Positions 1 to 64,000 of a stretch of 64,000 nt of DNA are shown piece by piece (within the stretch, counting starts at the first letter, position 1; each line of letters begins with the position of its first letter). Below the pieces are notes generated by a model, which saw only the letters and a list, made by a program, of their open reading frames with translations, was not told the DNA's origin and did not search any database. The DNA is from a gamma proteobacterium L18 (lineage in GTDB: Bacteria > Pseudomonadota > Gammaproteobacteria > Pseudomonadales > Pseudomonadaceae). The translations under genes were made by a program, and so were the position numbers. The stretch lies in the NCBI GenBank assembly GCA_000497835.1, contig KI547164.1, positions 324,161-388,160 of the forward strand. Reading direction: 5' to 3'.

Positions 1-627
1 ATGGTGCTGGCCTTGACACACCGCAGCTTCGCCGGGCGCAACAATGAGCGCCTGGAGTTTCTCGGTGATGCCATCCTCAACTTCGTGGCGGGTGAATCGT
101 TGTTCGAACGTTTCCCCCAGGCCCGCGAAGGCCAGCTGTCGCGCCTGCGCGCCCGGCTGGTGAAAGGCGAGACCCTGGCCGTGTTGGCCCGTGGTTTCGA
201 CCTGGGCGAATACCTGCGCCTGGGCAGCGGTGAATTGAAGAGCGGCGGTTTCCGTCGCGAGTCGATTCTGGCCGATGCCCTGGAAGCGCTGATTGGTGCC
301 ATCTACCTGGATTCGGGCATGGAAGTGGCCCGCGAGCGTGTGCTGTCCTGGCTGACCAGCGAGTTTGACAGCCTGACGCTGGTGGACACCAACAAGGACC
401 CCAAGACCCGCCTGCAGGAATTCCTGCAATCGCGTAGCTGCGAACTGCCGCGCTACGAAGTGGTGGATATCCAGGGCGAACCGCATTGCCGGACGTTTTT
501 CGTCGAATGTGAAGTGACCCTTTTGAACGAAAAAAGCCGGGGTCAGGGCGTGAGCCGTCGCATTGCCGAACAGGTAGCGGCCGCTTCAGCACTGATTGCC
601 CTGGGCGTGGAGAATGGCAATGACTGA
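1..627 (+). CDS. rnc: Ribonuclease III (5' end outside window)
   Basis: Double-strand-specific endoribonuclease that processes rRNA precursors and some mRNAs. The visible 208 residues begin at about residue 20 of the normal protein. The RNase III signature [10 protein letters not shown] lies at residues 15-24, the second acidic cluster is in [10 protein letters not shown] near residue 90, and a C-terminal double-stranded-RNA-binding domain begins around [11 protein letters not shown]. The ATG at base 1 is an internal Met: the family has about 20 more N-terminal residues ahead of the ALTHRSF motif, so the true start lies upstream. The stop overlaps the era start, the usual rnc-era coupling in gamma-proteobacteria. 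Confidence 0.96.
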
Positions 628-1522
628 TACAACCCCAACCCGCTGCGGCTACGTCGCCATCGTCGGCCGCCCGAACGTGGGCAAGTCCACGCTGCTCAAC
701 CACATCCTGGGTCAGAAGCTGGCGATCACCTCGCGCAAGCCGCAGACCACTCGCCACAACATGCTCGGTATCAAGACCGAGGGCGAGATCCAGGCGATCT
801 ACGTCGACACCCCCGGCATGCACAAGAGCAACGAAAAGGCGCTCAACCGCTACATGAACAAGACCGCCTCGGCGGCGTTGAAAGACGTCGACGTGGTGAT
901 CTTCGTGGTGGACCGCACCAAGTGGACCGACGAAGACCAGCTGGTGCTTGAGCGCGTGCAGTACGTGCAGGGCCCGGTGATCCTGGCCATCAACAAGACC
1001 GACCGCATCGAGGACAAGGCCGAGCTGATGCCGCACCTGACCTGGTTGCAGGAACAGCTGCCCAACGCCGAGATCGTCCCGGTGTCGGCCCAGCAGGGGC
1101 ACAATCTCGATGCGCTGGAAGGCCTGATCGCCAAGCACCTGCCGGAAAACGATCACTTCTTCCCGGAAGACCAGATCACCGACCGCAGCAGCCGCTTCCT
1201 GGCCGCCGAGCTGGTACGCGAGAAAATCATGCGCCAGCTGGGCGCCGAGCTGCCGTACCAGATCACCGTCGAGATCGAAGAGTTCAAGCAGCAGGGCAAA
1301 ACCCTGCACATCCACGCCCTGATCCTGGTGGAGCGTGATGGCCAGAAGAAGATCATCATTGGCGACAAGGGCGAGCGTATCAAGCGCATCGGCATGGAAG
1401 CGCGCAAGGACATGGAGCTGCTGTTCGACTCCAAGGTCATGCTCAACCTGTGGGTGAAAGTCAAAGGCGGCTGGTCCGACGATGAACGCGCCCTGCGCTC
1501 GCTGGGTTACGGCGACCTCTGA
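620..1522 (+). CDS. era: GTPase Era, 16S rRNA maturation factor
   Basis: Essential GTPase that binds the 3' end of 16S rRNA in 30S assembly. G1 is GRPNVGKS (residues 16-23), G3 is DTPG, G4 is NKTD, and a C-terminal KH domain carries the [11 protein letters not shown] loop. I place the start at the ATG at 620, giving MTDTT and 300 residues, the normal length. It overlaps the last codons of rnc by 8 bases. An upstream ATG at 614 or the TTG at 596 would add residues that relatives lack. It is co-transcribed with rnc and probably recO; a REP pair follows. Confidence 0.97.
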
Positions 1523-1561
1523 TTCCCTGTGGCACGGCTTGCTTGATAGGATGGTCTTCAG

Positions 1562-1639
1562 GGCCTCATCGCGAGCAAGCTTTGCTCCCACAGTGGTTGG
1601 CGTGACACTGTGGGAGCAAAGCTTGCTCGCGATGAGGCC
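1562..1639. repeat. REP pair (inverted, BIME-like)
   Basis: Two copies of the Pseudomonas REP core GTGGGAGCAAAGCTTGCTCG face each other around a spacer of about 20 bases, between era and recO. The same pair occurs at 54551-54646. The transcript would fold into a long hairpin that could protect upstream mRNA or attenuate transcription. Confidence 0.9.
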
Positions 1640-1674
1640 ATTCGCATCACAGCAAGCCTAAAGACATTTCATCC

Positions 1675-2360
1675 ATGCCCACCCCCCCATCCTGCAACCC
1701 GCCTACGTCCTGCACTCGCGCCCCTATCGCGAGAACAGCGCGCTGGTCGACTTCCTCACCCCCCAGGGTCGCCTGCGCGCCGTGCTGCGCAGCGCGCGCA
1801 GCAAGGCTGGCACCCAGGCACGTCCATTCGTGCCGCTGGAAGCCGAGTTTCGCGGCAAGGGCGAGCTGAAGAACGTCGGCCGCATGGAAACCGTGGGTGT
1901 GGCGGCCTGGATGGTCGGTGACGCGCTGTTCAGCGGCCTGTACCTCAACGAGTTGCTGATCCGCCTGCTGCCCGCCGAAGACCCCAACCAGGTGATCTAC
2001 GACACCTACGCCGCCACCCTCCAGGCCCTGGCTGCCGGCCGACCGCTGGAACCGCTGCTGCGCGCCTTCGAGTGGCGGCTGCTGGACGAGCTGGGTTACA
2101 GCTTTGCCCTGGACACCGACATCAACGGCGACCCGGTGGAAGCCGACGGCATGTACCGCTTGCAGGTAGACGCCGGGCTTGAGCGGGTGTGGCTGGTGCA
2201 GCCGGGCCTGTTCAACGGCAGCGCGCTGCTGGCCATGGCCGATGCCGACTGGAACATCCCCGGCGCATTGAGCGCCGCCAAGCGTTTGATGCGCCAGGCG
2301 CTGGCCGTACACCTGGGCGGTCGTCCGCTGGTCAGCCGGGAACTGTTTCGCAAGCCGTGA
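1675..2360 (+). CDS. recO: DNA repair protein RecO, frameshifted at its 5' end in this sequence
   Basis: RecO loads RecA onto SSB-coated DNA in the RecFOR pathway. The recognisable protein runs from about 1692 ([15 protein letters not shown]) to the stop at 2360 with the family landmarks [27 protein letters not shown] and [22 protein letters not shown]. The only sensible ATG, at 1675, is out of frame with this. Between them lies a run of seven C (1682-1688); eight would give [14 protein letters not shown], like related proteins. No ATG, GTG or TTG is available in the recO frame until GTG 1782, which would remove about 36 conserved residues. Either a real one-base deletion or, more likely, a homopolymer consensus error. 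Confidence 0.85.
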
Positions 2361-2402
2361 GCACCACGTATCCTTGGGGTCTCAATTCCAAGGAGCGCTC
2401 CC

Positions 2403-3143
2403 GTGACCACCAGCAATCGCATTCTTCTCGGCGTCAACATCGACCACGTCGCTACCCTGCGTCAGGCCCGCGGCACCCGCTACCCTGACCCGGTCAAGGC
2501 CGCGCTGGACGCCGAAGAAGCGGGTGCCGACGGCATCACCGTGCACCTGCGCGAAGACCGCCGGCACATCCAGGAACGTGATGTGCTGCTGCTCAAGGAC
2601 GTGCTGCAGACGCGCATGAATTTCGAAATGGGCGTGACCGAAGAGATGCTGGCCTTCGCCGAGCGCATCCGCCCGGCCCACGTGTGCCTGGTACCGGAAA
2701 CCCGTCAGGAACTGACCACCGAGGGCGGCCTTGACGTGGCTGGCCAGGAAGCGCGGATTCAGGCGGCGGTGGAGCGCCTGAGCAAGATCGGTTGCGAGGT
2801 GTCGCTGTTCATCGATGCCGACGAGCGTCAGATTGCGGCGTCCAAGCGGGTCGGTGCGCCGGCCATCGAACTGCACACCGGTCGTTACGCCGATGCGCAA
2901 ACGCCGGCTGAAGTCGCCGAAGAACTCAAGCGCATCGCCGACGGCGTGGCCTTTGGCGTGGCCCAAGGCCTGATCGTCAATGCCGGCCATGGCCTGCATT
3001 ACCACAACGTCGAGGCCGTGGCGGCGATCAAGGGCATCAACGAGCTCAACATTGGCCACGCGTTGGTGGCCCATGCGTTGTTCGTTGGTTTCAAATCGGC
3101 CGTGGCCGAGATGAAGCAATTGATTGTGGCGGCTGCTCGCTAA
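2403..3143 (+). CDS. pdxJ: Pyridoxine 5'-phosphate synthase PdxJ
   Basis: Condenses 1-deoxyxylulose 5-phosphate with 3-amino-2-oxopropyl phosphate to make pyridoxine 5'-phosphate, the last step of DXP-dependent vitamin B6 synthesis. It has 246 residues, the normal length, in one TIM-barrel domain. Family motifs include [14 protein letters not shown] near the N-terminus, [19 protein letters not shown] and [11 protein letters not shown] near the C-terminus. The start is GTG at 2403, preceded by AAGGAGCG. It follows recO by 42 bases in the same orientation, the conserved recO-pdxJ pair. Confidence 0.97.
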
Positions 3144-3156
3144 CCGCGGCGTCTGC

Positions 3157-3223
3157 TTCCCGAGCTTCGCCCGGTCCCACAGGATAATGTGCCTTACCTG
3201 TGGGACCGGGCGAAGCTCGGGAA
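3157..3223. repeat. REP-type inverted repeat, possible terminator
   Basis: Arms TTCCCGAGCTTCGCCCGGTCCCAC and the reverse complement flank an 18-base spacer between the convergent pdxJ and amidohydrolase genes. The right arm runs into GGGAAAA. The same arm type recurs in the composite repeat at 56452-56622. Confidence 0.8.
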
Positions 3224-3239
3224 AAGCACGGCGCCGACC

Positions 3240-4421
3240 TCAACCCTTGAGGTACCCCTCCACCAACCCCACCCAGCACGCCGCACCCAGCGGGATCACG
3301 GCGTCATCAAAGTCATAGTGATCATTGTGCACCGAGCATCCGGTGAACTCCCCGGTGCCGTTGCCCAGAATGAAATAGCACCCAGGCTTCTCATCCAGCA
3401 TCCAGGCAAAGTCCTCGCTGCCCATGATGCGCACCGGCATTTTCTCCATAACGTTCTCGGCGCCCAGCACATCACGGGCCACGCCCAGCATGCGTTCGGT
3501 TTCGGCCGGGCTGTTGACCAGCACCGGCGCCAGCAGCTGATAGTCGATCTCGGCCTTCACGCCGAAGCTGATCGCTTGCCCTTCGACGATCTCGCGAATG
3601 CGCTTCTCTACCCGCGCACGCACGGCAGGGTCGGCAGTGCGCACGCTGAGCATCACCTTGGCCGTCTCGGGAATGATGTTGTACGCCGTGCCCGCCTGCA
3701 CCATGCCCACGCTCAGCACGGCCGCGTCATCGGTGGACAGGTTGCGTGAAATCACTGTTTGCAGGGCGGTGATGATGCTGGCCAGCGCGGGCACCGGGTC
3801 AACCGCCCGCTCCGGCATGGCGCCGTGGCCGCCACGGCCGGTCAGGGTGATGGTGACGCGCTCGGACGAGGCCATGAAACCACCGGCCTGCACCACGGCC
3901 TTGCCCACCGGCACGCCGGGCATGTTGTGGTAGGCGTACACCGCATCGCACGGGAAGCGGGTGAACAGGCCATCGTCGATCATCTGCTTGGCGCCCGCCA
4001 GGCCTTCCTCGTCCGGTTGGAAAATCAGGTTCAGGGTGCCGTCGAATTCGGCGTGCAGGGCCAGTTGCTCGGCAGCGGCCAGCAGGGTGGCGGTGTGGCC
4101 GTCGTGGCCGCAGGCGTGCATGCGCCCTTGGTGCTGGCTGGCCCAGGGCAGGCCGTTCTTTTCCAGAATCGGCAGGGCGTCCATGTCGGCGCGGATGCCC
4201 AGGCTGCGTGTGCCGGTGCCGCGCTTGAGCACGCCCACCACGCCGTGACCGCCCACGTGGGTGTGCACTTCATAGCCCCAGGCACCGAGCATCTCGGCCA
4301 CCAGACCGGCCGTGCGGGGTACGTCGCCGCCCAGCTCCGGGAAGCTGTGGATGTCACGGCGGATGGTTGCGAAATGTTCAGCGCTGGCTTGCAGTTTCTG
4401 GTTGATCATCAGGTTGCTCAC
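3240..4421 (-). CDS. M20 family amidohydrolase (hippurate / N-acyl-amino acid hydrolase type)
   Basis: Zinc- or manganese-dependent hydrolase expected to cleave N-acyl amino acids; 393 residues, cytosolic, no signal peptide. M20D landmarks in order: HACGHDGHTATLLAAA, whose Cys is typical of hippurate hydrolase and IAA-amino acid hydrolases; QPDEEGLAGAKQMI; a dimerisation domain around GRGGHGAMPERAVDP; and MGSEDFAWML; the C-terminal metal His is in VHNDHYDFDD. It is preceded on the same strand by an MHS transporter gene only 35 bases away, so the pair probably imports and hydrolyses an acylated amino acid or related metabolite. The substrate cannot be read from the sequence. Confidence 0.9.
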   Translation of the reverse strand: MSNLMINQKLQASAEHFATIRRDIHSFPELGGDVPRTAGLVAEMLGAWGYEVHTHVGGHGVVGVLKRGTGTRSLGIRADMDALPILEKNGLPWASQHQGRMHACGHDGHTATLLAAAEQLALHAEFDGTLNLIFQPDEEGLAGAKQMIDDGLFTRFPCDAVYAYHNMPGVPVGKAVVQAGGFMASSERVTITLTGRGGHGAMPERAVDPVPALASIITALQTVISRNLSTDDAAVLSVGMVQAGTAYNIIPETAKVMLSVRTADPAVRARVEKRIREIVEGQAISFGVKAEIDYQLLAPVLVNSPAETERMLGVARDVLGAENVMEKMPVRIMGSEDFAWMLDEKPGCYFILGNGTGEFTGCSVHNDHYDFDDAVIPLGAACWVGLVEGYLKG

Positions 4422-4455
4422 GGTTGCTTCCTTTTTCTGGCAGTAAAGAGGGGGC

Positions 4456-5757
4456 TCAGGCGCGGCCGGGATTTTCCGGGAACAGGCGCAGGGCGATCAG
4501 GCTCAGGATCAGGGTGGCGATCAGGTACAGGGCCGGTGTCAGCGGGTTGCCGGTGAGGCCGATCAGCCAGGTCACCAGCAGGGGCGAGAAGCCGCCGAAC
4601 AGGGTCACGCCGAAGCTGTAGATCACCGACAGCCCGGTCACGCGTTGCTCGCGGGGGAAAGCCTCCATCAGCATGGCGAAGCTGGCACCCACGCCGACGG
4701 CCATGGGCATGATCAGCAGAGCGATGGCCAGCATGCACAGCCAGGTGCTCTGCAGGCCCAGCAGCAGGAACGCGGGGTAGGCGAACACCAGCGCCAGCCC
4801 GGCAATCCAGTACAACAGGGGCTTGCGCCGTGGCAGGCGGTCGGCGTAGCGCGAGGCCACCGGCGGGATCACCGCCAGCAGGGCACTGGCCAGGCACACC
4901 AGGGCGAAGGCGAAGCTGCTGGGGTAGTGCAGGGTGCGCACCAGGTAGGTGGGCATGTAGAACACCACCATGTACATGCTGACGGTGGAGGCGGCCATCC
5001 ACATGATGCCCAGCAACAGCGTGCCTTTTTGTTCACGCAGCAGTTGCGCCAGGGACGGGGTATCGGCGGTTTCAGTGTGGGTTTCGTCCAGGTGCTGGCG
5101 AATGAACCAGCCCACCGGGCCGATCAACAGGCCGATCACGAACGGCACTCGCCAGCCCCAGCTTTCCAGGGCCTCGGGGCTCAGGTTGCTGCTCAGCAGC
5201 AGGCCGGTGAGTGCACCCAGCAAAGCCGCGGCACCTTGGCTGGCGCCCTGCCAGCTGACCATGAAGCAGCGGTTGGCGGTGCTGCCCGATTCCATCAGGA
5301 AGGCCGAGGCACTGCCCACCTCGCCGCCGGCCGATAGGCCTTGCAGCAGGCGGCCGAATACCAGCAGCAGGGTGGCGGCGATGCCGATGCTCGAATAGGT
5401 CGGGGTAAAGGCGATGATGCCGGTGCCCACGGTCATCAGCGCGATGGTCAGCGACAGTGCCGCCTTGCGCCCGCGCCGGTCCGCCACGCGGCCGATCAAC
5501 ACGGCGCCCAGCGGACGCATCAGAAAGCCCACGGCAAAGGTGGCCAAGGACATCAGCAACGACGCCAGCGCCGACTCGCCGGGGAAGAACAGCTTGCCGA
5601 TGATCACGGCGAAGAAGCTGTACACGGTGAAATCGTAGATTTCCAGGCCGTTGCCCAGCGACGAGGCGATGACCACGCGACGCATCTTGCGCGCTTGCAG
5701 CGAGGCCGCGGCCGGGCTGGGGTGGAGGGGCAAATCACTGGCGGGGGTGCTCTTCAT
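4456..5757 (-). CDS. MFS transporter, metabolite:H+ symporter (MHS) type
   Basis: Inner-membrane transporter of 433 residues with about 12 hydrophobic segments. MHS features are the N-terminal GNGLEIYDFTVYSFFAVIIG, the motif A loop GRVADRRGRKAALS between TM2 and TM3, and FGRLLQGLSAGGEVGSA. The start ATG at 5757 gives a short polar N-terminus before TM1. It lies immediately upstream of the amidohydrolase on the same strand, so the two probably form an operon for uptake and use of an organic acid or acyl-amino acid. The substrate is unknown; citrate, ketoglutarate and aromatic acids are all handled by this family. Confidence 0.9.
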   Translation of the reverse strand: MKSTPASDLPLHPSPAAASLQARKMRRVVIASSLGNGLEIYDFTVYSFFAVIIGKLFFPGESALASLLMSLATFAVGFLMRPLGAVLIGRVADRRGRKAALSLTIALMTVGTGIIAFTPTYSSIGIAATLLLVFGRLLQGLSAGGEVGSASAFLMESGSTANRCFMVSWQGASQGAAALLGALTGLLLSSNLSPEALESWGWRVPFVIGLLIGPVGWFIRQHLDETHTETADTPSLAQLLREQKGTLLLGIMWMAASTVSMYMVVFYMPTYLVRTLHYPSSFAFALVCLASALLAVIPPVASRYADRLPRRKPLLYWIAGLALVFAYPAFLLLGLQSTWLCMLAIALLIMPMAVGVGASFAMLMEAFPREQRVTGLSVIYSFGVTLFGGFSPLLVTWLIGLTGNPLTPALYLIATLILSLIALRLFPENPGRA

Positions 5758-6202
5758 GGCGATGTTCCTGTACCCGGGATCGTGGTGAGCCGGAGTGTTG
5801 AACAGCGGGCCGCAAACTGCACATCCCTTTTATGCAAGGCCCCAACCGTTGGTGCCGATGACTACCGGTGTACGTCAGGGGGAACAGTGGTTGTGGGCAT
5901 TTTCGACTCGCGATGCGCGAATGTGGTGCTGGGGAGGTGGGCAGATGGGTAACGCGGAGCCTGAAAGTCAGGTGAGCGGGGCGTGCAGCCCGATAGGAAG
6001 CCCCGACACACAGGCCGTCCGATGCTCACCCGGCGCAACGGTAAACCCCTTGCGCAATACTCCGGCCAGTGGCGCTGATTGCACTGTCTTTGTGGGAGCG
6101 GGCTCTGCCCGCGAAAAGGGCACAGTGAGTCATCGGTCAGTTCGCGGTGCTGCCTTCGCGGGCAGAGCCCGCTCCCACAGGAGCTTTTTTCGCGCTCAAA
6201 GG
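5758..6202. other. Intergenic region with a REP pair at 6091-6180
   Basis: This 445-base stretch separates the MHS transporter start from the LysR stop. It holds the transporter promoter region and, at 6091-6180, two facing REP copies of the variant TGTGGGAGCGGGCTCTGCCC. Open frames here are artefacts of GC-rich sequence; I see no gene. Confidence 0.7.
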
Positions 6203-7123
6203 TCAGACAGCGGCGGGCTTGCCCGCCAATTCTTCGTGCAGGTGGGCGAACAACTGCCCGGCGGTTTTGGTCAGGTAGCTGCGGTTCACGCACACCAGGT
6301 TCACCGAGTACTCGGGCACCGGTTCCTGGATATCGATTTTCTGCAGGTGCTTGGACATGTCGCTCAAGCCCACCAGGTCATGCCCCAGCGCCGGTTGGCT
6401 CATGATCATCACCGCATCGCTGTCGATCAGCATCTTGATCGCCAGGTTCATCGCCGTGCATTCGAACACCTTGCGCGGCCGCCCCAGGGCGCTGCCTTCG
6501 AACAGTTGGTTGAACTGCGACTGGCTGTCCGTCAACGGATCAACGCTGATCCAGTGCGCCTGCTGCAGCAAGCGCAGGGAGCGCACATTACGCAACGGGT
6601 GGTCCTTGCGCACCACCACTACGCCAGGGATACGGCACAGCGGCTGCCAGTCCAGGCCCACGGCATTGGTCGGCACCTGGGAGGTGAGGGCAAAGTCAAG
6701 CAAGCCATCGCGCAGGTGCTGCAGCAGTTGCGTGGGGCGCATTTCCAGCACTTTCAACGTAGCATTGGGGTAGCTTTGCTGAAAGCTGAGCAAGGTCTGT
6801 TTGAGCGGCTGCAGCAGGGCGGTGACGGGCGTCACGCCGATGGTGATCTCGCTCACCACCAGGCCCTTCATGTCTTCGATTTCCTGCCGTGCACGGCGCA
6901 CGCTTTCCAGCGCCTGGCGGGCATGGCCGAGCATGCGCTGGCCGTATTCGGTCAGGGTCATGCCTTTGTTGGAGCGTACCAGCAAGGTGATGCCCAGCTC
7001 GTTTTCGAGTTCCTTGATGGCCCGGCTCAAGGCCGACTGGGTCAGGTGCAGCACTTGCGAGGCGTCTTGCAGGCTGCCGGTTTCATGGATGGAGACTAAC
7101 GCGCGGAGTTGATGCAGTTTCAT
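6203..7123 (-). CDS. LysR family transcriptional regulator
   Basis: A 306-residue DNA-binding regulator. The N-terminal winged helix-turn-helix is MKLHQLRALVSIHETGSL...LTQSALSRAIKELENELG (residues 1-50), followed by a linker helix and a LysR substrate-binding domain to the C-terminus. I take the ATG at 7123, which has GGGA about 8 bases upstream; the ATG at 7138 would add MSGIS. The gene has the same orientation as the transporter/amidohydrolase pair downstream and may control it, though LysR genes are more often divergent from their targets. Effector unknown. Confidence 0.88.
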   Translation of the reverse strand: MKLHQLRALVSIHETGSLQDASQVLHLTQSALSRAIKELENELGITLLVRSNKGMTLTEYGQRMLGHARQALESVRRARQEIEDMKGLVVSEITIGVTPVTALLQPLKQTLLSFQQSYPNATLKVLEMRPTQLLQHLRDGLLDFALTSQVPTNAVGLDWQPLCRIPGVVVVRKDHPLRNVRSLRLLQQAHWISVDPLTDSQSQFNQLFEGSALGRPRKVFECTAMNLAIKMLIDSDAVMIMSQPALGHDLVGLSDMSKHLQKIDIQEPVPEYSVNLVCVNRSYLTKTAGQLFAHLHEELAGKPAAV

Positions 7124-7213
7124 TGATATTCCCGACATCGGCCCGTGGGCCTGTTAGGTTGCCCTGCTGGGCACTTCTTTGCGTGAAGTGTGCCAGAGGG
7201 CAACCCGGCGCGA

Positions 7214-8467
7214 CTAGCGGCTGTATACCGGGAAGTCGCGACTCAGTGCCGCAACCTGCGCCGCCACCTCGGCTTCGACGTCGGCGTCACCCAGGTGATC
7301 CAGCACGTCGCAGATCCAGCCGGCCAGGCGCGTGCACTCGGTTTTGCCGAAGCCACGGGTGGTCACGGCCGGGGTGCCGATGCGCAGGCCCGAGGTCACG
7401 AACGGTGACTGCGGATCATTGGGCACGGCGTTCTTGTTGACGGTGATATGCACCCGGCCCAGGGCGGCGTCGGCGTCCTTGCCGGTGAGGCCGCGGCGGA
7501 TCAGGCTGACCAGGAACAGGTGGTTGTCGGTGCCGCCCGAGACCACGTCATAACCACGATCGACGAATACCTGGGCCATCACCCGGGCGTTGTCGATCAC
7601 CTGCTGCTGATAGGCTTTGAATTCGGGCGCCAATGCTTCCTTGAAGCACACCGCCTTGGCGGCGATGACGTGCATCAGCGGGCCGCCCTGGCCGCCGGGG
7701 AACACCGCCGAATCCAGCTTCTTCTCAAGTGCCGGATTGCTGCGCGCCAGGATCAGGCCGCCACGCGGGCCGCGCAGGGTCTTGTGGGTGGTGGTAGTGA
7801 CCACGTCGGCAAAGGGCAACGGGTTGGGATAAAGCCCTGCTGCCACCAGCCCGGCCACGTGGGCCATGTCCACGAACAGGTAGGCACCCACCTTGTCGGC
7901 GATGGCACGGAAACGGGCGAAATCCAGGGTGCGCGAATAGGCCGAGAAACCAGCGATCAGCATCTTCGGTTGATGCTCCACCGCCAGGCGTTCCACCTCG
8001 TCGTATTCAATCAGGCCCTGGTCGTCGATGCCGTACTGCACCGCGTTGTACAGCCGCCCCGAGAAGCTCACTTTGGCACCGTGGGTCAGGTGACCGCCGT
8101 GCGCCAGACTCATGCCCAGCACGGTGTCGCCTGGTTGCAGCAAGGCCAGGAATACCGCAGCGTTGGCCTGGCTGCCCGAGTGCGGCTGCACGTTGGCGTA
8201 GTCGGCGCCGAACAGCGCCTTGGCGCGGTCGATGGCCAGCTGCTCGACCACATCGACATGCTCACAGCCGCCGTAATAACGCTTGCCCGGGTAGCCCTCG
8301 GCGTATTTGTTGGTGAGCACCGAGCCCTGGGCCTGCATCACTTGCGGGCTGGTGTAGTTCTCGGAAGCGATCAGCTCGATGTGCTGCTCCTGGCGGGTGG
8401 CCTCCAGGGCGATGGCGTCGTTCAGGGCGGGGTCGAAGTCGGCGAGGGTGAGGGCTTTGGAGAACAT
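7214..8467 (-). CDS. glyA: Serine hydroxymethyltransferase
   Basis: PLP enzyme that interconverts serine and glycine while charging tetrahydrofolate with a one-carbon unit. It has 417 residues, starting [15 protein letters not shown] at the ATG at 8467 (preceded by AAGGACCC). Landmarks are [14 protein letters not shown] near residue 27, [18 protein letters not shown], and the PLP-binding lysine in [13 protein letters not shown] near residue 230. A longer open frame reaches 8587, but that extra stretch is not SHMT-like. Pseudomonas often has more than one glyA. It is monocistronic here. Confidence 0.96.
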
Positions 8468-8683
8468 GGCGGGTCCTTGTGTTCTGTTTGGTATGAGATT
8501 GAACAGAGCAAAGGCAGTGCCAAAAATAAAATCTATATAAATCAGTTGGTTGTGTTGATCGTGACGATAGGGGTGGAACGAATTCAATACATGGTGATGA
8601 TGGCGTATCCAGGGTTTGAACAGGAAAGCCGGACGAACGACTCATTTTGTAATGATTTCGTTGCGGTGGATCGTTATCGCTAC

Positions 8684-8710
8684 GTAGCCGCTGCCGCAGG
8701 CTGCGGCTAC
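8684..8710. terminator. GC-rich hairpin downstream of the AbrB-family gene
   Basis: Perfect 8-base arms GTAGCCGC (8684-8691) and GCGGCTAC (8703-8710) lie 6 bases past the minus-strand stop at 8716. There is no clear T-run, so it may be a REP half or an imperfect intrinsic terminator. Confidence 0.5.
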
Positions 8711-8715
8711 AGGTG

Positions 8716-9786
8716 TCAGGCGCGTTCACTCCAGCGGATCACCAGCCGGGCCAGCCACGCGCCCGTGACGATCACACCAAACAACCGCAACGTCTGCATC
8801 GCCAGCACCAGCCCCACATCCGAGTGAGTATCCACGGCAATGATCGCCATGGAATCCAACCCGCCCGGGCTGGTGGCCAGGTACACCGAGAGAAAATCCT
8901 TGCCCAGCAAATCCGCCACCAGCCACGCCGACAGCGCGCACAGCACAATCAGCAACAGCGAGCCGCTGATCATCGCCGGCAGCCGTTTGAACACGTAGGC
9001 AATGGTGGTGCGATCAAAGCGCAGCCCCACGTAGCAGCCCACCGTGGCGTAGGCCAGGCTCAGTACCGGCGCCGGCAAGACGATATGGATCAAGCCGCAC
9101 AACTGCAGCACGCCACCGATCAGCAGCGGCCCCAGCAAGGCCCCGGCCGGCAGGCGCGCACCCAGCAGCACGCCGATGACGATCACCGCCAGGCTGATGG
9201 CCAGGTCCGGCAGCGGCGTGGCCGCCAGGCTCAGCACCGCGCCATGGGCCTGGGTGCCGGTGCCGTCGGCGCCCAGCACGCGGCTGACCAGCGCGCCGAT
9301 CATGACCACGCACACCACCCGCACGTACTGCATGGTGGCAACGACACGACCGTCGGCGCCGTTGTCTTCAGCCATGGACACCATGGCCGACGCCGCGCCC
9401 GGCGAAGTACCCCAGGCCGCCGTGCGGGCACCGATGCCGCCGTAGCGGGCCATCACCAGCCCCACGGCCGTGCTCAGCAGCACCGTGAGCACAGTGGCCA
9501 GCAGCATCACCGGCCAGGACTGCACCACGGCCGTCAGCACTGCCATGCTGATGGAATGCGCCACCAGCAGGCCGATGGTGCCCTGGCACAGGCGGAACGC
9601 CTGGCGATGGATACGCAGGGTGGTACCGCACACGCCGAAGCCGATGGCCACCAGCATGGGGCCGACGAATTGCCCGGCGGGCAGTTGCAGGGAGTTGAGC
9701 AGTTGGCCGGCGCTGCCGGCCAGGATGATCAATGCCAGCCACTGCAGCAGGGGTGGCCAGTAGCGAAGAGCGAGGGAAGGGGACAC
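8716..9786 (-). CDS. AbrB family membrane protein (PF05145; putative ammonia monooxygenase/transport type)
   Basis: A polytopic membrane protein of about 356 residues with two repeated halves of alternating hydrophobic helices and Gly/Pro-rich loops (GQFVGPMLVAIGFG in the first half, GALLGPLLIGGVLQ in the second; also WGTSPGAASAMVSMAEDNGAD). Members are labelled AbrB transcriptional regulator or ammonia monooxygenase, but they are transporter-like; function is not established. I prefer the GTG at 9786, with GGAG upstream, over the ATG at 9855, which would add 23 polar residues. It is divergent from the LysR gene at 9902, which probably regulates it. Confidence 0.8.
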   Translation of the reverse strand: MSPSLALRYWPPLLQWLALIILAGSAGQLLNSLQLPAGQFVGPMLVAIGFGVCGTTLRIHRQAFRLCQGTIGLLVAHSISMAVLTAVVQSWPVMLLATVLTVLLSTAVGLVMARYGGIGARTAAWGTSPGAASAMVSMAEDNGADGRVVATMQYVRVVCVVMIGALVSRVLGADGTGTQAHGAVLSLAATPLPDLAISLAVIVIGVLLGARLPAGALLGPLLIGGVLQLCGLIHIVLPAPVLSLAYATVGCYVGLRFDRTTIAYVFKRLPAMISGSLLLIVLCALSAWLVADLLGKDFLSVYLATSPGGLDSMAIIAVDTHSDVGLVLAMQTLRLFGVIVTGAWLARLVIRWSERA

Positions 9787-9881
9787 GTCGAGGATTCTCC
9801 AGGTACCCCGGTCAGGGCGGGGCACCAGAGAATTATCGACGCGTGGATCAATCAAGTCTATTTTCTAATAATGATCAAACG

Positions 9882-9896
9882 ATAACTGGCAGTTAT
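9882..9896. promoter_or_regulatory. Perfect palindrome, candidate LysR operator
   Basis: ATAACT-GGC-AGTTAT is a perfect inverted repeat with the T-N11-A form bound by LysR proteins. It lies in the 115-base divergent space and ends only 5 bases before the ATG of the LysR gene at 9902, a position suited to autorepression as well as control of the divergent AbrB-family gene. Confidence 0.6.
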
Positions 9897-9901
9897 GAAT
9901 C

Positions 9902-10801
9902 ATGGACCTGCGTGACCTCACCTATTTCGAAACCATCGCCGAGCTCGGCCACCTTGGCCGCGCCGCCGACAAGCTCAATCGCAGCCAACCGGCGCTGAGC
10001 AAAAGCATCCAGCGCCTGGAAGAGTCCCTGGGCACCCAATTGTTCCGCCGTGAAGGCCGCGGCATCCAGTTGACCGACGTCGGCGAGCTGCTGCTGGCCC
10101 GTGGCCGCGAGCTGCGCCAGAGCATCGCCGAGACCGAGCGCGAGGTGAAGGATTTCGCCAGTGGCGCAGTGGGCATCATCCGCCTGGGCTGCGCGGCGTC
10201 GATGGCCGACCACCTGCTGCCACAACTGACCGCCGCCTTGCTGGCGCGTGCCCCGGACATCACCCTGAGCCTGGTGATCGGCCAGGACGACGTGCTGCGC
10301 GAATCCCTGGTGGCGGGGCGCCTGGACCTGATCATCAGTTCGTTCATTGCCAGCGAGGGCTCGCTGGTCAGCTACCCGCTGCTGCGGGACGAGGCCGTGG
10401 TGGTGGCCAGCGTCAATCACCCGATCTTCGACGGCCCCTACACCTTGGCGGACCTGACCCGTTACCGCTGGGTACTGCCCGGCCCGACAGTGGCGTCGCG
10501 GCGCTGGCTGGACAACCTGTTCACCTCGCGCGAACTGCCGCCACCGGTGGCACAGATCGAAAGCAACACGGTGTCGGTGCTGCCGCGACTCATCGCCCAC
10601 ACTCACCTGCTCAGCTTCTTCTCCCGCGAGTCACTGACCCACGGCATCGGCATGAACCTGCTGCGCGAGGTGGTGCTGGCCGACACCACGGTGACGCGCA
10701 CCATGGGCGTCACCGTGCGCACCGATGGCTACCTGTCGCCAGCGGCGCGGGTGCTGCTGGCCCTGCTGCAGGAGCGTGGCCAGCAGCTGCTGCAGCCTTA
10801 A
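9902..10801 (+). CDS. LysR family transcriptional regulator
   Basis: A 299-residue regulator. The N-terminal winged helix is [22 protein letters not shown]...[20 protein letters not shown] (residues 1-48), and a LysR substrate-binding domain follows from about residue 90. The start ATG at 9902 has no clear ribosome-binding site because a palindrome occupies that position. It diverges from the AbrB-family membrane gene and its stop overlaps the convergent nadE stop by 4 bases. Effector unknown. Confidence 0.9.
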
Positions 10802-11625
10802 GGCGCGAACGGCAGCTCGCGCTTGTGCTGGCTGTTGTCGTAGGTGCGCACGATGATGGCGTAGGCCTCTTCACTCACCGGCTGGCCGTGCAGGAAGGCG
10901 TCGATCTGCGCGTAGGTAACGCCGTGGGCTTCTTCGTCCGGCTTGCCGGGGCGCAGCTCTTCGAGGTCGGCGGTGGGCACTTTTTCCACCAGGTTTTCCG
11001 GTGCGCCCAAGTGGCGAGCGATGGCGCGTACCTGATTCTTCACCAGGCCGCTGAGCGGGGCCAGGTCGCAGGCGCCGTCGCCGAACTTGGTGAAGAAGCC
11101 CATCACCGCTTCGGCGGCGTGGTCGGTGCCGATCACCAGGCCGTTGTTGGCGTTGGCGATGGTGTACTGGGCCACCATGCGGATGCGCGCTTTGGTGTTG
11201 CCGATCACGAAGTCGCGACGTGCGTCGGTCAGCCCGTGCAGGTGCGCCACCTGCTCGGACAGGCCCAGCACGGCGCCGGCGATGTTCACGGTGTCTTCGA
11301 CGTCGGCGCGGATGAACTGCATCGAGGCGGCAGCATCGTGTTCGTCGTGCTGGATGTTGTACGGCAGGCGCACGGCGATGAATTTGTAGCCCTGGTCACC
11401 GGTTTCGGCGCGCAGTTCTTCCACCGACAGCTGGGCCAGGCGGCCGGCAGTCAGCGAGTCGACGCCGCCGCTGATGCCCAGCACCAGCACCTTGACGTGG
11501 GCGTTGCGCAGGCACTGCTTGATGAAGGCCTTGCGACGTTCGACTTCCGCCACCAGGGCGGCCGTGTCGGCGAAGGGCGGGACCACGTTGAGGGCCGCGG
11601 CGATCTCGATTTGACGATTGCTCAT
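10798..11625 (-). CDS. nadE: Ammonia-dependent NAD+ synthetase
   Basis: Last step of NAD+ synthesis: amidates deamido-NAD+ using ATP and ammonia. It has 275 residues with no glutaminase domain, so it is the short form. The ATP pyrophosphatase P-loop is GISGGVDS near residue 50, and [12 protein letters not shown] and [21 protein letters not shown] are further synthetase motifs. The start is the ATG at 11625 with a strong CAGGAGTT upstream. It follows pncB by 22 bases. The native order is pncA-pncB-nadE, but pncA is now split by the island, so the promoter at pncA can no longer reach this gene directly. Confidence 0.95.
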
Positions 11626-11647
11626 GTCGAACTCCTGAGGGTGCAAT

Positions 11648-12841
11648 TCAGACGCGAAATACATGTTTGAGGTAGGTGACGAAGTTCTCGTCCAGGCACT
11701 GGGTCTTGCCTGGCGTGTCGGAAATCTTCGCCACCGGATGGCCGTTGCAGGCGGTCATCTTGATCACGATGTTCATGGGCTCAACCCCTGGAATATCACA
11801 GGTCAGGTTGGTGCCGATGCCGAAGCTTACATTGATCCGCCCGTGCAACGCTCTATACAGTTCCAGCGCCTTGGGCATATTCAGGCCATCGGAGAAGATC
11901 AGGGTTTTGCTCAGCGGGTCGATGCCCAGGGTTTCATAGTGTTGGATGGCTTTTTCGGCCCACTGCAGCGGGTCGCCGGAATCGTGGCGCAAGCCGTCGA
12001 AGAGCTTGGCGAAGTACAGGTCGAAGTCCTTGAGGAAGGCATTCATGGTGATGCAGTCGGTCAGGGCGATACCCAGCAGGCCGCGGTACTCGCGCACCCA
12101 GCAGTCCAACGCGGCGATCTGGCTGTCGATCAGCCGCGGGCCCAGTTGCTGGTGGGCCATGAACCATTCGTGGGCCATGGTGCCGATGGGTTTCACGTCC
12201 AGTTCGCGCGCCAGGTGCACGTTGCTGGTGCCCACGAAACGCCCGGGGAAGTCGCGCTTGAGGATGTGCACCACCTCTTCCTGCACCCGGTAACTGAACC
12301 GCCGCCGGGTGCCGAAATCGGCCAGCTGGAAGCCCGCCAGCTCCGACGCGCTGGCCTCACCCTTGAGCCAGTCGAGCTTCTTGTACAGTTGCTCGCTGGC
12401 CTGCTCCATCACGATGTGGCCGTAGCGCTGGCGGTTGCGCACTTCGCTGATGATCGCCAGCAGCGGGATCTCGTAGAGGATCACGTGCAGCCATGGCCCG
12501 CGCAGGCGGATGCACAACTGGCCGTCTTCGACGCTGGTGTGCACGTAACGCAGGTTGAAGCGGAACAGGCTCAGGAAGCGGATGAAGTCCGGCTTCATGA
12601 ACGGGATGCGCTCAAGGAACGCCAGCTGATCGTGGGTGATGGAGATGTCGGCCAGGCGCTCGATCTGGTAGCGGATCTCGGCCAGGTAGGGGGTCAGGTC
12701 CTCGGCGTTGCGGCAGCGGAACTCCCACTCCACCTCAGCGTTGGGGTAGTTGTGCAGCACCGCCTGCATCATGGTCAGCTTGTAGAAGTCGGTGTCCAGC
12801 AGGTTCTGCACGATGCGGTCGGCGAATACGCTCTCGGCCAT
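11648..12841 (-). CDS. pncB: Nicotinate phosphoribosyltransferase
   Basis: Joins nicotinate to PRPP to make nicotinate mononucleotide (Preiss-Handler salvage). 397 residues, normal for the class. Family motifs are [15 protein letters not shown] near residue 12, [15 protein letters not shown], and [16 protein letters not shown] with [10 protein letters not shown] near the C-terminus. The start ATG at 12841 overlaps or abuts the pncA stop at 12844, showing translational coupling in the original operon. With pncA interrupted, this enzyme can still use nicotinate but not nicotinate made from nicotinamide. Confidence 0.95.
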
Positions 12842-12843
12842 GG

Positions 12844-13173
12844 TCAGGCCTCCTTGTTGACGGCAGCGGCCAGGTCGGCGGCGCTGGCGTAGAGTTCGAT
12901 GCCGGCGGCCTGCATCTGCTGGCAGGCGGCCTGGGCGGTGGCCTCGGCAATGGCGCGACAGGCTGGCAGGTACACGCCGACGCGGAAACCGGCGTTGCGC
13001 AACTGCAGGGCGGTGGTTTTCACGCAGTAGTCCAGGGCCAGGCCGCCCACCAGCACGAAGTCCACCGCCTGTTGGCGCAGGAACTCGATGGCGCCGGTGC
13101 TGCGGGTGTCGGCCAGGTCGTGGTAGCAGGCGGTGGGTTTGACACCATTCATTGACACCTCCGTAATGCCCAT
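12844..13173 (-). pseudogene. pncA: 3' half of nicotinamidase pncA, cut off by the island
   Basis: Nicotinamidase converts nicotinamide to nicotinate. This frame keeps the C-terminal part, with [16 protein letters not shown] and the catalytic-cysteine motif [13 protein letters not shown], but lacks the metal site and the first catalytic residues. Native sequence ends at 13132; the leading residues ([14 protein letters not shown]) are island sequence. The 5' half is at 50265-50622, 37 kb away in the same orientation. Joining 50622-50265 to 13124-12844 gives 639 bases, 212 codons plus stop, reading through [12 protein letters not shown] without error. The fragment alone should be inactive. Confidence 0.92.
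13125..13132. repeat. Left 8-bp direct repeat (attL core)
   Basis: AGCAGGCG; the identical octamer is at 50265-50272. In pncA it encodes the Ala-Cys codons of HPYGAC plus flanking bases. It is either the crossover core or a target duplication. Confidence 0.85.
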
Positions 13174-13314
13174 TCTAGAGGCGTTAAAGGCAAAATTTTA
13201 CTGGTTTTGATTGACAGCAGATCCTGCGTTCAACATTGACAGTTGGTTCCGTAGCTGACCCTTCGATTGACACATCAAATCTTAAAAAATCCAGCTTCCC
13301 CAGGAAGATTGACA
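13138..13314 (+). repeat. Left-end ATTGACA array (six copies)
   Basis: TTTGACA at 13138 and ATTGACA at 13151, 13210, 13235, 13266 and 13308, each mostly followed by C or G. All read rightward into the island. The mirror-image array at the right end makes these good candidates for recombinase-binding sites. No gene is visible from 13174 to about 13560. Confidence 0.75.
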
Positions 13315-13560
13315 GCCCGGCCCGCCCGATCAGCAGCACGGAAACGCATCAACTGCCCTCTCTGCAAAGCGACGAAGACGCTGATTACCCTCAGTCAGGG
13401 AGGATCATACGCTGCAGCAAGCGAACGTCGAACATCCACGTTGAGGGGGCATTACGGAGCTTGAAGGGGAGGGGAATAGCACAAAACTGAGATTGTTCTA
13501 TCTTGTATTTGGTCTTGGGAGGGCTCCTTCAAGCCCCCCTGCCTTTAAAGCCCTGTATCA

Positions 13561-14004
13561 CTATAAGCCAAGATCCCTCCCGAAGATAATTTCTGCCAAC
13601 AGCGGCGGGGCAGTTCCTTCATCAATCCACCATCGCAGCGCTGCCAAAAGAAAAACCTCCCATACAGGTTCAGGTATCCGAACCATTCTGCGCAAATTCC
13701 AGTTTCCTAATAATGTACTACCGCGCTCATGTGAGCGTCGCAGCGAACGCATGATAAGACGTTCTACTACTGTGCGCCCTTGATGGACGGAGAACTGGAT
13801 TAAAGGGGCTGAAGGGTAAATATAATCCGGCGCGGATACGCAGTTATTGATTTCATCACAGATGACGGCTGGGGTTTTAAGTGACACAGCAGCACGAAGA
13901 ATTGACAATGTGGCTTGCAGGTCGAACCGGAGCGAGGGGGCTGACAGGTGTTTCACGAATGGATAAGGCCGTGTGTAAAAGGAAAATACTGGGCGTTGAT
14001 GCAA
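13561..14004 (-). CDS. Hypothetical protein (uncertain)
   Basis: An open frame of 147 codons from a TTG start without a clear ribosome-binding site. The C-terminal half (RRMVRIPEPVWEVFLLAALRWWIDEG) looks protein-like, but I recognise no family. It is the first candidate gene inside the island's left end. It may be a gene fragment or a chance frame. From 14005 to 14286 I see nothing further. Confidence 0.3.
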   Translation of the reverse strand: MHQRPVFSFYTRPYPFVKHLSAPSLRFDLQATLSILRAAVSLKTPAVICDEINNCVSAPDYIYPSAPLIQFSVHQGRTVVERLIMRSLRRSHERGSTLLGNWNLRRMVRIPEPVWEVFLLAALRWWIDEGTAPPLLAEIIFGRDLGL

Positions 14005-14286
14005 GGCGAAAAGTTACGATGCCCTGTCCATATTTGCGCAGGTGGTACTCCCGGATTTGAACATGCGGCTCTAATTTGTTGCGCTTGAGTAAGAATTTTT
14101 TTGTTTGACATAATCAGCTCTTCTCACTGTTCGAAAGGTAGCGAATGCCAAAATGGTAGGAGACGGTTGACGATGATCCGCTGCCTGAAGATCCTAGTGC
14201 TTAGCAGTTTCGGCTATCCTGAAGCATCGAGGCACAGTAACCTGAAAAATTTCGCGCCAGGCTCAACTCGCTGAATTCATGGTCTC

Positions 14287-15096
14287 TTAGATTGTCAGAA
14301 ATCCATTGCGAACAAAAAAATTTGAAATCAAATCCCTGATGACCTCACGATTTTCAAACGCCTGCTCGATCGAGTACCCTGCTTTTAGCACTTGGTCAAC
14401 CGCCTGATATTCCACCTGCCCTACGAAGGCCTTAGTTCTTTCTTTGCCCAGACGCAGTTCCGGTAATGGCTTCCCAGGATTCTCGTACACGAGCCCTTGC
14501 ATGATGCCGCAAATGCTATTCCCAAAACCCTGGGTGTAGATGTGCGATGTTGTTTTCAGGTGCTTCGCTAGCAGCTCGCTGAAGTAAGTTAGGTCAGCCT
14601 CGGCGAGCATGGTGCGGAGATGCCCGAAATCTAGATAGATCCCAATGTCGGGCTCTTGACATTCAAATACTGAAAGGTACTCTTCAATCTTCTGCTTGGA
14701 GGGTGAGAGCGCTAAATATCTCTCCTTGCATAGTGCAATCGGTGTATCAAATATCTGATGAGTTGCCTGGATCGCTTCATCAGTGGGTTGGAAAATGGCC
14801 CCTGCGATCGGTTGCAGGAGATGCCTGGCTTCATTGTCATCCATCTTCATCTCGATGCTCAGAAACCCCCGGAAAGCTATCAGTTTTTTCAGGTCAACTC
14901 TTGCGTTGCTGTGCCCTTTAGTGATCATGAAGAAGGCGTTGAAGGCAAACAAGCTATCCCGTGCATCCAGTTCCGCACTGCCAGTATTGTCATAGTGTTT
15001 GAAGGTTTTTTCATGAAGTTCGGCTATGCCATGAAGCTTCCGAGTTTCATGAGGTATGCCCATATCATGAAGCTTGATTTGCGTGAGTGTGATCAT
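14287..15096 (-). CDS. Hypothetical protein, 269 residues
   Basis: A soluble protein of mixed composition starting at the ATG at 15096, with GAGG about 11 bases upstream. I recognise no domain. It is predicted mostly helical with no signal peptide or membrane segment. It stands alone between the left-end region and a decayed IS5 copy. Codon use is more AT-rich than in the backbone genes, which fits acquired DNA. Confidence 0.7.
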   Translation of the reverse strand: MITLTQIKLHDMGIPHETRKLHGIAELHEKTFKHYDNTGSAELDARDSLFAFNAFFMITKGHSNARVDLKKLIAFRGFLSIEMKMDDNEARHLLQPIAGAIFQPTDEAIQATHQIFDTPIALCKERYLALSPSKQKIEEYLSVFECQEPDIGIYLDFGHLRTMLAEADLTYFSELLAKHLKTTSHIYTQGFGNSICGIMQGLVYENPGKPLPELRLGKERTKAFVGQVEYQAVDQVLKAGYSIEQAFENREVIRDLISNFFVRNGFLTI

Positions 15097-15495
15097 TCTA
15101 GTGTTGCCTCGTGCTCAGGGAGAGGTGGGCTAGATGTCGATGGATGAATACAGGTTAGCATGGATCTCTGATCCTGCTACATGTGCGAAAGTTTTGGCGG
15201 GGCAAGGTGGCTTCAATATATAAGATAATCGTCGATTGGATTTTGAATAATTGATAGTTTCTGTGTTTCTGTGTTTCTGTGTTTCTGTGTTTCTGATTTT
15301 GGATGTGATGGTTTGTTTCAGAGTTGGGGTTCCGGGGTAAGAGGTATCTGGGAGGCGCGGAACAATTAACCCATTAGCGCCATCCTCTGTTTTCGAACCG
15401 TCTTTTTCAATCCATCGGCCTGACTCTGCGTTTCTGGGGCCGATTTCTGCCCTCGTTTTGCTGACTTGCGAGCCTGCCTCGGCTTTCAGGGGGAT
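15097..15495. other. Non-coding stretch with an 8-bp tandem repeat
   Basis: This 399-base stretch lies between the hypothetical gene and the IS5 remnant. It includes the TTTCTGTG tandem repeat at 15258-15295 and AT-rich sequence that could be a promoter for the leftward gene. The IS boundary is probably within 15360-15495, but I could not fix its terminal repeat. Confidence 0.5.
15258..15295. repeat. Octamer tandem repeat (TTTCTGTG)
   Basis: Four perfect head-to-tail copies of TTTCTGTG followed by a partial fifth (TTTCTG). Eight is not a multiple of three, and such tracts vary in copy number by slippage. It lies about 160 bases upstream of the start of the leftward gene at 15096, so it could affect that promoter. 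Confidence 0.85.
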
Positions 15496-16407
15496 TTATC
15501 CTGCCGACCGTTGCAAATGCCGCTTGGCCAGCATCAGATTGGCCAACCAAAACAGACTGAACAGCTGCGCGGTATTCTTTTCCAGCCCACGGTAGCGAAC
15601 CTTTCGATGACTGAAACGCACCTTGATCACTTGGAAGGGATGCTCGATCTTGGCACGCAGTTGGGCTTTGGCGTATTCGATCTTGCGCTTGACCCGGAAC
15701 AGCAAGCTGCCTTTGCCCTGGTGCCTGTAACTGCTTGGCCGTGCTGCAATCGACCAGATAGCGTCCCGTTTAGCCTGCTCTGGTCGCTTGGCCGCACCGG
15801 TGTATCCAGCGTCACCCGAAACATGGGTTTCGGCACCGTGAAGCAACTGCTCGACCTGTGTGATATCCGCCACGTTGGCAGCCGTCCCTACCAAGCTGTG
15901 TACCAGCCCCGACGTGGGGTCGACACTAATGTGGGCCTTCATCCCGAAGTGTCACTGATTGCCTTTCTTCGCCTGATGCATCACAGGATCTCGCTTGCCT
16001 TCTCGGTTTTTGACCGAGGGCGGCGCGGCAATCAGGGTGGCATCGACAATGGTGCCTTCCTTCAGCAGCAGACCCTGGCTGGCCAGGTGCTGGTTAAACG
16101 TTTCAAACAGCGCTCGCGTCCGCTGACGGGTTTCTAGCAAGCGGCGAAATCGCAGCAAGGTCGTGGTATCTGGTGCAGACTTACGGCCCAGATCGACGCC
16201 AATAAAACCACGAATGGCGTGGCTGTCGTAGACGGCATCTTCGGTAGCTTCATCGGAGAAGCCGAGGCACTGCTGCACGACATACATGCGCAGCATGCGC
16301 GACAACCCAATCGCAGGGCGCCCGCGCTTGCCTCTGATTGCTATAGAACGTAACCCCTTGCGGCTCCAGTTGTGCCCAGGGAAACCGGAGCTAACGCCCC
16401 ATATCAT
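15496..16407 (-). pseudogene. IS5-family transposase with an internal stop
   Basis: DDE transposase in one frame broken by TGA at 15952-15954. The first part (RGRPAIGLSRMLRMYVVQQCLGFSDEA, then GTIVDATLIAAP) ends at KKGNQ; the second resumes HFGMKAHISVD and ends AKRHLQRSAG. Relatives have a Trp or aromatic residue at the stop, so one G-to-A change explains it. The N-terminus before about residue 25 no longer matches the family, so the 5' end is also damaged. Not expected to be active. Confidence 0.85.
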
Positions 16408-16989
16408 TTTCCACCAGAACGGATTCTGAGCGACAACTGCTCAAGCAGTATGGCGTTGATCCTTCTCATCCTGCCAACAGGTGGGGTATTTGTGTGAATT
16501 TCACCACGTATTTGCATTCGACCTGTGCAAGCGTGTACATCGCACCTGGCCAACACGCTACTCGTTCTTGATCGGCAAAAACCGGCCAGGTGAGCATGCC
16601 CCCCTGGCTCAGTTCGCGAAGCGGTCTAGGCCCCACCGAATCCGCTAGGCGGAATCACCTCAGGGCCACTGCCGACCCATAGCTGCCAGAAGAGAAACTA
16701 ACGGCCAGTAGCGGGACGCGACAGGGCGGTTATGCCCGCTCAGATACGCCGGAGTCGATCCTGCGGTGGAAAAGTGATGCTATGGCACTCACGTTCGTGC
16801 GGATGCACGTCAGGAGACTAGTGTCATAAAAATCCACCTCAGGTAATGGCAAATTGCCAATGCCCTGTGACATTATTGTGCCAATAAGGAGGCTTTGACA
16901 GTCAGGTAAACACCATCTGATCAAGGCTAGGCATTCGCCAATAATCAGATTCGTCGGGAAGTCTGAGCGCCAAAAGGAGATTGAAGTAC
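16408..16989. other. Region upstream of the SIR2-PIN gene
   Basis: About 580 bases between the IS5 remnant and the SIR2-PIN gene. The first part is probably old IS flank. AGGAG at 16974-16978 is the ribosome-binding site of the next gene. No convincing gene is visible. Confidence 0.5.
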
Positions 16990-19521
16990 ATGACCGATGT
17001 CATCGCTGAAGCTTTGAAAAAATTCTTTGATAAGGCTACTGATCCGATTTTATTCACAGGAGCAGGTGTATCGGTCAAAGCGGGTTTACCTACGTGGCGG
17101 GGACTCATTCGTGACCTCGCCGCGGGGATCAGGCCTTTCGATTCCGCCACAGCGGACATGATGACTAAGCGTGCTGAAAAAGGCGATCTCACCACGGCAG
17201 TAGACTATTTCATGTTGAGCGATGACATGAATACAGGCGACAAGTACAATTTGTTATCCAGTCTATTGTCAGAATACGATGCGAATGCAATCTCTGACGT
17301 AGCGAGCCTTCCATTCAAAGGGTGTCTCACTACAAACTTCGACGAGAGTATTCTTCAAGCCATCGGGGCCGCTAAAGGTAAACGTCCGAGAGACTACAAA
17401 TACGGGGACGCATCCTTTAAACAGGCTCAGTGGGAAGAAAAGCAATTCGTTGCGAGAATCCATGGTGCTGTCGAGCACCCGGAATGCATAGTATTATCCA
17501 AGCAGCATTTTGAGAGCTTGTTAAAGGATGAGACGTATCTGGAATTGCTGCGCACATGTTTTTCGCACAGAAACGTCCTGTTTCTTGGTTTTTCCTTCTA
17601 CGATCCAGCCATCCGCCACGTATTTGGTGAGCTTGATAAGAAATTCGGAAGCTCCTCAGCTGGCCGGCATTTGGCTTTGCTCCCCTCCGACATAGACTCA
17701 GAGTTCGTCCAAAAGGCCCACCATTTGAATATTGAGGTTGTCAGGTATGACGCCAAAGATAATCACGCGGCCTTATGGTCTGGATTGGCGCAGTTTAATA
17801 GCGCCAAGGATAGTATTACAGCCGAAGCTGACAAGAACTCTCCGTTCAGCTTCACCAAGCAATTTTTGGCCACATGCTATGCTAGGGCGCACGCAGGATC
17901 TTCTAAGGCTCTGAGAGTCGCGGTGGCAGAGGGAGTCGTATCCGCCCTTCTTCAAGAATGCGCTCCACAGTCAATCAGTATCGCTGAGCTAACTGAGAAA
18001 ATGCGGCTCACGCTCGGCGTTAACAGTGGGGAGGTAATTTACCTACTTGAATCCGCATTGAGCTCACTAATGGACTCTGGTCTGTGTGCCTGCCAAGCTG
18101 ACGGCACATATGTGTGGGTTGGGGATCAAGAAGAGTCAGATCTCTTGGGTACTGTAATGGCACGATTGGTTGAAAGTACCGTCAGCCGCGCTTACGTGTC
18201 GGAAGGCTGGGATGTGCCTGAGAACGTACGCACCGTAATCAGTCGATTCTTTGACGGTATTATTAATCGCCGTGGGTGGGACTTAGGCGTAGCATTCTCG
18301 GCGGGGCGAGTGCCTGAGGCCATATCAGTGGCGTCGTTAATGAACGAGTGCGCCCATGACATCTTCACGTTTGACAAAGAACGGCTGCTGCGAGTGCTTC
18401 AGAATCAGTTTGCCCATCCGACCATTGAGGAGGCCGAAATCCTTTCCGAGTTGGGACGATTGAGCTTTGCGATTGAACTGGCATTCAAATCCCCTCATTC
18501 GATCTTGCTCAGCAAGGCTATCCTGCCGAGGAAGATTTACTTCGACGCCAGCGTTGTGCTCCCGATTATCGCGGAAGGGCATGCCTACACCACACTCTAT
18601 AAACAGGCTATTGCGAAGCTCAAGGAAGCCTCCAGCTCCGCAGCAGTTAGCTTAAAGCTCCTCGTAGCAGACGTTTATCTCAATGAAATAATTAATCATA
18701 AGGCCAAAGCGGAAGCTTATTTCAGAGAGGCTGGCGATGACTTCAAAGCCATCGCCATGAGTGATGCAATGTACAGCGGTTCTACAAACACGAACGTATT
18801 CATTGCTGGCTACGCCAATTGGATCGCCAATAACCAGGAGATCACGTTCCCGGAGTATCTAGCTCGGTTTGCTCCGTTCAGCAATGAGTCCAAGCTTAAG
18901 ACCTGGTTGATCAAACAAGGTTTTGAAGTCGTTTCAATACCTAAAAACACCGTATTTTCGGAGCTCTACAGCATCATGGAACGGGCGTATGCCAATTCCC
19001 TGTCTCATGGTAAAACGCCCTTGCTGATTGAACATGATGCTATTCAGGTCTCGGTGCTCAGCAGCGAATTTGAAAAGGGCGAAAAAGCAATTTTCGTGAC
19101 AGCAGATCGGCGGCTAAAAAATGTGTTGGTTAACACGAAATATCATGATTCTGCTGAGCTCATGATTAGCCACGTCGGCTTGATACAGTTTATTGAAGTA
19201 ATGCTTGGAGGAATTCAGCAAGGCGTTGGCCTCGCGCAGCTGATATGGAGCTTCAAAGTTTCGGAGCGGGCGCATGCTGTGCGATCTTATTTCACGTCCA
19301 AAGCGTTACAGCAATACGACGCAAGCATGCTAATGACGATGCCCGAAATCATCGATAAATTTGCTGACTTCGCACATGCTGAGTTGGATAAGGCTGGCGA
19401 GAACTTAGACATTGATGATCCGACTAAGCGGGTCAAGGCATTTAAAGCTTTGGGTATACTCGAAAAGCGATATTTCGAGAGTATGAAAGCCGCGATGAAA
19501 AATGTGGATCAAGCTGAATAA
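16990..19521 (+). CDS. SIR2-domain protein with C-terminal PIN-like nuclease domain
   Basis: An 843-residue candidate defence effector. Residues about 1-260 form a SIR2 domain: FTGAGVS near 22-28, the catalytic pair Asn (LTTNFDES, about 116) and His (RIHGAVEH, about 158), and LFLGFSFYDPAIRHV. Such domains degrade NAD+ in Sir2-type abortive infection. Residues about 280-500 look helical or winged-helix. Residues about 515-720 carry a PIN-like acidic set: YFDASVVLPII (D519), YLNEIINHK (E566), LLIEHDAIQ (D683) and FVTADRRL (D706). The start ATG at 16990 has AGGAG 11 bases upstream. The SIR2 assignment is firm; the PIN one is motif-based. It stands alone transcriptionally. Confidence 0.85.
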   Translation: MTDVIAEALKKFFDKATDPILFTGAGVSVKAGLPTWRGLIRDLAAGIRPFDSATADMMTKRAEKGDLTTAVDYFMLSDDMNTGDKYNLLSSLLSEYDANAISDVASLPFKGCLTTNFDESILQAIGAAKGKRPRDYKYGDASFKQAQWEEKQFVARIHGAVEHPECIVLSKQHFESLLKDETYLELLRTCFSHRNVLFLGFSFYDPAIRHVFGELDKKFGSSSAGRHLALLPSDIDSEFVQKAHHLNIEVVRYDAKDNHAALWSGLAQFNSAKDSITAEADKNSPFSFTKQFLATCYARAHAGSSKALRVAVAEGVVSALLQECAPQSISIAELTEKMRLTLGVNSGEVIYLLESALSSLMDSGLCACQADGTYVWVGDQEESDLLGTVMARLVESTVSRAYVSEGWDVPENVRTVISRFFDGIINRRGWDLGVAFSAGRVPEAISVASLMNECAHDIFTFDKERLLRVLQNQFAHPTIEEAEILSELGRLSFAIELAFKSPHSILLSKAILPRKIYFDASVVLPIIAEGHAYTTLYKQAIAKLKEASSSAAVSLKLLVADVYLNEIINHKAKAEAYFREAGDDFKAIAMSDAMYSGSTNTNVFIAGYANWIANNQEITFPEYLARFAPFSNESKLKTWLIKQGFEVVSIPKNTVFSELYSIMERAYANSLSHGKTPLLIEHDAIQVSVLSSEFEKGEKAIFVTADRRLKNVLVNTKYHDSAELMISHVGLIQFIEVMLGGIQQGVGLAQLIWSFKVSERAHAVRSYFTSKALQQYDASMLMTMPEIIDKFADFAHAELDKAGENLDIDDPTKRVKAFKALGILEKRYFESMKAAMKNVDQAE

Positions 19522-19646
19522 AAGCCCTGTGTATGCGGGGGCACTGCATAGGTGATCGCCTGTGCTGGCCCGATCTGATTTCGCAAGGGTCACATCAACG
19601 GCATAAACGGAGACCCCCCGCATCTCCACCACCGCCGCCGGCCTGC

Positions 19647-20429
19647 TCAGAAGCCATCGTCCGTATCGTTGAGCGCGTCGAAAATCCTGCGGCTGATGTT
19701 TGAAGCCAGATCGTCGATGGTATCCATGGCTTCGTACACCTGCTCTGGCGTCAGCCTAATCGGCTCGTCTTCAACGGTTTTCCCGTTTCGATGAACGATG
19801 TCATGACGCACTTTGCAGATTGGGCCAAGTCCTGAAACGTCCAGATCCTTCATGCCGTCGCCTATCAGTGCCACGAGCACAGTCTTGATGGTGGCCGGGT
19901 TGTGAAACGTGATTTCGGAAAGGGCTTTCAGGATCACCCCCTCCACGCCTCGGGGGTGCTCCGCGATTTCCACCAAGGAGATTTTCTTACCCCTGTGGAT
20001 GTTCTCGATCTGCCTGGCCATGTTCAGCAGAAAAGTTCTGCCCACCAGCACCAGCGCATTGACCGAAGTACCGATCATGGTCTCAAGCAAGGTGACGCTA
20101 TGGGAGTACACGAGCTTACAGGTCGTCTGGGTGTGCGGGCCATTCGCGCTATCCCTGAGCAATACGCGAGCGCGATCAAGCTCAGCACTGAACTCAATGT
20201 ACTGCTCGTGGAAGGATTGGCGTTGTAGCCATTGGTATTCAACCTCTTGCTCGAATGCATCGTTCATGTCCGAGTATTCTTGGGCTAACGCCTCGTAGGC
20301 TTCAGACTCCTCATCAAGGAAATCACCCCCATGGCGAGCACGCGCCCATTCAAGAAACCGCTCCTGCTCAAGCTCGAAAAAATGATCCTTCATCTTGCTC
20401 AAAAAAGCCTCCTCCTGAACAACCTCCAT
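19647..20429 (-). CDS. HEPN-domain protein (RiboL-PSP-HEPN type)
   Basis: 260 residues. The N-terminal 110 are acidic, probably coiled-coil helices. The C-terminal half ends with CKVRHDIVHRNGKT, whose R208-x4-H213 is the catalytic RNase motif of HEPN proteins, and the helix pattern before it fits RiboL-PSP-HEPN. HEPN RNases act in toxin-antitoxin, CRISPR and abortive-infection systems. The start ATG at 20429 has GAGGG upstream. The gene is convergent with SIR2-PIN. No obvious nucleotidyltransferase partner lies beside it; the nearest NTase is 21 kb away. Confidence 0.7.
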   Translation of the reverse strand: MEVVQEEAFLSKMKDHFFELEQERFLEWARARHGGDFLDEESEAYEALAQEYSDMNDAFEQEVEYQWLQRQSFHEQYIEFSAELDRARVLLRDSANGPHTQTTCKLVYSHSVTLLETMIGTSVNALVLVGRTFLLNMARQIENIHRGKKISLVEIAEHPRGVEGVILKALSEITFHNPATIKTVLVALIGDGMKDLDVSGLGPICKVRHDIVHRNGKTVEDEPIRLTPEQVYEAMDTIDDLASNISRRIFDALNDTDDGF

Positions 20430-20679
20430 AAGTCGCCCTCATTCCTGCAAACACCCCTAAATCGCGAACGTCGCAGACCCAAATTGTGGGCCATCTGATC
20501 GTCAATCATCTTGCTGTCTGCGGAGCCGTACTCAATTAACCTGCGACGTTGAAGGTCTGAGAAGTCTTTGACGCCGACCGTGAGCGTTTAAGATCAGGTG
20601 GCCGGAGAGGGTTTGAGCTGCATGGCCGTTAGGGTGGCCTTGCACGTGCAAGCTTTCCAACGAAGCTGATTGGAGCCAT

Positions 20680-21120
20680 TTACCAATGGCGCGCCGCTGT
20701 GGACTTGGCAATCCCCATGATCCTGGAAACCTCCGCCTTGCTGTGGCCCAGCGCTTTCAGCCGCTGCACCTCATCACGCACTTTCCCCGCCTCAATAATT
20801 CGCGGATGCACCGCTGGTTGGTTGTCAACCACGAGAGGTTGCGCCAGACCATCTACTGATTCGAGCTCCGACTTGATGCGTTCCAGCAACTGTATTGGCG
20901 CAACCTGTTCGCTCGCTCCGAAGGCGAGAGTGACCAACGATAGGGGGTGCATCCCTAGGTGCGCGGCGATCTCTTCCAACTTCTCCAACGTCACGCTGGT
21001 CTCGCCTTTTTCTAGCCGGCTGATATGAGCCTGTGAGACGCCACCTCCAAAATCCGCTTGGTTTACGGAGTGATGACGACGCATGAAGCGCAGGACGTGT
21101 GCAACGGCTGAACGGAGCAT
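20680..21120 (-). CDS. XRE-family regulator with a second C-terminal helix-turn-helix
   Basis: 146 residues from the ATG at 21120. The N-terminal XRE/Cro HTH spans about residues 5-60 (QADFGGGVSQAHISRLEKGETSVTLEKLEEIAAHLG). The C-terminal 35 residues form a resolvase/Hin-like HTH (LKALGHSKAEVSRIMGIAKSTAARHW). Two DNA-binding modules in one short protein suggest a regulator that bridges or discriminates sites. The open frame extends 20 codons upstream without a better start. It may regulate the flanking HEPN gene, with which it shares orientation. Confidence 0.8.
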   Translation of the reverse strand: MLRSAVAHVLRFMRRHHSVNQADFGGGVSQAHISRLEKGETSVTLEKLEEIAAHLGMHPLSLVTLAFGASEQVAPIQLLERIKSELESVDGLAQPLVVDNQPAVHPRIIEAGKVRDEVQRLKALGHSKAEVSRIMGIAKSTAARHW

Positions 21121-21389
21121 GAGCGACCGATACCAATAAATTGCACTGTATGCCGGGTTTGCGCGGTGCGATACAAACACGTATATTCATATGAGTGGTC
21201 TTTTGCGGCCTTGCGAGCCGCTGAGGCCATCCTAGCGCCTGCGGTGTGCTGAATTTTGAAGCGGTAAGTCCCAATATCCACCTAAAGACTCACTGCTTCG
21301 GTGATGGAGGCCGGCGTTTCGGAGCGGTACCAGTCTGTAGGGAAGAATCTGCCTGATCCTCCTAACAACCATGAATCGGAGAAAAGCTG

Positions 21390-22136
21390 TTGAGAGTCCG
21401 GATCTACTCCGACCTGCACCTTGAGATAGATCCACGACCTGCTGTGCTCGAAGGACTGGCAAATGATGTGGATCTAGTGATCCTGGCCGGTGATATCCAT
21501 ACCCGTTCACGTGGCGTGAGTTGGGCTCAGCAAAATTTTGAGGTACCCGTCGCCTACATCTCGGGGAACCACGAATTCTATAAAGGTCACGTTGACCGAA
21601 CCCTCCAGTCCATGCAGGAGCTGGCTGCGGGTACCAACGTGCATGTTTTGGAAAACGAGTCCCTCCTGATCGGGAACTTGCGAATTTTAGGCGCGACGGC
21701 CTGGACAGACTTCTCAACGGGCGGGCACGTTTTTCAGTCGTCGCAAGAAGCGAGGAGGGGTATGAACGACTTCCGCTTAATCCGGGCCGGTGAGGGCTAC
21801 CGAGCCTTGAGCGTCAGTGACGTAATCGACCGGAATCATCAAACCTATCACTGGCTGAAGCAGGCGCTATCGGAAAAGTTTGCCGGCAAAACAATGGTGG
21901 TGACTCACCATTGCCCTTTGGTCGAGTACTGCGGCCCAGAGCAAGGTTCGTCGCTCATGCCAGCGTATTCAAATAACTGGCCCGAACTTGTGGGTCAAGC
22001 CGACTATTGGGTGTTTGGTCATACGCATAGCCACGTTGACGAAATAGTGAGCGGCTGCCGACTTGTCAGTAACCCCAAAGGTTATCCGAGTGAGGAGTGC
22101 GGGTTCGATCCAAGTTTTACGATTGAAGTTAATTGA
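21390..22136 (+). CDS. Calcineurin-like metallophosphoesterase
   Basis: 248 residues with the binuclear-metal motifs in order: YSDLHLE (D-x-H) at residues 6-12, LAGDIHTR, SGNHEFYKG (GNHE) near 60, VVTHHCP near 173 and FGHTHSHVD (GHTH) near 211. It is a phosphodiesterase or phosphatase of unknown substrate. The start is TTG at 21390 with GGAG 8 bases upstream. A small gene follows 14 bases downstream and probably shares the transcript. Similar genes are frequent in island cargo. Confidence 0.85.
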   Translation: MRVRIYSDLHLEIDPRPAVLEGLANDVDLVILAGDIHTRSRGVSWAQQNFEVPVAYISGNHEFYKGHVDRTLQSMQELAAGTNVHVLENESLLIGNLRILGATAWTDFSTGGHVFQSSQEARRGMNDFRLIRAGEGYRALSVSDVIDRNHQTYHWLKQALSEKFAGKTMVVTHHCPLVEYCGPEQGSSLMPAYSNNWPELVGQADYWVFGHTHSHVDEIVSGCRLVSNPKGYPSEECGFDPSFTIEVN

Positions 22137-22150
22137 TTGCCTTGGTTTAA

Positions 22151-22459
22151 ATGAATAACTACGAAAAGAATTTGTCGGACGCTGCCCTGAAAACTTTCAG
22201 TCGTCCAGTCACAGGGTTTCTCCTCGATGCTCGAATGAGGGGGGACGGGGTCAGGGGGGCGATTTTCAAAGACACCCTTCAGCGTTACGAGGACGGAGAT
22301 ACGTTCACCACCAGCCGCATACAGGAAACGTGGTACGAGCATGGGTATACGCTGTTCGGTACTGAAGCTGGCTCGTGCTACGTCGCTGTGAGTCACTTGA
22401 TGTTCGTTGAGGAAAATTTTGGCGGCGTGCCGCAGATGTTGATATTTCGCGCGAGTTGA
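22151..22459 (+). CDS. Hypothetical protein, 102 residues
   Basis: Starts at the ATG at 22151, 14 bases after the metallophosphoesterase, so it is probably co-transcribed. It is soluble, with no recognised domain (RIQETWYEHGYTLFGTEAGSCYVAV in the middle). The short spacing argues for a real gene; no function can be assigned. Confidence 0.6.
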   Translation: MNNYEKNLSDAALKTFSRPVTGFLLDARMRGDGVRGAIFKDTLQRYEDGDTFTTSRIQETWYEHGYTLFGTEAGSCYVAVSHLMFVEENFGGVPQMLIFRAS

Positions 22460-22541
22460 AGAAGGTATTCGTTCCAAGTTCACGCTCAATGGAAGCGTTC
22501 GGTATTTCGATCGGGTTGGCTCACTGTGCTTAAGGAAATGC

Positions 22542-23030
22542 ATGTCTGATCTTACGAAGATGAAAGTTGTTGTAAAAAATTATAAGGATTTTGAAGGCGA
22601 AGGCCTTGATCGCCTTTATAAACGAGTCCGTTTGGAAGACCCAGCGGGTAACACATTTTATTTTAAGCATGTCGTAGTACCCAAGTATCTGCAAAGTAAA
22701 GGAGCATTCGCTCATGACGTGCCGAGAACTTGGTATTTTAAAAGGCTAGCTAAGAATTCAATCATTATCATTGCGTTTGAGACGAGCACTGGGAAGGTTG
22801 AATACGATCTTGATGACCTTCGAGACATTGCCCGATCCACCGTGTTCAAGGGGGTCGTCTACGGCCTCGGTTCAATACCCGCCGGACTGATCGTAGCCAC
22901 CGCCACCTTCGGCCTTGGACTCTTGATCATCCCGTTTGGCCTGTGGTTTGGGTATCGGTTCGTGTTCAAAGTACCAGGGATGCTAAGCCGCAACACCTTG
23001 CGGAACGATCTCGCAGGACATGGGGTTTGA
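22542..23030 (+). CDS. Hypothetical protein with C-terminal membrane segments
   Basis: 162 residues. The N-terminal 105 are soluble and basic. Residues about 106-148 form a hydrophobic hairpin (GVVYGLGSIPAGLIVATATFG, then LLIIPFGLWFGYRFVF), followed by a short polar tail. Inner-membrane anchoring is likely. The first half is AT-rich (KMKVVVKNYKDFEGEG) while the second is GC-richer. No family recognised. Confidence 0.65.
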   Translation: MSDLTKMKVVVKNYKDFEGEGLDRLYKRVRLEDPAGNTFYFKHVVVPKYLQSKGAFAHDVPRTWYFKRLAKNSIIIIAFETSTGKVEYDLDDLRDIARSTVFKGVVYGLGSIPAGLIVATATFGLGLLIIPFGLWFGYRFVFKVPGMLSRNTLRNDLAGHGV

Positions 23031-23075
23031 ACGGATCGGTAGCCTAAGCCATCCAGCAATTGGGAGGGAGCCGCC

Positions 23076-23303
23076 ATGATACGTTCAAGCTTGCACATGT
23101 CTTCGCTCAACATCTGCACGGCGGAGGTCGATGTATTGCACGACAGTCGAGATCGCTTCAGCCCCGGCAAAGGTGTACGGACATCGTTCTTGGCGGCGCG
23201 AGACGAAGGGCCGTTTTTCATCACGAACAACACGGTGTATGCCTTGCTCGGCCCTGGAAGACGTAAGCGAGCGGAATTTGATTCCTTGAGTTTGTTGTTC
23301 TGA
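23076..23303 (+). CDS. Small hypothetical protein, 75 residues
   Basis: The ATG at 23076 has GGGAGGGAG about 8 bases upstream, a strong ribosome-binding site. The product (ICTAEVDVLHDSRDRFSPGKG, then FFITNNTVYALLGPG) resembles no family I know. It lies 45 bases after the membrane-hairpin gene. Confidence 0.4.
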   Translation: MIRSSLHMSSLNICTAEVDVLHDSRDRFSPGKGVRTSFLAARDEGPFFITNNTVYALLGPGRRKRAEFDSLSLLF

Positions 23304-23466
23304 GCTCAGAGTGCGCGACGGGTAGTTCATGCTTGAAAAAGGCCGGCTGCTGCGTTGGTCATGAAATCGATGAATACTCTCAGCCTAGGCGGAGCACGCA
23401 TGCTTAGCCATGGCGGGGCGTGCTGCTGATCATTCGGGGCAACAGGGTGCGCTTGGCCTTCGATGG

Positions 23467-23766
23467 CTATCGACCAGCAGGTGCTTTGCCGGCTGCTCTT
23501 TCGTCAGCATTTGCTTTTGCATCGGCTTTTTCTTGGGCGGCTAGTTTTTTGTCAGCAGCTACCTTTGCCGCTGCTTCGTCGGACGTTTCTTTAGTGGATT
23601 TCGAGGTCAACCCAAGCCTCACGTACTGTCTTGTACTGAGCGATTACAGCGTTCACCACGTCCAAGGTACTACTGGTACCCGAAGGGGCACTGGTGGATT
23701 GGTAGGGGGAGTCGTTCTGGAGGCAGAAGAGTTCTGTGGTGGCACATTGCAATTTTTGGCAGAGGG
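23467..23766 (-). pseudogene. Decayed minus-strand gene remnant (Lys/Ala-rich tail)
   Basis: Two adjoining frames look like one broken gene. The upstream frame ends TLDVVNAVIAQYKTVREAW and stops about 23590. Beside it another frame reads STKETSDEAAAKVAADKKLA and continues Ala/Lys-rich to a TAG at 23467-23469. Neither has a good start. The rest of 23304-23786 holds nothing else I can support. Confidence 0.3.
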
Positions 23767-23786
23767 CTTAATCTCGGAATCTCTGT

Positions 23787-25988
23787 GTGCCACGGACAGC
23801 CCTTGTGATTGAGAATCTGCTTATACGCGGCGTATCAAGTTATTCGCCTAACGCCCCGACCCTCATCGGCCCTCTAAAGCGTGTGAGCATGCTTTACGGG
23901 CAAAACGGCACCGGTAAGAGCACGATCGGCAACTACCTGCAAACGCCAGGTGAGGCGTGCTACCAGAGTTGTAGCATGGCGCCTGCTGACCCCGAACGCG
24001 AAATCTTGGTCTACAACCACACCTTCATGGAGAAGAATTTCCACGAAGACGTAGCACAGCCTGGGGTGTTTACACTCAACGCTGGCAACATTGAGGCCGA
24101 GAATGCTCTGAATGCTGCGCAGGCCGAAATCAAGCTGCTGTCGACCCAACAAGAGGAGGAGATGGCCAAGGGCAAGGCGAGTAAAGTAGCCCGAGACACA
24201 GAGAAGCAGGCATTGAAAGACGGCCTGTGGAAGCTCAAAACACCATTCGATGGCTCACCCTTGGCCTATTGCTTTCAAGGTGTGAACACCAAAGAGCGTC
24301 TGCTGGAGAGGATCCAGGCCACCTCTGAAGTCTCGGATACTGTTACCACTGCCGAATTGATGGCAGAGGCCACTGAGCTTCAGACGGCAACGGACGCACA
24401 GTTGCCCTCAATTTCGCTTGTCGGCTTCCCAAGCTCCGAGTTTGAGCCCAACCCTATTTTCAGGGAGATCATCACGGGCACCGACAACTCCTACTTGGCA
24501 GGTCTCATCCACGCGCTCGGCCATTCGGACTGGGTTCAGCATGCGCTGACATTCCCCCCCATCGATGGCGATTTATGCCCCTTCTGTCAGCAGCCGTTGC
24601 CGGAAGGTTTTCATGGCGAGATTGCCAAAATCTTCGATAAGACCTACGAGCAGCGCATACGTGACCTAGCGAACTTGCAACGCCGTTACGTCGGAGCTGT
24701 TGAGCAAACGCTGCAGCGCCTGCGTAGTTCGAGCTATCAGCAACCTTCGTTTCAACTGGCCATCTCAAACCTAACTGCAGCGCTTCAGCGCAACGTTCAG
24801 GCTATCGAGAAAAAGATAGCCAGCCCGTCGATCGTGGTTGAGCTTGAGTCCAGCGCAGGGTTGGTTGAGTCCTTGAATGAGTGCATTGCAGTCGAACAGG
24901 AAAAAATCGACGCCTTCAACCTCAAGGTCAAAAACAAGCAAGTTCATCTGGCTCAGATCAAGGATCGATTCTGGGGCGTGCTCAGGACTTCAGCTGGTGC
25001 ATTGCTGGATCATTACGCTCAAGTGGATCAGGAGCTGGCCCAGGCTCAGCAAAAAGCCAGGGACACCATTGAGGCGCTTAGGGTTAAGGCCAGGGCTGAG
25101 CGCGAAATCATCGCCCAGTCCAGGGCAGCCATCACGAATATCGACCAGTCGATTGACAGCATCAACCGCTGGTTGCGCATCCTCGGCCTCAAAGGTTTTG
25201 AGTTGACCAAGGAAGAAGGAGATGTTCCTCAATACAGGTTGCAGCGTCCCGAGCAGCGCGCCGGTGTGTTCAAAACGCTGAGTGAGGGCGAGAAAACACT
25301 CATCTCGTTTTTGTACTTTCTGGAAGTCTGCAATGGAGAACTGAACGGGACTGCGGGACGGTTGATCAGCGACCGCATCATCGTGATCGATGATCCTATT
25401 TCAAGCCTGTCCCACAATTACGTGTATGACATAGCATCCCTGATCAAGCGCCATGTAATCAGCCCGATTACCCGCTTCAAGCAGGTGATCATCCTGACCC
25501 ACAACCTGTTTTTCTTTCATGAAATGGTCAAACTCATGAATGAAGACGGAGGACGTGGCCGGGGTAGCGGTGTTCAGCAGGAAGGCCAGTTGGCCTTATT
25601 CCGGATCACCAAGTCCGATTACAGCGCAGTGGTTGCGATGCAGCCCAAGGAGATCCAGAACGACTACCAGTCTTTCTGGCAGGCCATCAAGGACGCCTTG
25701 AGTGGCCGCACCTCGGCCACCGTCATACCGAACATGATGCGAAATATCCTGGAGTACTACTTCACGTTCGTGCACCGCCAGGACAGGCTCGCCAAGGCGC
25801 TCGAAGACCTGAGCGACGAAAATCCCCAGTTCCGCTCGTTGTACCGGTACATCAACCGCGAGTCCCATGCTGATGCCGTAAACATCACCGATTTTGGTGA
25901 GATCGACCCAGCGGTGTACGTCGAGCGTTTCCGCGAGGTATTTGTCAGAACGAAATTTCAGGAGCATTACGACAAGATGATGGAGTAG
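23787..25988 (+). CDS. PrrC/RloC-like AAA_13 ATPase, candidate anticodon nuclease
   Basis: 733 residues. Walker A is YGQNGTGKST (about 37-46). Long helices form coiled coils on both sides of CPFCQQPL (C264, C267), a CxxC zinc hook as in RloC. The ABC signature is TLSEGEKT (about 498) and Walker B is IIVIDDPISSL (about 530). The C-terminus carries R652-x3-E656 and H694 (in NRESHAD), matching in order and spacing the Arg-Glu-His triad of PrrC/RloC anticodon nucleases. These cleave tRNA anticodons after phage damage signals. The start is GTG 23787 with a weak ribosome-binding site. If the triad reading is wrong it remains an AAA_13 defence ATPase. Confidence 0.8.
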   Translation: MPRTALVIENLLIRGVSSYSPNAPTLIGPLKRVSMLYGQNGTGKSTIGNYLQTPGEACYQSCSMAPADPEREILVYNHTFMEKNFHEDVAQPGVFTLNAGNIEAENALNAAQAEIKLLSTQQEEEMAKGKASKVARDTEKQALKDGLWKLKTPFDGSPLAYCFQGVNTKERLLERIQATSEVSDTVTTAELMAEATELQTATDAQLPSISLVGFPSSEFEPNPIFREIITGTDNSYLAGLIHALGHSDWVQHALTFPPIDGDLCPFCQQPLPEGFHGEIAKIFDKTYEQRIRDLANLQRRYVGAVEQTLQRLRSSSYQQPSFQLAISNLTAALQRNVQAIEKKIASPSIVVELESSAGLVESLNECIAVEQEKIDAFNLKVKNKQVHLAQIKDRFWGVLRTSAGALLDHYAQVDQELAQAQQKARDTIEALRVKARAEREIIAQSRAAITNIDQSIDSINRWLRILGLKGFELTKEEGDVPQYRLQRPEQRAGVFKTLSEGEKTLISFLYFLEVCNGELNGTAGRLISDRIIVIDDPISSLSHNYVYDIASLIKRHVISPITRFKQVIILTHNLFFFHEMVKLMNEDGGRGRGSGVQQEGQLALFRITKSDYSAVVAMQPKEIQNDYQSFWQAIKDALSGRTSATVIPNMMRNILEYYFTFVHRQDRLAKALEDLSDENPQFRSLYRYINRESHADAVNITDFGEIDPAVYVERFREVFVRTKFQEHYDKMME

Positions 25989-26470
25989 CGCTCGCTTATC
26001 TCTTGAGCCTGGGCATAGGGGACGACGTGCGTGGCCGTTTGCTGAGTTTTTTTCAGATCAACAACTAGCCCAGAAATTCATTTGCTGACAACGTGCCGAG
26101 AGTGAATCGTTTTACCCTTTCGCTGGGCTTTCCAGAGCCTGGCTGCACTGATAGCATTGCGCCTGCAGCTACCACCAAAGGGCTCTCCTTCCTGCCTGGC
26201 ACTCATCTGCTCGCTTTGCACGTGGCGTGTAAAGGCTATCAGCGGCCCGCTGAGATCAGATGGAGAATACGCCATGACCGATCATGGAAAAGTTGTCCTG
26301 GTTCGCCAGTACAACCGTTTCCGGCTGGGGCAATGGGAGATCGTGTGCATGCACATGCGCTCCCTTCCGCGCCGTTAATTGAACGTACCTAGGTGGTAGC
26401 TGCACCCTCATCACGCTCCTTCCTGATGCCAGCCTATTATCATCCTCCCCTAGCCTACCGAGCCGATCAT
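25989..26470. other. Intergenic stretch with one possible micro-gene
   Basis: Separates the PrrC/RloC-like gene from the cytochrome b561 fragment. It holds only the 34-codon frame at 26274-26378 and no clear terminator. Confidence 0.45.
26274..26378 (+). CDS. Very small basic protein, 34 residues (uncertain)
   Basis: ATG at 26274 with GGAGAA upstream; the product contains KVVLVRQYNRFRLGQWEIVC and ends RSLPRR. The composition is clearly protein-like, but no function is known to me. Confidence 0.35.
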   Translation: MTDHGKVVLVRQYNRFRLGQWEIVCMHMRSLPRR

Positions 26471-26818
26471 TCAACTGCGAGCTTTTGAGTTCGGCAGCAT
26501 GCTGGTGAGCACATGGTCTTTATCGAACCAATGATGCTTGAGCGCCATGGCGATATGGCCGAGAACCAAGGCCACCGAACTCCAGGCGAAGGTGACATGC
26601 ACCCATTTGGCGGTATCGTAGGCATCTGGGTCAGGTGTTGTGACTGGAGGAAGCTGGATAAGGCCCAGCACCATGATCGGTTTGTCCGCGATCGAGCTCC
26701 AGACCCACCCTGAGATCGGTAATGCCGTGAGGGCGAGAGCGTAAAGCAGCAGATGCCCAAAGTGAGCGGCGCGCTGCATCATCGCAGACATCTGCTTGTG
26801 CGCTCCGCTTGCCATCAA
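26471..26818 (-). pseudogene. C-terminal fragment of a cytochrome b561-type protein
   Basis: 115 codons matching the last two helices of cytochrome b561: HFGHLLLYALALTALPISGWV with the haem His pair region, then VTFAWSSVALVLGHIAMALKHHWFDKDHVLTSMLP. Full-length members have about 180 residues and two more N-terminal helices, which are missing here; no intact start region is found upstream. It is probably a relic of transferred DNA. Confidence 0.7.
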
Positions 26819-26953
26819 AGCTATCAGCGTCGAGGTTCATTAGTCCTGCCACAGCAAATCGATACGGCCTGCTAGAGGGCATCGCACCAACGATAATAGA
26901 ACCATCCTGCCTGCCCAGGTATCCAAACTGCATACCCTGCAGGAAACGCTGCC

Positions 26954-27181
26954 ATGAGCAAATCCGAGGAGCGTCAATGCCGACGTCGAGCATGGAGTTA
27001 CGCGCTAATAATCTGGTCGCTCGGCGCGACATTGGTTGTGTATGTCCATGCGAGCCTTCCCGACCATGGTTTTGGTCGTGCGCTGGAGTATCTGATGTAC
27101 TTCGGTGAGTTCTGGTACTTTCTGGCGTTGGGCGAGCTTCACCGATGCTTCTACGTTTGGATTGCCCGGCGGGCTCATTGA
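26954..27181 (+). CDS. Small membrane protein, 75 residues
   Basis: Starts at the ATG at 26954. A basic N-terminus (MSKSEERQCRRRAW) precedes a hydrophobic segment (SYALIIWSLGATLVVYVHA) and a second one (LMYFGEFWYFLALGEL), suggesting two membrane helices. No family recognised; no strong ribosome-binding site. Confidence 0.45.
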   Translation: MSKSEERQCRRRAWSYALIIWSLGATLVVYVHASLPDHGFGRALEYLMYFGEFWYFLALGELHRCFYVWIARRAH

Positions 27182-27305
27182 GCCTGCGGTGGCCTTTCCA
27201 AGCGCGTTACGTGTGAGTATTTTTGCGACCGCCCCGTCTCATGTAAGATGCGTTTTCCCTACCCGAAAAGCCCAGCCTGACGCACCAATTGATGGAACTG
27301 TACTA

Positions 27306-27641
27306 ATGAGTGAATCTCTAACAGAAGAACAAATGCGGGAGGCACTGTTTGGCACTCCCGTTGAAGCGAAAGCTCCCGAGCCTGAGGCTTCCGTAGGCCA
27401 GTATGTGCCTACCAAGGCTCGCTCGAAAAAGCTTGAAGAGCCGAAACAGTCGGTAAGCCAGTCACTGTTCCCAAAGCTGCGCGTGACGATCCACGCGTCC
27501 AAGGTTTTCGAGGGTGAAGTTGAAACTCTTGTCCACGACTCTCGCTCGCTAAGCACCCTTGTCGCGGAGCAGGAAGCAAAAGACATCGCCAAAAAACGCA
27601 AGTTTAAATACATACAAGTGGTGTCCGTCGTTCGGGTTTGA
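27306..27641 (+). CDS. Hypothetical protein, 111 residues
   Basis: The ATG at 27306 begins MSESLTEEQMREALFG; the middle is Pro/Lys-rich and the C-terminal half (LRVTIHASKVFEGEVETLVHD) is beta-rich and compact, ending VVSVVRV. I recall similar small proteins in Pseudomonas accessory DNA, without known function. It lies 100 bases upstream of the MvaT-like gene. Confidence 0.55.
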   Translation: MSESLTEEQMREALFGTPVEAKAPEPEASVGQYVPTKARSKKLEEPKQSVSQSLFPKLRVTIHASKVFEGEVETLVHDSRSLSTLVAEQEAKDIAKKRKFKYIQVVSVVRV

Positions 27642-27741
27642 CGCGTATCGAAATTATCCATCGGTTGACGGGTCTGACGCTTGAGTTTTTAAAGGCCTTG
27701 TCATAGGGTTTCTCCACTAGATAACAGTAAGGAAGTCCCCC

Positions 27742-28113
27742 ATGTCGCGCCTCGCCGAATACCGCAAGCTCGAACAGCAACTAGCCGCCCAGATGGCTGA
27801 ACTCGAAGCCATGAAGGATGACACTGCCCTCAAAACCGAAATGGAATTTGAGAACAAACTACGAGCGCTGTTGGGCGAGTACGGTTACAGCCTGCGCAAT
27901 GTAGTCGAAATCCTGGATCCTCAGTCTGGCAGCCGTGGCGCAGGCGCTGTGGCAGCTCAGGAAAAGACAACTCGCAAGCCGCGCCAGGTCAAGATTTACA
28001 AGAACCCCCATTCCGGCGAAACCGTCGAAACCAAAGGTGGCAACCACGCTTTGCTGAAAGCTTGGAAAACTGAGCACGGCTCTGACACCGTTGAGTCCTG
28101 GCGCTCACAGTAA
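27742..28113 (+). CDS. MvaT/MvaU family H-NS-like silencer
   Basis: 123 residues. The N-terminal coiled-coil oligomerisation region spans 1-60 (EYRKLEQQLAAQMAELEAM, then LRALLGEYGYSLRNVVEIL), followed by a linker and the AT-hook-like DNA-binding domain (RQVKIYKNPHSGETVETKGGNHALLKAWK). MvaT proteins bind AT-rich DNA and silence foreign genes in Pseudomonas. An island-borne copy may quiet its own cargo or interact with chromosomal MvaT/MvaU. The start ATG at 27742 follows AAGGAAGTCCCCC. A hairpin terminator follows. Confidence 0.93.
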   Translation: MSRLAEYRKLEQQLAAQMAELEAMKDDTALKTEMEFENKLRALLGEYGYSLRNVVEILDPQSGSRGAGAVAAQEKTTRKPRQVKIYKNPHSGETVETKGGNHALLKAWKTEHGSDTVESWRSQ

Positions 28114-28126
28114 TCCAGGCCATCGA

Positions 28127-28150
28127 AGCCGCTGTTATGGCGGCTTTCTT
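28127..28150 (+). terminator. Intrinsic terminator after the MvaT-like gene
   Basis: Arms AGCCGC (28127-28132) and GCGGCT (28140-28145) around TGTTATG, followed by TTTCTT. It lies 14 bases past the stop. Confidence 0.75.
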
Positions 28151-28177
28151 GTCTAAGAGCAGGACTGGATTGCGCCA

Positions 28178-28251
28178 CGCCACAGGTGCCGGCCCTTGGA
28201 GATCGTGAGGAGTGTGCCGAAGGCATCGAAGAGAACGAATCTGATGGGCAT
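28178..28251 (-). pseudogene. 5' fragment of a HAD phosphatase gene
   Basis: Reads MPIRFVLFDAFGTLLTISKG from 28251, then loses similarity. It matches the N-terminus of the complete HAD gene at 37974 (MSVKFILFDAFGTLLTIPKG) in both DNA and protein, including the catalytic Asp motif DAFGT. It is a truncated second copy, 9.7 kb from the intact gene. Confidence 0.75.
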
Positions 28252-28383
28252 CTGGAAAACTTTGATCTATTCCAGGGCCTACAGCCCTTAAGGCAGGGGA
28301 GGGACACCCGTAATGTAGTGTACAAATATTGCACATTCCTCCCCTGAGCCGAGCGATTCCTCCCATCCCCGTCACGTGTTGAT

Positions 28384-29427
28384 TTAGTCCTCTCGCATGA
28401 ACTTTTCATACGCGTTTGCGTGATACGAGCACAGCCCTCCATTGTCCTGATCGTCCTGGTTCAAGCGTTCCTCGCACATTTCGCACTCATCATAATCCAG
28501 CTCAGCACCGCACCACAGACACTGCTGTTCGATAATCAGAAACGTGCTGTGACCGCACTGATCACAGCCCTCCAAAGTTGCTTCGTCACCATCTCTTGGG
28601 TCGAAGTCGTGGGCTCTTTCTAGCGCTTCTACCATCAGTGGAGCTATCAGAAACGACTCGCCACAGGCAATGCACGTGGCCATAAAACGGAGGTCATCAT
28701 TCATAACACCGTTGCCAGCATCTAGATCTTCCTGCGATGGCGCTAGGAGGATGGACGCACAGCTAGGGCATCTGCATTTCTCCAACCACGGCATCATTCC
28801 CTCGGGTACATCAGCTTCCGCCCAACCGTCATCACAGCGATTCTTGTTGTCGATGAAGAAGTTGTGATGGAGCAGCATGGTATGCCACGCATCGCCTAGA
28901 ATCCCTGCGGGTGACTCACTCAATTGTTCCTCGATAAAATCCTGGAGTACCGGAAACAGCTCCGCTACGAAGTCGGCCACTTCACCAAGCGTGTGTGCTG
29001 GATGAAGATGTTCCAAGTGGTTGCGACACTCCTGTAGCTTGTTCAGCACTCTCCAATCGACCTGGATATCAAAGGCTTCAAAGCGTTTCCTTATAGTTGC
29101 CACATCAATGGTCGTGGATTTGAATTTGCCTACAGGAATCCATTTGATCCCACCATTTCCATCAGAATGGGGCAGAACCTCCTGTGCGTTGAAAATCAAT
29201 GCCTCAGCGTCAGCAGGATCGTCAGCACAGGTCGTAATCTTGTATTTAAAAAGGAGCAGCACGCCTGCGAATAGGTTCCGGATAGCAGAAAGAGCTCGGG
29301 CTGGGTCACCACCGTCGCCAAGTACTCGGCAACGTTCGAAATCCTCGATGCCCAGCCGAATGGATGTCAGTGCGTTGTCGCGAAGTTTGGCCGGGTCGAA
29401 TCGAGATGCTGGACGCTGTGGCGCCAT
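28384..29427 (-). CDS. HEPN-like protein with C-terminal zinc ribbons
   Basis: 347 residues. The N-terminal helical domain contains ECRNHLEHLHP, with R135-x4-H140 as in catalytic HEPN RNases. The C-terminal third has serial Cys pairs: CRCPSC (218-223), CIAC (252-255), CDQC (288-291), CLWC (303-306) and CEMC (315-318), likely two or more zinc ribbons for nucleic-acid or protein binding. The start is the ATG at 29427, with AAGGAGTT upstream. It is monocistronic. I do not know a described system with this pairing; a defence RNase is a reasonable inference only. Confidence 0.7.
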   Translation of the reverse strand: MAPQRPASRFDPAKLRDNALTSIRLGIEDFERCRVLGDGGDPARALSAIRNLFAGVLLLFKYKITTCADDPADAEALIFNAQEVLPHSDGNGGIKWIPVGKFKSTTIDVATIRKRFEAFDIQVDWRVLNKLQECRNHLEHLHPAHTLGEVADFVAELFPVLQDFIEEQLSESPAGILGDAWHTMLLHHNFFIDNKNRCDDGWAEADVPEGMMPWLEKCRCPSCASILLAPSQEDLDAGNGVMNDDLRFMATCIACGESFLIAPLMVEALERAHDFDPRDGDEATLEGCDQCGHSTFLIIEQQCLWCGAELDYDECEMCEERLNQDDQDNGGLCSYHANAYEKFMRED

Positions 29428-29651
29428 GTTGAACTCCTTTCCGTAATCAATCCAAAGATCCTATCGCAACGGCCCAAGGGCCCCAAGAGTGAGCGCGCCC
29501 AGTACGTTAATACACCTCATTCAGTGCGCCAAAGGCATTCAGCCCCAAGGGGGATGGCGGCTGATCCCGAGTTGCCTAAAAAGCGGACTTGCAGTCGCTA
29601 CCCCCGCCAATGATTGTGCGTCTGCCACTGGACGGGTCATGTGGAGTGGTA

Positions 29652-31108
29652 TCAGGGCTGCTGTGAGAACCGATCAATGATCTTGAAGATTACCTCCATG
29701 AGCGTTTCCCGCCCCTGCGAGGATGTCATGAGTTTGGGATTCGAAAGTTTTTTCAGTTCCGCATCGGTTGGCCGAAAACCAGCCTTCACTACAGAGTTTT
29801 TCGATCCAATGAGGCGATCGCTGATCGCCTTTGCAGCTCCCCCACTGGCGCCGACAGGTATGACGAATGCCGGGGTTTCTACTGCAAGTTCAAACTCCTC
29901 CAGGGCGCCACTGGCTTCGACCAAGGTGTCGTTCTCAAGCTTGGCCCCCCCAAGAAAATGACGATCCCCGCTTGCCTAGCCATTTCAGACCGAAGGGCCG
30001 CCCATTGGGCTTCATTAGGTGGCTTGCCAGCGAGGGGCTGAGGGAAGGGTCGAGCAATCAGCCTGCGTTCCATGTTCCATTCCCCGGCATCACGCAGCGC
30101 TGCCAGAAATCCCGATAAGGAAGCGGATCCAACCAGCAGGCCTGCCCCAGTCACCAAGTCGCGGCCTGTTTGCCCTATCTTGTTGCCAACTGACTCGGCC
30201 AACGCATGCATCTCGACATTCTGTGGCCCGCCATGCTCTAGGGGCCAGCTGCCACTCACCCAGATTCGTCTAGCTGCCACCTGCCGCTCTACTTTACGGA
30301 GAAGCTGCGGTATCTCTTCGTAGCTGTCTACCTCCACCGCTATCAGCCCATAGCGCTTCAGGTCAGCCGCCCACAATTTATGCTGGCTCAGCCGAGCTTT
30401 ATATTCCGCAGCGTTAGCAAACTCTTTTCGTTGAGGCGGCTTCACTATCGCGAAGTGCTCGGGGGGCTCATCAAGAAAGCTTTCCCTGATCAGGGAAAGT
30501 ACGTGTCTGACATTGGGATCCGTGAAACTGATACCGATGAAAAGCATAGACATGCTGGTCAGATGGGCTTCGAACAGCGGGAGATACGCTCGACGTGTTT
30601 TCCGGAACAGCTCGTAGTGGTCTGTAGAAATCACGATGTCGTCTGTCCGCTCAACCGACCCATGCATCTTGTACAGTCGCGTCGCACCAGGCAGAGGTTT
30701 TTGCGATAGCCCCTTGGCTGACGATACCGGATCAATGGGGCGATTAATCTCCCGAAATGCCCGCTCCACCAACAAATCGTAGTTAGTCGTCCAGATGTGC
30801 TTGACGGGCAATTGCGCGATCACGCGCACTGCTTCCGGGATCTCCTTTTCGGGGAGTATCTCCTTTCGGATAATGTCCCTAACCCGGTTTTCTCCGTGTG
30901 CACCAATAGCCCACTGAGCAAGCGCTGCCAGATCGTGGACATCCTTGGAGCTCACGCCGAGCTGTGTTCCGATGTCCCGAAGCAGGGTCGACCACCCTGG
31001 GTAACCAGCGGCCATCGACACACCAGCTCCTACGAATATGGCGCCGTTTCCTTCATGAATGGATTTGGGAAACTCGCTCAAAAAGCGGGCCTTGGGTGAC
31101 TGGGTCAT
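29652..31108 (-). CDS. thsA: Thoeris ThsA, SIR2-SLOG NADase, frameshifted in this sequence
   Basis: ThsA is the NAD+-degrading effector of Thoeris; its SLOG domain senses a cyclic ADP-ribose isomer made by the TIR partner. From the ATG at 31108: FVGAGVS (25-31), catalytic N109 (WTTNYD) and H149 (YKMHGSVE), then the SLOG domain with VSGSWP, LVTGAGLLVGSASLSG and IVIFLGG. After that Gly pair the frame runs off to a stop at 29879. The other frame continues AKLENDTLVEASGALEEFEL to the expected end at 29652. The switch is at a run of seven G (minus strand; 29945-29951); eight restores the protein. Either inactivation or a homopolymer error. Confidence 0.88.
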
Positions 31109-31157
31109 GCGATCAAATCCCTGTGACTGGTGCGATACGGTAGATGACGAAATGAGC

Positions 31158-31655
31158 CTAGCCCCGGTATGCCTTACGGACTTGGATCGCGTTCTCAATC
31201 CATGACTCGATGTTTTGCTGGATTGATGCGTACACGGCTTTGCTATCCGCCCCTGGCGGATTGATGAGCTTGACTTGGGATGACAGTTTTTGCTGACCCA
31301 ACGTGATTAGGCTGAAAGGGTCTGCTCCGAGGAGCGAAGGGCTCTGTTTTTCGTCAAGCAATGAATGTATCCGGATCCCCAGAACCCCCTTGCCCGCGTT
31401 CCAGCCTTTAATGATCTCCTGTCTGACCCATGGACGCTGTGAGGTCTGAGTGCCCACAAGGACGACCACGCAGGTCTTGTCCTGCATGTTTTCATCGATC
31501 CAGCGCTCAACCGCCGCGCTGCCTTTGCGTTTGACCTCTTCCCAAGCATTAGGGGTGTACAGCTTTTGCCCGTTCAACGCCCCCATGTTCCGCACTTGCT
31601 GAGTGCGCCAGCAATCATTATCAAAGTGAAAACTGAAGAAAACGTTTCTAGCCAT
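31158..31655 (-). CDS. thsB: Thoeris ThsB, TIR-domain cyclase
   Basis: 165 residues, one TIR-like domain (DUF1863/MTH538 class): NVFFSFHFDNDCWRTQQVRN at the start, VVVLVGTQTSQRPWVRQEIIKGW in the middle with the likely catalytic Glu in RQEI. ThsB senses phage infection and makes the signal that activates ThsA. The ATG at 31655 has a strong AGGAGGAG. It lies 49 bases upstream of thsA and 42 bases downstream of a second TIR gene, all one leftward operon. Confidence 0.9.
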   Translation of the reverse strand: MARNVFFSFHFDNDCWRTQQVRNMGALNGQKLYTPNAWEEVKRKGSAAVERWIDENMQDKTCVVVLVGTQTSQRPWVRQEIIKGWNAGKGVLGIRIHSLLDEKQSPSLLGADPFSLITLGQQKLSSQVKLINPPGADSKAVYASIQQNIESWIENAIQVRKAYRG

Positions 31656-31697
31656 GGTCTACTCCTCCTGGATATTTTCGATATGGCGCAGCGGCGG

Positions 31698-32540
31698 CTA
31701 CCTATCTCTATAGGTGGCCGTACGAGCTTTCTTGAATTCATTTGCGAGGTTCGTCGTTTCGTACAGGTTGTCCAATGCAGCCAAGCCCCGACTCGACAGC
31801 TCGGTATACCACTGCCTCAGACTGTCGCCACTCACCTTGGGTAGGTGTTTATTGAAAGCTTTGTAGGCCATCGCCATGTCAGCACGAGCAATGGTCTTAA
31901 TGCGCCGCTCTTGAATGCTATCCAGAGCGATCCCCGACTCATTCGATACCCGCTTCGGGATGCGCTGCTCTGCGAACTGGCTGAACTGAAGTTCCGAGTA
32001 AATCCAGGGGGAGAAGGTGCGATCAAAGCTGTCGTAATTCTTCAAAGGGGCGGAATTGCTGGTGTTCAAAAAGATGAAGGTTTCGGTGCGATCGATCATC
32101 GCTTGAAGGGCGCCCACCAGCATCATGTGTACGTTCACGGACACCTGAGTGGCTTTTTTGTAGTCGTAATGAGTGATGCCGTTTACGCGCTCAGGGTTGG
32201 AGTACTGCTGATTCAGGTCGTCTACCAGGTTCTGGAAGTACCCCCAAACACATGAATCGACGAAGACGCTCAACCCCTTCTTTTGAAGCAAAACCGCTAG
32301 CCTGATGGCATCGGCTTCATCAGCGTGCGAGTGGGAAAGGAAGATGTGTGCGTCTTGCGAGGGGAAAAGGTGCTGGGCTATTTTCTCCGCATCAATGACG
32401 TCTTTTCCCTTCACCTGTCCGACAAGGTAAGTCGACAAATCTTGGTACTGACCCTTCGCCTGGTTTTTGAAGCGAGTGACGTCTGAGTCGAGCACTGTGC
32501 CCAAAGGAAGGTATTCGTTGATCTCGAAGCCTAAATACAT
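31698..32540 (-). CDS. Second TIR-domain protein of the Thoeris operon
   Basis: 280 residues. An N-terminal 60-residue extension is followed by a TIR domain: HIFLSHSHADEADAIRLAVLLQKKGLSVFVDS, FIFLNTSNSA and the candidate catalytic Glu in WIYSELQFSQ. A helical C-terminal tail follows. It is first in the leftward operon TIR-thsB-thsA. Thoeris loci often carry several ThsB variants thought to widen phage recognition, so this is probably a second ThsB. An independent TIR effector is the alternative. Confidence 0.85.
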   Translation of the reverse strand: MYLGFEINEYLPLGTVLDSDVTRFKNQAKGQYQDLSTYLVGQVKGKDVIDAEKIAQHLFPSQDAHIFLSHSHADEADAIRLAVLLQKKGLSVFVDSCVWGYFQNLVDDLNQQYSNPERVNGITHYDYKKATQVSVNVHMMLVGALQAMIDRTETFIFLNTSNSAPLKNYDSFDRTFSPWIYSELQFSQFAEQRIPKRVSNESGIALDSIQERRIKTIARADMAMAYKAFNKHLPKVSGDSLRQWYTELSSRGLAALDNLYETTNLANEFKKARTATYRDR

Positions 32541-33385
32541 GAGCGATGTCCTTGCTCGGCGGTAGTGAATGATTGCGGAGATTTATATCGGTTCCCGTAG
32601 GCTCGGTTCGCCTTGCGCGTGGCTGTCGAAGAAAATGCCAAAAGCATGCCATTCACTTTCGATTCGGCCACATGCTAAACACATACAGTACACGCTGGCA
32701 TCATGATATTACAGCTCGGGGGCATTTTGCGTCACGCAGGCAGCTGGGTGCAGCCCTTGTACAGCCGTGGATTGGCTGCGCATCCGCAAGCGCTTGCCTG
32801 ATCCCAATTTCAGTCCGGCTATACTTTTTTCGGCTTATGCATGGTCGACCAGAAACGACCTCCCGCTGCGCGCAACCATTTATGCTGAACGCTTTCAGAA
32901 TGGGGAGAGGAGAGGGCCTGTCTTTAGCAGGCGGGACGGTCTAGCTATGTTGAGAACTGCTAGGGAGGGCCTGCAGACGCGTTGCCAATTTTTCAGCCCG
33001 ACGACCGTTCGTCTGCAATCCTGAAAATAATCGACCCCCACCCCCTTGAAAAATTTTAAAGACTACGGAGTTTATATATTTGAGGGCAAAGAAAAAGCAG
33101 CGGCGTCCCAGCCGGCTCTATGTGTCAGATCCTCCACGGTTTGTCTTCCGTTGTGCTCTGCTTTTGCGGTTCAAGATTTCGAACCTTGCACACGGTTCTG
33201 GTAGTGACTATGCCCTTTAGGGCAGGGGGGGAGGTCGCGCTCCTTTTGCATCCGAAGGATGCTGCTTCGATTTTGATCACAAACAGAAAATGCTTTGATT
33301 GACGGGATAATTCCGTCTGAAATTGTGCCCGTGTCAGACAACGCCGCCACGGAGCCCTGAAGCGCGTTGTAAAGGAGTTGTGTGC
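32541..33385. other. Gene-poor stretch upstream of the Thoeris operon
   Basis: 845 bases. The first part should hold the Thoeris promoter. A plus-strand frame at 32767-33024 contains a protein-like piece (FSAYAWSTRNDLPLRATIYA) without a good start and may be a gene fragment. The rest has AT-rich sequence and a run of seven G near 33225; I see no complete gene. Confidence 0.4.
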
Positions 33386-33565
33386 TCAGTCGCGTGTCTT
33401 GGGTGGATATACGGCGATCGCTTGCTGAATGGCCTCCGCCACCGTCTCAAGGGCATCATTTAGTCGACTGTCCTCTCTCGTGTCGCCTGTAGCCGCCTTG
33501 AAGCTTTCGCAGTGCCGCAGGAGCGCTTCGCAGTCGTTGATATTCAGGTCGAGTTCGATCAGCAT
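33386..33565 (-). CDS. Small acidic protein, 59 residues
   Basis: A short frame from the ATG at 33565 to the TGA at 33386: MLIELDLNINDCEALLRHCE, then a Thr/Asp-rich turn and LNDALETVAEAIQQAIAVYP. The amphipathic helix pattern and clean Met start look real. Similar small proteins occur in Pseudomonas accessory elements as far as I recall; function unknown. Confidence 0.55.
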   Translation of the reverse strand: MLIELDLNINDCEALLRHCESFKAATGDTREDSRLNDALETVAEAIQQAIAVYPPKTRD

Positions 33566-33628
33566 TATTCGCTCTTTAAGTGTTAATTGGATGCTGCTAC
33601 CCCAGCATTTTGATGCCTGCGTGAGGCC

Positions 33629-33979
33629 ATGAGTACGTTCTCAATTGAACAACAGGTTTGGGCCATGGCTTACTCAGCTCACGGCCAGGGGCTGCGCGGC
33701 ATGCTTGAAGCGATTCTCTCAACGTACCGACGTCGCCCTGGTTTAGAAGATGCCGTGCGCATCCATCAGAGCATCGTGGGGCATGGAGCCTATGCCGCGC
33801 TAGTGGGGGCTTTGAAGTCGACTCTGCCGCACGGCTTTCACGAGCTGTCGGGATGTGTGGAAATCAGGGTGCCACTGCACTGGCATCTCATCGGCCATCT
33901 GCGAAGATCGCTGATTGATGGTGGCCATGCGAGCGATACACTGAGGGATCATCATTTTGCAGGCGACCTGGGGCTGTGA
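33629..33979 (+). CDS. Hypothetical protein, 116 residues (uncertain strand)
   Basis: From the ATG at 33629: VWAMAYSAHGQGLRGMLEAIL, then LEDAVRIHQSIVGHGAYAALVG. The first 70 residues look protein-like. The last 40 overlap a minus-strand frame at 33800-34159 that also looks plausible (KTRSCYELLSEALGFAGNHG), so at least one is a shadow or a fragment. No family recognised. Confidence 0.35.
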   Translation: MSTFSIEQQVWAMAYSAHGQGLRGMLEAILSTYRRRPGLEDAVRIHQSIVGHGAYAALVGALKSTLPHGFHELSGCVEIRVPLHWHLIGHLRRSLIDGGHASDTLRDHHFAGDLGL

Positions 33980-34159
33980 CACACGGATCTCTCCGTGGTT
34001 ACCAGCGAAGCCTAGGGCCTCAGAAAGCAACTCATAGCAGCTTCTTGTCTTCAGCCTGCTGCCACCGGCAGCCAGACCGAACGACAGACGTTTCCGTTTC
34101 ACTTCGTTGGCTGGCACGAAGTCGTCTTGTGTAGAGATGCCGCTATCGCCTTGGGCCAA
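33800..34159 (-). CDS. Hypothetical protein, 119 residues (alternative to the overlapping plus-strand frame)
   Basis: The middle reads RLSFGLAAGGSRLKTRSCYE and continues LLSEALGFAGNHGEIRV. Soluble; no family recognised. It overlaps the previous entry by 180 bases in opposite orientation; I cannot decide between them from composition. Confidence 0.35.
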   Translation of the reverse strand: MAQGDSGISTQDDFVPANEVKRKRLSFGLAAGGSRLKTRSCYELLSEALGFAGNHGEIRVSQPQVACKMMIPQCIARMATINQRSSQMADEMPVQWHPDFHTSRQLVKAVRQSRLQSPH

Positions 34160-34287
34160 CCCCCTTCAGCCCAGCGCTCTGGCCCATGGCCTATGTCATC
34201 AGCGATTTGAAGGTAGGCACCCTAGAATGGGGGGGCTTCGAACTGCTGAGCCACGGCGGATTTTCTACCCCCCACTTTAGATGGAGG

Positions 34288-34899
34288 TCACCTCAGGTAC
34301 ATCTTTTGAGTTCGAAGCATCGCGATCTGGAACGCGTCGCCGTAAATGCCATTCGTCTCCAGTACTACCTTGTCCTTGGAAGTGCTGCGGATGTCGTAGC
34401 GTTGAGACTGCGCCAGTTCAAGCTTAGGCCCAAGATCCATGCCTGGCATTGTGCCGAATGCATTGAGTGCTTGTGCTGATACGGTACGGCTGCCCAAGGT
34501 GGTGCTGGTGAGCGGTGCTTGGGCATGCTCCAGCTTGATCACCAACTCATCATCGGTGGCCTGCCACTCACCATTCCCGTCGAATGCGTACACCGCCTTA
34601 AAAGACGTGCCGGGCTTTGTGCTGACAGATTGCATTTCCCCAGTCAGCCTGTATGTCTTGTTTGAGAAATATTGAATAGTCCCCTTGAACCGAAAGACGC
34701 AGTCACGATCCGGGTATTCAAACTCCTCGTACCAATTCCCCAGTAGCGCAGGGTTGACGCCGTCCTGAGATTTCGGGGGCATAGTGTAAGGCAAAAAAAG
34801 CCCTACTATGGATGCGACTTGGGATGCCCAAGTTATAGCGCCCGCTACCAGCAAGCCGCAGCCCACCCATATTTTTCTATGTTGCTTAAACCAGTTCAT
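34288..34899 (-). CDS. Membrane-anchored hypothetical protein, 203 residues
   Basis: N-terminal basic residues then one hydrophobic segment (IWVGCGLLVAGAITWASQVASI, about 10-36), so a signal anchor with the rest in the periplasm. The body is beta-rich (CVFRFKGTIQYFSNKTYRLTGEM; YAFDGNGEWQATDDELVIKLEH), somewhat like lipocalin/META-type folds. The start is the ATG at 34899. No neighbours in an operon; function unknown. Confidence 0.65.
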   Translation of the reverse strand: MNWFKQHRKIWVGCGLLVAGAITWASQVASIVGLFLPYTMPPKSQDGVNPALLGNWYEEFEYPDRDCVFRFKGTIQYFSNKTYRLTGEMQSVSTKPGTSFKAVYAFDGNGEWQATDDELVIKLEHAQAPLTSTTLGSRTVSAQALNAFGTMPGMDLGPKLELAQSQRYDIRSTSKDKVVLETNGIYGDAFQIAMLRTQKMYLR

Positions 34900-35150
34900 T
34901 GCGTTGCCTTTCGTAATCGTCCGGTAAGCCGTCTCGACCGCTATCTCCTAGGGGCAGAGCGGACTGTGCGGCGGATTGTGCAGCGCCACAGGCACTTTGA
35001 CGAGGAAATAGCGGTCGTCCGGGGTAGTGGAATTCGCCCACTTACTCAGGTGGACGCTTCCAGCGGCAAACGTTTCTGACCTGGGTTGGGCAATGCGAAG
35101 CGATTTGATGATCCTGAGCCTCACTACCAAGCGTAACTAGCTTTTGTCTG

Positions 35151-35177
35151 CGCCTGCCTTGAGGGCAGGCACCACAA
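35151..35177. repeat. Hairpin repeat, copy 1
   Basis: GCCTGCC-TTGA-GGGCAGGC stem followed by ACCACAA. It shares CAGGCACCACAA with copy 2 at 35364-35390. Confidence 0.6.
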
Positions 35178-35205
35178 AGGATTGCATCGCGATGAAGGGT
35201 GATTG

Positions 35206-35334
35206 CTAATCGCCGTTTGAGTCGACTTTGCCTACCATAACGACGTTCCAGTGAGCTTCATCACCAAGCTTGACCAGCTTTGGGTGGCTAAAGCCAGGTG
35301 AGGGCTCATCCCACGCTGGATTTTCGGGATTATT
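35206..35334 (-). pseudogene. C-terminal gene fragment, 42 codons
   Basis: Opens after a stop with no start codon and reads NNPENPAWDEPSPGFSHPKL, then VKLGDEAHWNVVMVGKVDSNGD to a TAG. The sequence is strongly protein-like. It lies exactly between the two hairpin repeats. Confidence 0.4.
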
Positions 35335-35363
35335 TCAAATTATGGCTCAGCAATAATTTGCGG

Positions 35364-35390
35364 GTGCCTGCCTGAGGTCAGGCACCACAA
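35364..35390. repeat. Hairpin repeat, copy 2
   Basis: GTGCCTG-CCTGAGGT-CAGGCAC stem followed by CACAA; partner of 35151-35177, same orientation. Confidence 0.6.
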
Positions 35391-35518
35391 TGAGGACGCC
35401 TCGCTAGTAAGAACGGGTGCTGATCGCGGTTTTCGGCTCAGGTTTTATCCGGTTTTCCGACCAGATGCGCTTTTTCAAGTAGGCGATTGCAAATGTCTGG
35501 CAGCCTAGTGATCCGGCG

Positions 35519-36274
35519 ATGGAAGAGGCGCTGTACGAGACGACGATCTTGCGCCAGTTTTCCGGTCTGAGCCTGGAGCGAATCCCAGACGAAACCACCA
35601 TTCTCAGCTTCCGTCGCCTGCTGGAAAAACGCGAGTTGGCCACTGGCATTCTCGGCGTGATCAATGGCTATCTGGGCGACCGTGGCTTGTCACTGCGACA
35701 AGGCACCATCGTCGATGCCACGCTGATTCATGCGCCCACTTCGACCAAGAACAAGGACAGTAAACGCGACCCGGAAATGCACCAAACGAAGAAGGGCAAT
35801 CAGTATTACTTCGGCGCCAAAGCGCACATTGGTGTCGACGATGACTCGGGGCTGGTGCACAGCGTGGTGGTCACTGCGGCCAACGTGGCGGACGTGACCC
35901 AAGTCGACAAATTGCTTCACGGTGCTGAGAACGTGGTCTGCGCCGATGCAGGCTATACCGGCGTCGAGAAGCGCAAAGAACATGCTGGACGCGAAGTCAT
36001 CTGGCAGGTTGCGGCCCGGCGCAGCACCTACAAGAAGCACGGAAAACGCAGCGTGTTGTACAAAGCGATACGCAAGATCGAAAGAGCCAAGGCTCAGGTT
36101 CGTTCTAAGGTTGAGCATCCATTTCGAGTGATCAAACGCCAGTTTGGCTATACGAAAGTGCGCTTTCGAGGATTGGTGAAAAATACGGCTCAGATGGTGA
36201 CGTTGTTCGTCCTGTCGAACCTGTGGATGGCACGTCGACATTTGCTCTCCGACGCGGGAGAGGTGCGCCCGTAA
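35519..36274 (+). pseudogene. 5'-truncated IS5-family transposase
   Basis: 251 codons from an internal Met (MEEALYETTILRQFSGLS) to the normal C-terminus (NLWMARRHLLSDAGEVRP). DDE motifs GTIVDATLIHAP, CADAGYTGVEK and the KVEHPFRVIK region are intact. Upstream the frame continues only through QPSDPA and meets a TAG before the N-terminal 70 or so residues of the family, which no longer match. It differs clearly from the copy at 15496-16407, so these are two separate insertions. Confidence 0.85.
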
Positions 36275-36498
36275 TGAGGAAAATAGCCGCTGCAAGGCGC
36301 TTGCTGCGGAAAAAATGGTTGAAATAAGCGGCAGACTTGATCGATTTTGAACGGCTGCCGTTTTTTGAAATCGCCATGGCTCAGCAGTTGAGAAATAGCT
36401 GCCTACTTCAGAGCATCCTTAGGTCTGCCGCTTGAAAATGTTGCTTGTGGACAGGCCTCGGTGCGTGTCTCCGAAGCCTGACCCATGGCTGCCCGGCG

Positions 36499-36882
36499 CT
36501 ATTTCGTGGAGGGGGTGTACGGTGAGAAGTCCCGCACGTCTAACTCATTGAGCTGATAGTACTTTTCATTGGCTTTGAGGGCAGGTAGAAGCTGGCAGAC
36601 AACGTATGGATTGCCGTAGAAAGTGTTTCTACTATGGATGTTAAAAATATATTCGTCACCGAGATAATGTTGATGCTCTAGCTGAAGGTACTCAAGGCTG
36701 CCAGGCGCTTCCCCATTTTTTTCTGCGATTTCGATCACCAAGTTGCGCAGGTTATCATGATCTTTTGTGACCACTTCCACGGAGATTTTTTTCTGGCGAT
36801 GCTGATCACTGCTGAAGCCGCCGCCTGAACTGGCAGAGCCGATTCGGTTAAAGGTGATATGAGCAAGCAGTACGACTTCCAT
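36499..36882 (-). CDS. Hypothetical protein, 127 residues
   Basis: The ATG at 36882 has GAGG 8 bases upstream and starts MEVVLLAHITFNRIGSASSG. The middle is KKISVEVVTKDHDNLRNLVIE, and the end contains a Tyr-rich strand set (NTFYGNPYVVCQLLPALKAN). It is soluble and compact, with no recognised domain. The frame extends upstream to 37059 but without a comparable start. Confidence 0.6.
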   Translation of the reverse strand: MEVVLLAHITFNRIGSASSGGGFSSDQHRQKKISVEVVTKDHDNLRNLVIEIAEKNGEAPGSLEYLQLEHQHYLGDEYIFNIHSRNTFYGNPYVVCQLLPALKANEKYYQLNELDVRDFSPYTPSTK

Positions 36883-37335
36883 GGTTCGACCTCGTGATTG
36901 CGGAGCTTTCTTGATACCAGAGATTAGCCACGGGTGCGAGGTGCAAAAATTGCCTACCCGGCTGGCGTCGCTCGGGCACGCCTCCTCATGATCTCCAAGT
37001 GATGCTAGGTTTTGGTGCCGATACTGAACTGACTTAATTGCCGAGATGCCACAGACCAAGTTTGAGTCCTCGTGAACTGTTACCTGTGCTGGGCTTGTGT
37101 CCCTTTAGAAGTGGGTCAGTCCTGCATCGGCATGTAGGTCGCGATCCGCCCCAACAGGTGATATCAGCCTTGGCAGAGTCCGGTGGAATTTTGCCGGCAC
37201 CGCTTGTATCACACAGTGAAAACGTGAATCCCTGGATATGATCACGCCAACCTGCAAAGCCATCACCGTCAACCTAGGCGGATTTGATCGGCGGTGAGTG
37301 GGGCTCAAGGCGCTTTCCAAAGATGGGGCCGATGA
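36883..37335. other. Gene-poor stretch
   Basis: 453 bases between the hypothetical gene and the HAD gene end. I see only short, broken frames and no hairpin terminator or repeat. Confidence 0.4.
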
Positions 37336-37974
37336 TCAGCTCAAATTAATGCCGCTCCCCAGCACGCGCTCCGTAAATTGGGTCAGGTCGGAAAAATCTC
37401 CCCGGCCATCTCTGTGAAGCAGAAAACCCCGTACCCCAATCTCCCGGGGGCCGTCGCAATCGCACTCCTTCGAGTCACCGATCATCACCACCTCGCCGCT
37501 ATCGATTGAGTCGCTGGATGCACCCAGTAATTCGCATGTGGCTCGGAACATAAAGGGTTCTGGCTTCATGGCGCCCAGCGCGAAGCTGAACCCGAAGGCA
37601 TCTGCTGTCGGATAATAGCGCCGAACAGCGCTGGCATATGGAGCGGCCAGGTTCGAGGCAATTGCGACTCGAATGCCCTCGGCCTGCAGCCTTTCAACGG
37701 CGAGCAGACCATCGTCGAACGCCTTGATGGACGCTAAATCTGCGGCAAGGTCACCTTGGATATCAGCCATCCGAGCGGGGTGAATTTTGATTCCAAATAG
37801 CTCTGCTGCCTCGGCCAGGTTCAGATTGCGAGTGAGGATTTGGCGCAGGTCGTCAGGCTTGGGCCTACGGCCTTGGCGGATACCTTCCTTTAAGATTTGG
37901 CGGTACGGGTGCCGGCCCTTGGGGATCGTGAGGAGTGTGCCAAATGCGTCGAAGAGAATGAATTTCACGGACAT
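37336..37974 (-). CDS. HAD-superfamily hydrolase
   Basis: 212 residues from the ATG at 37974. HAD motif I is FILFDAFGTLL (nucleophile D9), motif II lies in VAIASNLAAPY, motif III in the Lys of ALGAMKPEPFMF and motif IV in VVMIGDSKECDCDGPREIG. This is a phosphoglycolate-phosphatase-like subfamily; substrate unknown. A truncated copy of its 5' end lies at 28178-28251, so this gene or its source was present twice in the island's history. Confidence 0.85.
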   Translation of the reverse strand: MSVKFILFDAFGTLLTIPKGRHPYRQILKEGIRQGRRPKPDDLRQILTRNLNLAEAAELFGIKIHPARMADIQGDLAADLASIKAFDDGLLAVERLQAEGIRVAIASNLAAPYASAVRRYYPTADAFGFSFALGAMKPEPFMFRATCELLGASSDSIDSGEVVMIGDSKECDCDGPREIGVRGFLLHRDGRGDFSDLTQFTERVLGSGINLS

Positions 37975-38224
37975 CGGGGGAGCCTGATCATTGCTGGGGC
38001 ATAGCGATGCCCAGGGCTTGCAGGATACAGTGAAAGAGGTCGGGGTATTGGGAAACTGGCAGATCCACCTGCCCAAGCCAGCGAACACCCTGAAGGTGGC
38101 TGTGGTGATCTGAGATCAAGGACATTAGGGTGTAGTGGTGCTCGCCGAGGGCTGGCTGCAACCTGGCTCATCGGCGAACTGTGCAGCGTAGCCTATGATT
38201 CTTTGAACTCCAGGAGGTTTGTTC

Positions 38225-38503
38225 ATGAAAGCAAGGATAGCGTTGACGTTGGCAGCCGGGCTGATGGTAGTAGAGTTCGCACATGCCGATACCTTTGCAG
38301 GTTATGGGTGTACCTCTGACTGTTCGGGACACAGGGCTGGTTATGAGTGGGCTGAGCAGCACGGAATTGAAGATGAGTCCTCCTGCAGCACCCCCTCACA
38401 ATCCTTTAATGAAGGTTGCGCAGCTTACATCGAAGAGAATCGTGGCAGCGGCGACTCCTCAGCCACGGACGACGATGACGAAAGTGATGACGACGATGAG
38501 TAG
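38225..38503 (+). CDS. Small secreted protein with an acidic tail
   Basis: 92 residues from the ATG at 38225, with GGAGG upstream. The signal peptide is MKARIALTLAAGLMVVEFAHA, cleaved about residue 21. The mature part has four Cys (GYGCTSDCSG; SSCSTPSQSFNEGC) that could pair in the periplasm, and ends in an Asp/Glu run (DDDDESDDDDE). The Cys-containing core resembles small periplasmic YdcA/YkfB-like peptides seen widely in gamma-proteobacteria; function unknown. Confidence 0.7.
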   Translation: MKARIALTLAAGLMVVEFAHADTFAGYGCTSDCSGHRAGYEWAEQHGIEDESSCSTPSQSFNEGCAAYIEENRGSGDSSATDDDDESDDDDE

Positions 38504-38640
38504 CTCCGTTTTTGTGTCGCGAGCGGGCCAAGCGGCCAGTCCGCCAGGGCGCTCCTGGGACACTGATCCCAGGCTGTTCGTTATGACTCACCTGAAGGTG
38601 CGCTTAAACTACTCCTTGATGGCCTGGCAACGAAGGCGGG

Positions 38641-38835
38641 GATGTCCAAAATTTTGACCTAGTGTGGCAAAAGGCGGAGCAGGTGTTTGGTGACAAAGCC
38701 AAAGCGGCTGTATGGCTGTCGACGCCTAACCATCTGTTTGGTGGCATGACCGCAATCGACTATGTGAAAAACAAGGAATACTTGGAGCTGGTGATTGAGG
38801 TGCTGGCCCGGATCGAGCACGGTTATGCCTGCTGA
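38641..38835 (+). pseudogene. C-terminal part of an Xre/MbcA/ParS-type antitoxin
   Basis: Reads VWQKAEQVFGDKAKAAVWLS, then TPNHLFGGMTAIDYVKNKEY and ends RIEHGYAC. This is the DUF2384 toxin-binding domain found in antitoxins of RES-domain toxins. No start or N-terminal HTH is present in frame (TGA at 38617), although a neighbouring frame (DSPEGALKLLLDGLATKAG) may be the rest, split by a frameshift. No RES toxin gene follows, so it is an orphan remnant. Confidence 0.65.
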
Positions 38836-38971
38836 AGCTACTGCCGGTTGTGAGAAGGTATAAACCGTCCAGGTGTAGTGAGTGCTCATTTTGCTGGGGA
38901 GGGTGCTTGGCATTTACGCCTGTGAGAACATACAGTGGTTCTGTCAAAGTCGTCAGCTCTGAGGGATCACA

Positions 38972-40018
38972 ATGAAGGTGTTTGTAAGCTCCGTCGTCAA
39001 TGGGTTTGAGCAGTACCGAGCAGCAGCTAGGAGGGCCATCACATTGCTGGGGCACACGCCAGTCATGTGCGAAGACTTTGGTGCGCGCCCGTACTCCTCA
39101 CAGCATGCGTGCATGACTGAGGTCGACCAGGCCGATATCGTCGTGTTGATCCTGGGCGCGAATTTTGGCTATCAGACGGATACAGGTGAGTCTGTGACCC
39201 AGCAGGAGTTTCGGCGTGCCAAGGCTGCTGGCAAACCGATCCTGGCCTTCCTCGAAACCGTGGAAATGGAGGAGCGCCAGAAAGTATTTTCCTGGGAGGT
39301 ATCGGACTACCTTGATGGTCTGTTCCGGGTGACCTTCATCGATCAATACCAACTCTCGGACGGCATTGTTCAGGGGTTGAATCAAATGTCCGTGAACCGT
39401 AACGCCATCTCTGAACAAGAGTTCGTGCAGCGCCTGCAGCAAAGGAATGGCAATGGTCGGTGGAGTGGTTATGATCACCAGGCCCGTCTGGAGGTAGCCT
39501 TCCTTCCACAGCCTGAAACTGCCGGCACGCTTCGTTCCGCGCATGCACAGCACGAGGCGTTTTTCATGAAGATTTGCCAGACCGGCCTGGGTTTGCTCAA
39601 AGACGGCTACAAAGACTTCGACACTGCTGAGCAGACGGGGATCGATACCCCAGAGGTCAAGTGGCGGCATCATGAAAGCGGACTCTGCTCGGTCTCTGTT
39701 TCCCTGGCCAATGCATCCACCTCGCGAAACATCATGGACTCCTTCTACCTGTCGCCTTCCTTGGTCAGAAAAGGCGCCGAGGCTGCGTTTGGCTTGCTGA
39801 GCGAAGGGAAGGGGGGCTGGTTCCAAATTGGCCTGTATGGTGTTGATCACAAGGTCTTCAAAGAGTCTCCCACGACTGCGACCAACAGCATCTCGATGCC
39901 GCATCGCTCTCAGCAAAATCTGGAGGAGCGGACTCTGTTGATCCCTGCCACGCCGGCGGCATACCGTCATTGGTTGGACGAGGTGATGTTCCGCTTTGAG
40001 CGCAAAATGTCCATGTGA
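38972..40018 (+). CDS. DUF4062-domain protein
   Basis: 348 residues. The N-terminal 130 form a DUF4062 Rossmann-like domain: KVFVSSVVNGFEQYRAAARR, PVMCEDFGARPYSS, ADIVVLILGANFGYQT and VTQQEFRRAKAAGKPILAFLE. The rest is a mixed domain I do not recognise. DUF4062 domains are TIR/SLOG-like and occur with STAND NTPases and other conflict systems, where they may bind or cut nucleotides. The start is the ATG at 38972; a hairpin follows the stop. Confidence 0.85.
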   Translation: MKVFVSSVVNGFEQYRAAARRAITLLGHTPVMCEDFGARPYSSQHACMTEVDQADIVVLILGANFGYQTDTGESVTQQEFRRAKAAGKPILAFLETVEMEERQKVFSWEVSDYLDGLFRVTFIDQYQLSDGIVQGLNQMSVNRNAISEQEFVQRLQQRNGNGRWSGYDHQARLEVAFLPQPETAGTLRSAHAQHEAFFMKICQTGLGLLKDGYKDFDTAEQTGIDTPEVKWRHHESGLCSVSVSLANASTSRNIMDSFYLSPSLVRKGAEAAFGLLSEGKGGWFQIGLYGVDHKVFKESPTTATNSISMPHRSQQNLEERTLLIPATPAAYRHWLDEVMFRFERKMSM

Positions 40019-40042
40019 TGGTGAACTGTCTCTGTCGATCTA

Positions 40043-40068
40043 AAGCCGCTTGTTATGGAGAGCGGCTT
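40043..40068 (+). terminator. Hairpin after the DUF4062 gene
   Basis: Perfect arms AAGCCGCT (40043-40050) and AGCGGCTT (40061-40068) around TGTTATGGAG. No long T-run follows. The loop resembles that of the MvaT-gene terminator. Confidence 0.6.
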
Positions 40069-40444
40069 ACGGCCAGACGCGCTTGCTCACTGAGGTCAGC
40101 CTTAGCTCGGATCGCTCCACGTCGTAAGTTGGGATAAGAATCTACAGCCTTAGCAGGCCCATTCGTGGCGTTCAGTGAAGGGAAAGATCCCTCTAACTTA
40201 TTAATAGTAGGCACATTTCGTGTGAATCTTGTAATTTCAGCCCAATTTACTTGGGCACTAGGTTGAGCTTATGAAGCATTCCATCCATGTGAATGTCCGC
40301 ACATCCGTATGGGGTGGCCAGAAGGCTGAAATTCTACGCCTAGGCACGAGCCGTGAGAGTAGCAGGGAATGTTGACCGCACAGCTGGACGTGGGTGCGCA
40401 CTATTTTGCGTCTGTTTAAAAGGTCAAGCATAAGTCGAGTTAAT
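40069..40444. other. Upstream region of the DUF2971 gene
   Basis: 376 bases, AT-rich toward the right. It should contain the promoter of the DUF2971 gene; I see no gene in it. Confidence 0.4.
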
Positions 40445-41206
40445 ATGGAAAAAATATATCACTACACAAGTTTTGAAACGTTCAAGAAGATAATTGAATT
40501 TGGCACCTTTAGATTGGGTTCGCTGGCTAACGTTGATGATGCGGAAGAGGGTTTTTTACTTGACACCGCCTCGCAGGCGCCGTATACGTTTGTGAGTTGC
40601 TGGACGAAAGACTCTGAAGAGAACATACCGTTATGGAAAATGTATGTTGACTCTGATTTTGCCGTAAGGATCGGGGTTTCGCCCGACCTTTTAGTCCCAA
40701 AACTTGTTGACCAATACTTTGTAGCCAACCAAAAAAATAACGATGCTCATGTTTTTTTGATGCATCGTGGCGGCTCAAGAGGTATGGAGTTTTTTTCGGA
40801 CGTCATCTACACAGATGAGCCTAGGCTTCGAATTGTTCAGGATTATCGTGGATGTTTTGATGAGGGCTATATATCTAGTTATGGCTTGACTAAAAGTTTA
40901 TACTGGAAATTTCAACAGGAAGTAAGATTTATTGTTCAGGGTGTACCTAAATCACAAGTAGTAAGACGGCGTGGTGCGTTGCTCTACACATGCTGTCAAG
41001 AGGTTATGGATAACTCTCTTTCTACAAATATAAATTTTATCGACATGGAGTATGACGTTAGCAAAATGCTGGCGGCTGAAATCATGCTGGGCCCATCGAC
41101 ATCTGGAGACGATGAAAAAGAGCTTAAGAAATTCCTAGATGAAAAAATGCCAAATTTCTCTGGAGAAATCTCAAGAAGTAAAGTCTATACCAGACCCAAG
41201 AAGTGA
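40445..41206 (+). CDS. DUF2971-domain protein, AT-rich gene
   Basis: 253 residues from the ATG at 40445. The family opening is IYHYTSFETFKKIIEFGTFR, followed by LANVDDAEEGF and FVSCWTKDSEENIPLWKMY; VRFIVQGVPKS is in the second half. DUF2971 proteins are found in defence islands and resemble ADP-ribosyltransferase-like folds, but activity is not established to my knowledge. Codon use is much richer in A/T than in any other cargo gene here, suggesting a separate origin. It is a single gene with a weak ribosome-binding site. Confidence 0.8.
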   Translation: MEKIYHYTSFETFKKIIEFGTFRLGSLANVDDAEEGFLLDTASQAPYTFVSCWTKDSEENIPLWKMYVDSDFAVRIGVSPDLLVPKLVDQYFVANQKNNDAHVFLMHRGGSRGMEFFSDVIYTDEPRLRIVQDYRGCFDEGYISSYGLTKSLYWKFQQEVRFIVQGVPKSQVVRRRGALLYTCCQEVMDNSLSTNINFIDMEYDVSKMLAAEIMLGPSTSGDDEKELKKFLDEKMPNFSGEISRSKVYTRPKK

Positions 41207-41782
41207 GTGGTTTTTATGCTCGCAGCGTCGGAGCGGATGAATAAAATTCGGTAACTGATTCTGTTTGTTCAAGAAGGGAGGGGCGACGTGGCGAGGGCAT
41301 TGCATATTTCGCCCTGTCGGAATTAGGTATGGCATGGGGAGGCGGGGACGGTCAGTCAGGTTAAGGACGGAGAGATCTTTGACTTGATAGCGCAGGCCGA
41401 TGGTCTTCCGACCATTTGGCCATGTCAGTCGGGAGCTTCGCCTGCTTTGGATCGCTGCAGCCGGCAATCAACAAACCAGCCATCAAAATGGCCGCCACTC
41501 TTGTGCGCATCGTATTTACCTATGTTTAAGTCGGTTGAAGCCGCGAGGTTTGCAACCCTGTTTAACCTGAGGCCTTCCTGCCCGGCGACCTCGTCCGCGT
41601 GCGGTAAACCAAATGTGACTGGCCTTGGAGCATGATGGTTATACGACAGTGGCGCAACGCCATCTAGATGGTTGAGGACAGTGCACACAAGTCCCCGGGG
41701 CAGATACGAAGTAGTGGCTCATCGCTATTGCCACACGGCTCATTGATGGGCAACCTGAGCCTATTTGCTTGGAGGCATTGCG
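41207..41782. other. Non-coding stretch with a duplicated gene fragment (41338-41403)
   Basis: 576 bases. Positions 41338-41403 repeat, with one or two differences, the part of the nucleotidyltransferase gene at 42833-42898 (GGCGGGGACGGTCAGTCAGG... to GCGCAGGCCGATG). The rest has no supported gene. GGAGG at 41770-41774 is the ribosome-binding site of the next gene. Confidence 0.75.
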
Positions 41783-43030
41783 GTGGGCGCAGAGGAAAAG
41801 CGGTACCCGAGGGAGCGGTTCACAAAGCAATTGATCCGGATGTGTGAAGCGCTGGACAAGGTATCGACGCGTGATTTGGAGTACACGTTGTTCGATGAGC
41901 CACGCGTCTGTCGCATGACAGTCAGCCAGCTTTGGGTGTTTGGCTCTTACGCACGCGGAGCTCTGACGTGCGGGGATTTAGATGTTGTCGTGAAGTACAC
42001 GAAGGCGTTGGGAGGTAAGCCAATGCCAAAGGTCTACACACGTGCTTTTTTCGGCTCAAATCCAGGTGTCAGGTTCTACGATGGGGATCCCCACGAGAAT
42101 AGCTCCGGTGCTGAGATTTCTGACGCGGTGCTCATTTGGGAAGGCGGCCACGATGAGAACCCGTGGAGGACGAGAATCGACTCGATCGTGCCTGATGCCG
42201 ATGCCGGAAGGGCTCCGCGTGAAACAGACTGCATCCCGTTGCGCTCGGAACAGTTGCGTACTCACGGTGATGATTTCATCCGTGCTGCAAAGCTTTATCA
42301 GGAAGGTTTTCTCGAATGGGATTATTTCCCTCTCGACGAGGAGTTGCTGAGCCCCATCCCTGAATCAGGTTTGTCTCGAAGAGATTCCAGGCTGATCTCG
42401 ATCGCGGCTGACATGACCCAAAAGACTCGTGATCTGGTGCCTGCCATTTGGCGCGTTGCCAACCTGACTGAACCCAATGGGACATGGAGTAAGGCCGTCG
42501 CTGAGCGCGCCACGCTCCGTTGCGGGAGCACGTTGATTCATGTCGGTAAGCCTACGTTGTCACTCCGTTGCTTCGAGAGCATGAAAAATCGCCAGCTGAT
42601 GCTGATCCCTCACCGCACTGCACGAGGCCCGAATGGCATCTGGCTCATTCGGCGCGGGCCTAAACACCCTCAGGTGCTCGGGTTTAAGAAGCGCTCGGTA
42701 TTCTTTATTGGCGTGCCTGGTACGCCTGAACTTGTCTACGCTCGGCATCAATCTGAGGATGTTCGCATCCTCGAACTGTTCGATACCAAGAGCCAGGCGA
42801 AAGCAGCGATTGCCGAGACATTCTCAAAGCCTGAGGCGGGGACGGTCAGTCAGGCTAAGGACGGAGAGATCTTTGACTTGATAGCGCAGGCCGATGTCTT
42901 GGAGCACGGCGTTGAGCAAATAGCGATAACGGATCTAGGCCGCCGCTACCTTGACCAGGCAGGGAGCGGTGAGGATAGGGAGTGGCTTGTCGGATTGTAC
43001 AGGTACTCCCAGAAACGGCGTCTTGATTGA
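41783..43030 (+). CDS. Nucleotidyltransferase-fold protein
   Basis: 415 residues from the GTG at 41783, which has GGAGG 8 bases upstream; TTG 41765 is possible but lacks this. The polymerase-beta-type NTase core is LWVFGSYARGALTCGDLDVVV, with G54-S55 and the metal Asp pair D65/D67; a third acid may be in TRIDSIVPD near residue 132. The C-terminal 200 residues are unassigned. It is much longer than MNT-type antitoxins, so an effector or a signalling enzyme is more likely. Convergent with the AbiH gene, leaving 82 bases between the stops. Confidence 0.8.
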   Translation: MGAEEKRYPRERFTKQLIRMCEALDKVSTRDLEYTLFDEPRVCRMTVSQLWVFGSYARGALTCGDLDVVVKYTKALGGKPMPKVYTRAFFGSNPGVRFYDGDPHENSSGAEISDAVLIWEGGHDENPWRTRIDSIVPDADAGRAPRETDCIPLRSEQLRTHGDDFIRAAKLYQEGFLEWDYFPLDEELLSPIPESGLSRRDSRLISIAADMTQKTRDLVPAIWRVANLTEPNGTWSKAVAERATLRCGSTLIHVGKPTLSLRCFESMKNRQLMLIPHRTARGPNGIWLIRRGPKHPQVLGFKKRSVFFIGVPGTPELVYARHQSEDVRILELFDTKSQAKAAIAETFSKPEAGTVSQAKDGEIFDLIAQADVLEHGVEQIAITDLGRRYLDQAGSGEDREWLVGLYRYSQKRRLD

Positions 43031-43112
43031 AGCAGCGCTGATGGGCTGGGGGAGGTCAGCAGTTTTGAAATTACCTCTCCCATCTCGGAGCCTTGAAAGG
43101 GAAGGGTGGATG

Positions 43113-44042
43113 TTAGTCCGGTGAGTCGCGCGCAGCAGCGTGAAGCTCGCTCCACAAGCGGTAACGGATCATCGAGGAGGCCACGCCGAATGCACCAAGG
43201 AGTTTTGTCTTGTTCTCCAAGTCATCATCAGGCCGCACCGCCACAGTCCAAGGTAAAGAGTTGTCATTTAGCGCACGCATTAAGGCTATGAAGTAAGGGG
43301 CGTCGACTGGATCAAGCGAATGGCCAAGCACCACCACTTGGTCGATATCGCTGAGGCCTGCGAAGAAGCTGGCATTGCGCTCGATGATCTCTTTCGAAGG
43401 CTTGAAGGTCGCAGAGAAGAAGTCGTCCAAAGTGCTCATGGCTTCCACGAAGCGATGGTCTGAGTCTTCATGATCCACGGCCTTGAACAGCGATGTCCTT
43501 TCCTCTGGTACCCACCCGTGGCCCAGCACAAGCTCAGAGTCGGCATCAGCTGATTCGCCGTGGATGTGCAGAACGTTCGAGGAGGGCACGTGATAGACAC
43601 TGCTCAACGTGCCTGTGTAGTTAAACGTCAGGTAGGTGGCGTTCACATCCAGTTCCGCCAAGCGGTTCTGTGCGTTGGATGCGTCTGGAATCTCGATTGT
43701 CCTGACCCATTGGGCGAAAAGCATCTGGAGTGTCTGTGATAACCCTTCAGCCACCCGTTTGACCTCGTATTGAAAGTCATGATGGCCAGCGTCGCTCCAA
43801 TTCTCGTCTGAGTACGATCCCATGAAATGTTCGAGGCTGCTGACGATGTGATCAGTGTCTAGGTGGGCAAGTGCTGACTCCAGCTCAGCCCAAAGCCCAC
43901 CGGCGGGCACGTAGTCTTCCAGCCAGTCATAGACATCGCGATCGTATGCCTTCACATAGGCCTTGAAATGGCCGTACCCGGTGGGCATGAGGTGGTTGAG
44001 GTCGAAGCCGTTTCCGATGACGTAGAGAGTCTTAAGGGGCAT
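43113..44042 (-). CDS. AbiH family abortive-infection protein
   Basis: 309 residues from the ATG at 44042. The AbiH opening is TLYVIGNGFDLNHLMPTGYGHF, with later family positions YLTFNYTGTLSSVYHV, VLHIHGE, LVLGHGW and VVVLGHSLDPVDAPYF. The first AbiH was found in Lactococcus as a single-gene phage-abortive system; the mechanism is unclear, although the fold is SIR2-like. It is a single gene here between the NTase and the recombinase operon. Confidence 0.88.
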   Translation of the reverse strand: MPLKTLYVIGNGFDLNHLMPTGYGHFKAYVKAYDRDVYDWLEDYVPAGGLWAELESALAHLDTDHIVSSLEHFMGSYSDENWSDAGHHDFQYEVKRVAEGLSQTLQMLFAQWVRTIEIPDASNAQNRLAELDVNATYLTFNYTGTLSSVYHVPSSNVLHIHGESADADSELVLGHGWVPEERTSLFKAVDHEDSDHRFVEAMSTLDDFFSATFKPSKEIIERNASFFAGLSDIDQVVVLGHSLDPVDAPYFIALMRALNDNSLPWTVAVRPDDDLENKTKLLGAFGVASSMIRYRLWSELHAAARDSPD

Positions 44043-44344
44043 TGCTCTACCTAGTTTGTGTGGGGGCGAAAGTTCATCGTCAAGATATCTGCGACTACTC
44101 TGCTTGGATAGTGCTGCCGCCGCTTCCGTCGTTCTGACTAAGAAGCGCACGGTGCAACGGAGCTGGGGGCATCTGACCTAGACTATTGCTCAAGCGTGGT
44201 CTGTGTACTAGCCAAGGCTAGAGGAGATTGAGGCGACGGAAAGTGATCCAGGACTGTTGTCGAGTCGCTCCCCATTTAAGACAGAATATCGTTGATGAAG
44301 TCCCGGATTCTTGGGGGAATTAAGTTAATTGCTGCTAGCTGAGT
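44043..44344. other. Intergenic stretch left of the recombinase operon
   Basis: 302 bases holding the AbiH promoter region and the end of the recombinase operon. I see no hairpin strong enough to call and no gene. Confidence 0.4.
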
Positions 44345-44770
44345 CTATCGAATGCGGGAGACATTTGGATTGGATTTCAAGCTCAGCAGTTCTTTCTCCA
44401 GTGTTCTCACCCGCTCCGCAAGCTGGAGATTTTGTGCGACTACTTGCTGTAATTGCTGGGTAAGAAGGTCATTCCGGGCTTGACTGGCAACGACCTGTTC
44501 CGAAGCGTTAGCTAATAGTGCTGTAGTTTGAGTGGGCGTGTGTCTGTGCAGTTCTCGATAAGCGTTAATTTCATCGATCAAAACCCTGTGATGCGGGCGC
44601 GATTTTTTTAAGTACCCTCGATCGAATCCAGATTCAACGCTCACAATTCCTGGGGTTATTTTGTGTTTGGGTAAGTTCTTATGCTGGGGAAGGAGGGGCG
44701 TACCAATCTTGAGGCGGTCAAAGCCTTGATAACATCTTTCCAAACCGTCATCGCTTGCTCGCATATTCAT
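44345..44770 (-). CDS. Small coiled-coil protein of the recombinase operon
   Basis: 141 residues. A basic N-terminal half (GTPLLPQHKNLPKHKITPG, then SRPHHRVLIDEINAYRELHR) is followed by a long coiled coil (residues about 90-135, LLTQQLQQVVAQNLQLAERV). Its ATG overlaps the stop of the preceding recombinase gene as ATGA. By position and type it resembles TnpC of Tn554 and the small third member of other multi-recombinase modules, which assist or orient recombination. Confidence 0.75.
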   Translation of the reverse strand: MNMRASDDGLERCYQGFDRLKIGTPLLPQHKNLPKHKITPGIVSVESGFDRGYLKKSRPHHRVLIDEINAYRELHRHTPTQTTALLANASEQVVASQARNDLLTQQLQQVVAQNLQLAERVRTLEKELLSLKSNPNVSRIR

Positions 44771-46803
44771 TGTTTAGGCCCTTTCTTAGCAAACGCTTGC
44801 AGTGATGTGATTTCATAGGTAAGCACCTGGTATTCACCCGAGTCGCTGGCGTATCGGGCTCGCTCCTCTTCCAGGCTTGCGATGTGAGCATTTAGAGAGT
44901 CTGGATGAATGATTGAACCATCGCACGTGGTGCAAGGTAGGACGTTGCCTAGCATGTATTCTTGGCAGTCACCGACTTTGGTACAGGCGCCGAGAAAGGT
45001 TGTTCGATAGCTGATCTCTCCCGCGACAGCCCTCTTCTGAGTCTCTGCTCTTAAGTCGGTGATGATAATATCGCCAGCTGCCCAGCGTTGACGCTGCTTA
45101 TTTATTTGGACGCCCGTCCCCCCCATGAGTTCGGTTTCGCTTAATACGGCTGAAATGAGTTCGTAAGCTGCTTGCATGGGCACGGACATCTGAAATTCGA
45201 ATAGAAAATGATTGTCAGGGAGAATATATTCATTGGTTTCTGGGTCGTAGTATCCAAATATTGATTTTATTTTCTCAAAGTTATTCCTATAGTATTTTGT
45301 CATCTGCCGCGCAAGATGCTTGAATTGCTTAGCGAGTGAAGGGAGTGAGATGAAGCCACTGCTGCTACCATGATACGCAAGCGATCTACGCAGTTGGTGG
45401 GATGTAAGTGGCCACGCAGCGCCGACGGCAAATCCATCGCCTGCTCTAAATTCACGCTGCGGATCTGAGAGTTGGAGCTCCTCCATATGGGAAGGCAGGA
45501 TGACGAGTTCTTGTAAGCAACGAGGTTTGTTTTCCGGCATCCATGAGGTAGGCTCTAGGAGCTTATTTGGTAGCTTGATGATGGAAGGTGATGAAAATAA
45601 AGGCATTTGTTCTACGGGAGTGCCGTAAATTTTAGAAAGGCCTCTGCATATTGCTTGTGCAACTCTGACGGCCCGGATCACCTCCGTTGGGGCTAGCCAG
45701 GACTCGCTGGCTTGATATCCGGTAAACTTCGTAGTTGTCGATATGACATCAACTGTCTGAGGTGGGCGACGTTGCTTGCCTTCGCTGTCAAGGATTGCTG
45801 GGACTATCTCTTCATTACGAAGGCAGTCGTATGGGAGTCTAACGACCTCTTGATCGCGCATGCCTGTGTACGTGTGAATTGTATATTTTAGTAAGTACTG
45901 TATCTTGGCAAGTGCCATTGACAGGTTTTGTCGGTACTCGCATGCATAGTCGCCGATAAACAAATCTGTAAGATAATGCCACTCTACAGCCTCGGTGAAA
46001 CATGGTAGTTCTTGATGAGGGGCAAATTTGAGTGCTCTCTCTTGAAAATCCAAAGAGTTTCCATAGGCTCGATCTGAAAATGCAGCAACAAAGCGCTCTA
46101 GGTCTGGGAGGAATTGTTCTAAATGGTTTAGCTCTCGCTGTAAAATATCTATGAGTTTTAAATACAGGCCGGTAGGTAGTATTGGAAATTGGTTTTTCTT
46201 AGGTTTGTCACTCAGCTCAAAAATTGAGAAATCTGTAACCGGAGTAAAGCCTAAGAGGCGCGGCGAAATTTTGGATAAATTTAAAAGAAGTGCCATCAGT
46301 AGCCCCTGGCTTCTTCTATCGTTCTTTAGAGATTTTACGAAGCGCTCAAGGTATGCCGGATTACTGAAGAGTTGCTCTAGAGAAATCTTTCCGATGAAAG
46401 GGTGGTCAATCTGGGAGTAACAAAAGTTTGCTGCTAGTTTGAACAAAGTGAAGTGGGTGCTGATGGTTGTTACGGAAAGTGCGCCGGCATAACCACCGAC
46501 AGAGTAATTCAAAAGGCAAAAGACTATGTATTTCAGGCTTTCCTTGATTTCGGACTGAACAGCGTCCCCATGTACAACATGAAATAACCTATCAAATCGC
46601 CACTGGCCAAGCTTTCTTCCACTTAGGCGAGCAGTGTTTGGATCCCATTTGTCGTCGCCGTAGACCGCCGTCGGTCGATCATTTGTATCCTTGAATATTA
46701 CATAGTCCGCCGGAGGGATACTCTTCATTTGACCATCACTGCCGTACAAAGTCTGTGAAGACCCTGGAGTGCTGCTTTGGCTGTACAAGTTTTCTTCGCT
46801 CAT
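44767..46803 (-). CDS. Large tyrosine-recombinase-type protein C
   Basis: 678 residues from the ATG at 46803, which overlaps the previous stop as ATGA. The C-terminal half carries tyrosine-recombinase landmarks: TYTGMRDQEVVRLPYDCL (first catalytic Arg region), TSHQLRRSLAYHG (His-x2-Arg), and a Tyr-rich stretch KYYRNNFEKIKSIFGYY downstream. Near the C-terminus C-x-x-C pairs (LPCTTCDGS) suggest a zinc site. It is far longer than phage integrases (about 400). It is the third gene of a leftward operon at the island's right end. Confidence 0.8.
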   Translation of the reverse strand: MSEENLYSQSSTPGSSQTLYGSDGQMKSIPPADYVIFKDTNDRPTAVYGDDKWDPNTARLSGRKLGQWRFDRLFHVVHGDAVQSEIKESLKYIVFCLLNYSVGGYAGALSVTTISTHFTLFKLAANFCYSQIDHPFIGKISLEQLFSNPAYLERFVKSLKNDRRSQGLLMALLLNLSKISPRLLGFTPVTDFSIFELSDKPKKNQFPILPTGLYLKLIDILQRELNHLEQFLPDLERFVAAFSDRAYGNSLDFQERALKFAPHQELPCFTEAVEWHYLTDLFIGDYACEYRQNLSMALAKIQYLLKYTIHTYTGMRDQEVVRLPYDCLRNEEIVPAILDSEGKQRRPPQTVDVISTTTKFTGYQASESWLAPTEVIRAVRVAQAICRGLSKIYGTPVEQMPLFSSPSIIKLPNKLLEPTSWMPENKPRCLQELVILPSHMEELQLSDPQREFRAGDGFAVGAAWPLTSHQLRRSLAYHGSSSGFISLPSLAKQFKHLARQMTKYYRNNFEKIKSIFGYYDPETNEYILPDNHFLFEFQMSVPMQAAYELISAVLSETELMGGTGVQINKQRQRWAAGDIIITDLRAETQKRAVAGEISYRTTFLGACTKVGDCQEYMLGNVLPCTTCDGSIIHPDSLNAHIASLEEERARYASDSGEYQVLTYEITSLQAFAKKGPKQ

Positions 46804-48701
46804 ACTATAAGTCCTACGCTTTCGAACCGAGCCATCCTGCTTTCCCAAAACGGGGTTAGGATGCCAAGTGTGAAAACCTTGTGTCTAATACGGTCAACCA
46901 TCTGTTTGTGATTATTAGAGATTGCCGCAATAGCGTCTATTATCTCACAAATTCTTTCGTCTATATTGTGGAGAATGCTGCTCTTATCTTGCGGTGTTGA
47001 TGACCAAGATTGCAGGGCATCAATCACGTACAGGGCGCTTAAGAGTTTGAAGGTGTCCTCCTCGTCCGCATGGCAGGAGTGATGAATGCAGTAAAAGCAT
47101 CCAAGTTGATTCGTGCAGGATGGCTGTATACTGATTTCTTCACTCTTGCCACGTGGATGCAGATAGCCGCTGCACCGTCCAGATGGAACTGAGAGGCCTG
47201 TGCCATCACTATTTATAAGTGATGCAGCTTTATGTACTGCTGACCAATACGCACTGAACTCATTTCGTTGGCGGTCAATGGACTGGTGCGAATAACTATT
47301 CAGGTTGGTTTCGATCGTGTGGTTTAAGGACTTGGCAATAATTTCCGGGTCTTCATTTAACGTGTGGAGGATAATGTTTTTAATTTTTCGGCTAGTTAAG
47401 GGTGGGATGTTTGTGATGCCATCGGGCAAGAAGGTTCCATGCAGTTTTTTGAAATAGTGGGCTTGAAAATTTGGGGGCAGTTGTACCGGTGTGCCCGATT
47501 TGCTGCTCAATTTTAAGAATAAATATGGTGATTCCTGCCCGTCAATTATCCAGTTCCGAAGCTGCAAGTATTTTCTAAGCAAAGGGACTCCGATTTTTGC
47601 TGAGATCGAGTAACGAGTCAGCTTTCCCCCTGCTCTGAACTTTACTGATTTTAACTGCTTTGTGATGGAGTTCTCGGCCACCGCTACTGCATTATCAAAA
47701 TCGAATTTTATAAATTCGGAAGGCGTTGCGCCTGTGAGATAGAGAAATAATTGTGCATATGCGTCTGCTGCGAGCATCGCCAATCGCATTCTAATTGGAG
47801 ATCGCGGGTCGTTTGCAAGGCGCGTGGTGGTAGCGAACCCATCATGGCGCTTTTGTGCTGTGCTTTTGCAAAGACCAAATTTTTTGCTTATTTCTAACGG
47901 GGTAAGAAGGGTATTAGTCTCGCTGTTGTAAGCAAGAATTTGGTGCCTGTTGTATTGTGTTAAATATGGACGGCCCAGCACGGGGGTAAAAGAGCAAAGT
48001 GAACCGTTGATTTCAATCGATAACGGGAGTTGCTTATTCTCCAGAACAGTAGATGACAATTTTTCGGAAAGGTCTCTGGCTGTCCGCGTTGCCTGGCGTA
48101 TATGCTCCTCGGGTGGGATGCTTCCAAAGCTTCCTTTTGGTAGCTTAAATGTCTTGATGCCCGCTATGATCTGGATGTAGTTATTTTTAAACTTCATCTT
48201 TAGGAGTTGTTTAAGTGCTAGCTGTGCACGGTAACAAAGGCAGATTTTGCAATTCTTCAGTACGAGCAGTCTATGGGTTAAGCTTTCAGTAAAAGCTTGG
48301 TATGCTTTTCGTGCATCTTCGGCTGACCTAAATAAGTCGCTGTGGTTGTTTGAGTCGCACCAATTGAGAGCATACTTGAATTGTTTAAGAGCGGAATTTG
48401 CGGATATCTCGTTATTGCTCATCGCAATGAGGTTTAGGATTTCGAGCAATACTTCCCGTCTCTCCAGTCTCAAGGTTTCCAGGCGCACAGGAGTCGGTAG
48501 CCGGGCTGCGATCATACTGTTGTTAAACACCATTTTTCGCTCAGTATAAGCGAGTGAGCCAATATCAATTGCGCTTACTTGGGCCTTTTTCAATAGCACC
48601 CTTATAAGCTCAGGGTGCTCGAAATCCTTCAGCAGCTGGCTGGGCGTGAGAGTAACTGTTTCACGGATTACGAGCGAGTTAGCTGACGTTAACTGACTCA
48701 T
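46800..48701 (-). CDS. Large recombinase-type protein B (degenerate catalytic motifs)
   Basis: 633 residues from the ATG at 48701, starting 23 bases inside the end of gene A. The architecture suggests a tyrosine-recombinase relative: a helical N-terminal region, TPSEFIKFDFDNAV and LTSRKIKNIILHTL, then SLNHTIETNLNSYSHQSI, where the nucleophile would lie. The classical HxxR box is not clear, so it may be a structural partner. A Cys/His-rich segment near the end (CTNQLGCFYCIHHSCHADEE) looks zinc-binding. Low-GC codon use. Confidence 0.72.
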   Translation of the reverse strand: MSQLTSANSLVIRETVTLTPSQLLKDFEHPELIRVLLKKAQVSAIDIGSLAYTERKMVFNNSMIAARLPTPVRLETLRLERREVLLEILNLIAMSNNEISANSALKQFKYALNWCDSNNHSDLFRSAEDARKAYQAFTESLTHRLLVLKNCKICLCYRAQLALKQLLKMKFKNNYIQIIAGIKTFKLPKGSFGSIPPEEHIRQATRTARDLSEKLSSTVLENKQLPLSIEINGSLCSFTPVLGRPYLTQYNRHQILAYNSETNTLLTPLEISKKFGLCKSTAQKRHDGFATTTRLANDPRSPIRMRLAMLAADAYAQLFLYLTGATPSEFIKFDFDNAVAVAENSITKQLKSVKFRAGGKLTRYSISAKIGVPLLRKYLQLRNWIIDGQESPYLFLKLSSKSGTPVQLPPNFQAHYFKKLHGTFLPDGITNIPPLTSRKIKNIILHTLNEDPEIIAKSLNHTIETNLNSYSHQSIDRQRNEFSAYWSAVHKAASLINSDGTGLSVPSGRCSGYLHPRGKSEEISIQPSCTNQLGCFYCIHHSCHADEEDTFKLLSALYVIDALQSWSSTPQDKSSILHNIDERICEIIDAIAAISNNHKQMVDRIRHKVFTLGILTPFWESRMARFESVGLIV

Positions 48702-50145
48702 CTTCGCGCACCGTTTCAAAAAGCCATTCTTCGTAGGAGTTTTGCGACTCAAAAGTGTCAATTATCATTTTAAACAATTTAAGATAATTTTCCGTGGTTT
48801 CGCGGTCACTATGCCCGAGTAGTGATTGAATTATGGAAATATCTTCGCCGTACTTAAGGTATTTTTTCTCGATCCCAATCTGAAGGTGTTGCCAGGTTTG
48901 GTATGCGAAAGTTGCCCGGAGCCAGTGGAAGGTGAAGTCTTTGGGCAGACTATTGCCCATCAGTCTAGCAAGCCTCTTTTTAAATGTTCCTGTTACTTGG
49001 CCTCGTGGCACCGTTTTCAAGATAGGATAGCGAAGATCATCTTGCGCCATGTAGTAACAGTTTGCTTGGTCAGAAAGGAAGAGGTAAATGTTTTCTTCGG
49101 CAGGTAATGGGAGGTCTGGGTGGTGAGTGGAGAAGTTTGTTAGAAATTTACGCTGACGTTTTTTTGCGGTAGCGCAGGAGCCCCAGATCAGCAATTTTTC
49201 AGCAAGCTTCTTAGATATGTAAATCGCATGATTTTTACCTCCTTTTGTATCAATGCCACTTCCTGGGCCAATATGTAATTTGTATTTTCCATTCCGCTTT
49301 AGTTTGTCTTCGGTAAACCCTATCAGATGTTTTAGCCGGATTGTGAGTAACGTTTGTTTTCTGGCTCCAGTCTCCACTGCCAGTTCGATAATCAGTCGGT
49401 CTTGTACGCTAAATTCTCTGCTAGTGATTGCGATATGGAGCTTTGAGAGTTGATCGTTATTAAGCGGTGTAAGATCTTCTCCATCGTCACGAACAAAGCC
49501 TTCGGGCACAGAAGATGCTGGGGCCGTACGCACAGTCATGCTTCTCTTCAAGCCTTCAACAGGGATTTTACCATTTCTAGAGTTTACGTACCGTTTATAC
49601 GGTGTAGTACTATCAACAAGCTCAATGTTGAGATCGATCCAGTATTTAGATGCGTGCAAGTAGAAGTCATAAATTACTTTGGTTCTTGCATTAATACCCG
49701 TACTAGTCAGGCCCGGAAGAGTTTTAAGGTGGTTGAAGTAACGGCCATAAGGACGATGTGCTGGTCGTTTGCCAGAGAAATCCTTCCAGTCAATACCGTT
49801 CTTTTCGCAGAAGGCTTGATATTCTATTAAAATTGGTGCTTGGCGTCGCGCTTCGTCAGTAGGGCGGTCTTGTTGATGTTTGTTGATAATTAAGTGATAA
49901 ATATAAGAATTGGCCTCAAGCCAAGGCGTTCCATCACTCTTGAACAGAAACGGATAGTTGTAAGCAGATTTTAATACTTGGTCGCCGTACTCGGGAACGT
50001 GATAGACATTGATATTACTACCTATCAGTGCTCGCTCATGCGCTCCAGGTGGGGCGTCTGTTAGGTAGACCTCGTCAAACGCATTCTCGACGTGGGGAAG
50101 AATCACCAAGCGTCCGGAGTGGTTGGGATTCTCAAACGGGGGCAT
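48679..50145 (-). CDS. Tyrosine recombinase A (integrase), first gene of the mobility operon
   Basis: 488 residues from the ATG at 50145, with AGGTGA upstream. The catalytic residues are visible, numbered from a GTG three codons earlier: R265 (ETGARKQTLLTIR), H410-R413 (FHWLRATFAYQ), H448 (LLGHSD) and nucleophile Y457 (TTENYLKLF). It carries an N-terminal SAM-like region. The gene starts only about 120 bases from the island's right boundary, and the ATTGACA array lies in that space, so it probably acts on the adjoining end and may be regulated by the same sites. Confidence 0.9.
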   Translation of the reverse strand: MPPFENPNHSGRLVILPHVENAFDEVYLTDAPPGAHERALIGSNINVYHVPEYGDQVLKSAYNYPFLFKSDGTPWLEANSYIYHLIINKHQQDRPTDEARRQAPILIEYQAFCEKNGIDWKDFSGKRPAHRPYGRYFNHLKTLPGLTSTGINARTKVIYDFYLHASKYWIDLNIELVDSTTPYKRYVNSRNGKIPVEGLKRSMTVRTAPASSVPEGFVRDDGEDLTPLNNDQLSKLHIAITSREFSVQDRLIIELAVETGARKQTLLTIRLKHLIGFTEDKLKRNGKYKLHIGPGSGIDTKGGKNHAIYISKKLAEKLLIWGSCATAKKRQRKFLTNFSTHHPDLPLPAEENIYLFLSDQANCYYMAQDDLRYPILKTVPRGQVTGTFKKRLARLMGNSLPKDFTFHWLRATFAYQTWQHLQIGIEKKYLKYGEDISIIQSLLGHSDRETTENYLKLFKMIIDTFESQNSYEEWLFETVREDESVNVS

Positions 50146-50175
50146 TGAGATCACCTGAGCGATTAACCGACAAGA

Positions 50176-50253
50176 GTCAATCTCTCAGGACACGCGGACT
50201 GCGTCAATCCTATGTCAATCTTAAGCGATAAACGGCTCTGTCAATCTGTCTAT
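50176..50253 (-). repeat. Right-end ATTGACA array (four or five copies)
   Basis: On the minus strand ATTGACT (50175-50181), ATTGACG (50202-50208), ATTGACA (50213-50219), ATTGACA (50239-50245) and a weaker ATAGACA (50247-50253). All point into the island, mirroring the left-end array. Confidence 0.75.
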
Positions 50254-50622
50254 GTTAAGCACTAAGCAGGCGCCGTAGGGGTGCAGGTCGGGCTCGATGC
50301 CTTTCCACACGAAAAAGTCGTAGTCCAGCGGCTTGGGCAGTTCGTCGAGCAGTTCGAAGCCGGCGGTGCCGGGCACGCAGTGGCTGACCCAGGTGATGTC
50401 GGCGTTGGGCAGGTTCAGCGGTTGCAGCATCTGCACGGGGCTGTCCACCACCCAGGCGGCTTGTGGCGAGTGGGCGTCCTTGCTGCCCAGGCGCAGGCTG
50501 GCGAAGCTGGCCAGATGGTTGAGCGCCGCGCCGATCAGATGGCCTTCGGGCACCGGCAGTTCGGCCGGGCAGAGGGGGGTGAAGCCTTTTTGGGCGTCGA
50601 TGTCGAAACTGGCGATCTTCAT
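50221..50622 (-). pseudogene. pncA: 5' half of nicotinamidase pncA, cut off by the island
   Basis: Native sequence runs from the ATG at 50622 to 50265: FDIDAQKGFTP (catalytic Asp), GSKDAHSP, WVSHCVPGTAGFEL and the Lys/metal region WKGIEPDLHPYGAC. The open frame then continues 14 codons into the island (LVLNIDRLTEPFIA) before stopping at 50221. It keeps the metal site and two catalytic residues but lacks the active-site Cys, which sits in the 3' half at 12844-13124. A folded active enzyme is unlikely. Confidence 0.92.
50265..50272. repeat. Right 8-bp direct repeat (attR core)
   Basis: AGCAGGCG, identical to 13125-13132. The next base differs on each side, so the identity is exactly eight bases. 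Confidence 0.85.
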
Positions 50623-50654
50623 GGGGGCAATTCCTTGCTTCGCTGTGCGTGACT

Positions 50655-50679
50655 ACATATTCCACCTGATGTAATATGT
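50655..50679. promoter_or_regulatory. Inverted repeat between pncA and nrtR, candidate NrtR operator
   Basis: ACATATT-N11-AATATGT lies 32 bases upstream of the pncA start, in the divergent space before nrtR. NrtR represses NAD salvage genes from such sites and is released by ADP-ribose. Position and symmetry support it; I did not have a consensus to compare. Confidence 0.55.
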
Positions 50680-50711
50680 GGTCAAGCAGAAATTTGCATT
50701 GAGGCTGCGGG

Positions 50712-50786
50712 CGTCATCGCGAGCAAGCTCGGCTCCTACAGATGGAATGCGACCGGTGTAGGAGCCGAGCTTGCTCGCGATGAGGC
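50712..50786. repeat. REP pair between pncA and nrtR
   Basis: Facing copies of the variant TAGGAGCCGAGCTTGCTCGC around a short spacer. It ends 28 bases before the nrtR start. Confidence 0.85.
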
Positions 50787-50814
50787 CCGCAGCCCCCAAC
50801 AGGACCTGCCCCCA

Positions 50815-51493
50815 TGAGCAACGCCCAGATACTGGCCAGCGTCGACATCGTCGCCCTGCGCCTCACCCCCAGCAGCGCCTGGAACTGCTGCTGATCCGCC
50901 GTGCCCGCGAGCCGTTCATCGACCAATGGGCGCTGCCCGGCGTGCTGGTCAACGGCCGCTGTGCCGACGCCAGCCTGGACGCCGCCGCCACCCGCGCCCT
51001 GGATGAGAAGGCGCGGGTAGTGCCGCGCCACCTGGAGCAGGTGGCCACCGTCGGCAGCGCCAGCCGCGACCCGCGTGGCTGGTCCATGAGCACCATTTAC
51101 CTGGCGCTGCTGTGCCCGACCACGGTCCTGGAAGGCGATGACCTGCGCTTCTTCGCCCTGGACGCCATCCCCGCGCTGCCGTTCGACCATACCGAACTGG
51201 TGGCCCAGGCCCACGCGCGCCTGGCGGCCAAGGCGGTGTACACGGCCTTGCCACTGCACCTGCTGCAACCGCGCTTCACGGTCACCGAGGCGCTGGGCGC
51301 CTTTGAGGCCAGCCTGGGCCAGGCGGTGCAGCACACCACCCTGCGCGGCCGCCTGGAACGCATGAAGGACAAGGGCTGGATCGTTGATACCGGCGAGAAA
51401 AACCGCCCACCCATGGGCCGTCCGCAGAACCTGCTGGAGCATCGTCCGCAGCCGGGCAAGGTCTTCGTGTTCGACCGCAGCGTGCTGGTGTGA
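50815..51493 (+). CDS. nrtR: NrtR, Nudix-related repressor of NAD salvage, frameshifted in this sequence
   Basis: NrtR has a Nudix-like effector domain that binds ADP-ribose and a C-terminal winged helix; it represses NAD biosynthesis genes. The natural start is the ATG at 50815 (MSNAQILASVDIVALRLTP), after which the frame ends in WNCC-stop. The other frame continues QQRLELLLIRRAREPFIDQW to the stop at 51493. The shift is at a run of five C near 50870; six would join them. The Nudix region and the C-terminal wHTH (FTVTEALGAFEASLG...LRGRLERMKDKGWI) are otherwise intact. It is divergent from pncA, its usual target. Confidence 0.85.
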
Positions 51494-51577
51494 AACCCAC
51501 CTGAAGCAGGTTTCACGTAAGTGGGAATGGTTGGCAGTTAAAATCGGCGGCGTTTTGAACCCCACCGAGGTGTCCCG

Positions 51578-52723
51578 ATGCAACGCCGCGCAACCCGCTC
51601 CACCCGTGCCAAGGGCCTGCTCGCCGCCCTGGCGTTCAGCCTGTTCAGCCCGCTGGTGCTGGCCCAGACGGTGACCGACATCGCCGGGCGCACGGTGCAG
51701 GTGCCGGACAACCCGCAGCACGTGCTGTTGGGCGAGGGGCGGATGATCTATGCCATGGCGTTGCTGGAAGGCAAGCAGCCGTTCCAGCGCGTGGCGGGTT
51801 GGCAGGGTGAATTGAGCTCCGTGGACAAGCCCGGTTATGACGCCTTCAAGGCCATCTACCCGGCCATCGGCAAGGTGCCGACCATCGGCACCACCTCCGA
51901 GGCCAGCGTCAGCCCCGAGAAGGTCCTGGCGCTGAACCCCGACGTCGCCATCTTCGGCATCGCCGGCCACGGCCCGGGCCTGGACAACCCCATCGTCAAG
52001 CAACTGCAGGACGCCGGCATCCCGGTGGTGTTTATCGATTTCCGCCAGCACCCGATGCAGAACACCGTGCCCAGCATCCGTCTGCTGGGCAAAGTGCTGC
52101 ACCGCGAGCCCCAGGCACAGGCCTACATCGACTTCTACCAGCAGCACCTCAAGCGCGTGCAGGACGTGGTCGGCAAGATCCCCCGCGAGCAGCGCCCCAG
52201 CGTGTTCATTGAAATGCTCGCCGGCGTCGGCAAGGGCGGCATTCCCTGCTGCCACACCGCGGGCAACGGCAACATGGGCGACTTCATCGAAGCGGCAGGC
52301 GGCAACAATATCGCCGCCGGCCTGTTGCCGGGCGTGATCGGCGACATCAACCTGGAGAAACTCATCGCTGCCGACCCACGTTTCTACCTGGTCAGCGGCA
52401 CCCGCGACAACACCGCCACCGACCCCGGCTACAAGGCCGGTGGCGGCGTGAGCGAGGCCAATGCCCGGGCCAGTCTGCAGACCCTGGTGTCGCGCGAGGG
52501 CATCAGCACCCTGACCGCCGTGCGCGAAGGCCGGGTGCATGGTGTGTGGCACAACTTCTACAACTCGCCGCTGAACATTCTGGCGGTAGAGGCCATGGCC
52601 AAGTGGTTCTACCCGCAGCAGTTCAAGGACCTGGACCCGCAGCAAAGCAAGGCCGAGCTGCAGAAGATGCTGCCTGAGGACATCAGCGGTGCGTTCTGGG
52701 CCGACCTCAAGGCCGGGCAATGA
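51578..52723 (+). CDS. ABC transporter periplasmic substrate-binding protein (iron/siderophore type)
   Basis: 381 residues. The N-terminal signal peptide (RAKGLLAALAFSLFSPLVLAQ) is cleaved near residue 29. The TroA/FepB-like fold is seen in VTDIAGRTVQVPDNPQHVLL, SPEKVLALNPDVAIFG and GIPVVFIDFRQ. It is slightly longer than typical siderophore-binding proteins (about 300-350). It heads an operon with the permease and ATPase, overlapping the next start by four bases. Specificity unknown; ferric siderophore or haem is likely. Confidence 0.9.
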   Translation: MQRRATRSTRAKGLLAALAFSLFSPLVLAQTVTDIAGRTVQVPDNPQHVLLGEGRMIYAMALLEGKQPFQRVAGWQGELSSVDKPGYDAFKAIYPAIGKVPTIGTTSEASVSPEKVLALNPDVAIFGIAGHGPGLDNPIVKQLQDAGIPVVFIDFRQHPMQNTVPSIRLLGKVLHREPQAQAYIDFYQQHLKRVQDVVGKIPREQRPSVFIEMLAGVGKGGIPCCHTAGNGNMGDFIEAAGGNNIAAGLLPGVIGDINLEKLIAADPRFYLVSGTRDNTATDPGYKAGGGVSEANARASLQTLVSREGISTLTAVREGRVHGVWHNFYNSPLNILAVEAMAKWFYPQQFKDLDPQQSKAELQKMLPEDISGAFWADLKAGQ

Positions 52724-53778
52724 CCACCGCCGTGATGCACGAGCAGGCGATCATGGACGACTATCGCCGCGTGCTGCGTCGCCGCCTGTTGTTGCTGGCG
52801 CTGTTCGCGGTGGCGATCCTGGCGTCGTTGCTGCTGGACTTCACCCTCGGGCCGTCCGGGCTGACCCTGCATGACCTGTGGCAGACCCTGCTGCACAAGG
52901 CGTCGGTCAACCCCGGCCAGCAAGTCATCGTGTGGAGCATTCGCCTGCCCCAGGCGCTGATGGCGGTGCTGGTGGGCGCTGCCCTGGGCCTGGCTGGCGC
53001 CGAAATGCAGACCATCCTCAACAACCCGCTGGCCAGCCCGTTCACCCTGGGCGTGTCCCATGCGGCGGCGTTCGGGGCGGCGCTGGCGATCGTGCTCAAC
53101 CTGGGCATCCCTGGCGTGCCGGACGAGTGGCTGGTGGCAATCAACGCCTTCATCTTCGCCCTGATCGCCACCCTGCTGCTCGACCTGCTGGCGCGCTGGC
53201 GCAAGGCTGACACCAGCGTGGTGGTGCTGTTCGGCATCGCCTTGGGTTTTACCTTTGGTGCGCTGGTGTCGCTGATTCAGTTCGTGGCCACCGAGGACTC
53301 GCTGCAGGCCCTGGTGTTCTGGACCTTGGGCAGCCTGGCCCGGGCGAGCTGGCTGAAGGTTGGCCTGCTGGCGCTGGCGGTCGGCATCGCCTTGCCCTTG
53401 GCCCTGCGTCGCGCCTGGCAGTTGACGGCCCTGCGCCTGGGCGAGGACCGTGCCGCCAGTTTCGGCATCGACGTGAAGCGCCTGCGCCTGGGCACCTTGC
53501 TGCGGGTCAGCGTGCTGTCGGCGCTGGCGGTGGCCTTTGTCGGTACCATCGGTTTCATCGGCCTGGTGGGCCCGCACATCGCCCGCCTGCTGTTCGGCGA
53601 GGACCATCGCTTCTACCTGCCCGGCAGCGCCCTTGCGGGTGCGCTGATTCTGTCGCTGGCCTCGGTAGCATCGAAGAACATCATCCCCGGCGTGCTGATC
53701 CCGGTGGGTATCGTCACCTCGCTGGTGGGCATTCCGTTTTTCCTGTCGATCGTGTTGCGCCGCACCGGAGGCCATTGA
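52720..53778 (+). CDS. FecCD-family ABC transporter permease
   Basis: 352 residues with about ten hydrophobic segments. Family landmarks are IRLPQALMAVLVGAALGLAGAEMQTILNNPLASPFTLG, the ATPase-coupling region near TLGSLARASW, and AFVGTIGFIGLVGPHIARLLFG near the C-terminus. The ATG at 52720 overlaps the binding-protein stop (ATGA). It forms the membrane channel of the importer. Confidence 0.94.
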   Translation: MTTAVMHEQAIMDDYRRVLRRRLLLLALFAVAILASLLLDFTLGPSGLTLHDLWQTLLHKASVNPGQQVIVWSIRLPQALMAVLVGAALGLAGAEMQTILNNPLASPFTLGVSHAAAFGAALAIVLNLGIPGVPDEWLVAINAFIFALIATLLLDLLARWRKADTSVVVLFGIALGFTFGALVSLIQFVATEDSLQALVFWTLGSLARASWLKVGLLALAVGIALPLALRRAWQLTALRLGEDRAASFGIDVKRLRLGTLLRVSVLSALAVAFVGTIGFIGLVGPHIARLLFGEDHRFYLPGSALAGALILSLASVASKNIIPGVLIPVGIVTSLVGIPFFLSIVLRRTGGH

Positions 53779-54542
53779 TGCTTGAAATACGGCAACTGGA
53801 CGTCAGCTACGGCAAGCGCCCGATCATCGAGCAATTGAGCCTGACGGGCATCGGTCGCGGCCAGGTGACGGCCCTGCTGGGCCCCAACGGCTGCGGCAAG
53901 TCGACCCTGCTCAAGGCCATCGCCGGCCTCACGCCTGCCCGCGGCCAGGTGCTGCTGGACGGCGACGACCTGCTTCAGGCCAGTTACGCCGCCCGTGCCG
54001 AGCGCGTGGTGTACCTGCCGCAAAGCCTGCCGGCCAGCGTGCACCTGCGAGTGTTCGAATCCTTGCTGGTGGCGCGCCGGGCCAGTGGCAATACCCCGCG
54101 CCAGCAGGACATCGACGAGGCGCGGGCGCTGTTGGAGCAGCTGGGTATCGCGCACCTGGCCATGAGCTTTCTTGACCAGCTGTCAGGCGGCCAGAAGCAA
54201 CTGGTGGGCCTGGCCCAGGCGCTGATCCGCAAGCCGGTGCTGCTGTTGCTGGATGAGCCGCTGAGCGCGCTGGACCTCAACCATCAGTTCCACGTGATGG
54301 AAGTGATTGGCCAGGAAACCCGCGAACGCGGCATGGTGACGTTGATCGTGTTGCACGACATCAACATCAGCCTGCGGCAGACCGATCGGGTGCTGATGCT
54401 CAAGGGTGGGCGCTTGATCGCTCATGGGGCGCCGGCCGAGGTGATCGATGGCGACAGCCTGGCGGCGGTGTATGGCGTGCGTGGGCGGGTGGAGCGCTGC
54501 TCGCAAGGCACTGCCCAGGTGATGATCGACGGGTTGGTGTAG
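53778..54542 (+). CDS. ABC transporter ATP-binding protein (iron/siderophore type)
   Basis: 254 residues from the ATG at 53778, with GGAGG upstream. Walker A is LLGPNGCGKSTLLK (about 33-46), the signature is LSGGQKQLVGLAQAL, Walker B is VLLLLDEPLSALDL and the switch His is in VLHDINIS. It is the third gene of the importer, overlapping the permease stop by one base. A REP pair follows the stop. Confidence 0.95.
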   Translation: MLEIRQLDVSYGKRPIIEQLSLTGIGRGQVTALLGPNGCGKSTLLKAIAGLTPARGQVLLDGDDLLQASYAARAERVVYLPQSLPASVHLRVFESLLVARRASGNTPRQQDIDEARALLEQLGIAHLAMSFLDQLSGGQKQLVGLAQALIRKPVLLLLDEPLSALDLNHQFHVMEVIGQETRERGMVTLIVLHDINISLRQTDRVLMLKGGRLIAHGAPAEVIDGDSLAAVYGVRGRVERCSQGTAQVMIDGLV

Positions 54543-54550
54543 GGCTTGCG

Positions 54551-54646
54551 GGCCTCATCGCGAGCAAGCTTTGCTCCCACAGTGTTGAGCCGAACATCTA
54601 TGGCTGATTTAACACTGTGGGAGCAAAGCTTGCTCGCGATGAGGCC
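54551..54646. repeat. REP pair (inverted)
   Basis: Two facing copies of the same REP core as at 1562-1639, with a longer spacer, between the convergent ABC ATPase and cmoB genes. Confidence 0.9.
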
Positions 54647-54660
54647 AGTAGCCCCACCCC

Positions 54661-55617
54661 TTACTTGCGAGCCTTGATCACCGCGCGCATCGGCGCCGGC
54701 AGCCCTTCGATGGTGCGGCTATGGTCGTTGGGATCAAGGAAATCGCCCAGCGACTGGTATTTCATCCACTCGGTGCTGCGCTGTTCCTCCACCGTGGTCA
54801 GGCTCACGTCCACGCATTCGATGTCAGTGAAGCCCGCACGGCGCAGCCACAACTCCAGGGCCGGCACCGACGGCAGGAACCACACGTTGCGCATTTGTGC
54901 GTAGCGGTCTTCCGGCACCAGCACCTGATGCTTGTCGCCTTCTACCACCAGTGTTTCCAGCACCAGTTCGCCGCCCTTCACCAGGCAGTCTTTCAGCGCC
55001 AGCAGGTGTTCGATGGGCGAACGGCGGTGGTAGAACACGCCCATGGAGAACACCGTGTCGAAGCCTTCCAGGTTCGCCGGCAGGTCTTCCAGGGCGAAGG
55101 GCAGGTGCCAGGCCGGCAGGTCCGGCAGGTAGCGCTGCACCGCCTGGAATTGGCAGAAGAACAGCCAGTTGGGGTCTACGCCAATGACGCTGTCGGCACC
55201 GGCGCCGAGCATGCGCCACTGGTAGTAGCCATTGCCGCAGCCCACGTCCAGCACGCGCTTGCCTTTGAGGTCCAGGTGCGGGGCCACGCGCGACCATTTC
55301 CAGTCCGAGCGCCATTCGGTGTCCACGTGCACGCCGAACAGGTTGAACGGGCCCTTGCGCCATGGCGACAGGCCCATCAGCGCGTTGTGCATCTGGCTGC
55401 GGGTAGCGTCGTCGCAGGCGCAGTCCAGGGTCAGGCTGTCGGTCAAATCGATGTCAGTGGGCGCCAGGGCGGGCAGGGCGTCCAGGGCCGCTTGCCAGCG
55501 CGCAAGATCGCCGTGGCCTTTTTCCATCTTGGCGTCGAGCTGGGCTTGCAGGCCCTCGCTCCAGCTGGCCAGGGGCGTGCCCGCCATGCGGCGGACCAGG
55601 GGGGCTAGATCAATCAT
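54661..55617 (-). CDS. cmoB: tRNA U34 carboxymethyltransferase CmoB
   Basis: Transfers the carboxymethyl group of carboxy-S-adenosylmethionine to 5-hydroxyuridine at tRNA wobble position 34, giving uridine 5-oxyacetic acid. 318 residues. The SAM-binding motif is [16 protein letters not shown] (about 120-135), preceded by [23 protein letters not shown]. Its start overlaps the cmoA stop by four bases, so the pair is translationally coupled. Confidence 0.95.
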
Positions 55618-56357
55618 GGCAGGGCAATCAACGAGGCAAAGTTAAGGCATTGGAACCAGGGCACTACCTTGGAGAACCCGGCGGCCAGCAGGCGCTCGCG
55701 GTGTTCTTCCAGGCTGTCGGGCTTCATCACGTTTTCGATGGCGCTGCGTTTCTGGGCAATTTCCAGTTCGCTGTAGCCATTGGCGCGCTTGAAGGCGACG
55801 TGCAGGTCGGTGAGCAGATTGTGTTCCTGTTCATCGGCAAAGCGCAGCTTTTCCGAGAGGATCAGCGCACCGCCCGGCACCAGGGCCTGGCGGATACGTT
55901 GCAGCAGGCCCAGGCGCTGGTCGGGGGTGATGAACTGCAGGGTGAAGTTCATGGCGATGACCGACGCGGGGGCGAAGTCCAGGGTCAGGATATCGCCGTC
56001 GATGACCTGCACCGGCAGCAGTTCCTGGAACATCGAGTCCTGGGCATTCAGGTATTCACGGCAGCGCTCGACCATGGCGCTGGAGTTGTCGATGGCGATC
56101 ACCCGGCAGTCGTCGGTGCGCACGTGGCGGCGCAGCGACTGGGTGACGGCGCCCAGCGAGCTGCCCAGGTCGTATAAAGCGGTGTGTGGCTGGGCGAACT
56201 GGGCGGCCAGCACGCCGAGGTTCTCGACGATGGTCGGGTAGCCGGGCACCGAGCGCTTGATCATGTCCGGGAACACCCGCACTACGTCTTCGTTGAAGAC
56301 AAAGTCGGGCACCTGGGCCAGGGGCTGGGCGAAAATGCGGTCGGGTTCTTTGCTCAC
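55614..56357 (-). CDS. cmoA: Carboxy-S-adenosylmethionine synthase CmoA
   Basis: Makes carboxy-SAM from SAM and prephenate, the donor for CmoB. 247 residues, the normal length, from the GTG at 56357 ([13 protein letters not shown]). Landmarks are [36 protein letters not shown] (SAM motif) and [14 protein letters not shown]. The open frame reaches 56663, but this extra stretch is repeat sequence. First gene of the cmoAB pair. Confidence 0.95.
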
Positions 56358-56451
56358 GGCGGTTCCGGCGGGGTCGGTAAAAAACGAAGGGCGGGATTTT
56401 ACCGGGATTGGCGGGGGGTTGCATGGTCGGGTGATGAATTGTGTTGTCTGC

Positions 56452-56622
56452 TTCCCGAGCTTCGCTCGGTCCCACACCCTTCGGGCCATGTGAGTCAGTG
56501 AGGCAAAGCATTCCGCCCTTGGAGGCCCCACAGACAGTCCTGCAGTGCCTCCAAAGGCTAAGAGCTTTGCTTCATTGACACCACTGCCGCGAAAGGTGTG
56601 GGACCGAGCGAAGCTCGGGAAA
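56452..56622. repeat. Composite repeat, copy 1: REP arms around a palindromic core
   Basis: Outer arms CCCGAGCTTCGCTCGGTCCCAC and its reverse complement enclose a core of about 110 bases that is itself an imperfect palindrome (GTCAGTGAGGCAAAGC ... GCTTTGCTTCATTGAC). A second copy with different outer arms is at 57091-57262. Confidence 0.8.
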
Positions 56623-56637
56623 AGGTCAACGCCACGC

Positions 56638-57030
56638 TCACTTGACCTTGATGGAACAATCAAACACCTGCACCGGCTTCACCTCCGGCGCCCACGGCTG
56701 CTGCAACACCAGCAACAAATGCCCATCGCCCGCCGCCTTGGCCTGGAAGCGCCACACCGATTGCCCCGCCGCGCCTACCAGGCCTGCGTCTTCGGGGTTG
56801 GTGTACACCTCGGGGCTCAGCACCCGCAGCACGCTGGAGGCCGGGTTCTGTACCAGCCAGCGGTAACCGGTGGTGGGGTTGCTGGGCAGGGCCAGGGTCA
56901 GGGTCTGGCCGGTGGTGAGGCTCAGGGGGCAGTCGCTCTGTTTGGCCAGGTCGACGTTGTGCGCAGGCTGCTGGGCGCAGGCGGCCAGCAGGGCCATGCC
57001 GACGGGCAGAAGAAGGCGGGCAGCGGTCAT
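56638..57030 (-). CDS. Chagasin-like (I42) protease inhibitor lipoprotein
   Basis: 130 residues from the ATG at 57030, with GGAG upstream. The lipoprotein signal [13 protein letters not shown] puts the lipidated Cys at about residue 18. The inhibitor loop is NPTTGYRW, and a strand with [16 protein letters not shown] follows, as in chagasin-fold cysteine-protease inhibitors. It is probably anchored in a membrane facing the periplasm. It sits between the two copies of a composite repeat. Confidence 0.88.
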
Positions 57031-57090
57031 GGGCGGCTCCATGTGAAGGGGATGGCCGTCAGCATAACTGAAGATTGGTGGTGTTTGGTT

Positions 57091-57262
57091 CCCCGCCTCA
57101 CGCGCAAGCCCGGTCCTACACCTTTCGGGCCATGTGAGTCAGTGAGGCAAAGCACTCAGCCCTTGGAGGCACCAGATAGTCCTGCAGTGCCTCCAAAGGC
57201 TAAGAGCTTTGCTTCACTGACACAACTGCCGCGACCGGTGTAGGACCGGGCTCTGCCCGGGA
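57091..57262. repeat. Composite repeat, copy 2
   Basis: The core (57121-57230) is close to copy 1 at 56477-56588, including CTTTCGGGCCATGTGAGTCA and TGCCTCCAAAGGCTAAGAGC. The outer arms differ (CCCGGTCCTACA and TGTAGGACCGGG). Confidence 0.8.
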
Positions 57263-57278
57263 AGCAGCCGACGCAGAC

Positions 57279-59696
57279 TCAGAACAGCACTTTGGCCACA
57301 TCGGCAAAGCGCTTGGCAAAGTGCACCGTCAGCCCCTGCTTCAAATAATCAGGCAGTTCTTCGAAATGCCCACGGTTGGCCTCCGGCAAGATCAACTCAT
57401 TGATCTTCTGCCGGCGCGCCGCAATCACCTTCTCGCGCACCCCACCAATGGGCAGCACGTGCCCGGTCAGGGTCAGCTCGCCGGTCATGGCCACGCCCTT
57501 TTTCGGCGCCTGGTCGCGGGCCAGGGATAGCAGGGCGCTGGCCATGGTCACGCCGGCGCTGGGGCCGTCCTTGGGCGTGGCGCCTTCGGGTACGTGCAGG
57601 TGCACGAATGCTTCGTCGAAGAAGGTCACGTCAGCGCCGAACTGCTTGAGGTTGGAGCTGATGTAGCTGTGGGCGATCTCTGCCGATTCCTTCATCACCT
57701 CGCCCAACTGCCCGGTCAGCTTGAAGCCGCGGTTGTGGGTGTGGATGCGCGTGGCTTCGATGGGCAATGTGGCACCGCCCATGCTGGTCCAGGCAAGGCC
57801 GGTGATCACGCCCTTGCCCGACAGCACCTGCTCGCTGCGGAACACCGGCATGCCCAGGGAGGCTTCGAGGTCCTTGGGGCCGATCTTGATCACGGCGTCG
57901 GGCTCATCCAGCAGCTTGACCACGGCCTTGCGCACCAGCTTGCCTAACTGTTTTTCCAACTGCCGCACACCGGCCTCGCGGGCATAGCCCTCGATCACCA
58001 GGCGCAGGGCGCTGTCGCTGATGCTCAGCTTGGCTTTGTCGACACCGGCCTTTTCCAGCTGCTTGGGCCACAGGTGGCGCTTGGCGATGGCCAGTTTTTC
58101 TTCGGTGATGTAGCCCGACAGGCGGATCACTTCCATGCGGTCCAGCAGCGGGCCGGGGATGGAATCCAACGTGTTGGCGGTGCACACGAACAGCACCTTG
58201 GACAGGTCCAGGCGCAGGTCCAGGTAATGGTCGAGGAAGTCGACGTTCTGTTCCGGGTCCAGGGTTTCCAGCAGCGCCGAGGCCGGGTCGCCCTGGTAGC
58301 TCTGGCCCATCTTGTCGATCTCGTCGAGCATGATCACCGGGTTCATCACCTCCACGTCCTTGAGCGCCTGCACCAGCTTGCCGGGCTGGGCGCCGATGTA
58401 GGTGCGGCGGTGGCCCTTGATCTCGGCCTCGTCGCGCATGCCGCCGACGCTGAAGCGATAGAACGGCCGGCCCAGGGACTCGGCGATGGACTTGCCGACG
58501 CTGGTCTTGCCCACGCCTGGCGGGCCCACCAGCAGCACGATGGAGCCGCTGATCTCGCCCTTGTAGGCGCCCACGGCGAGGAACTCCAGGATGCGGCTCT
58601 TGATGTCATCCAGGCCGGCGTGGTGCTGGTCCATCACCTTGCGGGCGAACTTGAGGTCCAGCTTGTCCTTGCCGTAGATGCCCCAGGGCAGGGCGGTGGC
58701 CCATTCCAGGTAATTACGGGTGACGGCGTATTCCGGCGAGCCGGTTTCCAGGATGGCCAGTTTGCCCATTTCCTCGTCGATGCGCTTCTGCGCCTGGGCG
58801 GGCAGGGTCTTGCCCTCCAAGCGTTGCTGGAACTGTTCCAGATCGGCGCTGCGATCGTCCTTGGTCAGGCCCAGCTCCTGCTGGATCACCTTGAGCTGTT
58901 CCTTGAGGAAGAACTCGCGCTGGTGCTCGCCGATCTGCCGGTTCACCTCGGCGGAAATCTCTTTCTGCAGGCGCGCCACTTCCACTTCCTTGCGCAGCAT
59001 GGGCAGCACTTTTTCCATGCGCTTGAGCATGGGCACGCAGTCCAACACCTGTTGCAGCTCGGCGCCGGTGGCCGAGGTCAGGGCGGCGGCGAAGTCGGTG
59101 AGCGGCGAGGGGTCGTTGGGGCTGAAGCGGTTGAGGTAGTTCTTCAGCTCTTCACTGTACAGCGGGTTGAGCGGCAGCAGCTCCTTGATCGCGTTGATCA
59201 GGGCCATGCCGTAGGCCTTCACCTCGTCGGTCGGTTCGGCCGGCTGGTGCGGGTATTCGACTTCCACCAGGTACGGCGGGCGGTGGTGCTTGAGCCAGGA
59301 GCGAATGCGCACCCGCGACAGGCCCTGGGCCACGAACTGCAACTTGCCGTTCTCGCGGCTGGCGTGGTGGATTTTCACCAGTGTGCCGTACAGCGGCAGG
59401 TTTGAGGTGTCCAGGTGGCGGGTGTCTTGCGGGGTTTCCATGAAGAACAGCGCCAGCGAGTGGTGCGGTTCCTTGGCCACCAGGTCCAGGGTCTCGGCCC
59501 ACGGCTCTTCATTGACGATCACCGGCAGCACTTGCGCCGGGAAGAAGGGCCGGTTGTGGATCGGGATGATGTACACCTTGTCCGGCAGGTTCTGGCCGGG
59601 CAGGGTCAGTTCGGTGCTGGAGTGGGGGGAATGCTCGATGTGTTCGTGATCCACGGGGTCGGACGGGTGTTCGGGGAAATCCTGCTGGTCGCTCAT
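57279..59696 (-). CDS. lon: ATP-dependent protease Lon
   Basis: 805 residues from the ATG at 59696 (MSDQQDFPEHPSD). N-terminal substrate domain from KVYIIPIHNRPFFPAQVLPVI; AAA+ Walker A GPPGVGKTSVGKSIAE (about 392) and Walker B VIMLDEIDKMG; protease domain with catalytic Ser in PKDGPSAGVTM (about 711) and Lys in GGVREKVIAARRQ. Degrades misfolded and regulatory proteins in the cytosol. The acidic/His-rich N-terminal extension and divergence from the main Lon suggest the second Pseudomonas Lon paralogue (AsrA-like), which is linked to stress responses. Confidence 0.94.
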   Translation of the reverse strand: MSDQQDFPEHPSDPVDHEHIEHSPHSSTELTLPGQNLPDKVYIIPIHNRPFFPAQVLPVIVNEEPWAETLDLVAKEPHHSLALFFMETPQDTRHLDTSNLPLYGTLVKIHHASRENGKLQFVAQGLSRVRIRSWLKHHRPPYLVEVEYPHQPAEPTDEVKAYGMALINAIKELLPLNPLYSEELKNYLNRFSPNDPSPLTDFAAALTSATGAELQQVLDCVPMLKRMEKVLPMLRKEVEVARLQKEISAEVNRQIGEHQREFFLKEQLKVIQQELGLTKDDRSADLEQFQQRLEGKTLPAQAQKRIDEEMGKLAILETGSPEYAVTRNYLEWATALPWGIYGKDKLDLKFARKVMDQHHAGLDDIKSRILEFLAVGAYKGEISGSIVLLVGPPGVGKTSVGKSIAESLGRPFYRFSVGGMRDEAEIKGHRRTYIGAQPGKLVQALKDVEVMNPVIMLDEIDKMGQSYQGDPASALLETLDPEQNVDFLDHYLDLRLDLSKVLFVCTANTLDSIPGPLLDRMEVIRLSGYITEEKLAIAKRHLWPKQLEKAGVDKAKLSISDSALRLVIEGYAREAGVRQLEKQLGKLVRKAVVKLLDEPDAVIKIGPKDLEASLGMPVFRSEQVLSGKGVITGLAWTSMGGATLPIEATRIHTHNRGFKLTGQLGEVMKESAEIAHSYISSNLKQFGADVTFFDEAFVHLHVPEGATPKDGPSAGVTMASALLSLARDQAPKKGVAMTGELTLTGHVLPIGGVREKVIAARRQKINELILPEANRGHFEELPDYLKQGLTVHFAKRFADVAKVLF

Positions 59697-60014
59697 GGGG
59701 CACCTGCGCAAATGACTATGCCGGTTAGATGGGGCAGGTGGGCAGTGGTTTCAATGGCGGCACTCCAGCTTTACCTAAACCTGACGATAACCTTCATACA
59801 AGGCGAAAGCACAGGCTGTGTATCTGTATGGACACAGCGGGGTAGAGCGTCTGCTGCTATCCTTCGCGGCTTCGAGCGTCGCATTTCGTCGGGAAAATCA
59901 GATGATGGCAATTTGCCTCATCTTTCCGCGTGCTCTCTGCGCCCACTGCGTTTAATCTGCGGACAGTGGATAGCCAAGGCCGGCGAGTTCTGTTTTCTGA
60001 CCTTGGGTACCGGT
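59697..60014. other. Divergent promoter region, lon and cupredoxin-like gene
   Basis: 318 bases between the divergent starts. Likely promoters for both are here; I could not assign -35/-10 elements with confidence. No gene. Confidence 0.5.
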
Positions 60015-60695
60015 ATGGCGAAAGTGCATGACTACATTGCAGCATTGATCCTGGGGCTCGGCGCCCCGGCCTGGTGCGCTGCTGCGCCGCTTACCGCCCA
60101 CCTGCTCGACCCGCAAGGCAAGCCGCTGGCCGGTGCCGTGGTGAGCCTGCAGGGTGAAGCGGGCCAAGGCAGCGCGACGCCCACGGCCAACATGGACCAG
60201 GTGAAGCAGGAGTTCGTGCCCCACGTGCTGGCCGTGCACACCGGCACCCACATCAAATTCCCCAACAGCGACAACATCCGCCACCAGGTGTACTCGTTCT
60301 CGGCGCCCAAGCGTTTCGAGCTACGCTTGTACGAAGGGACGCCGACCAACCCACTGCTGTTCGACAAACCGGGCGTGGTGGTGCTGGGCTGCAATATCCA
60401 TGACTGGATGCTGGGTTATATCTATGTGACCGATGATCCGTGGTTTGCCGTCAGTGGTGCCGACGGCAGCATCAGCCTGGACGTGCCGCCAGGCCACTAT
60501 CAGGTCACCCTGTGGCACCCGCAGTTGCCCGACATGCAGGCTATCGCCGGCGGCGCCATCGACGTTGCCGCCAGCGGCCTGCAGCGTTCCTGGAACCTTA
60601 CGGTGCAGTCGCCTGCGGCTGATGCCCCCCATGCTCCTGAAACGAGTGGCTTCGGCGATGCCTTCAATAAAGCTGTCCGTGAAACTGAGAAGTAG
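60015..60695 (+). CDS. Cupredoxin-like secreted protein (methylamine-utilisation type annotation)
   Basis: 226 residues from the ATG at 60015. Signal peptide about 1-24 (YIAALILGLGAPAWCAA). The middle has copper-protein-like ligands: FPNSDNIRHQVYSFS and VLGCNIHDWMLGYIYV (His, Cys, His, Met), followed by a carboxypeptidase-regulatory-like beta domain (GSISLDVPPGHYQVTLWHP). It may bind copper in the periplasm. It overlaps the start of the GGDEF/EAL gene and is regularly found beside it, so it may feed its periplasmic sensor. Confidence 0.8.
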   Translation: MAKVHDYIAALILGLGAPAWCAAAPLTAHLLDPQGKPLAGAVVSLQGEAGQGSATPTANMDQVKQEFVPHVLAVHTGTHIKFPNSDNIRHQVYSFSAPKRFELRLYEGTPTNPLLFDKPGVVVLGCNIHDWMLGYIYVTDDPWFAVSGADGSISLDVPPGHYQVTLWHPQLPDMQAIAGGAIDVAASGLQRSWNLTVQSPAADAPHAPETSGFGDAFNKAVRETEK

Positions 60696-63027
60696 TTTCC
60701 AGGCACGCATCGCCTGCGTCCTGATTCTGCTACTGCTGGTGGTCGTCGCCGCCTTGATTCTGTCGGTCAAGCTGGCGACCACGGATGCGGTGCGCGCCCA
60801 AGCCAGCAACCAGTTGCAGGTGGGCGCGCGGGTATTCGAGCGCCTGTTGGACGTGCGCGGCAAGCGCCAAAAGGACGCTGCGCAACTGCTGGCGGCCGAC
60901 TTCGGCTTCCGCGACGCGGTGGCCAGTGGCGACTCGGCCACCATCCGCTCGGCCCTGGCCAACCACGGTTCGCGCATCGGCGCCAGTGACATGATCCTGC
61001 TGGGCATGGATGGCAAGGTTATGGCCAGTACCATGCCCGGGTTGGAGGATGGCAGCCAGTTCGCGTTCGACCAGGCCTTGCGTGATGCGCGCAGGCAGAA
61101 CCAGTCGATGCTGATTGTGCCCCTGCGCGGCGAGCCGCATTTGCTGGTGGAGGCCCCGGTGATGGCGCCTTTGCCTATCGGCCGAGTGGTGGTGGGCTTT
61201 GCGATGGACGCCGCGCTGGCCCAGGAACTGCACACGCTGACCAACCTGCAGGTGTCCTTCCTGTCGCGGGACCAGGACAAGAAGGGCCAACTGGTCAGCA
61301 CCCAGTCGGCGGACCTGCAGCCAGCCATCAACGATTGGATATTGGCCAACGCCAACCGCCATGAAGTCTCGCTGGCCATCATCGGCAAGCGCCCCTATCT
61401 TAGCCAGTCGTTGCTGCTGGCCGACACCGATGCGGGCCAGGTCATCGCGTTGCTGCAAAGCCCGCTGGATGATGCCCTGCACGCGTTCGCGGCGCTGGAC
61501 AAGACCTTCCTGATAATCGCCCTGGGCGCGTTGGCGGCGTCATTGGCCGGCGCGCTGCTGCTGGCGCGCAGCGTGTCGCAACCGGTGCAGGTGCTGGCCC
61601 AGGCGGCGCAACGTATCGGCGATGGCGACTACCAGACGCCGGTGACCCTGGTGCGCCACGACGAACTGGGGGTACTGGCCAAGGCCTTCAACCACATGCG
61701 CGAAGGGATTGCCGAGCGCGAACAGCAGTTGGCCCACAACGCCCTGCACGACAGCCTGACCGGCCTGCCCAACCGCACGCTGGCGATGGAGCGCTTGAGC
61801 AGTGCCATTTCTGCCCAGCGGCCCATGGCGTTGCTGTACCTGGGCGTGGACAATCTGCGGGCGCTCAGCGAAGGCGCAGGCCCGGCTTTTGTCGATGGCT
61901 TGCTCAGGCAGGTGGCGACGCGCCTGTCCGCCACCCTGAACCCCGGCGACACGCTGGCGCATCTGCTGGCCGACGAATTCTTGCTGTTGCTGGAAAACAC
62001 CGACGCCGATTCCGCCGTGGCGCGGGCCGACAAACTCCAGCAGTTGTTGCTCAAACCACACCGTTTTGGCACCCACGACGTGGCCCTGGACTGCCGCATC
62101 GGCATCGCCGCCTACCCGGCCGACGGTGCCGATGCCGAGGAGCTGTTGGGCCGCGCCGCCGTGGCCCTCAAGGACGCTTCGCAGATGCCCGGCCGTTTGC
62201 AGGTGTACGAGCACGGCCGCGACCTGGCCCACCAGCGCCAGATCCGCCTGATCCGTGACCTGCGTCGCGCCGCCGACAACGGCGAGCTGCTGCTCAACTA
62301 CCAGCCCAAGCTGGACATCCGCCAGGGCCATGTGCGCCAGGCCGAGGCCCTGCTGCGCTGGCATCACCCGCAACTGGGCATCGTCTCGCCCGGTGAGTTC
62401 ATCGAGCTGGCCGAGCGCACCGGCAGCATTCAGTTGCTGACCCGCTGGGTGATCGAGGAAGGCATCCGCCAGCTCAGCGAGTGGAACGGCCGCGGCCTGC
62501 GCGTGCAACTGTCGCTGAACATCTCCGCCGATGACCTGTTGGGCCAGGACCTGCCCGAGCGCGTCTCGCGTTTGCTGACGCTGTATGGGGTACCGGCCGG
62601 GCAATTGATTTTCGAGATCACCGAAAGCGCGGTGATGCGTGAGCCGGAGCAGGCGCTCAAGGTGCTCAACCGCCTGCGTGAGTGTGGCATCAGCCTGTCG
62701 GTGGACGACTTCGGCACCGGCTATTCGTCGCTGGCGCACCTCAAGCGGCTGCCGGTGCAAGAGCTCAAGATCGACCAATCCTTTGTGCGCAACCTGGATG
62801 AAACCAGCGAAGACGCCGTCATTGTGCGCTCCACCATCGAGATGAGCCACAACCTTGGGCTCAAGGTGGTGGCCGAGGGCGTGGAATACGAACACAGCCT
62901 GCGCCTGCTGGAGCGCTGGCACTGCGACACGGCTCAGGGTTACCTGATCAGCCGGCCGCTGACCGCCGTGGCCTTCGAGGCCTGGCTCAAGTTACCCCTG
63001 CCATCACTGTCTGCAATGGTTCACTGA
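60658..63027 (+). CDS. Membrane-bound GGDEF/EAL protein, likely c-di-GMP phosphodiesterase
   Basis: 789 residues from the ATG at 60658 (an ATG at 60631 is also possible). TM1 is IACVLILLLLVVVAALILSV (about 16-36), followed by a periplasmic sensor of about 260 residues, TM2 near 285-305 and a HAMP segment. The GGDEF domain has ADEF (about 439-442) instead of GGDEF, so cyclase activity is unlikely. The EAL domain is complete: EALLRW (about 562), ISADDLLG, EITES, DDFGTGYSSLAHLKRLP and the K/D/E positions expected of an active phosphodiesterase. It shares a transcript with the cupredoxin-like gene. Confidence 0.93.
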   Translation: MPSIKLSVKLRSSFQARIACVLILLLLVVVAALILSVKLATTDAVRAQASNQLQVGARVFERLLDVRGKRQKDAAQLLAADFGFRDAVASGDSATIRSALANHGSRIGASDMILLGMDGKVMASTMPGLEDGSQFAFDQALRDARRQNQSMLIVPLRGEPHLLVEAPVMAPLPIGRVVVGFAMDAALAQELHTLTNLQVSFLSRDQDKKGQLVSTQSADLQPAINDWILANANRHEVSLAIIGKRPYLSQSLLLADTDAGQVIALLQSPLDDALHAFAALDKTFLIIALGALAASLAGALLLARSVSQPVQVLAQAAQRIGDGDYQTPVTLVRHDELGVLAKAFNHMREGIAEREQQLAHNALHDSLTGLPNRTLAMERLSSAISAQRPMALLYLGVDNLRALSEGAGPAFVDGLLRQVATRLSATLNPGDTLAHLLADEFLLLLENTDADSAVARADKLQQLLLKPHRFGTHDVALDCRIGIAAYPADGADAEELLGRAAVALKDASQMPGRLQVYEHGRDLAHQRQIRLIRDLRRAADNGELLLNYQPKLDIRQGHVRQAEALLRWHHPQLGIVSPGEFIELAERTGSIQLLTRWVIEEGIRQLSEWNGRGLRVQLSLNISADDLLGQDLPERVSRLLTLYGVPAGQLIFEITESAVMREPEQALKVLNRLRECGISLSVDDFGTGYSSLAHLKRLPVQELKIDQSFVRNLDETSEDAVIVRSTIEMSHNLGLKVVAEGVEYEHSLRLLERWHCDTAQGYLISRPLTAVAFEAWLKLPLPSLSAMVH

Positions 63028-63030
63028 GAT

Positions 63031-63888
63031 ATGACGCGAAAACTGCCCCTGCTGCTCTGTTCCCTGTGTCTGTCCTCGGTCGCCGTTGCTGACCAGGGGC
63101 GCTTGTTGGCCACTGGCGGTGCCTCCAGCCTGGACGGCCCGGCCGGCGGCGGCATCAACCCTTGGGCGGTGCTGGCCGGTTACGGTGAGCAGGGCGAGTG
63201 GGGCGCTACAGCGTTCGGCACCCATGTCGACCTGCCCGACTACCATCTGGACGTGGTGGGCCTGGCGGCCAGCTACGACAACCGCGTGGAAGTGTCCTAC
63301 GCCCACCAGCGTTTCGACCTGGGTACCCTGGTGCACAAGTTCGGCCTGCCCCAGGACAGCCTGGGCCAGGACATCTTCGGCGTGAAGGTGCGGCTGTTCG
63401 GTGACCTGATCTACGACCAGTTGCCCCAGGTGTCCCTGGGCCTTGAGTACAAGCACGACAACAACTTCCAGATACCACAACTGGTGGGCGCCCAGCGTGA
63501 CTCGGACGTGGAGGGCTACCTGGCCGCCAGCCGTCTGTTCCTGGGTGGGGCCTTCGGCTACGACCTGCTGGTCAACGGCAACCTGCGCTACAGCCGCGCC
63601 AACGAACTCGGTGTGCTGGGCTTCGGCGGCGACCGCCGCGACAGCCGCAGCGTGCTCAAGGAAGGCTCGGTAGCGGTGCTGTTCAACCCGCGCTGGGCCG
63701 TGGGCCTGGAATACAAGGAAAAGCCCGACAACCTGTCGTTCGCCGGTGAAAGCGACTGGGCCGACCTGTTCGTCGGCTGGTTCCCCAACAAGCACGTCGC
63801 CGTGGTGCTGGCCTACGCCCGGCTGGGGTCGATTGCCACCCTGGACAATCAGAACGGCACCTATCTGTCGATTCAGGGGAGCTACTGA
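63031..63888 (+). CDS. DUF3034 family outer-membrane-like protein
   Basis: 285 residues. Signal peptide PLLLCSLCLSSVAVA about 5-20. The mature part has alternating hydrophobic strands with GGINPWAVLAGYG near the start and LFVGWFPNKHVAVVLAYA near the end, consistent with a beta-barrel. The start ATG at 63031 overlaps or abuts the GGDEF/EAL stop region (3 bases apart). Function unknown. Confidence 0.88.
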   Translation: MTRKLPLLLCSLCLSSVAVADQGRLLATGGASSLDGPAGGGINPWAVLAGYGEQGEWGATAFGTHVDLPDYHLDVVGLAASYDNRVEVSYAHQRFDLGTLVHKFGLPQDSLGQDIFGVKVRLFGDLIYDQLPQVSLGLEYKHDNNFQIPQLVGAQRDSDVEGYLAASRLFLGGAFGYDLLVNGNLRYSRANELGVLGFGGDRRDSRSVLKEGSVAVLFNPRWAVGLEYKEKPDNLSFAGESDWADLFVGWFPNKHVAVVLAYARLGSIATLDNQNGTYLSIQGSY

Positions 63889-63889
63889 T

Positions 63890-64000
63890 ATGCGTCGTCT
63901 GTTGCTTGCCTCTGCCTTGTTGCTGGGCGCCTGCGCGTCCAACACCCAGCCGCCCAAGGATGACAGCCTGTACAGCGACCTGGGCGCCAAGCCCGGGATC
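63890..64000 (+). CDS. Truncated-hemoglobin-like lipoprotein (3' end outside window)
   Basis: The 37 visible codons start at the ATG at 63890, overlapping the previous stop. The lipobox LLGAC puts the lipidated Cys at residue 16. DDSLYSDLGAKPGI is the opening of group 1 truncated hemoglobins. It probably belongs to the same operon as the three genes before it. Confidence 0.75.
   Translation, partial: MRRLLLASALLLGACASNTQPPKDDSLYSDLGAKPGI

Follow-up and report, generated by a model that had tools for sequence, protein, structure and literature searches.

A defence-gene island in a Pseudomonadaceae genome with a four-gene module that probably belongs to the strand-biased circularizing integrative elements

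Organization of the Four-Gene Module

The window, i.e., the whole stretch of 64,000 nucleotides from the gamma proteobacterium L18 that was analyzed, harbors an island with four overlapping recombinase-related genes at one end, which raises the question of the kind of mobile element they belong to. All four lie on the minus strand, with ∼120 bp between the module and the right island end: gene A (intA, tyrosine recombinase, 48679..50154; ORF, PF00589 match, and residue alignment), gene B (tfp, tyrosine-recombinase-fold protein, 46800..48761; ORF, residue alignment, and structure comparison), gene C (intB, large tyrosine recombinase, 44767..46848; ORF and residue alignment), and gene D (Srap-like small protein, 44345..44770; ORF, HMM match, and model). 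ORF calling from ATG starts gave proteins of 488, 633, 678, and 141 aa, while the upstream starts gave 491 aa for A (GTG; ATG at 50145), 653 aa for B (TTG; ATG at 48701), and 693 aa for C (TTG; ATG at 46803). With ATG starts, the ORF coordinates reproduced the overlaps of 23 (A/B), 4 (B/C), and 4 (C/D) bases reported in the first-pass annotation, which had also rightly recognized a mobility module at one island end that combines proteins of the tyrosine-recombinase type with a small partner forming a coiled coil.

The Module Resembles the Core Genes of SEs

The first-pass annotation knew of no exact match to this gene set. However, the four genes have already been published as intA-tfp-intB-srap, the core genes of strand-biased circularizing integrative elements (SEs), in the SE literature (PMC10214605; PMC9345347; PMC11064530, as far as its accessible text goes), so that a named family with largely the same set exists; the GInts form a sister four-gene set. 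It is probable (∼0.85) that the island is an SE, an element of an already described kind, and that the quartet is its recombination machinery. The order of SE genes, catalytic, non-canonical, catalytic, and small, is also that of the window, with the core genes at one end. The named SEs are SE-6283, SE-6945, SE-Pda04Ya311, SE-PaeBT2436, and SE-PaeJB0032, the last being 37.8 kb in size according to the accessible text of PMC11064530, comparable to the 37.1 kb of the window island.

HMMs built from the window and its relatives (39 rows for A, 40 for B, 38 for C, and 26 for D) were searched against the ORFs of 14 plasmid stretches. The quartet beside blaGMA-1 on pAQU1 (L105) was matched with E values of 1.5e-30 (A), 9.7e-19 (B), 3.4e-35 (C), and 5.1e-10 (D); SE-Pda04Ya311 is located on pAQU1 with a GMA beta-lactamase (PMC10214605). 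The quartet L103, adjacent to a MexC-like gene, was matched with 9.6e-51, 6.6e-36, 6.2e-45, and 2.5e-15, respectively. For SE-PaeBT2436, PMC10214605 lists Srap under WP_023443007.1, the accession of the fourth protein of L103; the second protein of L103 differs in accession from the one listed there. The matches to both quartets were one-to-one and collinear. The sequences are nevertheless divergent, with 14–20% identity in B (16% to L103 and 14% to L105) and C (20 and 16%). The IntB tree placed the window's group on the L103 side, while L105 lay on the other side of the midpoint root as a long branch of unsure placement.

Alternatively, the island could belong to the GInts (ginABCD), a sister class of Pseudomonas islands with four genes, and move by ordinary or replicative excision. 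Four essential genes, three recombinase-fold proteins with a small protein, and cargo islands in Pseudomonas are shared features; the module length (5.8 kb of the 5′ end was used in pGInt0), the island size (reported median 34.9 kb), and the direct imperfect repeats at the flanks are also in agreement. However, the GInt protein without the first Arg is GinC, GinA and GinB being the ones that match catalytic integrase domains; in the window, this Arg is missing from the second protein, and the catalytic set of the third is complete. Moreover, the window proteins match SE proteins one-to-one, while GInts have been reported as a separate protein cluster with most GinC lacking a BLASTP match to Tfp. 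Set apart by these descriptions, the GInt reading is improbable. Candidate GInts with second proteins of ∼535–565 aa (L107, L108, and others) were rejected, as the second protein lacked the first Arg and the third had it. Proteins of ∼700 aa with weak matches to the C profile (e.g., L126) were also set aside, as they look like another recombinase pair; in NCBIfam the first protein of this pair gave generic Xer matches and the second none.

Gamma-mobile-trio islands are recombinase-bearing defence islands with GmtX/Y/Z, and the window island is of similar character. The profile search proposed in the first-pass annotation gave no Gmt model for A–D at E ≤ 1 in NCBIfam, a library that includes a GmtY model, and the trio has three genes against four in the window; this assignment is extremely improbable. 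Tn554 (tnpA, tnpB, and tnpC), a sensible analogy in the first-pass annotation, resembles the SEs in bringing in core bases from the donor, but it was rejected, as it has no Tfp counterpart (PMC10214605) and is set apart by its description from the four genes of the window with their Tfp match. Recombinase-in-trio (RIT) elements likewise have three adjacent recombinase genes, but archetype RIT recombinases are 315–410 aa long with the catalytic Tyr in all (PMC10214605), and they were rejected against window proteins of 488/633/678 aa and a fourth gene.

Recombinase Residues of IntA, IntB, and Tfp

IntA matched PF00589 (E 1.5e-12), and its alignment showed the catalytic residues R265, K304, H410, R413, H448, and Y457, in agreement with the full R-H-R-H-Y set noted earlier. 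H448 was present in 37 of 39 rows and the remaining residues in all 39. For IntB, an Arg and an HxxR box had been noted, and both are present (R331, H484xxR487); beyond these, the alignment showed K374, H511, and Y520. As H511 and Y520 are present, the catalytic set of IntB is complete, like that of IntA. IntB also carries a C-terminal cysteine cluster (C622/C628/C639/C642). In PHROGs, A matched generic integrase entries, C did so weakly (0.038), and B had no match.

The designation of three large tyrosine-recombinase-type proteins thus holds for A and C, while B has the recombinase fold without the full set. In Tfp, the Arg-I position is occupied by T346 and the His position of HxxR by L455, and a cysteine cluster is present (C530, C549, C555, and C558); the first-pass annotation had noted a zinc-like motif and the lack of a clear HxxR box. 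K374, R458, and Y490 are retained, Y490 being at the position of the nucleophile. In alignments of 23 and of 33 Tfp rows, no row had Arg in the Arg-I column or His in the HxxR column, while R458 and Y490 were invariant. No earlier description of the invariant nucleophile-position Tyr with the Lys and the second Arg was found in the accessible SE literature. The structure model of Tfp gave no Foldseek match at E ≤ 0.001 (best E 1.8e-3). VIA-align against Foldseek's own listed matches gave Z 12.5 with rmsd 4.1 over 273 aligned residues for XerH, Z 12.3 with rmsd 4.0 over 267 for the Tn1549 integrase, Z 13.6 with rmsd 14.1 for XerA, and rmsd of 9.7 and 10.1 for two further rows.

The Srap-Like Protein

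The Srap-like protein has a conserved VSxEAGFDRGYLKKSR motif in its N-terminal part and, in the model, a long C-terminal helix (residues 81–133) that may form a coiled coil. Foldseek comparison of the model with the PDB gave nothing at E ≤ 0.001; as the best E was 4.4, no fold is claimed for Srap. The PHROGs matches of D were weak and to unrelated families, the best being a spanin (0.0036), and PADLOC gave no match for A–D at E ≤ 0.01.

Island Ends and Target Gene

Mapping of the ends against relatives placed the island (37,132 bp) at 13133..50264, between two copies of the octamer CGCCTGCT on the minus strand, the attL core on the gene-A side (50265..50272) and the attR core on the distal side (13125..13132). 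The insertion splits a pncA-like gene on the minus strand into a 5′ part (50265..50622, by comparison with relatives) and a 3′ part (12844..13132, upstream of pncB-like and nadE-like genes), whereas the gene is uninterrupted in the nine relatives shown (L080–L088). The island thus shares with SEs a specific insertion site, termini that can be identified, and a target that is intact in relatives. The target is a putative nicotinamide-salvage gene, named on the basis of its neighbors: the next gene in a relative matched nicotinate phosphoribosyltransferase over the cut-off, and nadE was assigned by eye. The NCBIfam match of the intact protein of a relative was below the cut-off (65.5 bits vs. 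174). A search for a further pncA-like copy in the own genome returned only the two halves and two further matches with E of 0.19 and 0.34.

Arm-like sites were found by motif scan at both ends. GTCAA occurs on the plus strand at 50176, 50203, 50214, and 50240 (50176..50244), which reads as TTGAC in the direction from the gene-A end into the element, and TTGAC occurs on the plus strand at 13139, 13152, 13211, 13236, 13267, and 13309 (13139..13313), with most spacings of the distal sites common to four other elements. No earlier description of TTGAC arm-like sites at conserved spacing was found in the accessible SE literature. TTGAC before A was absent in 3 of the 23 elements of the window's lineage; upstream of intA in 21 other-group quartets and in distant relatives, zero or one was counted in all but L117 (two). 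In clade 2, 17 elements had nine TTGAC against eight GTCAA; as the highest count among 500 random draws was likewise nine, no TTGAC array is claimed for this clade.

There are deviations from the described SEs at the ends. The pncA-like target is not named in the main text of PMC10214605. The core of the window, anchored on flanking bases, is 8 bp and the same at both ends, in contrast to the 6-bp core or footprint of SEs. The window has TTGAC arrays at both ends, whereas the 220 nt upstream of intA contain none in L103 and one in L105. SE termini are imperfect inverted repeats of 13–19 bp; the terminal arms of the window, TAGTGCTTAACATAG and, at the other end, GTGGGTTTGACACC, have, as judged by eye, only part of their bases in common.

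Cargo of the Island

The island carries predicted anti-phage defence genes, a cargo in which it differs from the described SEs. The defence-gene search identified a Thoeris-like block (29879..32540) on the minus strand with ThsA (29879–31198) and two ThsB-like TIR proteins (31158–31655 and 31698–32540), and on the plus strand a SIR2_2 protein (16981–19521) and an AAA_13/PDC-S06 protein (23787–25988), with other genes between these two (block 16981..25988). An AbiH-family protein (43113..44150, minus strand; profile match) adjoins D. No conjugation genes were noticed in passing among the window ORFs listed. As a class of mobile DNA, SEs are still poorly understood; they carry resistance genes and, here, phage-defence genes.

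The cargo also includes transposase-like genes and duplicated fragments, and B and C were each found in one copy in the genome, as might be expected of a decayed remnant that has kept its genes but lost its mobility. This is compatible with the SE reading, but the four genes are open and full-length and neither end is missing or lacks its arm-like sites, so that immobility is rather unlikely.

Proposed Mechanism

The defining behavior of SEs is strand bias and the lack of an empty donor site, and the window is known from its sequence alone. By analogy with the SE family, IntA and IntB, with the help of Tfp and Srap, would join attL to attR with mainly one strand exchanged; the joined strand would be copied into a circle that retains the few bases flanking the element on its left; and this circle would later insert at another target, the carried bases ending up at the right end. 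We propose that IntA and IntB perform the chemistry on the exchanged strand, while Tfp acts as a recombinase-fold protomer on core half-sites that cannot complete the normal reaction and would thereby stop second-strand exchange. Srap and the TTGAC arm-like sites may assist complex assembly.

It is conceivable, though at low odds, that Tfp is more than an inactive protein that binds DNA and could be a built-in source of strand bias. In one option, Tfp protomers in a mixed synapse would be unable to cut, so that exchange of the second strand never takes place and the element leaves by being copied. In the other, Tfp would lend its tyrosine in trans to an active site for which IntA or IntB supplies the remaining residues; Flp-type recombinases, which have shared active sites, offer an analogy. 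If the conserved tyrosine is functional, one-strand exchange by a tyrosine-recombinase element would be testable with single point changes. The first-pass remark that no division of labor is known still largely holds. In SE-6283, the circle junction was lost when intA, intB, or srap was knocked out individually, complementation worked for srap only, and a tfp deletion was not obtainable.

Relatives and Distribution

B had matches in 45 of the 298 genus genomes, own genome included, hence the module is not a chance arrangement. The locus set comprised 40 loci from 39 matching genomes and did not include the five weakest-matching ones. Genes A, B, and C, or recognizable pieces of them, were in the same order and strand in all 40 loci, and D was matched at E ≤ 1e-3 in 27 (single-sequence search); L039 (before D), L050, L051 (short D), L053, L058, L060, L061, and L068 were broken or cut by contig ends. 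Complete quartets were also present in Betaproteobacteria and one Campylobacterota MAG, of which no earlier description was found in the accessible SE literature. Tfp/Srap homologs were reported absent from Alpha- and Betaproteobacteria (PMC10214605); as the quartets here include betaproteobacterial and Campylobacterota ones, the limits of the family may have been set tighter in that study.

In chromosomes of Pseudomonas and Acinetobacter, the termini belonging to most SE core genes were not identifiable (PMC10214605); for the window and four relatives, the ends are now mapped, together with targets and conserved arm-like arrays. Of 23 related loci, eight were inserted in hrpB and at the same time carried a spare hrpB, a feature of which no earlier description was found in the accessible SE literature. 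With the division into core and arm made in this analysis, the attL and attR cores of four hrpB-inserted elements were CGAAGC and CCGGCC (G255), CGAAGC and CCAGGT (G053), CCAAGC and CCAGGT (G217), and CCAAGC and GTGGTA (G045). These unequal 6-bp cores at the two ends fit the prediction of the SE footprint rule.

Gene content of the quartet and its assignment to the SE class

The intA (A), tfp (B), intB (C) and srap-like (D) genes are placed on the minus strand at 44345–50154 in the ORF listing, and this four-gene module is well conserved. Counted from ATG starts, the encoded proteins comprise 488, 633, 678 and 141 amino acids and neighboring genes overlap by 23, 4 and 4 bases, which reproduces the overlaps given in the first-pass annotation. 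The HMM search proposed there gave a divided result: Phage_integrase matched A over the cut-off (1.5e-12) and C below it (0.0011), B had no match in the same domain search, and D showed weak matches, all below cut-off. No NCBIfam model exceeded its own cut-off for A, B, C or D, and identity with Gmt proteins was rejected, as no Gmt model matched A–D at E ≤ 1.

HMMs built from the window and related quartets recovered all four members of the pAQU1 quartet (L105), and likewise of a quartet beside a MexC-like gene (L103; fourth protein WP_023443007.1), each protein by the expected model. Owing to these collinear matches and the residue patterns, the element is classed by sequence as a strand-biased circularizing integrative element (SE), as described in PMC10214605. 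The earlier statement that no exact match to the gene set was known fails on the refuting condition set with it, since the class had already been described. GInts, a sister class of four-gene islands (PMC5385486), have a published gene order unlike that of the window, a separation drawn from the published description. The comparison also drew on PMC9345347, PMC12486829, PMC11064530 and PMC8373256. A tree of 42 IntB sequences joined the window with Pseudomonas sequences in a five-member group with support (96/91); the end branch of the window was long (0.97) and its best identity 42%. This group fell on the side of L103, and L105 formed a long branch of uncertain position across the midpoint root.

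Distribution of the module

B matched in 45 of 298 genomes of the genus, the own genome counted. All 40 loci of up to 20 kb, taken from 39 of these 45 genomes, have A, B and C or recognizable pieces of them with a constant order on one strand; D was found in 27 by single-sequence search. Scanning of named genome contigs with the IntB alignment gave 44 loci, many from species already in the genus set; the hosts were mainly Pseudomonas and Stutzerimonas, along with Alteromonadales, Halomonas, Oleispira, Spongiibacteraceae and Enterovibrio, and a single betaproteobacterium (Deefgea, L189) and a single Campylobacterota MAG (Sulfuricurvum, L190). Complete SE-type quartets were present in L189, L190 and a Paraburkholderia plasmid stretch (L099), in contrast to PMC10214605, in which no Tfp or Srap homologues were found in Alpha- and Betaproteobacteria. 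B also matched 29 plasmid records, Paraburkholderia and Cupriavidus among them. Among 398 genomes of the phylum, the B alignment matched eight, two of them from the genus (the own genome and one more); four matches were strong, one of them (G418) outside the class. Further quartet groups with shorter proteins (about 380–385/535–560/613–642/134–151 amino acids; L107, L108, L109, L110 and L115) carry catalytic and non-canonical proteins in the same order as the window, and some of them sit in genes that by eye look umuC-type.

A conserved tyrosine in Tfp

Alignment gave the residue sets R265, K304, H410, R413, H448 and Y457 for A, and R331, K374, H484, R487, H511 and Y520 for C. In B, 23 sequences across the groups found shared nine invariant columns (P246, K374, R376, R458, Y490, C530, C549, C555 and C558), of which K374, R458, Y490 and the four cysteines were also invariant in a 33-sequence set; L120, one further row, is a broken gene whose fragment has no visible tyrosine. 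The Arg-I column had no arginine (T346 in the window) and the HxxR column no histidine (L455) in 23/23 and 33/33 rows. By alignment, K374 and R458 occupy the places of the lysine and second arginine conserved in A and C, with Y490 at the nucleophile position; the H481–Y490 spacing of nine residues equals that of H448–Y457 in A.

The structure prediction of B suggested earlier was carried out, and the AlphaFold model (mean pLDDT 81.5, pTM 0.61) aligned with known recombinases. Several aligned ranges stop at residue 492 and others elsewhere; opposite 492 lie residues 381 of the Tn1549 integrase, 326 of one Cre entry, 346 of XerH, 317 of HP1 integrase, 725 of human topoisomerase I and 276 of poxvirus topoisomerase. 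The Tn1549 nucleophile is Y379, the residue mutated according to the title of a related structure entry, and the others are Y324 (Cre), Y344 (XerH), Y315 (HP1), Y723 (human topoisomerase I) and Y274 (poxvirus). Given a gap-free alignment of the final residues, these range ends would place Y490 of the model on the nucleophile in each such alignment. A conserved tyrosine in a supposedly inactive partner merits attention. Tfp is described as devoid of catalytic RHRY residues in PMC10214605; our alignments agree for the first arginine and the histidine, but not for the second arginine and the tyrosine.

The island probably moves as described for SEs, in which attL × attR recombination links mainly top strands, the circular form is a nicked double strand, and no empty site was seen; the circle junction was absent when intA, intB or srap was knocked out, with complementation for srap only, and a tfp deletion was not obtainable (PMC10214605). 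We propose that Tfp may take part as a protomer that has the recombinase fold but lacks a complete active site, and would thereby make the reaction one-sided. A close idea has been published, namely that the product of CDS2 or CDS4 might keep the host side from being rejoined (PMC9345347). Neither of the two SE papers, PMC10214605 and PMC9345347, contains the terms "tetramer," "half-of-the-sites" or "arm-type"; half-of-the-sites activity is invoked for Tn552-II, in passages that do not mention Tfp (PMC12486829).

Insertion site and cargo of the island

The pncA-like gene is unbroken in nine relatives (L080–L088, with differences), reading, for example, ...CACCCCTACGGCGCCTGCTACCACGACC... In the window, its 5′ part terminates in CGCCTGCT (50272–50265) and its 3′ part restarts with CGCCTGCT (13132–13125), followed by pncB-like and nadE-like genes; the island spans 13133–50264. 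The own genome showed no other close homologue of the split gene, so the putative nicotinamidase has probably been lost in the host.

Cargo genes encode a Thoeris-like ThsA and a pair of ThsB proteins, a SIR2_2 protein, a PDC-S06-group AAA_13 protein and members of the PDC-S64, PDC-S31 and AbiH families; by this sequence content the island is a defence island. Genes for possible NAD consumers (SIR2- and ThsA-like) are carried by an island that splits a putative nicotinamide-recycling gene (12844–13132/50265–50622); the pairing is probably a coincidence, and the insertion may alter NAD salvage of the host. Duplicate fragments were observed at 41339–41402/42833–42896 (98% identical) and 28182–28255/37905–37978 (85%, one copy within a HAD-hydrolase gene). 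Two genes that look transposase-like by eye (15496–16407 and 35519–36274) are inverted and 70% alike over 436 nt.

Arm-like sites and cores at the element ends

The arrays of arm-like sites at the element ends also merit attention. In the 100–150 nt before A of 23 lineage elements (the window and 22 loci in which A is preceded by 90 nt or more, some close to one another), TTGAC occurred 39 times in operon orientation and GTCAA never; a first-order random model gave a mean of 4.3 TTGAC and a maximum of 12 in 500. At least one TTGAC was present in 20/23 elements and at least two in 15/23. Both ends were mapped for five elements, whose last 250 nt held 25 GTCAA (expected 2.2, maximum 6) and four TTGAC. 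The distances of GTCAA from the core agreed among them: 187/143/111/85/27 (G217), 187/143/85/27 (G053), 143/111/85/26 (G255), 186/142/111/85/75/27 (G045) and 181/139/108/83/24/11 (window).

In G053, G217 and G255, two anchors bound the 6-bp cores: (T/C)AAC at 8 towards gene A, and GTCA at 11 towards the distal end. G045 has neither anchor. The cores differ between the two ends in all four of these elements. In the window, the same anchors bound the octamer CGCCTGCT, identical at both ends, and the simplest reading is that its last donor site would have carried the same core, e.g., another pncA.

Target genes across the lineage

Within 900 nt before A, the 40 genus loci had an hrpB 3′ end in 18, an mscS-like 3′ end in four and neither in 18, three of the latter having too little sequence; the name hrpB is backed by TIGR01970 for one internal copy, and mscS was assigned by eye. 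Among the 44 named-genome loci, an hrpB end lay upstream of A in 31, and three had no A gene. No pncA or pncB match was found in these 84 stretches at E ≤ 1e-5, so insertion into pncA is unusual in this lineage. In L159, another locus with no hrpB upstream, the interrupted gene (about 3400–3504, upstream of A) resembles, by eye, one for an alcohol dehydrogenase, and the site has GGCGTCTGC, similar to GGCGCCTGC of the window.

A spare full-length hrpB (840–863 amino acids) was observed in 8 of 23 lineage loci (L039–L061), several others having short downstream sequence. It lies inside the element directly behind srap or what remains of it (L043, 4360–6918; L044, 14428–17019; L048, 14291–16825; L049, 13889–16423; L051, 14025–16559; L056, 13523–16090; L057, 3444–5966; L061, 2985–5552), and an hrpB end is also present upstream of A. 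This extra hrpB is a spare of the insertion target, as is "tgl" in Tn552-II (PMC12486829).
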